From NCBI GenBank assembly GCA_024690465.1, contig JAILPC010000110.1:1-39801 (forward strand): a stretch of DNA of 39,801 nt, written 5' to 3'. This document shows, one piece after another, positions 1 through 39,801 of the stretch. Position 1 is the stretch's first letter. Every line of letters begins with the position of its first letter. Position numbers and translations under genes: made by a program. The notes beneath the pieces are model-generated. The model searched no databases. It had not been told where the DNA came from and worked only from the letters and a program-made list of their open reading frames with translations. Source of the DNA: Ruminococcus sp. (GTDB taxonomy: Bacteria; Bacillota; Clostridia; Oscillospirales; Acutalibacteraceae).

Positions 1-1
1 T

Positions 2-1921
2 CAGTTCGAAGAAGTCTTCCCGATTTTGATTCGTGAATACCATCTGGTCATCCATTTTTTCGTAGATACCTTTAACAGTTCTGTTGCTGTGGGAACCGCA
101 ATATACCGTGCCGTTCTGAACAGCCCAGCCACCGAATCGTATGGATTCTCTATTTCCGTTGTTTGTATAATACGTTTCGGGATTAGAATTTTTTTTCTTT
201 TTATATCGGGATTCAAAAGCATCCAGGAGCCATACGTCTCGCAGATTCGCGCCGTATTTCACCTGTTTTGTATAGTAATAATACGTGTAATTGCCGAGAG
301 TTACAGTATCGGTATTGAGCGTGCCCGCGTATTTCGGGACAATCTGCGGCACTCCGTCAGCAACTGTTACACAGTTTGCCCATTCGGCTGCTTCAAGCCT
401 TCCCTGCTGGGTGCCTGAGGTATTTGTGGAATACGGGCTTGTGCTGCCTGATAAATAAACTCTGTTATTTGAATCTGTGCGTGCGTAGAAAAATTTAAGT
501 GTAAACGGCTTTCTCTTATAGAAAACATTAAAACGCGTGCTGCCGTCACCCGCAACCGTAACAGTCGTATCTGTTACATGGGTGTCAGAGGCGTTAGCGC
601 CTGATGTGACGAGCTCATAATACTTTCCTTTGCCCGCAAGACCTTCGCTGGTACCCTTACTGATGTCATTGAAGTCAATGATTCTGTTGTTAGAATCATA
701 TTTATACACCTGAGCGTCGGGATCATAGCTCGGGTCATCGGGGTCGGGATCGGCGTTGCGCGGATCGTCTGGATTCGCGTAATTCAGATTGAAGTCGAAC
801 AAATCCTTGATTTTTATATTTGTTCTTGCTGATCTGGGTTTTGGTGTTTCTTTGCCTTCGTCATATGCTTTCTGTGCATAGTTGCGGACTTGCGTATCAG
901 CGGTAATAGTCATACCCGAAGTGACAGGTGTTCTTTGATTGTTGATGTATACATTTTTGAAGTCTCTTACTGCAATAGTTTTGTAGTTGTCGTCCTCGGC
1001 GTTCTCAACCCAGTAAACTACAGAGAAGCTTGTCGAACCCGGACCCCATACAGCCTTGTAATAGGTGTTCTTGGCGGGAACTACCTGATCGCCTGTGAGC
1101 TGAATAAGGTTCTGGACGGTCGTCGCCGTTGCTTCGTCAATTATATTGCCGCTCGAATCTATATAGTGCCAGTAATTACCGTAATCACCTTTGGTTGAAT
1201 CTTTGTCGGTACGCGCCCAGCCTAAAAATGTGTAGCCCAGACGCTCGGGATTTTCGATACGATAAACCGTCTGATACTTCGCGTATACAGGCTCAACGCC
1301 GTAACCGCCTTCGCCAAGGTCGAAGCCGACTGTGTAGTAGTTGCGGTCATAGTAAACTCTGAACACGGTTGAACCGTCGGCGGCAATCGCGTCAGGCTCG
1401 TGGAACAGGTTCGTAAAACCTGTAATCTCAACATTCTCGAGATTAGTCGGGCTGTCGCCTGTGTATCCGTAAAGGTTTTTATTAGCTTCTGTTAAGTCGC
1501 TGTCCAATGTGTAGAGGTCGTCATAGATATTTTGTTTGTAATACCTGGCGGCATAGTGAGTAAGATCCGCGAGATAGTAGACTGTTTTAGTCTCGTTGCT
1601 TTGGAGAGACGCTATATTGAAAGAAGTCTTTTTCTGCTCGGTACCGTTTGCGGGAAGAGTGGACGGGTCATCGCCTTCGATTATCGCCATAGGCACATAT
1701 CCGCTGATGTTAGGGTTGGTGACCTCGATATCTACGCTTGCACCGTCTGTGAAAGTCGCGATGTACGGGTCATGAGCAGGTGTGCCGTCAACGAAGCAAT
1801 AGTTGATGCGGACAGAGTGATAGCTTGTCGCGCTGACGATAACCGTGGCAACAACCGCGCCGATAAGAAACATCAGCAAAGCAAAAACATACAGTGCCGA
1901 TTTCTTAAAACACCTTAACAT
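2..1921 (-). CDS. Secreted InlB-repeat (Listeria-Bacteroides repeat) surface protein, 3'-truncated by window edge
   Basis: I translated this frame by hand from ATG 1921-1919 to the left edge and found no in-frame stop, giving 640 codons with the C-terminus outside the window. The ORF track misses it because it has no stop here. An AAGGAG Shine-Dalgarno lies about 8 nt before the ATG. The N-terminus (MLRCFKKSALYVFALLMFL) is a basic stretch followed by a hydrophobic segment, so a signal peptide or membrane anchor; no lipobox is seen. Around residues 190-235 is an InlB_B-type repeat (YYTVGFDLGEGG ... LGYTFLGWA). A second similar strand pair (FNVFYKRKPFTLKFF) follows near residue 467, after an Asp/Pro-rich linker near residues 390-405. 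Such repeats are common in adhesin-like surface proteins of Firmicutes. The ligand is unknown. Extracellular location is inferred. Confidence 0.85.
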   Translation of the reverse strand, partial: MLRCFKKSALYVFALLMFLIGAVVATVIVSATSYHSVRINYCFVDGTPAHDPYIATFTDGASVDIEVTNPNISGYVPMAIIEGDDPSTLPANGTEQKKTSFNIASLQSNETKTVYYLADLTHYAARYYKQNIYDDLYTLDSDLTEANKNLYGYTGDSPTNLENVEITGFTNLFHEPDAIAADGSTVFRVYYDRNYYTVGFDLGEGGYGVEPVYAKYQTVYRIENPERLGYTFLGWARTDKDSTKGDYGNYWHYIDSSGNIIDEATATTVQNLIQLTGDQVVPAKNTYYKAVWGPGSTSFSVVYWVENAEDDNYKTIAVRDFKNVYINNQRTPVTSGMTITADTQVRNYAQKAYDEGKETPKPRSARTNIKIKDLFDFNLNYANPDDPRNADPDPDDPSYDPDAQVYKYDSNNRIIDFNDISKGTSEGLAGKGKYYELVTSGANASDTHVTDTTVTVAGDGSTRFNVFYKRKPFTLKFFYARTDSNNRVYLSGSTSPYSTNTSGTQQGRLEAAEWANCVTVADGVPQIVPKYAGTLNTDTVTLGNYTYYYYTKQVKYGANLRDVWLLDAFESRYKKKKNSNPETYYTNNGNRESIRFGGWAVQNGTVYCGSHSNRTVKGIYEKMDDQMVFTNQNREDFFEL

Positions 1922-1947
1922 TTCCTCATCTCCTTTACAAAATCATT

Positions 1948-1983
1948 GCGGATTTTCGATGCGAAAATTGACCTGAAATCCGC
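1948..1983 (-). other. Leader hairpin upstream of InlB-repeat gene
   Basis: GCGGATTT (1948-1955) and AAATCCGC (1976-1983) form a perfect 8-bp inverted repeat. A nested TTTTCG-ATG-CGAAAA hairpin lies inside it. The element sits between the predicted promoter and the ribosome binding site of the minus-strand surface-protein gene, so it would be transcribed in the 5' leader. A role in mRNA stability or attenuation is possible but not shown. Confidence 0.45.
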
Positions 1984-2007
1984 TTCTTTTTCTGGTTTTC
2001 GCTTTCT

Positions 2008-2036
2008 ATTATAGCTCTTTTTCACAAAATATTCAA
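2008..2036 (-). promoter_or_regulatory. Sigma-A type promoter of InlB-repeat gene
   Basis: Read on the minus strand, TTGAAT (2036-2031) and a perfect TATAAT (2013-2008) are separated by 17 nt. Transcription would start near position 2000, giving a leader of about 80 nt before the ATG at 1921. Confidence 0.7.
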
Positions 2037-2349
2037 TGAATTATATATAAAATGCCGATTTCGAGAAAAGTTTGTTAATTCCTACAAAGAAAATAGCATT
2101 TAACTCTTTCTGTTTTACAGATTGAATACCGTAATAACAGAAATGACAAAATAGTACACAAATATCTATAGCGCAATATTATTCCGTTGTGCGTTATGAC
2201 GAAACAGATTTTCGCTAAAAAGCTTGTTCGTGAAAAAGCTATCAGAACCGACAAGACCGAAAAAAGCGCACCCTGCTCTTGCAAAAAACACTGTTTTGTG
2301 ATTAAATGATACTTGAAACAATAACTCAGAAAGAAAAGAGTGAAGGATT
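2037..2349. other. Divergent intergenic region with possible 37-codon ORF
   Basis: This lies between the divergent InlB-repeat gene and nadE. On the plus strand ATG 2196 opens a 37-codon frame ending at TGA 2307-2309, with a basic product carrying a Cys cluster (APCSCKKHC). No convincing ribosome binding site precedes it, so I do not call it a gene. A weak candidate nadE promoter is TTGCAA (2279-2284), 17 nt, then TTAAAT. I see nothing else in this stretch. Confidence 0.3.
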
Positions 2350-3081
2350 ATGTTTAACGCTGAAAAAGTCAAAAACGAGTGTGTGCAGTGGATACGCGAT
2401 TTCTTTGAGAACAACGGCAGAGACTGCAACGCCGTTCTGGGAATTTCAGGCGGCAAGGACAGCTCTATTGTCGCGGCGCTTTGTGTTGAGGCGCTCAGCA
2501 GAGACAGAGTAATCGGCGTTCTTATGCCGAACGGTGAACAGGCGGATATTGACAAAGCGCTGCTGCTCGTTGATTTTCTCAAAATCAAACACTATGTTGT
2601 CAACATCAAGGAAGCGGTTGACGGCATAATAAACAGTATTCCGTTTGAGCTCAGCGAACAGAGCAGAACAAATCTTCCGCCGAGAATCCGTATGTCCACG
2701 CTCTACGCGATATCCCAGAGCAACAACGGCAGAGTGGCGAACACCTGCAATCTCTCTGAGGACTGGGTTGGCTATTCAACACGTTACGGCGACAGCGTCG
2801 GCGATTTCAGTCCGTGCTCGAACATTACGGTTGACGAAATGAAACAAATCGGCAGACTGCTCGGGCTTCCCGCTGCGCTGGTAGACAAGGTTCCGACCGA
2901 CGGATTATGCGGACAGACTGACGAGGAAAAACTCGGCTTTACCTACGCTGAGCTCGACAGATATATCCGCACGGGAGAGATTGACAATCCCGAGAGCAAA
3001 GAGAAAATTGACAGGCTCCACAAAATGAATCTCTTTAAGCTTTCCGTTATGCCTTCTTTTGACCCGAAAATTAAGTATTAG
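2350..3081 (+). CDS. nadE: NH3-dependent NAD(+) synthetase
   Basis: NadE performs the last step of NAD biosynthesis, amidating deamido-NAD with ATP and ammonia in the cytosol. The 243-residue protein carries the N-type ATP pyrophosphatase P-loop SGGKDSS at residues 33-39. It also has the typical downstream block around residues 125-150 (NLSEDWVGYSTRYGDSVGDF) and the DGLCGQTDEEKLGFTY segment, which in this family contacts the deamido-NAD substrate. The length matches the short ammonia-dependent class; no glutaminase (nitrilase) domain is fused, so ammonia must come from solution. The ATG at 2350 is preceded by GAAGG. The gene appears monocistronic: the next gene has its own promoter 50 nt downstream. 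Confidence 0.95.
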   Translation: MFNAEKVKNECVQWIRDFFENNGRDCNAVLGISGGKDSSIVAALCVEALSRDRVIGVLMPNGEQADIDKALLLVDFLKIKHYVVNIKEAVDGIINSIPFELSEQSRTNLPPRIRMSTLYAISQSNNGRVANTCNLSEDWVGYSTRYGDSVGDFSPCSNITVDEMKQIGRLLGLPAALVDKVPTDGLCGQTDEEKLGFTYAELDRYIRTGEIDNPESKEKIDRLHKMNLFKLSVMPSFDPKIKY

Positions 3082-3106
3082 TTTCTCTTTTTACGATTGA
3101 TATTTA

Positions 3107-3135
3107 TTGCTTTTGGGCATTCTGTGTGTTATACT
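3107..3135 (+). promoter_or_regulatory. Extended -10 promoter for TerB-like gene
   Basis: TGTTATACT ending at 3135 is an extended -10 (TGn plus TATACT, 3130-3135). A weak -35, TTGCTT, lies 17 nt upstream at 3107-3112. Transcription would start near 3142, about 75 nt before the chosen ATG. Confidence 0.5.
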
Positions 3136-3217
3136 GAACTAAAGCGAAAGCTTTACGCCTTATCTGCCCACGGTAAGGTTGTAGAGAATTTAATGACTGT
3201 TTGTGGGCGGAAAGGCA

Positions 3218-3760
3218 ATGGCGATTAATATGAGTACTAAACTTGCGGACAAGGTTAATCAGGCTTACGGTTTGTGTGATGAACTCGACGGTCTTGGCTA
3301 CGGTATCGGTTACGGCTATAAGGAGAGAGATTCTCTCAAGGCAGAATTTGTTACGTTTATTCTGTACTTTTCTATGGCAGACGGAGAAATAACCGACAAA
3401 GACGCGGAATTTCTCAAAGATTGTCTTGATGTTGAGCAGGACAAAGAGATGATGACGAATCTCTATAACGTAATGTGCAGGGACAATATTGTATATCAGG
3501 AAAAGGATTACGGCGCTCAGGTTCCCGCAACCATATTATCCTATGTTGACAAGGACAACAGGATTTATGCTTCGTCGGGCGACGACAGCAAATCTGTGGC
3601 GGGGTTTGTCGCCGATGTGTATAATTCCATAGGCAATGAATTATTAGCCGACGCAAGCGATGAAGTCAAAAGTAAGCTTTCGTTGTTTATGAACCGCATT
3701 GTTGATTATATTCACGAAAATCTGGCATATGACAATCCCTGCGATTTTGATGTAAAATAA
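3218..3760 (+). CDS. TerB-like domain protein, function unknown
   Basis: The product is a soluble, mostly helical, acidic protein of about 181 residues. The segment ILYFSMADGEITDKDAEFL resembles the TerB / TerB-like fold signature (hydrophobic helix, ADGE turn, acidic helix), seen in tellurite-resistance-associated and other stress or metal-linked proteins. I base the call on that motif alone. No signal peptide or membrane segment is visible. The ORF track starts at GTG 3203; I prefer ATG 3218 because the purine-rich GGCGGAAAGG precedes it, though ATG 3230 is also possible. A strong terminator follows, and an extended -10 promoter precedes, so the gene is probably transcribed alone. It could be an unrelated family with a similar helix. 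Confidence 0.6.
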   Translation: MAINMSTKLADKVNQAYGLCDELDGLGYGIGYGYKERDSLKAEFVTFILYFSMADGEITDKDAEFLKDCLDVEQDKEMMTNLYNVMCRDNIVYQEKDYGAQVPATILSYVDKDNRIYASSGDDSKSVAGFVADVYNSIGNELLADASDEVKSKLSLFMNRIVDYIHENLAYDNPCDFDVK

Positions 3761-3783
3761 TCAACTTAAGCCTAATCGGAAAG

Positions 3784-3819
3784 CCCTGTCGGAAAGTTTG
3801 ATTTTGACAGGGTTTTATT
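3784..3819 (+). terminator. Rho-independent terminator after TerB-like gene
   Basis: CCCTGTC (3784-3790) pairs with GACAGGG (3806-3812) over a 15-nt loop, followed by TTTTATT. It is placed 24 nt after the TerB-like stop codon. Confidence 0.8.
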
Positions 3820-3831
3820 GTATGTTTTTTA

Positions 3832-3860
3832 TTTACAAAGAGGCTTACATAGTGTATTAT
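3832..3860 (+). promoter_or_regulatory. Promoter of GNAT-amidase unit
   Basis: TTTACA (3832-3837), a 17-nt spacer, and TATTAT (3855-3860) form a good sigma-A promoter. It lies 33 nt before the TTG start of the acetyltransferase gene. Confidence 0.65.
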
Positions 3861-3893
3861 TTAGATGTTAAATTTTAAAACAGGAGTTTGGTT

Positions 3894-4334
3894 TTGGATA
3901 ATACAAAAGTGCTCAGAGCGGAAGAAACATGGCAGAAAGCAGGCGCGTTTTTTGTCAGAATTCAGGGCATGAACCGCCAATATCATATATCACTCAAAGA
4001 AGAATTTGACGAGCATGACGAAGAGAGCAAATATATAGTTCTGCTCAAGGATGAATACCCCGTTGCGACATGCCGTTTTTATGAAATAAACAGCGACAGC
4101 GTGATGCTGGGACGTGTCGTTGTTCTGCCCGAGTACCGCGAACAGCATCTCGGCAAAGAGGTTATTAACGAAGCGGCGGCATGGATTAAAGAGCTGGGAT
4201 ACAAGAGCATCATAATTGAAGCCCGCGTTGAGGTGGTCGGCTTTTATGAAAAGCTCGGATTTACCATGGTCGATGACGAGGTAATAAAAAGCTGGAATTT
4301 TGATTGCAGAAAGATGATAAAGGTAATCGATTGA
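3894..4334 (+). CDS. GNAT family N-acetyltransferase
   Basis: This is a GCN5-related acetyltransferase of about 146 residues that would transfer acetyl from acetyl-CoA to an unknown amine. The core strand and acetyl-CoA pyrophosphate-binding loop are visible as GRVVVLPEYREQHLGKEV, followed by the C-terminal strand and the VGFYEKLGF motif near residues 120-130 that is typical of the family. The start is TTG: the ORF track uses TTG 3888, but AGGAG at 3882-3886 is only 1 nt from it and 7 nt from TTG 3894, so the latter is preferred. The gene has its own promoter. The amidase gene follows after 46 nt and may be co-transcribed. The ElaA-type protein at 8811-9242 belongs to the same superfamily. 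Confidence 0.85.
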   Translation: MDNTKVLRAEETWQKAGAFFVRIQGMNRQYHISLKEEFDEHDEESKYIVLLKDEYPVATCRFYEINSDSVMLGRVVVLPEYREQHLGKEVINEAAAWIKELGYKSIIIEARVEVVGFYEKLGFTMVDDEVIKSWNFDCRKMIKVID

Positions 4335-4380
4335 GCGTATTATTCAATGTCCCGATAATGATAATCACGGAGGAAAAAAG

Positions 4381-6315
4381 ATGAAAAGAATTGTCAGCGG
4401 TTTTCTGATTGTTTTAATTTTTTGTCTGGTTTTTGCAGGCTGCGAGACATCAGAGAACGCGTCGAATCTGCCGAAGACCGCGTCTGAGGCGCTTGATAAG
4501 CTGTTTACAACCATTGACTTGATGGACGCGACCGTAACGGAGCTTCAGGCGGAAATGAAGGCGGGAAACGTTACGTCGGAACAGTTGACGCAGATGTATA
4601 TTGACAGAATCAAAGCTTACGACGCAAAGCTCAAGCTCAACTCGATTATTTGCCTAAATCCCAACGCGCTTAAAGACGCAAAGAAGCTTGACAGCGAACG
4701 CGGCAAAGGAAAGGTGCGCGGAAAGCTGCACGGTATTCCGATTGTCGTGAAGGCAAATTATGATGTTGCGGGCATGGCGACCTCGGCGGGAGCAAACGTG
4801 CTTGCGGGGATGATTGCGAAGGAAGATTCATACGCGGTCAAAAAGCTGAGAGACGCGGGAGCCGTGATTCTTGCTCAGGCTAATATGTCGGAATTCGCTT
4901 ATTCCTCAACTTCGTCCAGGTCAACGCTCGGCGGCTTCGTCCATAACGCTTATGACACGAGCAAAACTCCCGCGGGTTCTTCGGGAGGTTCCGCGGTAGC
5001 AGTGACATGCAGCTTCGCGGCTGCGGGAATCGGAACGGACACGGGCGGTTCGATAAGAAATCCGTCATCTTTTGCAAATCTGTACGGAATACGCCCGTCA
5101 AAGGGCTTGACCTCCGCAAGCGGAATTCTGCCGCTCGCGACGTATAAAGACACTTCGGGCCCTTTGGCGCGAACAGCCGAAGATATGGCGGTTATGCTTG
5201 AGACCATGGCGGGAACGGACGAAAAGGACGACTACACGGTAGAAGCTGACGCGAACAAGCTTTTGGGTGACGGCTATACAAAGCACCTGTCGGAAAACGC
5301 GCTTAAGGGAATGAGGATAGGCTATCTGAAAAGCTCGTTATCTTTTGCCGCAATGAAAGGCAACGAGTATGTATATGCCTCACCCAACGATAAGATTGAC
5401 GAGATGCTCAACAGAACTCTTGCAAACTTTACAAAAGCAGGAGCGGAGCTTGTGGATATTTCCAAATACCTTTCGGACGATAAAATCGATTCGATTTCAA
5501 AAGGAATTTCGACAGAAACGTTTGAATATGATATCAACAAATATCTCAGCAAAAAGGGAGAGAGCGCAAAGTATAAAACGCTCAAGGAGCTCATGGAGTC
5601 AGGCAGAGATAATACGACAAATATGTATCTGAACTGGGTTGCGAGTGATTATGACAGTTTTGCGGATTCATTCAAAAACACAAAGAATCCGTATACATAC
5701 AAAGAAGGTTCATACCAAAGAATTCCCGCGTGGGACAGGGTTAAAGACGGCAGAGCTGAGATTTCAAAGATTCTGAAGGCTCACAAAATCGACGCTGTAA
5801 TGTACCTGAATTATTTTAATGTCGCGGCAAAAGAAGATTTCACCGTGGACAGCAGCGCCTACAATCCCGCCGAGTACGATATGGTGTTCGGACCGAAGTT
5901 TGGTCTGCCCGAGATTTCGCTTCCAATGGGCTTTTCCGACACCGACAGCAATTACAAGTCGGAGATGCCGCTCGGTTTATCTGTTTTTTCTGATTTCGGA
6001 CAGGAAAAAACGCTGATGAATATTGCCTATGCCTACGAAAAACAGGCGGGAGAAATCATCAGAAGAACGCCCGAGAATACGCCCGCGCTTGAGGATACAA
6101 GGCTAAACACGTTCCTTTCGTGTCTGATTGATTTAGTTTATTCCGTTGATTATTCAAAGTATCTGAACCCAAAGCCCGAGGGCAAAGTCAGGATTATGAT
6201 GAGCGCCTGCGAAAAGGCGGAAAAAGTCGACCTCAAAGACCCTTACGCGACTTATGAGGCGGCACAAAAACTTGCCGAAGCATATGACAGAGTAATCGAA
6301 GCTATGACAAAATAA
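4381..6315 (+). CDS. Secreted amidase-signature family lipoprotein
   Basis: The 644-residue protein begins with a lipoprotein signal peptide ending in the lipobox VFAGC (lipid-modified Cys21), so it should be anchored outside the cytoplasmic membrane. The amidase signature is complete: Lys124 (IPIVVKANYD), cis-Ser200 in GSSGGS, and nucleophile Ser224 in GTDTGGSIRNP, with the same spacing as the fatty acid amide hydrolase triad. Such enzymes hydrolyse amide or ester bonds; the substrate is not predictable here. Most cytosolic members are about 450-550 residues, and here an extra helical C-terminal segment follows the core. GGAGG lies 7 nt before the ATG. A secreted amidase differs from the GatA role in tRNA amidation; no gatB or gatC is nearby. 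Confidence 0.9.
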   Translation: MKRIVSGFLIVLIFCLVFAGCETSENASNLPKTASEALDKLFTTIDLMDATVTELQAEMKAGNVTSEQLTQMYIDRIKAYDAKLKLNSIICLNPNALKDAKKLDSERGKGKVRGKLHGIPIVVKANYDVAGMATSAGANVLAGMIAKEDSYAVKKLRDAGAVILAQANMSEFAYSSTSSRSTLGGFVHNAYDTSKTPAGSSGGSAVAVTCSFAAAGIGTDTGGSIRNPSSFANLYGIRPSKGLTSASGILPLATYKDTSGPLARTAEDMAVMLETMAGTDEKDDYTVEADANKLLGDGYTKHLSENALKGMRIGYLKSSLSFAAMKGNEYVYASPNDKIDEMLNRTLANFTKAGAELVDISKYLSDDKIDSISKGISTETFEYDINKYLSKKGESAKYKTLKELMESGRDNTTNMYLNWVASDYDSFADSFKNTKNPYTYKEGSYQRIPAWDRVKDGRAEISKILKAHKIDAVMYLNYFNVAAKEDFTVDSSAYNPAEYDMVFGPKFGLPEISLPMGFSDTDSNYKSEMPLGLSVFSDFGQEKTLMNIAYAYEKQAGEIIRRTPENTPALEDTRLNTFLSCLIDLVYSVDYSKYLNPKPEGKVRIMMSACEKAEKVDLKDPYATYEAAQKLAEAYDRVIEAMTK

Positions 6316-6373
6316 AGGCATCTGTATATACGGAAATTAATATGTTTGTAAAAACCGAAAAAACAAGTAAAAA

Positions 6374-6409
6374 AGAGAACAGATACGGTCTTTTCCGTAT
6401 CTGTTCTTT
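6374..6409. terminator. Bidirectional terminator between amidase and tex
   Basis: GAACAGATACGG (6377-6388) and CCGTATCTGTTC (6395-6406) form a perfect 12-bp stem with a 6-nt loop, between two convergent genes. The minus-strand side has a clear T tract (CTTTTTTAC), so it is strongest for tex; the plus side has only a short T run. Confidence 0.85.
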
Positions 6410-6427
6410 GCGATTTAATCTGTGCTG

Positions 6428-8578
6428 TTACGTTGTGCGCATTGTCAGCGAGATTCTGTTCTTCTTTACGTCAACCGAAAGGATTTTGACTTTTACGATA
6501 TCGCCGACCTTTAGCACCTCGGACGGATGTTTGAGGTATCTGTCGCAGATTTGTGATATGTGAACAAGTCCGTCCTGGTGAACGCCTATATCAACAAACG
6601 CTCCGAAGTCGATAACGTTGCGAACTGTACCCGTAAGCTCCATTCCTTCGCTGAGATCGCTGATGTCGAGTACATCGGTGCGGAGCATGGGTTTCGGCAT
6701 TTCGTCACGCGGGTCGCGTCCCGGTTTTGAAAGCTCTTGGATAATGTCGAGAAGTGTCGGAAGTCCTATGCCGAGTTTTACGGCAAGGTCCTTTGTTCCG
6801 AACCGTATCGACTTTGAGGGAAGGTCGTTGAATTTGGCGGTTTTTATCTCTTGGTCAGAGTATCCGACAGATTTAAGAAGCTCTTTTGCCGTAGCGTAGC
6901 TCTCGGGATGAACTCCCGTGTTGTCGAGCGGATTGCGGCTTTCGGGAACGCGCAGGAATCCCGCGCACTGTTCAAACGCTTTCGGACCGAGCTTGGGAAC
7001 CTTCTTGAGCTCCGCGCGTGAGCTGAAAGCTCCGTTTTCTTCCCGGTAAGCAACAATGTTTTTGCACACGGTTGAGTTAAGTCCCGATACTCTCAGAAGC
7101 AGGGCAGGAGAGGCGGTGTTCAAGTCCGCGCCGACTGAGTTTACACAGTCCTCAACAACGCCGTCAAGCGTTTCTCCGAGACGTTTTTGGGGCATATCGT
7201 GCTGATACTGACCGACTCCGATTGCTTTAGGTTCAATCTTAACCAGCTCCGCGAGCGGGTCCTGAAGCCTTCTTGCTATTGATACCGCGCTTCTGAGCGT
7301 CAGGTCGAGCTCAGGCAGCTCTGCCGCGGCAAGCTTTGAGGCGGAATATACCGACGCGCCTGCCTCGCTGACCACCATGTAATAAACTTTGTGATCGGCT
7401 TCCTTGATTGCGTCGGCGGCAAAAATCTCTGTTTCCTTGCTCGCCGTGCCGTTGCCGATTGAGATAATGTCAACGTTGTGTTTCTTTATGAGCTCGAGCA
7501 GTTTTCTCTTTGACTGCGCGATTTTCGCTTCGGAATGAGTGGGATAGATTACAGCTGTGTCGAGCACCTTGCCTGTGTCGTCCACAACCGCGACCTTACA
7601 GCCTGTGCGGTAACCCGGGTCGAGTCCGAGCACGGTTTTGCCCTTAATCGGCGGCTGCATAAGGAGCTGCTTGAGGTTAACCGCGAACACCTTCATGGCG
7701 TTTTCATCCGCGGTTTCTGTCAGCTCGGAACGGATTTCGCGCTCGATAGACGGGAAAATAAGTCTTGTGTACGCGTCTTCTCCCGCGGCTCTCAGAATTT
7801 CAGAGCACAGGGAATTTGTGCCCTTGTCGAGCTCGCGGTTGATTACACTCAGAGGTTCTTCGCTGTCCAGCGCGAGACTGACCTTGAGAAAGCCCTCTTT
7901 TTCGCCTCTGTTTACCGCGAGAATACGGTGCCCAGCAATCTTCTTTACGGCCTCGGAATAGTCGTAATAGTTGGTGTATACGCTGTCCTGATTTTCGTCA
8001 GACGCAACGGATTTCAACGATGCGCTATTGCGGAAAATCACGCGCAGCTTTTTGCGGATTTCAACGTTGTCGGAGAGCTGCTCCGCGATAATATCCATAG
8101 CGCCGTTGAGCGCGTCCTGAGCGGTGGGAACTTCTTTTTCTTCGTTGATAAATTCCTCCGCGTATTCCAAGGGGATAAAGCCGTCTTCCTGCTTTATAAT
8201 CTCGAGCGCGAGCGGCTCAAGACCGCGCTCCTTGGCGATAGAAGCTCTTGTTTTTCTCTTGGGTTTGAACGGACGGTAAATATCCTCAAGCTCGCTCAGA
8301 GTCTGAGCTTTGTCGAGAGCCGAGCTTATTTCGTCCGTCAGCTTTTCCTGTCCGTTAATCAGCTCTCGGATTTCTTCTCTGCGCTTGTCGAGACCGCGCA
8401 GATAATTGAGCTTGTCGCTGAACTGACGGATAAGCTGGTCGTCCATAGAGCCGTGCAGTTCCTTACGGTAACGCGCGATAAACGGAATGGTGTTGCCGTC
8501 GTCGAGCAGATTGATTATGTTCTGCGCGTACTCCTCTTTGATGTCGAATAATTGCGATAATGTTGCTGAATAATCCAT
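6428..8578 (-). CDS. tex: Tex-family S1 RNA-binding transcription accessory protein
   Basis: Tex is a conserved cytosolic nucleic-acid-binding protein linked to transcription. All family parts are visible: the helical Tex N-domain (IPFIARYRKELHG near residue 30), the YqgF/RNase H-like domain (VLGLDPGYRTGCKVAVVDD), tandem helix-hairpin-helix motifs (VNSVGADLNTASPALLLRVSG and following), and a C-terminal S1 domain (GMELTGTVRNVIDFGAFVDIG). The ORF track starts at 8614, but that ATG overlaps the -10 box TATAAT. The ATG at 8578 has GAGAGG 7 nt upstream and gives about 716 residues, so I use it. The gene is monocistronic between its own promoter and the shared terminator. Confidence 0.95.
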   Translation of the reverse strand: MDYSATLSQLFDIKEEYAQNIINLLDDGNTIPFIARYRKELHGSMDDQLIRQFSDKLNYLRGLDKRREEIRELINGQEKLTDEISSALDKAQTLSELEDIYRPFKPKRKTRASIAKERGLEPLALEIIKQEDGFIPLEYAEEFINEEKEVPTAQDALNGAMDIIAEQLSDNVEIRKKLRVIFRNSASLKSVASDENQDSVYTNYYDYSEAVKKIAGHRILAVNRGEKEGFLKVSLALDSEEPLSVINRELDKGTNSLCSEILRAAGEDAYTRLIFPSIEREIRSELTETADENAMKVFAVNLKQLLMQPPIKGKTVLGLDPGYRTGCKVAVVDDTGKVLDTAVIYPTHSEAKIAQSKRKLLELIKKHNVDIISIGNGTASKETEIFAADAIKEADHKVYYMVVSEAGASVYSASKLAAAELPELDLTLRSAVSIARRLQDPLAELVKIEPKAIGVGQYQHDMPQKRLGETLDGVVEDCVNSVGADLNTASPALLLRVSGLNSTVCKNIVAYREENGAFSSRAELKKVPKLGPKAFEQCAGFLRVPESRNPLDNTGVHPESYATAKELLKSVGYSDQEIKTAKFNDLPSKSIRFGTKDLAVKLGIGLPTLLDIIQELSKPGRDPRDEMPKPMLRTDVLDISDLSEGMELTGTVRNVIDFGAFVDIGVHQDGLVHISQICDRYLKHPSEVLKVGDIVKVKILSVDVKKNRISLTMRTT

Positions 8579-8612
8579 AGTTTGCCTCTCTTCTGAGAAA
8601 ATATCCATAGCC

Positions 8613-8641
8613 ATTATACAGAAAAACGCTTTGATTTACAA
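8613..8641 (-). promoter_or_regulatory. Promoter of tex
   Basis: On the minus strand TTGTAA (8641-8636), 17 nt, and a perfect TATAAT (8618-8613) form a strong sigma-A promoter. Its -10 overlaps the upstream ATG used by the ORF track, so translation must start downstream, at 8578. Confidence 0.8.
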
Positions 8642-8669
8642 GAGAAAGTACAGGATTTTAACAAACTAA

Positions 8670-8696
8670 GCGGCTTAAACATTACGTTTAAGCCGC
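8670..8696 (-). terminator. Terminator of the BMP-phosphoesterase-ElaA operon
   Basis: GCGGCTTAAAC (8670-8680) pairs perfectly with GTTTAAGCCGC (8686-8696) over a 5-nt loop. It lies about 115 nt after the stop of the ElaA-like gene and just upstream of the tex promoter. The minus-strand tail is only moderately T-rich (TTAGTTTG). Confidence 0.65.
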
Positions 8697-8810
8697 GATT
8701 TTTACTGTTTTTTATTGCTGATGGTGATTGGTTTATCGTTAAGATTGAACTTTTTGATTATGAATAAAATCAAGTATCGGAAAATTAAACCGCATATTTT
8801 ACCTTCGACA

Positions 8811-9242
8811 CTATCTCTCCAGTGTCATCTTAACGTGAGGGATACCCGCGTCCATAAACTCGTCTGAGCAGACTTTGAAACCTTCACGCGCATAAAATCC
8901 GACAGCGTGTGTCTGTGACTCAATAATGATTTGCTTAGGCATAAAGCGTCTGTCAATCTCCTCAATTGCGTATTTCAAAAGCTTTGCGCCGAGACCGATT
9001 CCGCGCTTTGTTGTCAGTACTCTGCCCATGCGCACAACGCCTTTTTCTGTTTCAAAAGCGCGAAGATACGCGACTATCCTGTCGCCGCCTTTGCGGAAAA
9101 TATGCAGGCTGTTGTAATCGACTCCGTCGAGATCGGGATATATACACTGCTGTTCTATCACGAACACCTCAAACCTTGCCCGCAGCAGCTCGTATAATTC
9201 TGTTGTTGTCAGCTCATCAAATAGTTTTGCCGTAAAATCCAT
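8811..9242 (-). CDS. ElaA-like GNAT acetyltransferase
   Basis: The product is about 143 residues and belongs to the GNAT superfamily. The N-terminal part LYELLRARFEVFVIEQQCIYPDLDGVD is characteristic of the ElaA subgroup (a conserved RxEVFVVEQ-type strand-helix). The acetyl-CoA loop is TKRGIGLGAKLL and the end has the usual HAVGFYAREGF motif. The substrate is unknown. The ORF track starts at 9290, overlapping the preceding gene; I prefer the ATG at 9242, which has AAGGA about 7 nt upstream and leaves 25 nt after the phosphoesterase stop. It is the last gene of a three-gene minus-strand operon. Confidence 0.85.
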   Translation of the reverse strand: MDFTAKLFDELTTTELYELLRARFEVFVIEQQCIYPDLDGVDYNSLHIFRKGGDRIVAYLRAFETEKGVVRMGRVLTTKRGIGLGAKLLKYAIEEIDRRFMPKQIIIESQTHAVGFYAREGFKVCSDEFMDAGIPHVKMTLER

Positions 9243-9267
9243 TGTGCGTTCCTTGTGTTTTCTGTAA

Positions 9268-9867
9268 TTAACTGAGATCGGGCAATTCAATCACGCAGTA
9301 TTCATAAGCGTTTATTACGGTTGTTTTACCGTGTTGGGTTTTCTGCGGAATACCTGTGTTATAGTTTCTGTGGACATGACCGTGTACAAACAGACGAGGC
9401 TCGTATCTGTTCAGCAGAGTGTTAAAGCAGTCAAAACCCCTGTGAGCAATTGTTTCGAGGTCGTTCAGGTGTCTTGCGGGAGCGTGAGTAACAAGGATAT
9501 CAAAGCCCTTGTTTCTTCTTATCTGAAAATTAAGCTTCAACAACCGCCTTTTCATCTGTTTTTCGGTATACATATACTTGCCGTTACGATATTTGTGCGA
9601 ACCGCCGAGCCCCAGAAATCGTATACCTTTGTAGTTAAACACTTTGTTGTCTATGCATATGCATCCCTCGGGTTCGCGACGATTGTTTTCGTCGTGGTTG
9701 CCGTGGACATAAAGCAGCGGACAGCGCGCCATTGTTACAAGGAATTCGAGGTACTCTGTTTTTAAATCGCCGCAGGATATAATAAGGTCATATTTTTCCA
9801 GTCTGCCTTCGCTGTAATACTCGTAAAACAGCGGCGACTCAACATCCGAAACAAGCAGAATTTTCAT
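9268..9867 (-). CDS. Calcineurin-like metallophosphoesterase
   Basis: This is a 199-residue protein with the binuclear metal motifs of the calcineurin-like phosphoesterase superfamily in order: D8 (VSDVES), GD at 33-34 (CGDL), GNHDE at 56-60, H128 (VTHAP) and GHVH at 163-166. The first motif reads D-V-E rather than the usual D-x-H, so one metal ligand is replaced or supplied differently; the rest are intact. It would hydrolyse a phosphodiester or phosphomonoester of unknown identity in the cytosol. Its ATG overlaps the stop of the upstream BMP-fusion gene by ATGA, implying coupled translation and a shared process. No RNA- or nucleotide-specific accessory domain is seen. Confidence 0.9.
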   Translation of the reverse strand: MKILLVSDVESPLFYEYYSEGRLEKYDLIISCGDLKTEYLEFLVTMARCPLLYVHGNHDENNRREPEGCICIDNKVFNYKGIRFLGLGGSHKYRNGKYMYTEKQMKRRLLKLNFQIRRNKGFDILVTHAPARHLNDLETIAHRGFDCFNTLLNRYEPRLFVHGHVHRNYNTGIPQKTQHGKTTVINAYEYCVIELPDLS

Positions 9868-11810
9868 CTCTCGACACCGTCCTTGTCAGTCTCGGTCTGG
9901 ACGGTTTCAACTCCTACCGTGTCAACGGTCGACTGTCCGATGGGAGTGAGTTCGTTGTACGCGGGGATTTCACCGATTACGTTTTCAACAAGATAATCCA
10001 TACTGATTATCTGTTCCAATCGGAGCTCCTTTTGTCCTTCGCCGATTTTGACGCCGTCCTGTGTATAAAACGGAGTTGAGAACGGTGTAACATCGCCTCT
10101 GAGGAAGCTGTCGCGGAAGAAGTCGGCAAACCTCTGTGACGGCTTGGACAAAGCGTCACAGTACTTCAGGTCAACAACACCCGCGGACATACCCCAATAG
10201 TAATTCAGCGCCTTGTCGCTGTGCTCATACTCTTCTTTGACGGTATTGTCAAACACTCGCCTGATGATTGACTCATAATAGACTCCCCACTTCCACAGAG
10301 GTACGGCGAGAGTTTCGCAGCTGTCTTTTGTGACGTGGGACAGTCCGTAAATCTTGCGGTTGTCCTCCTGGAAACGCGCGGTATCGTGAGTTGAGATATA
10401 GTGAATTCCCTTTTTGAGGAGTTCCTGAGACGCTTCGTCCGCGCCTTTAACTCCCGACCATTCAATATACACCTTAGCTTTCGGATTTGCCATCTGAGCT
10501 CCGATTGCGAAGGCGTTGATTGCCGCAATCTGTCCGTAAATCGGATAGTCGCATACATATCCGACGTTGCCGCTCTCGGTGAGGGAACCTGCGAGAACGC
10601 CGAGGATAAATTTTACCTCATACATACGCGGATAATAGGAGCGCACATATCGGTGCGGTTTGTTGAGAGAACAGTTCATAATAACCACGTTCGGGTTTTC
10701 GATAGCAACCCTGAGCGACGCGTCAAGCAGACGCGGCGAGGTGGTGAAAATCAGCTCGTTGCCGTCTTTTACAGCCTGTTCAAGAACCGAAACAGGGTCC
10801 TTTTTTAAAGAGTTGATATAAACCGAGGTTTTTATCTTATCCTCAAAAACTTTCTCGATGTGCCGTCTTCCTGATTCGTGTTCGTTAATCCAGCCTGATT
10901 TTTCGGGAGTTCCGTCATGGATAAACGCGACTTTTCTGACTCCGCCTACCGCGTACTCGATAACCTTGGAAATCATACCCTGCTTTTTTTCTTCCGCGGG
11001 TTCAGACATAAGCTTAATTGTGTTGGGTTTTTGGATAAGCTCGATTTCTTCCCACATTTTTTTGAGGCTTTCCTTGAATTCATCAACACCTGAGTTCATA
11101 AACGCGTGAAAACCGTATATCTTGATATAGCTTAGCATAGCGTCAGCTACGGTGGTGCTGAATTTTTCTCCGCCGTTCTGCTCGTACGCCTGGGCAAAGA
11201 AATAGTACGCGCCTGTAAAACGGCGGCGCTCATCCTCGCTCCACTCCTCGTCCTTGCCTTTGCCGCTCAGATTCTGCAGTTCATCAAAACAGCCTCTTTT
11301 GGAAAACTCAATAAAGTTGATTTTGCTGAGTTTATTGAACTCAACGAATTCGTAGTAGAGCAAAATACTCTCGTCGTCGGTTTTTTCGGGATAAATTCGG
11401 TAAACAATCGCGGGGATGCTGACGGCGTCAAAGAACTTCAGCACACTTACGCGCTTGTTGCCTTCCTCGACATAGTAACGGTTAAGATATTCATATACTT
11501 TGATGGGGTCATGTATGCCCTCATATAAATGAGACTGACACAGGCTCTCCCATTTTGTCGCGAATTCCGTGCCTTCCTCAAGCACAGGCATAAAGTTCGG
11601 CGCGAAGGCGTTTACGCGTCCGCGTGATTTTGTTCCGATAATCAGATTCAGCGGAACAGAAACCAACCCCATATTTACTGCCGAGGAAGATTGTTCGGTC
11701 GAGATAAAGTCATCCAGAACAGGCAGACACGGTGACAATCCTTTTGCTATATTTTCTCTGCACGCTTTGTCCGCCAGTTTACGGGCTTCTCCGTAATAAA
11801 ATACAGCCAT
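9864..11810 (-). CDS. ParB-like domain fused to BMP (Med/PnrA-type) sensor, cytosolic
   Basis: The 648-residue protein has two parts. Residues about 70-140 (HDPIKVYEYLNRYYVEEGNKRVSVLKFF) resemble the ParB/sulfiredoxin-like fold. Residues about 290-600 match the BMP family (PnrA/Med) of periplasmic-type nucleoside-binding proteins, with KVAFIHDGTPEKSGWIN, then GVLAGSLTESGNVGYVCD and the AINAFAIGAQ helix. BMP proteins are usually lipoproteins feeding an ABC importer, but no signal peptide or lipobox is present and no importer genes are near, so a cytosolic nucleoside or related-ligand sensor is inferred. AAGGAGG lies 7 nt before the ATG. It is the first gene of the operon with the phosphoesterase and the ElaA-like enzyme. 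How the two domains cooperate is unknown. Confidence 0.8.
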   Translation of the reverse strand: MAVFYYGEARKLADKACRENIAKGLSPCLPVLDDFISTEQSSSAVNMGLVSVPLNLIIGTKSRGRVNAFAPNFMPVLEEGTEFATKWESLCQSHLYEGIHDPIKVYEYLNRYYVEEGNKRVSVLKFFDAVSIPAIVYRIYPEKTDDESILLYYEFVEFNKLSKINFIEFSKRGCFDELQNLSGKGKDEEWSEDERRRFTGAYYFFAQAYEQNGGEKFSTTVADAMLSYIKIYGFHAFMNSGVDEFKESLKKMWEEIELIQKPNTIKLMSEPAEEKKQGMISKVIEYAVGGVRKVAFIHDGTPEKSGWINEHESGRRHIEKVFEDKIKTSVYINSLKKDPVSVLEQAVKDGNELIFTTSPRLLDASLRVAIENPNVVIMNCSLNKPHRYVRSYYPRMYEVKFILGVLAGSLTESGNVGYVCDYPIYGQIAAINAFAIGAQMANPKAKVYIEWSGVKGADEASQELLKKGIHYISTHDTARFQEDNRKIYGLSHVTKDSCETLAVPLWKWGVYYESIIRRVFDNTVKEEYEHSDKALNYYWGMSAGVVDLKYCDALSKPSQRFADFFRDSFLRGDVTPFSTPFYTQDGVKIGEGQKELRLEQIISMDYLVENVIGEIPAYNELTPIGQSTVDTVGVETVQTETDKDGVER

Positions 11811-11874
11811 AGCTGTTCCTCCTTACTGATTTTTTTAGCTGTTGCCCAAAGTGAGCCGAGTTACACTTTTATCT

Positions 11875-11903
11875 ATTATGATTTTACCATATGTTTCTGT
11901 CAA
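11875..11903 (-). promoter_or_regulatory. Promoter of the ParB-BMP operon
   Basis: On the minus strand, a perfect TTGACA (11903-11898), a 17-nt spacer, and CATAAT (11880-11875) form a near-consensus sigma-A promoter about 55-60 nt upstream of the operon's first ATG. Confidence 0.75.
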
Positions 11904-11984
11904 AAATCAACTTGTTTGCGGGAATTAATTAGGCGTTAATAAATAAAAAACAATATAATTTTTGCGCATTTTTATGTAAAACCC

Positions 11985-12014
11985 ATTGATTTTGAATACA
12001 AATGGTGGTATACT
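11985..12014 (+). promoter_or_regulatory. Extended -10 promoter of giant surface protein 1
   Basis: TTGATT (11985-11990), an 18-nt spacer, and TATACT (12009-12014) with an upstream TGG (extended -10). Transcription near 12021 would give an unusually long leader of about 308 nt before the ATG at 12329. Confidence 0.6.
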
Positions 12015-12020
12015 TAATCT

Positions 12021-12328
12021 GAATAGAATGCTCATTTTTTGCGATAAAAAGCAGAACGCAAAATCTATTTACATAAATCCGAAAAAAATTTAATAAATTT
12101 AACACAAGTCGGATTCCGAACATAACGCATAAAACCTGCTTGGAATCAAACCACGACAACTCAGCAATCATCCGCGACACGACATTGATACAGATGTATC
12201 TCTCCGACGTTATCACGGAGTTAAATATAAAAAATAATGGTAAGCGAGGTGTTGCCTGCGCTGCTTATGCAGCCGCGGCATGCTGAACTAACCCGGATTT
12301 GGAGTTTTTAAAGAAAGAGGCGAAAAAC
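12021..12328 (+). promoter_or_regulatory. Long structured 5' leader of giant surface protein 1
   Basis: The roughly 300-nt leader contains at least three inverted repeats. AATCCGA (12076-12082) pairs with TCGGATT (12109-12115). CTCCG (12202-12206) pairs with CGGAG (12216-12220). A GC-rich hairpin has an inner stem GCTGC (12260-12264) and GCAGC (12269-12273) with an outer TGCC (12253-12256) and GGCA (12277-12280). I could not match it to a known riboswitch consensus; the c-di-GMP-I core was looked for and not found. It may be an uncharacterised regulatory RNA or simply a folded leader. No convincing small ORF lies within it. Confidence 0.4.
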
Positions 12329-15300
12329 ATGAAAACATTTTTCAGAAAAGGAACCAGTATCCTGCTTGTAGTATTAATGCTTACAGGTGTTATCTCGGTT
12401 ATGCCGATTACGGCGGACGCCGCGAGCAAAAACTACTACTACAAGGAAACCGCCAATGGAGAACGCATTTTCACAAGCGACTTTTTGGATGCATGGGAAA
12501 CGGCGACAGGATTTGACGGAGCGGTAGTAGGTACGCTTACTGATGTTAAGATGTCGTCAAAGCTTGTTACTGACGATTACAAAGAGCTTAATCTTGAGCT
12601 TAACGGTCACAAGATTGACCGAGGACTTACTTCTTCCTCCTCAGGCAAAGATGACGGCAACGTAATCACTGTTTCAAAGGGAGCTACGCTGAACGTCTAC
12701 GGCGGAACAGAAGCATCCCCCTCACCGTCCTGTTCCAATGAAGTCACAGTATGGGACAGAATGCCGACTATTAAATCCGACGGCACAGTTGGGGCGGTAC
12801 CTGCTTGCAAAACCGCGTCTTATACGGTAAGCAACCGCGGTGTAATTACAGGCGGTTACGTTAACGGCAGAGGCGGCGGTATTGTCGCGGAGAGTAAAGC
12901 CGAAGTTAACCTTTACAGCACTGATGTTGTCGGCAACCGCGCAGACCAAGCAGGATCTTTCAGCGGCGGCGGCGGTATCGCGATTTGCGGACAAGGAGCG
13001 ACGCTGTATATGAAAAACAGCAGCGTTAATCATAATTACACCGAGTCCTATGGCGGCGGTATTATTGTTGCTCCCGACGCCAAAGATGTTGAGATAGTTC
13101 TTGAAAAAAATTCGAGTGTTAAGAATAACGTTGCCATGTATAGTGGCGGCGGAGTTGCTATTATCGGCTCAAGCTGCAGCTTTGTTTCACAAAGCGACAG
13201 CTACAATTGTGATGTATCGTATAATTATGCCAACAGTTACGGCGGTGGATTCTATCTGAAATCCCCCTCCAATGTATCCGGTACAATTAATATTTCAAAC
13301 AACGCGGCGAGAAAAAGCGGCGGCGGTGTGTTCATCGACTCAAGCTTGTGCGTTGTTACGAATTGCGTGATAAGCAATAACATAGCGGCTACAGAAGACG
13401 GCGGCGGCGTGGCGCTTACCGGTAAATCCGAAACAAGCGGCCTTTCCGACGCTACTGTCAAAGGGAATATTGCGGCAGGCAAGGGCGACGGTGTGTATGT
13501 TGACTGTGAAAGCAACATTCTCCTGAAGGGAATTACCGTTATTGATGGTAACGACACCAAGGGAAGCAGTCAGAATCTTTTCCTTGCTACTTCTTCCTCA
13601 TACCCGCGGAAAAATGCTTACGTTGTCGATATGCTGAAATCAGGCTCTGTTGTCGGCGTAACATATGGCAAGCAGCATGAGAGTTATCTCACTCCCCACG
13701 AGCGCGGCAAGAGCGCTTCCTCCTTCTATTTTAATGGATACGACGATCCGTCTATCAAAAATTCCCAATATCATTTTGTATTTTTGGAAGACTATCAAGG
13801 AATCGAACTTGTAAACGGATCGGCACCAAAGCCTCAGGCTGCCACGGGCGTAACATCAAAACTTGAGAAAACATCAAACAAATATCAGAACCAACCTGTT
13901 TATAAGGGAGTCTATCAGTACTGCCCCGACAGCGGAGAAGGCGATCAGGAGGCAACTTTCTTCTACTCCGACGGCTACTTTTTAGACGATCCGAAAACAT
14001 ATAATACTCATCTTGCGACACTTTCCGCTTGTATGGCGGTATCGGCATTCAACTCTTATTACGGTGATTCAAATGATGAAAACGCCGAATACAGAGACAA
14101 AAGCAACAACATTCGCCAGATGATGAGCGATATGGGCTGTGTGGACGAGGATATCTATGTAAACGATAACTACCTCAAGCGTCCTGACAGGAACACCATC
14201 GGCTGCTGTATCGGAAGAAAAACATTATCAGACGGGAAAAATCTTGTCATTATCGCGGTTCGCGGAGGCGGTTATGAAGCCGAGTGGGCAGGTAACGTAA
14301 CATTAGGCGAAAGTGGAGAGCATAAGGGCTTCTCTACTGCTGCGGGACAGGTGTTCTCGGCGCTTAAGGATTACCTCGCCGAAAGAGGCATTGACGGCAA
14401 AAGCTCGAACACCAAATTCTGGATAGCAGGCTATTCCCGCGCGGGCGCAACCTCCAACCTCACCGCAAAGAGAATCATTGACGCTTATGACAACTCAGGC
14501 GCGCGCACCTTTGCGTATCCCATAGAAGCTCCCAAAGGCGGAGTCGAAAGCGCGAAGAAGTCGGGCTGCAATTATAACTGTATTCATAATGTCGTTAATT
14601 ACCGCGACATAGTTCCGTGGGTTGCTATGGGCGAGCTGGGCTTTATCCGTTACGGTAAGGATCATTTTGTCCCCGGCAACAGCACCTCGAACGAATACAA
14701 CGAGGGTGTTCCCGCGGATAACTACACATTAATCTTAAATAGCAGCGCGTATAAAAGCCAAAAGGAAAAAATGCTTCCTCAGCTGAAGACTCTAAGCAAA
14801 AGCGCTTACGATGATTATAAGGATTCCTTCCGTACCTGTACGATGGAATACGCTCATTATGGCGAAAAAGTAGCAAAAGCAAAAGCCAAGGAGAATAAAG
14901 GTATTTTAAGTCTTGTAGTTGCAGGTATTGCGGGACCGATTGCTGCCATAGGTACATATGTTAGCCTTGCTGTATTCGCTCCCGACGAAGCTAACGCTGA
15001 CGGTGATTTAATAAAGCCCGACAAAGCAAATTTATCTGTTGAGAAATGGATTCCGAAATTCTTTGATAAATTTGTACGCTATGCGGTGGATTATAACGGG
15101 TCCAATGCCGCGGCGGCAAGAAGTACATACAGTACTACCAAAGTTTCCGACACTAAAAAAACATTTGAGGAAGCGCTTGCCGATATATTAGCTGTACTTA
15201 AGGGCGGCGCGAGCAAATCCGGACAATTAAAGGATGGCTTAGGGGGTATCGCGGAAGATATCGGAGTGGATCTGGTTGAGGCCGCTTTAACGATTTACCT

Positions 15301-18300
15301 TTCTTACTTCAACAAAGATATCCCTGTTATAAGCTATTTCGGCAATGATTCATACGAAAACATTTTTAACGATGACCTGTGGCCCTTGGTTAAAGAGAAG
15401 ATGAAGGATAAGGGCATTCCGAGTGATGAGATTGCTAATTACAGAAACGCGTTCAAAGCGGCGCTGAAATATCTGCTTAACTTCTTGGGCGACGATTACA
15501 ACAAGGACGGCGGACAGCTGCTCGGAACCTTGGCAAAAAATATAAAAATTCTTTTCCAGACTCATATTCCCGAGATTGCTACGGCCTGGATAAGAAGTTA
15601 CGACAGCTACTATAATAACGAAACAAGTCCTGTAGCATACAGCGGAAAGACAAAACCCGCAGACCCTGCTGTTGAGGTTATCTCCGCCACTACAGGCAAG
15701 GCAACTACCTATTCAGACGCCACGACGATTACGGTTCATCCGAGTGATATAGTAAGGCTTGTTCCCAACAGTAAATCACTCAGAGACTCGGGAGAGGCTA
15801 TCTACTATCAGTTCTATAGCAAAGACGACAAAACAGAGCAGAAGTGGAACGCCTTCTCAAATGGCAAGAAAATGAGCGATTTTGTCGCTTCTACCGGCAC
15901 GGAAGAAAATGATTTGTATGAAATACGGGCATTTTCAACTCACTATGATATGAAATCTAACGGTGAGACTACGGATAACAACAAACAATCAGCCGATTAT
16001 TTGCAGTCCGAATCAAGGCGTTTCGTATTGAAGTATGAAAAAGCATTCCAGGACGGAGATTATGTATTTGAGTATGACCTTGAAAACAAGTACTACACCA
16101 TAAATAAATATAACGGTACGGGCGGAAAGGTAGTAATTCCGTCAACAGTGCTTGATTCCCCTGTCAGCGCTATTGCGGACAGAGCATTCAAAGGAAAGAC
16201 AAATATTAAAAGTATCACGCTCCCCGACAATATCAAGACAATTGGCGACAACGCGTTTACAAACTGCTCGGGTCTTACCAAGATAACTATTCCCGATTCT
16301 CTTGAACACCTTGGAGCGCGGGCGTTCAGCAACTGTCCGATAACAGAATTGACAGTCGGCGGAAACGCAAACTTTGATTACGCTAATCTTCCTGTCACCA
16401 CAGTAGAAAAGATTAATGTGACAGGTGACACCATCAAAAATAACGCGTTTACGAATTGCGTCAACCTCAAATCCGTAAAGTTATCGGATGACATGAAAAA
16501 TATAGGCGACGGCGCGTTTAAGGGCTGTAACAGTCTCAAGAGCATCAACATTACCGACGATATTGCCAGAATAGGTGATTACGCATTCTCAGGCTGTTCT
16601 GAACTCGACCCCTTCGAGATACCGTATAGACTCGAGTATTTAGGAGCTTACGCGTTTGAGGGATGTGTGAAGTTTACCAATCTTACAATCCCCGGATATA
16701 AACTTATTTACATAGGTAACGACGCGTTTAAGGGTTGCACGGGTCTTGAAAATGTAACCTTTAAACCATTCTATCTTATGGGTCACGCCAGAACGGTCGG
16801 CAGTTTTATTTTCGAAAACTGCGGTAAAATAGAAAACCTGACAATACCCGGTGACGATGACTGCAGTTATGGAAACGTTCCGAATTTCTTCAAAACTGTT
16901 ACGGTTACGGGCGACGAAGTTAAGGACGGAAGATTTTCGTACTGTTACTTTAATAATCTTATCCTTGAAAGCACAATAAAAAGTATAGGCAAAAACGCGT
17001 TTAAAGAGTGTACCAGTCTTACGAGCGTTGGAATCCCTGCCAGTGTCGGTTCTATCGGCGATAACGCCTTTGAGGGCTGTACAGGGCTTGAGGATGTGAC
17101 CGTCTTAAAATACAATGTCACTTTTGGTTCTGACGTATTCAAGAACTGTCTTAGTCTGTTAACGATTCACGCGCTGCCGAACTCAACAGCTCATCAATAT
17201 GCTGTAAACAACGGTTTAAAATATGAGAAGCAATATAACCAAACATTTATTTTCGGCGAGGATTACTGGCGTTATACAATTTATGAGGGCAACGCCGTAA
17301 TTACCAAGTACACAGGCAACTTCAGCTACGCCGACGGTCGGGAACTTGTGGTCACCGTACCGTCAAAGATGCAATCAGATACGTATAATGTTACCCAGAT
17401 TGCCGAAAACGCGTTTGAGGGCAATGATCATGTTGATCGTGTAATAATTCCCGAGGGAGTTAAGTACATTTCGAAAGAAGCCTTCAAGAATTGTAAGAAT
17501 CTGAAATCCGCAACGCTTCCCTCAACTCTTATTCAATTAGACCACGACGCGTTCAATGGGTGCGAAAAACTTGAGGAAGTAATAATCGAATCCAACAGTA
17601 AAAAAGGATTAACGATAAAAGATAAAGCGTTTGCAAACTGTACCTCTTTAAAGAGCATAGTGCTTCCCAGACGTGTAAGTCAGCTGGGAGAAAAGGTGTT
17701 TGAGGGAGATACATCGCTTTCACAGATAATCATGCTCGGCAAGGGCGGATTCTCCAGCGGTACATTCGATTCGCTCGATGAATTCACCGTTACAGGATAC
17801 ACCAACGCAAATCCGTATCTTTACGCGAAAGACTACAGAAAAGACTTTGTCGCTGTTGATGACTTCACCTACAAATGTGAAACTATCGACGGAAAATATG
17901 TTGCGTCGGTTATAGGATGCAGTGACTCCATTTCAAAAGACGCAACCGTTCCGATGTATTGTCTGAACTCTGCTGATTCCAATGATTGGAAAGCATACAA
18001 GGTTATTTCGATAGCGGATGACGCTTTCAAATCAGCCTCAGGAGTTTCAAATGTTTCAATCTCTGGCACGGTTACGAGCATTGGTAAAAACGCGTTCAAA
18101 CAATCCAGTGTTAAGAGCGTAACTATTCCCGAAAACGTAACGAGTATCGGCGCTTCGGCATTCAACAGCTGTACAAACCTCACAAGTGTGACGATACTCA
18201 ACAAAAATATTTCATTTGGCAGCGGTTCGTTTATTGACTGCGGTCCCAACCTGGTTATTTACTCGTATAGCAACTCTAAGGCTCAAACCTATGCGGCAAA

Positions 18301-21300
18301 CAACAACCTTAGATTTGTAGCGATTGACCGCGGAAGCGCAACGGGCGAATGGACATATGCACCCAGCGGCACAAATTCCGCTGTTATCACAGGCTACACA
18401 GGTCAGGGCGGTTTGGTGACGGTTCCCGATACTCTCGACGGCCGTACCGTTGAAACAATCCAAAGCGACGCGCTGAAGTCAATTGCTTCCGTTACGAGTG
18501 TAATGATTCCGGAAAGCGTCAAGACGATAGAAGCGAACGCGTTCAAGGATTGCTCCAATCTTAAAGCGGTTACCATTCTGAACAGCGAAGCTGAAATCGA
18601 CGCTGCCGCGTTCGATAACAGCTCAAATATCACAATATTTGGCTATAAAGGCTCTACTGCCGAGACTTATACCGACTCCAAGAGCATAGGCTTTATGGCT
18701 ATTGATGAAACAAACGGCTTTAACTTTACCGTAGACAGACCGAACCATCTGGGTGAAGCGAGAATCAACGGCTACGACGATTCCATGCCCGCCACACTTA
18801 TAATTCCGCCTGTTTTTGCGAAAAACGGCCATGTATATAAGGTTACCGAGATAAACGACTATGCGTTTGTAAACCTCTCCAAAGAAGAATCACCCCTTAA
18901 AAATGTTGTGATTCCGGACACATTAACAACTATCGGTAGAGGTGCCTTCGAAAACTGCGGACTTACTAGCGTGAATATTCCTAACGGCGTCACAACGATA
19001 GGAGATGACGCGTTCGAAGACTGTGATAAACTGACGAGTGTAACAATCCCCGCTTCCGTAATCAGTCTCGGCGCAACGCCGTTCGGCTATTGCGACAAGC
19101 TCACCGAAATAAAGGTTGATTCAAACAACCAGTGTTATAAGGATGTAAACGGCGTTCTCTTTGATAAAAATGTTACAAAGTTGATTGAGTACCCCGCGGC
19201 AAAATCAGGATCGAGTTACACTATCGCAAACAGCGTGACGACGATCGGAACCTGCGCGTTTACCGAAAACAAAAACCTCACCGACGTAACAATCGGAACA
19301 GGAGTTAAAAAGATTGAGGACGGCGCGTTCGAAATGTGCGAAAATCTCGCAAGCGTGACTGTCAACGGCAATATTACCGAAATCGGTCAAATGGCGTTCT
19401 ATGAATGCGGCGCTCTTACCTCCTTTACAATTCCGAGCACCGTTACAAGCATAGGCACATCTGCTTTTGAAGATTCGGGACTTACAAGTGTTACTATCCC
19501 GGGCAGTGTTACGGATATGGGCAGAAACGTGTTCTCCGGCAGCAGAGACCTTGCAACCGTTACAATCCAGAACGGAGTAACAGCTATAGGCGAGTATGCG
19601 TTTTACAGCTGCACAAGCCTTACCGACGTAACAATTCCCAACAGCGTAACCTCAATCGGCAAAAACGCGTTCAACGTTTGTTTAGAGCTCACAAGTGTTT
19701 CAATCCCCAACAGCGTTTCTGATATAGGGGAATACGCTTTTGGTCGTACAGGACTTACAAGCATTTCGATCCCGAACAGCGTTAATCGTATTTCGGACTA
19801 CGCATTCACCGACTGCGAGGATCTTGCACAAGTCACTATTTCAAACGGCATTTCCGAAATAGGCTCAAACGCTTTCAGAAACTGCTCTGCTCTCACAAGT
19901 GTTAATATCCCCGACAGCGTAACGGCCATAGACGAAGCAGCGTTTAAGAATTCGGGACTCACAAGCGTCACTATCTCCGACAGCATCGAGAGCATAGGTG
20001 ACTACGCGTTCTATAATTGCTCAGACCTTGAAGGAGTTACGTTCTATACAGGTGTAAGCGAGATGGGCATGTTCGCGTTCGGAAACTGCAATAAGCTTAC
20101 AAGCATTACTATCCCAAGCAGTGTTAACAATATTGGCGACTACGCGTTCTATGGATGCGAGGGACTTACAAGTCTCACAATCACCGAAGGAGTCAAGAGT
20201 ATTGGCGAATACGCATTCTATCAATGCTCGGGTCTTACAAGCTTAACAATTCCCGAGAGCGTTACGAACATAGACAGTTTAGCGTTCAGCAGATGCTCAG
20301 CTCTTGGTAAAGTGACTTTCCTTAACAGTGAAACAATATTAGCTGACGATGTCTTTGCAATCCACAAAGGCGGCGGTATCGGCGTTGGACTGACCTTATA
20401 TGCTGAACCCAGCTCCAATATTCAGGAATACGCGGAGGTTAATAACATTAACTTCTCGTCAACCTCAAACGGATTTGAGTATCAGGTAGATGAAGGCAAC
20501 GCCATTATCACCAAGTATAAAGGCAGCGGAGATGTAGTCGTTCCCGATACCATTGACGGATACCCTGTTACCGCGATTGCTCAGGAAGCGTTCAGGAATC
20601 AGAAGTCTGTTACAAGTATTACACTTTCTGAGGGTATTACAGCAATCTACAGCGGAGCATTTACGGGCTGTAAGAAGTTATCATCAATTAATTTACCCGC
20701 AAGCCTTAACACCATAACCAACCAGGGCTTGGATTTATACGGACTCTATTGGGCTGTTGAGTTGGATCCGTTCGACGGCTGCGTCAGCCTCGCGAATATA
20801 ACCGTCGCGTCTGGCAACTCGGATTATAAATCCGTTGACGGCGTCCTTTATAACAAAGAAGGCACTCAGTTAATCAAGTACCCTGAGTTAAAGGCAAATA
20901 CTTCCTTTACTGTTCCGGACACCGTAACTGCAATAGCGGATTACGCGTTCTGGAACGCTTCAAAGCTTAAGTCCGTCAACCTTTCTAATGTTACAGGTTT
21001 GGGTGAACACGCGTTTGAAAACTGCACAGGCATCGTAAATCTTGATTTATCCAAGGTTTCAGGTTTCGGAGCGGCAGTGTTCAGCGGCTGCTCAAGTCTC
21101 GAGAGCGCGATAATTTCCAGTACATCCGAGAATATGTTCGCAGGATGTAAAAACCTTGAGAGCATAGAGATAAAGAGCGGCATTACTTCTATCGCAGACA
21201 GTGCTTTCAGATGCTGCGAAAGCCTTGAAGAGGTAGTAATTCCCGATACTGTCGAAAATATCGGCAACAATGCTTTTGCAAGAACGGGTATCAAATCCAT

Positions 21301-24300
21301 AACAATCCCTGACAGCGTAAGAAATCTTGGCTATTGGACATACGGAGATTCCGCTGTGTTCGCGGGATGCGAACGACTCAAGAGTGTTACTCTCCCCAAT
21401 AATGAAGATTTTTACAGATTATTGTCAGGAATGTTCAGAGGCTGCACAAGACTCAAGAGCATCACAATTCCTGATTGTGTAAATCAAATTTGCGAAAATG
21501 CGTTTAACGGCTGCACAAGCCTTGAGAGCATAACAATCCCTGACAGCGTTGGCTTAATAGAAAATGCAGCGTTCAGCGGTTGCACAAGTCTTGAGAACGT
21601 CAACTTACCTACCGGAGAAGTTTGGGATCTCGGTTACGAAATATTCAAAGGCTGCACAAGTCTTGAGAGTATAACAATCCCCGCTAAATTCAGCGGTATC
21701 GGTATGCAGATGTTTGAAGACTGTGAAAACCTCAGAAATGTAACGATTAAAAACGGCGTTTCTTCAATTGGACACGAGGCATTCAGAGGTTGTGAGAACC
21801 TGGAGAAGATAGTACTCCCTGAGAGTGTTGAAGAAATAAATAGCGCCGCGTTTAAAGACTGCGAAAGCCTTAGAAAGGTATATATTCTGAATAAATCGGC
21901 ACAGATAAGCGATGATGACGAATATACGGAAAGCGCCTTTGACAATTCCTCTGACCTCACCATCTATGGCTGTTCTGGTTCCACGGCGGAGACCTTTACA
22001 AACGGCAAGAATATAAACTTTGTGGCTTTTGATGTTGATAATGGATTGATATATGACTATATTGATTCAAGATATACGGTACACGGCTACAGGGGCACCG
22101 ACACAGATTTATTTATTCCTCCCACAGTCAAAGTAGAGAATACAGTGTACGATGTCACTCATATTGGTACCTACGCCTTCAAAAACCTGACCAATATTGA
22201 GAATGTGACAATTATCGACGGTATAACCAGTATAGACGGCGGAGCGTTCTTTGGATGTTCAAACCTCAATGAGATAATGATTCCCGACAGTGTTACTACA
22301 ATAGGCAGCACTGTGTTCGGAGGATGCACATCTCTTGAAAGCATCAGAATCCCCGCAAGCGTTACAAGCATAAACGCTTCCGCGTTCAATAACTGCTCAT
22401 CCCTTACAAGCATAGTAGTTGATCCAGCAAACCCGAATTACCAGACTATAGACGGCGATCTCTACAGCAAGGACGGTACCGTTCTCGTTAAAGTTGCTCC
22501 CGGAAAGGATATTGAAAGCTTTACGGTTGCGGACAGTGTTACAACAATCGGAGAGAATGCTTTCAGTACCTGTAAGAGTCTTAAATCTCTGACAATCCCT
22601 GCCAGCGTTACAAAACTCGAAGGTGTAATTAACTCAAACGCATTTAAAGACTGTGATAATCTGAAGGATTTAACGGTACCCGGAGATATGTCATTTGATT
22701 TCAACAGACTTCCGAGAACAAGTATTAAGACGTTGACCCTCACAGGAAATTCCGTCAGGGCTCAAGCCTTCGTGAACTGGTCAAATCTTACAAGCGTTGT
22801 TCTATCAGACAGCATTACTTCCATAGAAGACGGTGCGTTTATGAATTGCACGAACCTCAGGAGCATTAATCTTCCTGACGGTTTAACATCCATAGGCTAC
22901 GGTGCGTTCTTCCGCTGTTTAGGCATCACAAGCATCACAATTCCCGACAGCGTTACATTTATAGACGAAGACGCGTTTGGAGTCTGTGCGTACCTTGCCA
23001 AGCTGACAGCGCCCGGAAATGCTGAGTTTAACTATGACAACCTGCCGAAAGAATATGTTAAGAATCTGACAGTTACCGTTAACAGCAAATTGTCAGGATC
23101 CCAGATTATCAAGAGTAAGGCGTTCAGTGACTACACAAATCTTAAGAGCGTAAAGATTAATGACGGCATTGAGACTATAAAAACTCAAGCGTTCAAGGAT
23201 TGTGTAGAGCTCGAGACTGTTTCGTTCCCGAGCAGCATCAAGACTATAGAAGAAGGCGCGTTTGAGGGCTGCGTAAAGCTCAATAACTTCTCAATCCCCG
23301 GCAATGTTACGACCATCGACGATAACGCGTTCAAGGATTGTTCAAGTCTTGACAGCGTGATGATTCCCGAAACGGTAACGTCCATCGGTGACAGCGCGTT
23401 CAGCGGCTGTACTAATCTCACAGACCTGACAGTATCGGGAGACGGAAGTTTCAATTACGATAACCTGCCGAAAGACACCGTTACTACATTAACGGTTACA
23501 GGCGATGAAATAAAGAGCGACGCTTTCTCAGGCTGCGAAAAGCTCACAAGTGTTGAAATCGAAGACGTTAAAAATATAAATAATAACGCGTTCGAAAATT
23601 GCACAGGACTTACGAGCGTAACAATTCCCTCGAGTGTTACAAGCGTAGAAGCTGACGCATTCAGCGGTTGTACAAAACTCACAGACTTGAAAGTACCCGG
23701 AGACGGAAGCTTCAATTACGATAGCTTGCCGAAAGACACTGTTACTACATTAACGGTTACAGGTAACGAAATAAAAAGCGAGGCTTTCTCGGGTTGCGAA
23801 AATCTCTCGAGTGTTGATATTTCCAACAGCGTTACAAAAATAGGAGAAAAGGCATTCTTTGACTGCCCCGAGCTTAAATCAGTCAAGCTCGACTCCGTTG
23901 AGGAAATTGGCTCGTTAGCATTCGGATATATGGAAACTGACGGAAATACAGTTAAGGTTGAAGGATTTACTATGGATTGTCCTTCGGGCTCCAATGCTGA
24001 GAAGTATGGTATAGAAAACGGCTTTATTACTCCTACTCAGCCGACTAATCCTACAAACCCGACAGAACCCACAAACCCGACAACTGTTACAAATCCGACG
24101 GATCCCACAAACCCGACAACTTCTGCACCTAAACTCAGCAAGACAACCGCTAAATTAAAGGCGGGCAAAACTCTTACGCTGAAAGTTACTAACGGTACAG
24201 TAAAGAGCTGGAAATCTTCCAACTCAAAGGTTGTTAAAGTAAAGAGCGGAAAGGTAACTGCCTTAAGAAAGGGTTCTGTTACAATTACCGCCATCTTAAC

Positions 24301-24577
24301 GGACGGCAAGAAGCTAAACTGTAAGGTAACGGTTAAGACCTCGCCGAAGCTCAGCAAAAAGAAAGTCACCGTTAAGTGCGGCAAGACCGTTATTGTTAAG
24401 ATTACAGGCAAAGCGTCTAAAATCAATAATGTATATATTAAGAACAAAAAAGCTAAAGTAATATCCAAGAAAAACGCAACTAAGCTGAAAATCAAAGGAC
24501 TTGCGAAGGGCAATACAACCCTGAAGATCAAAGTCAACGGATTAGTACTTAAGCTGAGAGTTAAAGTAGAAGAATAA
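12329..24577 (+). CDS. Giant secreted BspA-type LRR protein with beta-helix and lipase-like hydrolase
   Basis: This 4082-residue protein starts at ATG 12329, with AGAGG 9 nt upstream; the track's TTG 12299 lacks a good site. Domains in order: signal peptide (MKTFFRKGTSILLVVLMLTG, cleavage likely near ADAA); a Gly-rich right-handed beta-helix (about 85-495, GGGI-type turns); an alpha/beta-hydrolase of the Lipase_3/DUF2974 type (about 525-1095) with nucleophile Ser703 in GYSRAG and a probable Asp in NYRDIVPW; a beta-rich spacer (about 1110-1240); a long LRR_5 array (about 1241-3895; LTSVTIPxSVTSIGxxAF repeats) in several blocks; a PTNPT linker; and two Lys-rich Big_2-like Ig domains. No LPXTG, SLH or dockerin is seen, so surface attachment is uncertain. 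It would act outside the cell. Confidence 0.95.
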   Translation: MKTFFRKGTSILLVVLMLTGVISVMPITADAASKNYYYKETANGERIFTSDFLDAWETATGFDGAVVGTLTDVKMSSKLVTDDYKELNLELNGHKIDRGLTSSSSGKDDGNVITVSKGATLNVYGGTEASPSPSCSNEVTVWDRMPTIKSDGTVGAVPACKTASYTVSNRGVITGGYVNGRGGGIVAESKAEVNLYSTDVVGNRADQAGSFSGGGGIAICGQGATLYMKNSSVNHNYTESYGGGIIVAPDAKDVEIVLEKNSSVKNNVAMYSGGGVAIIGSSCSFVSQSDSYNCDVSYNYANSYGGGFYLKSPSNVSGTINISNNAARKSGGGVFIDSSLCVVTNCVISNNIAATEDGGGVALTGKSETSGLSDATVKGNIAAGKGDGVYVDCESNILLKGITVIDGNDTKGSSQNLFLATSSSYPRKNAYVVDMLKSGSVVGVTYGKQHESYLTPHERGKSASSFYFNGYDDPSIKNSQYHFVFLEDYQGIELVNGSAPKPQAATGVTSKLEKTSNKYQNQPVYKGVYQYCPDSGEGDQEATFFYSDGYFLDDPKTYNTHLATLSACMAVSAFNSYYGDSNDENAEYRDKSNNIRQMMSDMGCVDEDIYVNDNYLKRPDRNTIGCCIGRKTLSDGKNLVIIAVRGGGYEAEWAGNVTLGESGEHKGFSTAAGQVFSALKDYLAERGIDGKSSNTKFWIAGYSRAGATSNLTAKRIIDAYDNSGARTFAYPIEAPKGGVESAKKSGCNYNCIHNVVNYRDIVPWVAMGELGFIRYGKDHFVPGNSTSNEYNEGVPADNYTLILNSSAYKSQKEKMLPQLKTLSKSAYDDYKDSFRTCTMEYAHYGEKVAKAKAKENKGILSLVVAGIAGPIAAIGTYVSLAVFAPDEANADGDLIKPDKANLSVEKWIPKFFDKFVRYAVDYNGSNAAAARSTYSTTKVSDTKKTFEEALADILAVLKGGASKSGQLKDGLGGIAEDIGVDLVEAALTIYLSYFNKDIPVISYFGNDSYENIFNDDLWPLVKEKMKDKGIPSDEIANYRNAFKAALKYLLNFLGDDYNKDGGQLLGTLAKNIKILFQTHIPEIATAWIRSYDSYYNNETSPVAYSGKTKPADPAVEVISATTGKATTYSDATTITVHPSDIVRLVPNSKSLRDSGEAIYYQFYSKDDKTEQKWNAFSNGKKMSDFVASTGTEENDLYEIRAFSTHYDMKSNGETTDNNKQSADYLQSESRRFVLKYEKAFQDGDYVFEYDLENKYYTINKYNGTGGKVVIPSTVLDSPVSAIADRAFKGKTNIKSITLPDNIKTIGDNAFTNCSGLTKITIPDSLEHLGARAFSNCPITELTVGGNANFDYANLPVTTVEKINVTGDTIKNNAFTNCVNLKSVKLSDDMKNIGDGAFKGCNSLKSINITDDIARIGDYAFSGCSELDPFEIPYRLEYLGAYAFEGCVKFTNLTIPGYKLIYIGNDAFKGCTGLENVTFKPFYLMGHARTVGSFIFENCGKIENLTIPGDDDCSYGNVPNFFKTVTVTGDEVKDGRFSYCYFNNLILESTIKSIGKNAFKECTSLTSVGIPASVGSIGDNAFEGCTGLEDVTVLKYNVTFGSDVFKNCLSLLTIHALPNSTAHQYAVNNGLKYEKQYNQTFIFGEDYWRYTIYEGNAVITKYTGNFSYADGRELVVTVPSKMQSDTYNVTQIAENAFEGNDHVDRVIIPEGVKYISKEAFKNCKNLKSATLPSTLIQLDHDAFNGCEKLEEVIIESNSKKGLTIKDKAFANCTSLKSIVLPRRVSQLGEKVFEGDTSLSQIIMLGKGGFSSGTFDSLDEFTVTGYTNANPYLYAKDYRKDFVAVDDFTYKCETIDGKYVASVIGCSDSISKDATVPMYCLNSADSNDWKAYKVISIADDAFKSASGVSNVSISGTVTSIGKNAFKQSSVKSVTIPENVTSIGASAFNSCTNLTSVTILNKNISFGSGSFIDCGPNLVIYSYSNSKAQTYAANNNLRFVAIDRGSATGEWTYAPSGTNSAVITGYTGQGGLVTVPDTLDGRTVETIQSDALKSIASVTSVMIPESVKTIEANAFKDCSNLKAVTILNSEAEIDAAAFDNSSNITIFGYKGSTAETYTDSKSIGFMAIDETNGFNFTVDRPNHLGEARINGYDDSMPATLIIPPVFAKNGHVYKVTEINDYAFVNLSKEESPLKNVVIPDTLTTIGRGAFENCGLTSVNIPNGVTTIGDDAFEDCDKLTSVTIPASVISLGATPFGYCDKLTEIKVDSNNQCYKDVNGVLFDKNVTKLIEYPAAKSGSSYTIANSVTTIGTCAFTENKNLTDVTIGTGVKKIEDGAFEMCENLASVTVNGNITEIGQMAFYECGALTSFTIPSTVTSIGTSAFEDSGLTSVTIPGSVTDMGRNVFSGSRDLATVTIQNGVTAIGEYAFYSCTSLTDVTIPNSVTSIGKNAFNVCLELTSVSIPNSVSDIGEYAFGRTGLTSISIPNSVNRISDYAFTDCEDLAQVTISNGISEIGSNAFRNCSALTSVNIPDSVTAIDEAAFKNSGLTSVTISDSIESIGDYAFYNCSDLEGVTFYTGVSEMGMFAFGNCNKLTSITIPSSVNNIGDYAFYGCEGLTSLTITEGVKSIGEYAFYQCSGLTSLTIPESVTNIDSLAFSRCSALGKVTFLNSETILADDVFAIHKGGGIGVGLTLYAEPSSNIQEYAEVNNINFSSTSNGFEYQVDEGNAIITKYKGSGDVVVPDTIDGYPVTAIAQEAFRNQKSVTSITLSEGITAIYSGAFTGCKKLSSINLPASLNTITNQGLDLYGLYWAVELDPFDGCVSLANITVASGNSDYKSVDGVLYNKEGTQLIKYPELKANTSFTVPDTVTAIADYAFWNASKLKSVNLSNVTGLGEHAFENCTGIVNLDLSKVSGFGAAVFSGCSSLESAIISSTSENMFAGCKNLESIEIKSGITSIADSAFRCCESLEEVVIPDTVENIGNNAFARTGIKSITIPDSVRNLGYWTYGDSAVFAGCERLKSVTLPNNEDFYRLLSGMFRGCTRLKSITIPDCVNQICENAFNGCTSLESITIPDSVGLIENAAFSGCTSLENVNLPTGEVWDLGYEIFKGCTSLESITIPAKFSGIGMQMFEDCENLRNVTIKNGVSSIGHEAFRGCENLEKIVLPESVEEINSAAFKDCESLRKVYILNKSAQISDDDEYTESAFDNSSDLTIYGCSGSTAETFTNGKNINFVAFDVDNGLIYDYIDSRYTVHGYRGTDTDLFIPPTVKVENTVYDVTHIGTYAFKNLTNIENVTIIDGITSIDGGAFFGCSNLNEIMIPDSVTTIGSTVFGGCTSLESIRIPASVTSINASAFNNCSSLTSIVVDPANPNYQTIDGDLYSKDGTVLVKVAPGKDIESFTVADSVTTIGENAFSTCKSLKSLTIPASVTKLEGVINSNAFKDCDNLKDLTVPGDMSFDFNRLPRTSIKTLTLTGNSVRAQAFVNWSNLTSVVLSDSITSIEDGAFMNCTNLRSINLPDGLTSIGYGAFFRCLGITSITIPDSVTFIDEDAFGVCAYLAKLTAPGNAEFNYDNLPKEYVKNLTVTVNSKLSGSQIIKSKAFSDYTNLKSVKINDGIETIKTQAFKDCVELETVSFPSSIKTIEEGAFEGCVKLNNFSIPGNVTTIDDNAFKDCSSLDSVMIPETVTSIGDSAFSGCTNLTDLTVSGDGSFNYDNLPKDTVTTLTVTGDEIKSDAFSGCEKLTSVEIEDVKNINNNAFENCTGLTSVTIPSSVTSVEADAFSGCTKLTDLKVPGDGSFNYDSLPKDTVTTLTVTGNEIKSEAFSGCENLSSVDISNSVTKIGEKAFFDCPELKSVKLDSVEEIGSLAFGYMETDGNTVKVEGFTMDCPSGSNAEKYGIENGFITPTQPTNPTNPTEPTNPTTVTNPTDPTNPTTSAPKLSKTTAKLKAGKTLTLKVTNGTVKSWKSSNSKVVKVKSGKVTALRKGSVTITAILTDGKKLNCKVTVKTSPKLSKKKVTVKCGKTVIVKITGKASKINNVYIKNKKAKVISKKNATKLKIKGLAKGNTTLKIKVNGLVLKLRVKVEE
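23442..23960 (+). repeat. 87-codon tandem duplication inside the LRR array
   Basis: The segment starting gacggaagtttcaattacga (about 23441) recurs with period 261 nt at 23702, encoding GDGSFNYDNLPKDTVTTL and GDGSFNYDSLPKDTVTTL. At nucleotide level the two are nearly identical over roughly 100 nt, pointing to a recent unit duplication. Confidence 0.8.
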
Positions 24578-24582
24578 CAAAT

Positions 24583-24610
24583 AACGCCGAGAGAGTTTTC
24601 TCTCGGCGTT
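24583..24610 (+). terminator. Hairpin after giant surface protein 1
   Basis: AACGCCGAGAGA (24583-24594) and TCTCTCGGCGTT (24599-24610) form a 12-bp perfect stem with a 4-nt loop, 5 nt after the stop codon. There is no T tract after it, so it may work as a transcript-end stabiliser or a weak terminator rather than a canonical one. Confidence 0.6.
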
Positions 24611-24713
24611 ATGCTGGTGTTATACCGGTGTTATTTTGCGCTGTATTAAAAACGCTGTTTTCTGACCATATCAACCATATTATGGATTACCTTCAGCTAA
24701 ACATCCGCGGAAC

Positions 24714-24839
24714 AAAAACACTGATCAGATATTTATTATGAAAGACGGAGACGTTGTCGAAATCGGCAAACACGATGAACTTCTCTCTAAGAACGGACTG
24801 TATGAGGAACTGTAAAACAGCCAGTTTGCGGGAGCATAA
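24714..24839 (+). pseudogene. Relic C-terminus of an ABC exporter ATP-binding subunit
   Basis: In one frame the sequence reads KNTDQIFIMKDGDVVEIG then KHDELLSKNGLYEEL, a stop (TAA 24813-24815), and NSQFAGA before a second stop at 24837-24839. This matches the C-terminal end of multidrug-type (type-I exporter) ABC proteins, whose D-loop to C-terminus typically reads xADxIFVMKDGxIVExGxHxELL...LYNSQFxGA. The Tyr before NSQF is replaced by an ochre stop. No Walker A, Walker B or ABC signature is found upstream, so only about 40 residues survive. Only the strand and the protein family can be stated. Confidence 0.75.
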
Positions 24840-24894
24840 AATATTAACTTACACCAACAGAAAAACAGCCTGATTAGGCGGCAAGGAGATAAAT

Positions 24895-26118
24895 ATGAAT
24901 TACGCAGAAGCAAAAGCCAAAATGACAGCTATAGGTCAGGAACACATTTTAAAATACTATGATGAGTTGTCTGAAACACAGAAAGAAAATCTGCTCAAAC
25001 AGATTGAAGAAACCGACTTTTCCGTATTGAAAAGAATCGGAAACGGCGTCAGCGGCGAGCGCGGTGTTTTTTCGCCTCTTGCAGCTATGCAAATCAGTGA
25101 AATCGAAAGCCGTAAACAGGAGCTTTATGACGCGGGTGTTGCCGCTATCAAGGCGGGCAAGACGGCTGCTCTTCTGCTTGCGGGCGGAATGGGTACAAGA
25201 CTCGGTTCTGACGGTCCGAAGGGCATGTATGACATAGGTATTACAAAGCCCGTGTATATTTTTGAGCGAATCATATCGAATCTTCTTGACATTGTTAAAG
25301 AGACCGATACATGGATCAGACTGTTCGTTATGACAAGCGAAAAGAATAATGACGCAACCGTCAAATTCTTTAAGGAAAACAATTATTTCGGCTACAAAGC
25401 AGACCGTGTCGTATTCTTCAAACAGGACATGGCTCCCGCGTGCGATTATGACGGCAAGCTTTATATGGAGACCAAAGACCGAATTTCTACCTCACCCAAC
25501 GGCAACGCGGGCTGGTATTCTTCGATGATTCGCGCGGGACTTGATAAGATTCTGACAGATGAAGGAATAGAGTGGATTAATATTTTTGCCGTGGATAATG
25601 TGCTCCAGCGAATCTGCGATCCCTGTTTCGTGGGTGCTACGATTCTCGCTGACGTTGCCGTCGGCTCAAAGGTCGTACGCAAGGCTGCGCCCGATGAAAA
25701 GGTAGGCGTTATGTGCCTTGAGGACAGCAAACCTTCCATCGTTGAATACTATGAGCTGTCCGAAGAAATGATGAACGCTAAAGACGCAAACGGCGATCCT
25801 GCGTATAACTACGGCGTTATTTTGAACTATCTTTTCCGTACAAGCGACCTGTCAAAGGTAACCGACGATAAAATGCCCATGCACATCGTCAAGAAGAAAA
25901 TACCCTATATTGATGAAAACGGAAATCCCGTAAAACCCGATGAGCCCAACGGCTACAAGTTCGAACAGCTTGTGCTCGATATGATTCATCAGCTTTCGAG
26001 CTGTCTCCCTTATGAAGTCATCAGAGATAAGGAATTTGCTCCTATTAAGAACGCTACGGGTGTTGACTCGGTAGAAAGCGCTCGAGAACTGTTAAAAAAG
26101 AATAATATTGAACTGTAA
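24895..26118 (+). CDS. UDPGP-family UDP-sugar pyrophosphorylase (UAP1-like)
   Basis: The 407-residue protein is a UTP:sugar-1-phosphate uridylyltransferase of the UDPGP family. The nucleotide-binding loop LAGGMGTRLGSDGPKGMYDIG is at residues 95-115 and NGNAGWYSSMIRAGLDK lies near 205; the latter resembles the uridine and sugar-binding stretch of UDP-N-acetylglucosamine pyrophosphorylases (PDGNGG-type). It would form UDP-GlcNAc or a related UDP-sugar from the sugar-1-phosphate in the cytosol. It is distinct from the bacterial bifunctional GlmU: no acetyltransferase beta-helix is present. AAGGAGATAAAT precedes the ATG. It is followed by a strong terminator, so it is likely monocistronic. Substrate choice between GlcNAc-1-P, glucose-1-P and GalNAc-1-P is not clear. 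Confidence 0.85.
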   Translation: MNYAEAKAKMTAIGQEHILKYYDELSETQKENLLKQIEETDFSVLKRIGNGVSGERGVFSPLAAMQISEIESRKQELYDAGVAAIKAGKTAALLLAGGMGTRLGSDGPKGMYDIGITKPVYIFERIISNLLDIVKETDTWIRLFVMTSEKNNDATVKFFKENNYFGYKADRVVFFKQDMAPACDYDGKLYMETKDRISTSPNGNAGWYSSMIRAGLDKILTDEGIEWINIFAVDNVLQRICDPCFVGATILADVAVGSKVVRKAAPDEKVGVMCLEDSKPSIVEYYELSEEMMNAKDANGDPAYNYGVILNYLFRTSDLSKVTDDKMPMHIVKKKIPYIDENGNPVKPDEPNGYKFEQLVLDMIHQLSSCLPYEVIRDKEFAPIKNATGVDSVESARELLKKNNIEL

Positions 26119-26135
26119 AACCCTTTAAAGTACTA

Positions 26136-26174
26136 ACCGGGCAGCCCGAAAGAAAGCTGCCCGGTCTTATTTTT
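26136..26174 (+). terminator. Rho-independent terminator after UDPGP gene
   Basis: ACCGGGCAGC (26136-26145) pairs with GCTGCCCGGT (26156-26165) over a 10-nt loop, followed by CTTATTTTT. This is the strongest terminator in the window. Confidence 0.9.
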
Positions 26175-26220
26175 GGAGATATATTGCGAGGTTTTATTGT
26201 ATTTTATCAGAATATGTTTC

Positions 26221-26763
26221 TTATTGGATATAGACAATTGCTGTGCGCTTGAACGCGGTGGCAATTCGTACTGCAGCTGAATAAAAAAGGCTGAAGCAAA
26301 AGCCGTAAACTACAATTTCAAGATTTCCGTTTATCGCGCCTACAATAACGAGCGTTACGGCGAACAGTACGCTTAATAATCCTGTGAAGAATTTCAGCTT
26401 CCAGTTCTTCGACTTCATACTCATTGATTCAATAGCTCTGAGGATATCCACAAAGCCCGTGAAAGCGTAAATGCCCAGAAGATATATCATAATGAAAAGA
26501 TCGCCCATAAACACCATTGTCGATATAAACAAAGCTGCGTCAAGTATGATAATTGCCTGACACAAAGCAGCCTTGCCGCCCACCATATATCTTGCCATTC
26601 TGAAGTAATAAATCAGAAGTTTGAACCCGTAAACAAATACAAGCATACTCACAATTATAGCTATTAGAGGATAACTTTGTTTGGGAGCAAAGAGAAGCAG
26701 CAAAGCGAAAAGAATCATAAAGACGCCGCTGAATACGCTTTTTATACGCTGAAAATAACTCAT
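26221..26763 (-). CDS. DUF308 / HdeD-like integral membrane protein
   Basis: The 180-residue protein is highly hydrophobic, with about five or six membrane spans (for example VFMILFALLLLFAP, PLIAIIVSMLVFVYGF, IMIYLLGIYAFTGF, LLSVLFAVTLVIVGAI). Length, span arrangement and the short basic loops fit the DUF308/HdeD superfamily, whose members are small membrane proteins often linked to acid or envelope stress. The family assignment is by general character, not a specific motif. Its start ATG overlaps the stop of the upstream gene by ATGA, so translation is coupled. It is the last gene of a three-gene operon. Confidence 0.7.
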   Translation of the reverse strand: MSYFQRIKSVFSGVFMILFALLLLFAPKQSYPLIAIIVSMLVFVYGFKLLIYYFRMARYMVGGKAALCQAIIILDAALFISTMVFMGDLFIMIYLLGIYAFTGFVDILRAIESMSMKSKNWKLKFFTGLLSVLFAVTLVIVGAINGNLEIVVYGFCFSLFYSAAVRIATAFKRTAIVYIQ

Positions 26764-27917
26764 GCTTCATCCTCCTTTACGAGAGATTTGAACGCCCTAA
26801 TGCCTTTGAATCCCTTGTCCTCATAATCAATCGAGTAGCCCGCGAGCTTGTTCCCCGAATTATATATCTTGTTGGTGACCATACTTTTCTGCGCAAGTGC
26901 GGAAAGAATGAACTTGCCGAGGAAGGTGTTGTCCTTTGAATTCTTGTCGGCATCCAAGTACTCCGAACGATATTTGTCTACGTCAAAGGCTTCAATCTCA
27001 CAGCCCGACAGCTTTTCGCCGAGAGCTTTCCATTCGTCGCTTAAGTTGAGCTTTCTTATATTGATTATTCTGTTGACCTCTTCTCTGATATTTTCGTCGA
27101 CCTCTGTGTCGTATGTTTCGGTTTCGAAGCTGTCATACATACCCCTGAGAAATTTCATAGCGTAGACCATCTGGTAGAAAGCATGGGTATAATCCGAGGG
27201 GTTGTCTTTGATGATCTCCTCATAATTGCCCCACGCGGGGAGATACTTATATCTGATAAAGCTGTAGTCGGGCAGGTGTCCCGCTCTTCCGTGACCGAGG
27301 TTCATAATGGAATTCTCACTGTTAGAGATCAGGCTCGCTGTGTAGATGCTTTTATCCAAATCGTCGGGCGATGTAGCGCTGTGGCGGAAGGTAATCTTTT
27401 TTTCTGTATAACCGTTTTCTGACGGAAAAAGCTCATAAAAATACCGATTGGTGTTGTTGATTACAAGTGATGGAGTGCCTGCGAAATAACGGTGCGCCCA
27501 CGTGTCAGCGAGCACGTGCATGGCAAGACCGACAGCCTGCAGGCTGTTGCCTTTCGCAAGCTTGACGGTTTCTTTCAGCAGTTCACCGTTCGGACCGCAG
27601 ATGAGCCTGTATTTGTTCTTGTAGCGTTTGGAGCAGCGTTTCGGAGGCTCGGCGTGTAAATCATACGGAAGAAAATGGAAGGATGACCATATGCGTGTTA
27701 TTAACTGCAGTCCTACGACGTCTGTCCTTATGTCCATCATTTCCAGGGGCAGCTGAGTTGTCGCCGCGGCGGAAGGCGCCTTGAGCTTTGACAGCATAGT
27801 TTTGCTGCACAAGTCCACAAAGCGGTCACTGTACGCGATATCAAGACTTTCTTCGTGAGTATAACCCGCAAGCTGAGCGGCACAGTATGTGGCGTAATAG
27901 TGAAAGTCAGAATTCAT
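26760..27917 (-). CDS. Soluble His-rich protein resembling DUF6765 (S1/P1-nuclease-like family)
   Basis: The 385-residue protein starts MNSDFHYYATYCAAQLAGYTHEESLDIAYSD, and carries the central motif GLAMHVLADTWAHRYFAGTPS. FHYYATY and HxxADTWAH with nearby His and Asp residues are typical of DUF6765-type proteins and recall zinc-dependent phospholipase C / S1-P1 nuclease folds; a metal-binding hydrolase is inferred from the motif and from memory of the family. No signal peptide is seen, so it would be cytosolic. It overlaps its two membrane-protein neighbours by ATGA at each end, so the three are co-translated and likely form one complex or process. The function is otherwise unknown. Confidence 0.7.
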   Translation of the reverse strand: MNSDFHYYATYCAAQLAGYTHEESLDIAYSDRFVDLCSKTMLSKLKAPSAAATTQLPLEMMDIRTDVVGLQLITRIWSSFHFLPYDLHAEPPKRCSKRYKNKYRLICGPNGELLKETVKLAKGNSLQAVGLAMHVLADTWAHRYFAGTPSLVINNTNRYFYELFPSENGYTEKKITFRHSATSPDDLDKSIYTASLISNSENSIMNLGHGRAGHLPDYSFIRYKYLPAWGNYEEIIKDNPSDYTHAFYQMVYAMKFLRGMYDSFETETYDTEVDENIREEVNRIINIRKLNLSDEWKALGEKLSGCEIEAFDVDKYRSEYLDADKNSKDNTFLGKFILSALAQKSMVTNKIYNSGNKLAGYSIDYEDKGFKGIRAFKSLVKEDEA

Positions 27918-28375
27918 TTGCTCACTTCCCTTCTCAGGTGTCTTATTCTGATTGAATTAATCATCAGTTCAAGAAGAAACATAAACGATGTAATATCGAT
28001 TATAAGTGTGACAACCATCGTAAAGATGTGTTCGAGCTGAAATATGAAGAAAAACGTTTCAAAAACAATTATCAGAAAATATACAGACATTATTATCCCC
28101 GTGAACACAAGGTAGAGAACGCTTTTCCGTTTGCCCTTGCCCTCGGCTCGCGCCGAAATACCGATAAAACACCTGAGCAAAAAGCTTATAAAGAACATCA
28201 CCCAAGTCACAATAATGGAAAATATAAAATATTTTTCATCGACAGCCTGCTTTATATCGTCTGAGTTGAAGAAAAAATATACGGTGAACTTTATCAAGTT
28301 CCATAATCCGAACGCAATAACGCTTGTCCCCAGAACAAACAGATTGTCCTGAGTACGCCTGATTTTAGCTTCCAA
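27914..28375 (-). CDS. Small integral membrane protein, unknown function
   Basis: The 153-residue product has about four hydrophobic spans (LFVLGTSVIAFGLWNLIKF, YFIFSIIVTWVMFFISFL, VLYLVFTGIIMSVYFLIIVF, IFTMVVTLIIDITSFMFLL) separated by charged loops, ending in a basic tail. I do not recognise its family. Translation starts at TTG 28375: the strong GGGAGG is 7 nt upstream, and no ATG in frame is better placed. It is the first gene of the operon and overlaps the next one by ATGA. Confidence 0.75.
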   Translation of the reverse strand: MEAKIRRTQDNLFVLGTSVIAFGLWNLIKFTVYFFFNSDDIKQAVDEKYFIFSIIVTWVMFFISFLLRCFIGISARAEGKGKRKSVLYLVFTGIIMSVYFLIIVFETFFFIFQLEHIFTMVVTLIIDITSFMFLLELMINSIRIRHLRREVSK

Positions 28376-28415
28376 TTCTATTCCTCCCGAATTTATAGAT
28401 TTGTTTTACTTATTT

Positions 28416-28448
28416 ATTGTAGCATATTTCGATATGTTTTTTTAACTA
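28416..28448 (-). promoter_or_regulatory. Possible promoter of the membrane-protein operon
   Basis: On the minus strand TACAAT at 28421-28416 is a good -10 box for the TTG at 28375. The -35 region is only A-rich (TTAAAA about 18 nt upstream), so the assignment is tentative. Confidence 0.4.
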
Positions 28449-28509
28449 AAAATGCATATCATATTTTATGCATAATGTACATGAGCGCAATTTTGCGTCG
28501 AACAATCGA

Positions 28510-28533
28510 AAGGGCGCGGTTAGCCGCGCCCTT
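28510..28533. terminator. Bidirectional terminator hairpin
   Basis: AAGGGCGCGG (28510-28519) pairs perfectly with CCGCGCCCTT (28524-28533) over a 4-nt loop. It is T-rich on the plus side (TTGTTTG). It stands immediately downstream, on the minus strand, of a possible surface-protein relic. Confidence 0.65.
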
Positions 28534-28541
28534 GTTTGTAA

Positions 28542-28610
28542 TTATTTTACCTTGACTTTAATCTTTTTCGCCATACCGTTATTTGAAAATACATGATAAT
28601 CCGATAAGAA
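28542..28610 (-). pseudogene. Possible relic of a surface-protein C-terminus
   Basis: Read on the minus strand, the frame gives SNNGMAKKIKVKVK followed by TAA (28544-28542), preceded within 12 codons by a TGA at 28611-28613. The Lys/Val-rich end resembles the C-terminal Ig-like tail of giant protein 1 (LVLKLRVKVEE), and a terminator hairpin lies just past the stop. This may be the remains of a deleted minus-strand gene. The match is short, so this is only a suggestion. Confidence 0.35.
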
Positions 28611-28696
28611 TCAACAAGTTTTAAGGTGTCTTACAAAAGAAATGAAAACAAATTTACCGTGCTTCAGGATTTTATTTATAAATCTATTGTAAACTA

Positions 28697-28725
28697 TTGA
28701 CAACAAAAAAGGAAACCTATATTAT
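28697..28725 (+). promoter_or_regulatory. Near-consensus promoter of giant surface protein 2
   Basis: Perfect TTGACA (28697-28702), a 17-nt spacer, and TATTAT (28720-28725). Transcription would start near 28732, leaving a leader of about 125 nt. Confidence 0.8.
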
Positions 28726-28780
28726 TAACATGAGTAGATATATTGTTTATTTATTTATATGAAGCAAAAACGATGATTTA

Positions 28781-28802
28781 CTCGTTTTCCTCAGAAAATG
28801 AG
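28781..28802 (+). promoter_or_regulatory. Leader hairpin of giant surface protein 2
   Basis: CTCGTTTTC (28781-28789) pairs with GAAAATGAG (28794-28802), one G-T pair included, over a CTCA loop. It lies in the 5' leader between the promoter and the TTG start. It has no T tract directly after it, so it is not an obvious terminator. Confidence 0.4.
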
Positions 28803-28855
28803 CAGGTTTAATAATGTTACCGAAGAATATAATGTGAAGAGAAAGGGTGGTTATT

Positions 28856-31800
28856 TTGAAGAAAAAATTTATAAGGCTTGTAAGCGTCCTTTTGACGGTT
28901 CTGATGCTGTCGGCGGTTATGATTACACCGCTTTCGGTCAGCGCGGCGAACACCGACAAACCTATACTTAACGGTGAGGACACAGGTGCAGCCTATGTAG
29001 ACATAAGCTCGTATAAAGGAGCGGTCAGCGACTTTTCCTACGAGGTTTACGGTGATTTTGACGAAAAAGTCAGAATAACAGGTTATAAGGGAACAGGCGG
29101 CGATGTTATTATTCCCGCTGAGATTGACGGCAAACCTGTTACGAAAATCGAAGAAGGCGCGTTCAAGGATAATGCGACAATACGCAACATGATAATTTCC
29201 GCCAGCGTTACAAGCATAGGCGCGGAAGCCTTTAAAGGATGCTCGGATTTGTTCAACATATTTGTTCCCGCAAGCGTAAGTTATATTCACAACGAAGCGT
29301 TCAGCGGCTGCAGCCGTGCTTTGATGTTTTGGACGCAGCTTTCGTCACAGGCAAAAACTTACGCAAGCAAAAACGGCTATGATTACGGTGAAGTGTCTGC
29401 TTACTTTTACAGGGTGCTTAGCGGAAACAAGCTTGAAATCGTAAGCTATATAGGAGTACCTGAAGGAACAGCGGGTGATCTCTACATTCCTTCAGCTATG
29501 GACGGCAAGTCTGTTACGCAGATAGCCACGTACGCTTTCGCTAATAATAAGAGCATAAAAAGCGTAGATATGGCAGGAAGTATTACAAGCATAGGCGATT
29601 ACGCGTTCGGGGGATGTTCAAATCTCGAAAGCGCGGTTATTCCCGCCAGCGTCACTGCTATTGAAGGTCAGCCGTTTTTTGGGTGCAACGTTAATTTCAG
29701 AATTATCGCAAAGGAGTCATCCGCGGCGTATAACTGGGCGGTTTCGAATCACATAAGTTATGTTGAGGATAACACCGAAGCGAGCAATCCCGATGATTTT
29801 GAGTTCTATGCTCCCGATGAATACGGCAATGTTATGCTTAAATCCTACAAGGGCTCAGGCGGGAATGTTGTAATTCCGTCAAGATATAAAGGCTATATTG
29901 TTACAAGCATTGGTGCGTACTCATTTAGTAATAACAAAAAAATAACAAGCCTTACTATTCCGAAGAGCGTTACGAGTATAAGCGATTACGCTTGCGGATA
30001 TTGCCAGAATTTAAGGAGTATCAGCTTCCCCGATACTCTCGGCAGGATAGGAAGCTATGCTTTTACACTTTGTACAAGTCTTAAGAGCGTCACGCTTCCC
30101 GATACTGTTTACAGCTTGGGCGCTTACGCGTTTTATAACTGCACGGGTCTTGAAAAAGTAACTTTGCCCGATAATAATCTTCAAACTATCAACGCGTATA
30201 CGTTCAGCGGATGCACAAGTCTTAAAAGTATTTGTATCCCCAAAAGTGTTGAAAAAATAGACACTCAGGCGTTTTCATACTGCGAAAATTTGAGCGGTGT
30301 ATTACTGCAATATAATCTTAAAACTATAGGCTCGGGGGCGTTTGCCTGCTGTCCTAAGTTTTCCAATTTAGCGATTCCCTCAAGCGTTACGACTATAGAA
30401 GAGTCAGCTTTTGTCAGGTGTGTAGAGCTTAGCAGTTTGGTTATACCCGCAAGTGTTAAGGAGATAAAGGATTTTGCTTTCTACGGCTGCAAGGGTATGG
30501 CGAGCGTAAAGTTTTACTCCGGTAGCGTATCAATAGAGTCTACGAAAGGATATCAGGCATTCGGCGACCCTGGCTCAGGTCTGGTATTCTACGGATATAC
30601 TCCGTCTACCGCTCAAACATACGCGGCACAGTATAACATTCCGTTCCGTGACCTTAGCTCTCAGAATACTACTCCCACAAGCAACTATTATTACAGCACG
30701 AACGGAATTGACCGCACATACGTTGCTACATTTGCGCAAGCATGGAGTGCGGCGAGCAACAGCAGCAGCACGGTGGGTATTCTTACCGATGTGCAGATTT
30801 CGGATACATTATCAGTTCGCGGTTACATTAATCTCGAGCTCAACGGTCACAAGCTCGACAGGGGACTTATAAACGCGGATGCATCTAATGACAATGGCAG
30901 TGTTTTTTATGTTGAGAGAGACGCGAGTCTGAACATTTACGGGGGAACTAAGGCCCATCCAAAGCCCTCATGCTCCGTTTCGACGTCCGTATGGTGGCCC
31001 AACGGTACAATACAGGATTATACGGTTGAAAACCGCGGCGTTATAACAGGCGGTTACACAAGTTCTGATGGTGGCGGAATATATGTTGATCAAGGCGGAT
31101 GTGTTGATCTTCATTATACCGCGGTAACAGGTAACCGCGCCGAGGGAGATTACGAATTCGAAGATTGTGAGTATGGCTTCGGCGGAGGAATTTGTCTTTA
31201 CGGAAACGAATGCGAGCTTTATCTGGATAACAGTGAGGTTTCGTGCAATTATGCCCGAAAGGGCGGCGGCGTAGCGGTTGTCCGCAAAGAAAATGACAAA
31301 TACTCCTCTATGTCAGCTGATAACTGTGTAATTGAGGGTGACGGCAAGGGCGTACTCGGCGAATGCCCGAGCACCATTTCGACAAACTTCGCTGTTGTAT
31401 ACGGCGGAGGCGCGTATTTTGATAATGGTTATTGTTCTGTTAAGGGAGTACAGTTTGATAACAACTACTCAAACGAGGACGGCGGCGGTGTTTATACGAT
31501 TGGTGAATACTGCACCTTCGAGGATTGTGTTATCACAGAGAATAATTCCAAGAAAAACGGCGGCGGTGTATACAACGGCGGCAGTTCCAAGAGCGCGGCA
31601 TATAACACTTATAAGAATGTTGAGATTTCTGTGAATGTCGCAAGCAAATACGGCGACGGTGTATATAACGCTCAAGGTATTGATGTTCAGCTTGAAGGTT
31701 ATTGCGGAATTTACGGCAACGGCGAGTATCCCAAGTATCAGAACCTCTATATGTCGAAATTCGCCATGCACAACACCAGCGGTAACGGCAATACACCCAT

Positions 31801-34800
31801 GGATTACAGGAACAGGACAGGTTACGTTAAGGCTAAGCTTGACTTGAATTCTAATGCCGAGTACGGTGTTTCAGGTGTTTATGTCACATACGCGTCCGAC
31901 CGTGGCGATACCAGGCTTACAAAATTCGGCGACACGTCTTACGTTAAATATTTCGAATCCGACAAGAGCGGAGCTCATTTTGTTACTCTTCCCAGTACGG
32001 AAGCAGATTATCTTTCAAATTATCTTTATACTCAGAACGGGCCTTATATTACTCTTGTAGCGGGCGATAAGCCTCAGCCCACACCTGTTATGCAATTTGA
32101 AACAAGAAAGGCTGTTGATATCACATACCTGACATATAACGACCAGCCCGTTAAGAGGGGTGTATATACCTACGCCGCGTCAGGCGGTGACTGTGACGCT
32201 GTGTTCTATTATTCCGACGGCTACTTTATGGAGAACGCTCAGAATTATAACGATCACCTTGCCACACTCTCAGCGTGTATGGCTAATGCCGCTATGAATG
32301 CCAGAGCGGGAAGCACGGGCGACGACGGCAACTATACGTTCAAGGGCAAGAATATCCATCAGATGATGATAGATATGGGTTGTAAAAATTCGGACATATT
32401 CCTGTCTGACAGCTACGCCCGTAAGCCCGAAATGGATTCAATCGGCTACTGTATCGCCACAAAGAAGCTCTCAAACGGCGACGACCTGGTCATCATAGCT
32501 GTCCGCGGCGGCGGCTACGAGTCTGAGTGGTCCTCAAACGTAACCTTAGGCAAATCGGGCGAGCACGCAGGCTTCGCTAACGCGGCAAATCAGGTGTTCT
32601 CGGGTCTTGAAAAATTCCTTGAGAAGAAAAACATAACGGGCACAAGCTCCACAACAAAGTTCTGGATATCGGGCTTCTCCCGCGCGGGCGCTACCTCTAA
32701 CCTTACAGCCAAGAGAATTATTGATAATTATAATAACAACGGCAAACGCACATTCGCCTATCCCATAGAGGCTCCAAAGGGCGGCGTCGCATCTGCCATA
32801 AAGTCAACCTGTAACTACGAATCCATTCATAATATAATAAATTTCCGTGATATCGTTCCATGGGTTGCCATGGGAGATTTGGGCTTTATCCGCTACGGTG
32901 TTGACCACTTTCTCCCCGGTACAAATGTACCGAACAAATACACAGAGGGTGTGACCCACGACAACTACACCGAAATTCTGGGAACCGACTCTTATAACGC
33001 CCAGAAGCAAAAAATGCTCAAACAGCTTAAACTCCTGAATCCCGACGCGGAATATGATGACTATTTCCACACAGGCTCCTTGTATTATATGTCGATTGCA
33101 GGCAATCAGGCCCTTGGAGCTATACCGCTTATAGGAGAACATCTGCAGCTGCTCGGGCCGAGCGGCAAATTGATACAGGAAACCAAAAAGGGCGACCGAG
33201 ATTACAATATGAGCGTTGAAGACTGGCTCATGATTTTCTGGCAGGATTTCGTAAATTATACGTTTACGTCAAAAACGGCAGATGATAAGCGTGATGAATA
33301 CGCTGCCCAGAAGCCCCAAAAAGGCAGCACGAAAACCTTCGAGGAGTCTCTCAGGGGTTTATTGGATTTATTTATGGCTCCGTCCGAAAAGAGCGACAAG
33401 TTTATGGACGGTTTTTCATATTTTGAAATGGGCGATATTTCCATTCCCCTTCTTCTTAAGATTTATACAAATTATCTTAATACAGCTCTTAACACTCCTT
33501 TGACAAGTGAAACCTATGATGATATATTTTCTGATTTATGGGATACTGTTAAGGGCAAATTGGAAAAGGGCAAAGTTTCAAAGGATGACCTTGAGCTTTA
33601 TCGCCAGTATTTCTACACTGCTCTGCGTTTTATCCTCAGATATGTAAAGACTGATTACGACAAAAACAATCAGAACGACCTGGGAACAATTCTTTACAAC
33701 GCAGGCAGACTTATCCAGAACCATGATACTGATTTAGAGGTACCGCAAGCCTGGATAAGAAGCTATGACAGCTATTATACGGGCACGGGCTCCATACAGG
33801 CTGATGTTAAATATACAGGTTCCAACAGACCAAAGTACCCGAATTTGAAGGTTAAAGACGCGACAAGCAACGCGGTTACCGAATATAATCAGCTTTATTC
33901 TGAAGGCGGGATGCCAATTAGTATAGGTCTTTATGACAAGATCAGATTTATCCCCAATGATTCGACATATGATGTTGAAACCGAGGGCGATACCTACTAC
34001 TTCTGCATCGGCGAACCGATAACAGAAGGCAACTCAGGCATTTTCTTCAACTCAAGATATAAATGGTTTACTCAGAACGATTGGTTTACCCTGGATGATT
34101 ATTCGGATTATATCACCAATAATACCATTAAAATCAACGTATTCTCCGAGCGGGACGGCTTGCTGTCTAACGGCGATAAAGCAAGCATGTACAAAAACTT
34201 GAAGGATAGTTATAATATGGTACCCTCTAAGCGACTGGTACGCACATTTATAATTAATATCAAAGACAGCAGTGTTATAGCTTGCGCCGATAAGTATAAT
34301 TCATCCACTCAAAGCTACGATTACACTGAGTTTACGGTTGCTCAGAACAGCACACGTACAATCAAGGGCGTTAAGCCGGGGGTAGAAAGCGAAGGCGACA
34401 GATGGGTATTTGACCACTGGGAGGTTTTCAAATACAACCCGTCAACAAATAAGGTGGACAGAGACAATCCCGTAAGCTCAGTAGCCTACCGAGCATTGTT
34501 CGGCAACGGTTTTAACGCTAAATCGGAAACAACAACTGTCAAAAATTGCGACGGTTTGAGTTATTTCTTTGAGGCGTTCTACACAAAGCTCAGCTCTTGT
34601 ACGGTAAGTGTGCCCGAGAGCGCCACTAACAATGTATCTTCCGTCAGCGCTTTGTCAAAGGGCAAGTTGAAATTCTCCACCTCATCAGAGTCGGACAGCA
34701 GCCTGTATAAATACGAGTCAAAGGAAATAGCCTACGACACAGAAAATCCCGTATCCATCGATATTGAAACAGTTAAACCTGTTGAGTACATCGAGGACGG

Positions 34801-37800
34801 CTATATGTGGAGCTTCAAGTGCTGGAGGGTTTATCCCTACAACACTCTGACCAAAACGGTTGACAGAGCTCACCCGATTGACAGCTCTCAGTACGCCGAT
34901 TTGTTGGGCAAGGACTTCAAGCCTGAGGCTAAGAAAACAACTGTAACAAACCTTACTAACCAGGACTTCCGGTTTGAGCCTGTTTATGAAGCTCAACCTA
35001 TCAAATATACTACTACGGCAGCTTTCCCCAAAAGCTTTAATATCAATTATAATTCAGATAATGAGCTCTTTGTTTATTCAACAGTCGAGATTCCTTACAT
35101 TGAAGACTCACCGAGATTCATTACTATCAGAGGAGTTAAGCCTTCTTATGAGGCTACTGCCGACATATTTGAGTTCGACCACTGGAACGTATATCTATAT
35201 GATACTAAGAGCGGAACAGCAGATAAAAATAATCCTGTACCCGAGAAATATTACGAGGATTATTTCGGTAGTTCATTCAACCCGGATTCAGAAAACACTA
35301 AGGTCTACAACTTTAATGATAAGGATTATCTGTTCGAGCCTGTCTATAAGACTGAGGTTACCGACGGCGACTTCACCTATACTATAGTTAAGCCCAGAAC
35401 CGTAGAAGCATACGCCGTTGTAAAGAGTTATTCAGGCACTGACGCAAATGTTACTATTCCTTCATCATGTTCAAAAGGCAATCATACCTGGTCTGTCAAG
35501 GGTATAGAAAGCAACGCGTTTAAGGGAAATAAATCTATAACTAAGGTAACAATTCCCAAAATCGTTGAAAGCATCGGCGACTCTGCCTTTGAAGGCTGTA
35601 CGGGACTCACCGATGCAACAATCACAAGAGGTGTTGCAAAAATAGGCGCGCGCGCTTTCAAGGGCTGTACGGGACTTGAAAGACTAACAATTCCCAAGAG
35701 CGTAACAAGCATAGGCGCTGACGCGTTCGCGGACTGCGTTCCCGCGTTAACAATTTACGGTGACTGCGGATACTACGCGCAGAATTACGCTTACGATAAC
35801 GGTATAAAATTCATTGATTCTTCCGAGACCATTCAGTATGCAGTTGTGAACGGCAAGGCTGTTATTACAGGCTTTATAGCTCCTGAAGGGTTTGACGGCA
35901 GGCTGGTAATACCGTCGTTGCTCGGCGCATATGACGTCACAACCATAAGCGCAAACGCGTTTAAGGATAACACTGACATTACCCGAGTAACAATCCCTGA
36001 CAGTGTTTCAAAAATTGACAAAGAAGCTTTCAGCGGATGCAGCAGATTTACCGACTTAGTAATAAGCGGCGGTCATGGTCTGGACACATCAAATCTCGCT
36101 AACTTACCGAATACAATTACAGATTTATTCGTAACGGGTGATGCAATCAAGGCAAACGCGTTTACGGGGTTAACATCTGTCAAAAACGTACGCTTCGGAA
36201 ACAATATTTCCGGCATAGGCGCTAATGCTTTCCGGGGATGCTCGTCACTTACGGGCTTATCACTCCCCGACAGTACTGCAAGCATAAGCGACTCGGCGTT
36301 CAGAGGCTGCTCGAATCTCGAAAGACTGACATTCAGGAACAGCATTACAAGTATAGGCGATTACGCGTTCCAGGGCTGCTCAAATCTTGTGAGCGCGACA
36401 TTTGCAAACAGCAATACAAGTATAGGTTCGAACGCGTTCGCTGACTGTAAGGCGGAATTAACAATCGCAGGTCATCGCGATTCAACTGCAGAGCGTTACG
36501 CAAATAATAACGGTATTAACTTTGCGTCGCTCGATATAGAGGGCGTGTACTCTGATGATTTAATATACGAAGTCAAGGACGGTAAAGTTATAATTGCAGG
36601 CCGTACAAACACAGAGGCAAGTATATTAAACATTCCTCCATCTATCGGGCTCAACCCTGTTACAGAAATAAAATCTTATGCATTTGATGGCAATTACAAC
36701 ATTAAAAGCGTGATTATTCCCGCAAGTGTTGAAACCATAGGCTATCGAGCGTTTATGACATGGTCAGACGCGAAATATACTGTCTACGGTTACAGCGGAA
36801 GCGCCGCGGAAACCTACGTAAGTAATCATCACCCGTTCGTCGCTCTTGACGGTTACAGCTTCAGCGCGACATCTGACGGCAAATGTTCGGTTACGGCTTA
36901 TACGGGTTCTTCCGATAAATTGATTATTCCTTCAGTCTGTCCCGGAGGTACTGTTACAGGTATAGCTGCTAACGCCTTTAAGGGCAAAACAAACATAACA
37001 AACGTATCGATTCCCAACACTGTAACAAGCATAGGCGGCAGCGCGTTTGAGGGCTGCACAGCGCTCACAGGATTAACAATTCCCGACAGCGTTACAAGCA
37101 TAGGCGCTGACGCGTTCAAAAATTGCGGTTCTGGTTTTACAATCAACTGTAATGATTCATCTTATGCTGAGAATTACGCTAGCTCAAATAGTATTAAACG
37201 TGTTGCTTTGGATGGATTTACTTTCAAGGTGCTCGTCGGCGGAACTGTCGCGGTTACCGGCTATAACGGCGACGAGACGGATTTAATTATTCCGAGCACT
37301 GACTCCGAGGGTAGAGTTGTTTCAGAAATATACAGCAGCGCGTTTGCGAGCAATCACATAACAAGCGTAGTTATCCCGAGCAGCGTTGAACGAATTCACG
37401 GGCAGGCATTTAGTTACTGTGAACAGCTTACGAGTGTAACAATACCTTCAAGCGTTAATACTATTGATTATTCCGCATTCAGCAACTGCACAAGTCTTGA
37501 GAGCATAACAATTCCGGGGAGTGTAACAACTATCGGCGGCGGTTTGTTCGATGACTGCACAGGACTTACGAGCGTGATAATCGGTAGCGGAGTTACAGTA
37601 ATGCCAAGCTTCTCGGGCTGCTCAAATCTTAAGAGCGTAACAATCCCCGACAGCATTACAACAATAGGCGCTTCGGTGTTCTATAAATGCAAAAGCCTTG
37701 AGAGCATTACAATTCCGAGCGGTGTTACAAGCATCGGCAAAAGAGCGTTCCAGTACTGCTACGGACTCAAGAGCGCAACAATTCCCGACAGTGTTACTTC

Positions 37801-39801
37801 CATAAACGATTATGCGTTCTCAAGCTGCATAGGTCTTGAGAAGGTTTATATTCCGGTCTCAGTTACTGATATCGGCGACAGCGCGTTTGATGTTGGTAAT
37901 GATTCCGCAACAATTTTATACGGATACCGCGGAAGCGCCGCGGAGACTTACGCGGGCAACAGTGAACATTTCGTAGCTCTTGACGGCTTCACCTTCAGCA
38001 AGTCAAATAACGGCAAATGCTCAATCAGCGGTTATACGGGTTCCGCGACAGAGTTATATCTTCCCGAATTATGTTCCCAAGGCGTTGTCAAGGGAATAAA
38101 ATCTGAAGCGTTTAAGAATAATACCAAAATATCTACTGTGATAATTCCGGATACTATTACAAGCATAGACTCAGACGCATTTGACGGCTGCAGCGAGAAG
38201 CTGACCATCTACGGTAATAATTTATCTTCTGAGATTAAGGCTTACGCGAGTGATAATAATATAAAATATTATGATCTGAGCGGATTTGATTTCGGTGAAC
38301 CTGCTGACGGAACGGTTTCAATCAAAAAGTATAACGGTGCGGCAACAGAAATAGATATTCCCGACAGGGATATCGAAGGAAATATTGTTACCGGTATAGG
38401 TGCGGATGCGTTTTATAATAATTCAAATATTTCCGTCGTAACGATTCCCGACACTGTGACAAGCATAGGTAAGTACGCGTTCCGTTATTGCTCAAGTCTC
38501 ACGAGTGTAATAATCCCCGACGGCGTTACGAGCATAGAAACTTCCGTATTTGAGAATTGCTCAAGCCTAACGAGCGTAATAATCCCCTCCGGTGTTACGA
38601 GCATAGGTTATAACGCCTTCAAGGGCTGTTCAGGCTTAACAAGCGTGACTATCCCGAGCGGTGTTACAACCATATCCGGTTGCGCGTTTGAAGGCTGTTC
38701 AGGTCTTACAAACATTAAAATTCCGGACGGTGTTACAACCATATCCGGTTACGTGTTTGAAGGCTGTTCAGGTCTCACAAGCGTGAGAATTCCCGAGAGT
38801 GTTACAAGTATCGGCGATAGCGCGTTTAAAGGATGTTCAGGTCTTACAAGCGTGAAAATTCCCGAGAGTGTTACAAGCATCGGCAGTCTTGCGTTCGCGG
38901 GATGCACAGGGCTTACAAAAGCGATAATTCTCTCTGAAGACGCAACTTTCGACAATAACGCTTTCCCCGATGTGACGATCTACGGATGCAGCGGCAGCAC
39001 TGCGGAGGCTTACGCAGCCAGAGAAGGAGATAGTTATTACATTCCCGCTCAAGGAAACAATCCGGCTGAACACTTCGTTAAAGCAAAGAATGAATTCGTT
39101 GATATCACGGAATATTTGTCGTATTCTTTCAGCGAGCCCGTTGAAAGTACGGTTTCTATTACAAAGTATTCGGGTACCGCCACAGAGTTAAATATTGTCG
39201 ATACCGACGTCGAGGGTAATATTGTTACAGGCATAGACTCCGAAGCTTTTGACGGCTGCACAAGTCTCAAGAGTGTAACAATTCCCGGCAGTGTATCTGC
39301 TATATCGTCGTTCGCCTTCTGTGATTGTTCAAATCTTGAAACGGTAACTATCGGCGACGGTGTTAAAGAAATCGGCGACGGCGCATTCTACGATTGTAAA
39401 AAGCTCAGCGAAGTCAACATTCCCGCAAGCGTCGAAACCATAGCGGAAACGGCGTTTGAAGGTTGCGAAAGCTTAAACAAAATAACGATTGACGGCGATT
39501 ATCAGCTGGATGACCGCAGTTTGGCGGCTCTAAAGAGAATTGGTGTTCAGAATCTGACAATAACAGGTTCTTCAATCAAGGACGGAGCTTTCAATGGCTT
39601 TACAGAGCTTAAAAATGTTGAAATCAGCGATACTGTTGAGAACATAGGCATCAACGCGTTCAACAACTCGGGAATTACCGATATAGAGATTCCCGACGGT
39701 GTTAAAACCATCAATAAGGGAACGTTCCGGAACTGCTCCGAGCTTAAGAGCGTAACACTCCCCGACAGCGTATCCAGTATCGGTCTTTACGCGTTCAAGG
39801 A
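28856..39801 (+). CDS. Giant secreted LRR/beta-helix/lipase-like surface protein 2, 3'-truncated
   Basis: At least 3648 codons open from TTG 28856 (GGGTGG 5 nt upstream) to the window's end in one frame; the ORF track misses it because no stop is present. Domains: signal peptide (MKKKFIRLVSVLLTVLMLSAV); LRR_5 blocks (about 58-598); beta-helix (about 605-1085, DGGGIY and GGGV turns); lipase-like hydrolase (about 1095-1650) with Ser1275 in GFSRAG and Asp in NFRDIVPW; a beta-rich spacer; three HW-motif repeats (about 1838-2165); and a second LRR_5 array (from about 2165 onward). The core from LELNGHKLDRG to the hydrolase is a paralogue of giant protein 1. The extra N-terminal LRR block is absent there. 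It is probably displayed on or released from the cell surface. Confidence 0.93.
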   Translation, partial: MKKKFIRLVSVLLTVLMLSAVMITPLSVSAANTDKPILNGEDTGAAYVDISSYKGAVSDFSYEVYGDFDEKVRITGYKGTGGDVIIPAEIDGKPVTKIEEGAFKDNATIRNMIISASVTSIGAEAFKGCSDLFNIFVPASVSYIHNEAFSGCSRALMFWTQLSSQAKTYASKNGYDYGEVSAYFYRVLSGNKLEIVSYIGVPEGTAGDLYIPSAMDGKSVTQIATYAFANNKSIKSVDMAGSITSIGDYAFGGCSNLESAVIPASVTAIEGQPFFGCNVNFRIIAKESSAAYNWAVSNHISYVEDNTEASNPDDFEFYAPDEYGNVMLKSYKGSGGNVVIPSRYKGYIVTSIGAYSFSNNKKITSLTIPKSVTSISDYACGYCQNLRSISFPDTLGRIGSYAFTLCTSLKSVTLPDTVYSLGAYAFYNCTGLEKVTLPDNNLQTINAYTFSGCTSLKSICIPKSVEKIDTQAFSYCENLSGVLLQYNLKTIGSGAFACCPKFSNLAIPSSVTTIEESAFVRCVELSSLVIPASVKEIKDFAFYGCKGMASVKFYSGSVSIESTKGYQAFGDPGSGLVFYGYTPSTAQTYAAQYNIPFRDLSSQNTTPTSNYYYSTNGIDRTYVATFAQAWSAASNSSSTVGILTDVQISDTLSVRGYINLELNGHKLDRGLINADASNDNGSVFYVERDASLNIYGGTKAHPKPSCSVSTSVWWPNGTIQDYTVENRGVITGGYTSSDGGGIYVDQGGCVDLHYTAVTGNRAEGDYEFEDCEYGFGGGICLYGNECELYLDNSEVSCNYARKGGGVAVVRKENDKYSSMSADNCVIEGDGKGVLGECPSTISTNFAVVYGGGAYFDNGYCSVKGVQFDNNYSNEDGGGVYTIGEYCTFEDCVITENNSKKNGGGVYNGGSSKSAAYNTYKNVEISVNVASKYGDGVYNAQGIDVQLEGYCGIYGNGEYPKYQNLYMSKFAMHNTSGNGNTPMDYRNRTGYVKAKLDLNSNAEYGVSGVYVTYASDRGDTRLTKFGDTSYVKYFESDKSGAHFVTLPSTEADYLSNYLYTQNGPYITLVAGDKPQPTPVMQFETRKAVDITYLTYNDQPVKRGVYTYAASGGDCDAVFYYSDGYFMENAQNYNDHLATLSACMANAAMNARAGSTGDDGNYTFKGKNIHQMMIDMGCKNSDIFLSDSYARKPEMDSIGYCIATKKLSNGDDLVIIAVRGGGYESEWSSNVTLGKSGEHAGFANAANQVFSGLEKFLEKKNITGTSSTTKFWISGFSRAGATSNLTAKRIIDNYNNNGKRTFAYPIEAPKGGVASAIKSTCNYESIHNIINFRDIVPWVAMGDLGFIRYGVDHFLPGTNVPNKYTEGVTHDNYTEILGTDSYNAQKQKMLKQLKLLNPDAEYDDYFHTGSLYYMSIAGNQALGAIPLIGEHLQLLGPSGKLIQETKKGDRDYNMSVEDWLMIFWQDFVNYTFTSKTADDKRDEYAAQKPQKGSTKTFEESLRGLLDLFMAPSEKSDKFMDGFSYFEMGDISIPLLLKIYTNYLNTALNTPLTSETYDDIFSDLWDTVKGKLEKGKVSKDDLELYRQYFYTALRFILRYVKTDYDKNNQNDLGTILYNAGRLIQNHDTDLEVPQAWIRSYDSYYTGTGSIQADVKYTGSNRPKYPNLKVKDATSNAVTEYNQLYSEGGMPISIGLYDKIRFIPNDSTYDVETEGDTYYFCIGEPITEGNSGIFFNSRYKWFTQNDWFTLDDYSDYITNNTIKINVFSERDGLLSNGDKASMYKNLKDSYNMVPSKRLVRTFIINIKDSSVIACADKYNSSTQSYDYTEFTVAQNSTRTIKGVKPGVESEGDRWVFDHWEVFKYNPSTNKVDRDNPVSSVAYRALFGNGFNAKSETTTVKNCDGLSYFFEAFYTKLSSCTVSVPESATNNVSSVSALSKGKLKFSTSSESDSSLYKYESKEIAYDTENPVSIDIETVKPVEYIEDGYMWSFKCWRVYPYNTLTKTVDRAHPIDSSQYADLLGKDFKPEAKKTTVTNLTNQDFRFEPVYEAQPIKYTTTAAFPKSFNINYNSDNELFVYSTVEIPYIEDSPRFITIRGVKPSYEATADIFEFDHWNVYLYDTKSGTADKNNPVPEKYYEDYFGSSFNPDSENTKVYNFNDKDYLFEPVYKTEVTDGDFTYTIVKPRTVEAYAVVKSYSGTDANVTIPSSCSKGNHTWSVKGIESNAFKGNKSITKVTIPKIVESIGDSAFEGCTGLTDATITRGVAKIGARAFKGCTGLERLTIPKSVTSIGADAFADCVPALTIYGDCGYYAQNYAYDNGIKFIDSSETIQYAVVNGKAVITGFIAPEGFDGRLVIPSLLGAYDVTTISANAFKDNTDITRVTIPDSVSKIDKEAFSGCSRFTDLVISGGHGLDTSNLANLPNTITDLFVTGDAIKANAFTGLTSVKNVRFGNNISGIGANAFRGCSSLTGLSLPDSTASISDSAFRGCSNLERLTFRNSITSIGDYAFQGCSNLVSATFANSNTSIGSNAFADCKAELTIAGHRDSTAERYANNNGINFASLDIEGVYSDDLIYEVKDGKVIIAGRTNTEASILNIPPSIGLNPVTEIKSYAFDGNYNIKSVIIPASVETIGYRAFMTWSDAKYTVYGYSGSAAETYVSNHHPFVALDGYSFSATSDGKCSVTAYTGSSDKLIIPSVCPGGTVTGIAANAFKGKTNITNVSIPNTVTSIGGSAFEGCTALTGLTIPDSVTSIGADAFKNCGSGFTINCNDSSYAENYASSNSIKRVALDGFTFKVLVGGTVAVTGYNGDETDLIIPSTDSEGRVVSEIYSSAFASNHITSVVIPSSVERIHGQAFSYCEQLTSVTIPSSVNTIDYSAFSNCTSLESITIPGSVTTIGGGLFDDCTGLTSVIIGSGVTVMPSFSGCSNLKSVTIPDSITTIGASVFYKCKSLESITIPSGVTSIGKRAFQYCYGLKSATIPDSVTSINDYAFSSCIGLEKVYIPVSVTDIGDSAFDVGNDSATILYGYRGSAAETYAGNSEHFVALDGFTFSKSNNGKCSISGYTGSATELYLPELCSQGVVKGIKSEAFKNNTKISTVIIPDTITSIDSDAFDGCSEKLTIYGNNLSSEIKAYASDNNIKYYDLSGFDFGEPADGTVSIKKYNGAATEIDIPDRDIEGNIVTGIGADAFYNNSNISVVTIPDTVTSIGKYAFRYCSSLTSVIIPDGVTSIETSVFENCSSLTSVIIPSGVTSIGYNAFKGCSGLTSVTIPSGVTTISGCAFEGCSGLTNIKIPDGVTTISGYVFEGCSGLTSVRIPESVTSIGDSAFKGCSGLTSVKIPESVTSIGSLAFAGCTGLTKAIILSEDATFDNNAFPDVTIYGCSGSTAEAYAAREGDSYYIPAQGNNPAEHFVKAKNEFVDITEYLSYSFSEPVESTVSITKYSGTATELNIVDTDVEGNIVTGIDSEAFDGCTSLKSVTIPGSVSAISSFAFCDCSNLETVTIGDGVKEIGDGAFYDCKKLSEVNIPASVETIAETAFEGCESLNKITIDGDYQLDDRSLAALKRIGVQNLTITGSSIKDGAFNGFTELKNVEISDTVENIGINAFNNSGITDIEIPDGVKTINKGTFRNCSELKSVTLPDSVSSIGLYAFK
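34369..35355 (+). repeat. Three HW-motif repeats in giant surface protein 2
   Basis: Three units of about 120-133 residues start near 34369, 34770 and 35131, each reading GVKP-like or VKP, then an F-x-H/C-W-x-V strand (VFDHWEVF, SFKCWRVY, EFDHWNVY), D-x-x-x-P, a Y-x-x-x-x-G segment, and an end reading FxAFY or FEPVY. They resemble an InlB-like beta unit but diverge from it. They connect the hydrolase to the C-terminal LRR array. Confidence 0.7.

Follow-up and report, generated by a model that had tools for sequence, protein, structure and literature searches.

A giant Ruminococcus protein combining a class 3 lipase-like module with a BspA-type LRR_5 array

Introduction

Class 3 lipases (PF01764), among them Rhizomucor miehei lipase, plant DAD1-like phospholipase A1 (PLA1) and A. 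niger feruloyl esterase A, are alpha/beta-hydrolases, as is one module of P0001, the giant Ruminococcus sp. protein described here. P0001 shares with them a GxSxG nucleophile elbow, an Asp within D-[IL]-V-P, and matches at the level of both profile and fold. In contrast to these lipases, P0001 carries GYSRAG in place of GHSLGG, its Asp and His are separated by a helical insert of ~270 residues, and the presumed His sits in a C-terminal HxPExxxAW motif. BspA-type LRR_5 surface proteins (PF13306), which include the HupY/LrrG adhesins, are built from the same repeat that makes up ~2,600 residues of P0001. However, P0001 misses the equivalog cut-off for HupY/LrrG, and in P0001 an enzyme core stands before the array. 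The dockerin proteins of the rumen bacterium Ruminococcus flavefaciens FD-1 are already on record as carrying secreted LRR modules (28 counted) as well as modules of the lipase/esterase type (PMC2930009, PMC3573020). P0001 has modules of these same kinds, but it differs from the FD-1 proteins in size and in having no dockerin, and the two papers showed no FD-1 protein with LRR and this lipase in a single chain.

Results

The window, which is the whole 39,801-nucleotide stretch that was analysed, contains an intact open reading frame on the + strand that extends from an ATG at 12329 to a stop at 24577, with an in-frame TTG upstream at 12299, and encodes the 4,082 residues of P0001 (all P0001 features below are on this strand). 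The order of its parts is signal peptide, beta-helix, alpha/beta-hydrolase, Ig-like region, LRR_5 repeats, P/T linker, and Lys-rich Big_2-like tail. An earlier note on this DNA had read such an architecture in a single frame, and the uninterrupted 4,082-aa frame, together with Pfam matches to LRR_5 and Lipase_3 above cut-off, establishes that it is real. A chance origin is ruled out, as the probability of a 4,082-codon open frame at the local GC content is ~1e-100 and the core recurs elsewhere, both on further contigs of this genome and in additional genomes. Within the frame, no exact DNA repeat is longer than 23 bp, so the array shows no obvious sign of being an assembly artefact; given also these other occurrences of the core, repeat-driven misassembly is ruled out. 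The N-terminus (residues ~1-31; 12329..12421) reads as a signal peptide, with MKTFFRK, a hydrophobic core, and a terminal ITADA-AS, and the probable export of P0001 rests on this visible feature. All parts of P0001 are individually of known kinds, and the protein is a member of a modular enzyme family, interesting but not exotic.

The first module after the signal peptide is a Gly-rich domain (residues 32-505; 12422..13843) with full-length homology in 10 proteins. It was modelled within residues 31-1225 from 10 sequences, which yielded a good beta-helix, whereas the hydrolase was poor (mean pLDDT 59.8), and only the N-terminal part of this model was used. Regular short beta-rungs are predicted at pLDDT ~80-95 over residues 31-415 and with less certainty beyond, and the top PDB matches are mostly parallel beta-helices, although weak (E of at least 0.03). 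No Pfam or NCBIfam profile is above cut-off for this domain, the best being TIGR03804 at 14.9 against 19.45. Thus, the Gly-rich beta-helix proposed earlier is borne out by the predicted structure as a right-handed beta-helix, with short strands stacked in a parallel coil and profiles remaining below cut-off. On the other side of the hydrolase, an Ig-like beta region (residues 1099-1250; 15623..16078) is conserved over the whole core in the paralogs; it has no Pfam match, and its fold is not confidently predicted.

The hydrolase module itself spans residues 511-1098 (13859..15622). As the earlier note had anticipated, Lipase_3 (PF01764) matches residues 665-765 above the gathering cut-off (24.6 bits against 22, E 2.5e-5), and most Lipase_3 matches in P0001 and its relatives exceed the cut-off. 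The alternative named at that time, DUF2974 (Mbeg1-like, PF11187), is ruled out, with no match to P0001 at E<=1. A model of residues 511-1098, built on a 41-sequence alignment in which relatives are 23-52% identical to the window module, has a mean pLDDT of 84.3 and a pTM of 0.88. Its best Foldseek matches in the PDB all have the class-3-lipase fold, including plant phospholipase A1 (7x0d, E 1.5e-5), A. niger feruloyl esterase (1usw, E 6.5e-5), and fungal mono/diacylglycerol lipases. Query-normalised TM-scores to known lipases are low (0.2-0.27), in part because of the large helical insert. Additionally, the alignment profile matches R. miehei lipase (E 4.5e-8) with the catalytic Ser and Asp in register. 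The module is therefore a Lipase_3 (class 3 lipase) relative with putative enzyme activity, and NCBIfam holds no dedicated model for it.

The earlier note had placed the nucleophile at Ser703, and GYSRAG is found exactly there (Ser codon 14435..14437). This Ser is invariant in 41 homologues, and in the predicted structure (as S193) it lies between a strand (185-190) and a helix (194-210), which supports an elbow at the level of topology only. The putative catalytic Asp760 (RDIVP; 14606..14608) aligns with Asp203 of R. miehei lipase, the catalytic Asp of that enzyme; the position is D in 35/41 homologues and E in 6/41. The triad His, which had been left unidentified, is most likely His1079 (HIPEIATAW; 15563..15565), judging from conservation: H is present in at least 90% of the 41 homologues, within a C-terminal H-[YI]-P-E-x3-A-W motif that is nearly invariant among them. 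The nearest candidate, His779 (KDHFVPG), was rejected because its conservation is limited to close relatives, in contrast to the near-invariant His1079. Across the 41 sequences, many only 25-30% identical, the Ser is invariant and the His nearly so, and Ser, Asp and His are all kept in all four full paralogs (see below). Overall, the catalytic lipase-type module suggested earlier is supported by its Lipase_3 relationship, elbow topology and conserved triad residues, and remains putative as an enzyme. Asp760 and His1079 are separated by the ~270-residue insert (14744..15562; helices 296-567 of the model), which is almost all helix in the model and is possibly a cap or lid. As a separate observation, six genus members of ~800 residues (L034, L035, L036, L037, L039, and L082) have a Glu where the putative catalytic Asp would be, and in these the hydrolase has a dockerin-like end, Pfam-confirmed as dockerin for L082.

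The BspA-type LRR_5 array (residues ~1266-3870; 16124..23938) covers ~2,600 residues, or over 60% of P0001. PF13306 matches it far above cut-off, as the earlier note had led one to expect, in 24 stretches totalling 1494 bits (E=0), and a motif scan gives a repeat spacing of 23 residues. The array is acidic (pI 4.5, net -122). The best NCBIfam match of P0001 is the HupY/LrrG adhesin model (NF047961), at 501 bits against an equivalog cut-off of 1250, and the genome has many other LRR_5 proteins (160 matches). A Pro/Thr linker follows (residues 3900-3935; 24026..24133; PTNPTNPTEPTNPT...), and then the C-terminal tail (24134..24574), which matches Big_2 in two stretches when searched in isolation (31.8 bits) but is sub-threshold in the whole chain (20.1 against 22.8). 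This Lys-rich tail is strongly basic (pI 10.8, net +38 over 147 residues). Pfam and motif scans of P0001 found no LPXTG, SLH, dockerin or other wall-binding module, and the idea of an anchored or tethered surface enzyme is therefore not supported; the genome has sortases and 16 dockerin matches.

A second giant paralog, absent from the earlier note, lies downstream on the + strand (28847..39799) and is cut by the contig end. It consists of LRR_5, beta-helix, hydrolase, InlB-like region, and LRR_5 (Pfam LRR_5 1056 bits, Lipase_3 26.1 bits), and its hydrolase module (32111..33787, +), with a GFSRAG Ser codon near 32678, is 49% identical to that of P0001. Contigs C133 and C69 each carry a further paralog, and C46 has a cut copy. 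The genome thus holds at least four LRR_5 versions of a ~1,200-residue core and one version with CHAP and glycogen-binding modules: the C46 copy (L029), cut at its start, has the core followed by CHAP and AMPK1_CBM-type modules and InlB-type repeats, in place of LRR_5. This is a lineage-specific expansion of the core. The enzyme is N-terminal to the array in P0001, as had been claimed, but this order is not general, as LRR_5 flanks the core on both sides in the three longer paralogs (the second window paralog, C133 and C69). The C133 and C69 paralogs and the G014 proteins appear to end alike (ALRFVTAV...DYGYIVT...) in a domain with no Pfam name, at the place where P0001 has its Lys-rich Big_2 tail. 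Elsewhere in the window, a secreted-looking protein (2-1921, -), cut by the contig start, has an InlB-type (Flg_new) repeat below cut-off, and a DUF6765 family protein (26760-27917, -; 233 bits) is encoded between the two giant genes.

Ten proteins, one of them (L017) cut at its contig end, share the beta-helix, hydrolase and Ig-like region as a single homologous unit of ~1,200 residues. Close copies of this core (~60% identity in the hydrolase) are found in 4/161 genus genomes, its own included, whereas the hydrolase module in the wide sense is found in 39/391 genomes sampled across the class. LRR_5 and the hydrolase are joined in one chain, with Pfam confirmation, in eight or more further genomes spread over six families: G014, G036 and G385 within its own family, and G475, G818, G898 (two), G939 and G1138 in five others. 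These are minimum counts, since many loci were taken with short flanks. The arrangement of P0001 had been called unusual, a view that such fusions weaken. The wide occurrence that the earlier note had named as a refutation is borne out in part in sequence data, but no paper describing the architecture was found in literature searches on BspA-like proteins and lipases of the rumen.

The modules joined to the core are exchanged among relatives. For instance, one core protein of G014 has LRR_5 and another does not, and the core is followed by CHAP and AMPK1_CBM-type modules in the C46 copy, in G075, and in both G449 proteins. The hydrolase module is also fused in relatives to VWA, SLH, RCC1, trypsin, dockerin, and InlB-type repeats, and two proteins (L094, L134) have LRR_5, lipase and dockerin in one chain. 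In a tree of 106 modules (from a quick search, with a few long branches and one row that is a cut duplicate), LRR_5-bearing members fall in separate groups with 9 parsimony state changes, at least four of which are forced by well-supported branches. Partners exchanged on the core thus include LRR_5, CHAP with a CBM48-like module, InlB-type repeats, and dockerin, and the dockerin- or SLH-bearing relatives show that the hydrolase module is secreted enzyme-type cargo.

Discussion

The hydrolase fold, the modules around it, the conserved Ser/Asp/His, and the full-length homology of the core were established by computation. We consider it probable (about 0.68) that P0001 is a giant secreted multimodular carboxylester hydrolase, in which adhesive modules bring the enzyme to its target. 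The core would be exported together with the long BspA-type LRR_5 array, and Ser703-Asp760-His1079 would act as the triad of an active enzyme, with the helical insert serving as a substrate cap or lid. By binding a surface or a polysaccharide, the array and the beta-helix may raise the local concentration of the enzyme at its substrate, while the Lys-rich tail could hold the chain to anionic cell-wall polymers. The most likely substrate is an acyl ester of plant or microbial origin, for example a membrane lipid or a cell-wall ester. Points against this reading are the low TM-scores to known lipases, the negative scans of P0001 for a wall anchor, and the Glu at the Asp760 position in six dockerin-bearing genus members.

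If the hydrolase fold served only as a binding or structural module, then P0001 would instead be a very long BspA/HupY-like adhesin with a pseudoenzyme. Such an adhesin would be consistent with the share of the chain taken up by LRR_5 (over 60%), with the best NCBIfam match being the HupY/LrrG model, though below cut-off, and with the 160 matches to other LRR_5 proteins of this genome. However, a pseudoenzyme would usually lose its triad, whereas here Ser/Asp/His are kept in four full paralogs and the Ser is invariant in 41 divergent sequences, and we regard this explanation as unlikely. It is rather improbable that the protein is a bacteriolytic or antagonistic enzyme, with the lipase core attacking the membranes of other microbes and the CHAP amidase of sister proteins cutting peptidoglycan. 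Fusions of the core with CHAP (in C46, G075 and both G449 proteins) and the presence of phospholipase A1 among the closest solved folds would fit such a role, but the starch/glycogen-binding module of AMPK1_CBM type in the CHAP relatives, together with a dockerin in one of them, points to feed digestion. In addition, the neighbourhood of the window genes showed neither an immunity gene nor a dedicated secretion cassette. Finally, P0001 could be a preprotein from which proteolysis frees the hydrolase, so that the hydrolase and the LRR_5 array act separately; the free shuffling of these two parts among relatives is compatible with this. Yet no protease site was identified, and the core and Ig-like region are continuous across the aligned proteins, which makes a preprotein very improbable.

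Within the preferred reading of P0001 as a secreted ester hydrolase, a broader and doubtful proposal is that the module represents a distinct, unnamed class 3 lipase subfamily, defined by the large helical cap and the far C-terminal HxPExxxAW motif with its catalytic His. This subfamily might be an exchangeable catalytic unit on many extracellular targeting modules (LRR_5, beta-helix, CHAP, VWA, SLH, RCC1, and dockerin) of Clostridia-type gut bacteria, with an expansion in this genome to five or more giant proteins that target a particular surface. Its members are easily missed in annotation because no NCBIfam model is dedicated to the module and Lipase_3 scores are weak, and the module is nevertheless present in about one in ten of the genomes sampled across the class. 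Should they be active, these proteins would constitute a set of secreted lipid/ester hydrolases in gut and rumen bacteria, with a bearing on gut lipolysis and the removal of cell-wall esters, and their natural module combinations could be compared in studies of substrate targeting. One further copy of the hydrolase module (L024, 9866-11470, +) lies on a contig labelled as a Thermoplasmata archaeon, which could reflect either gene transfer or MAG contamination.
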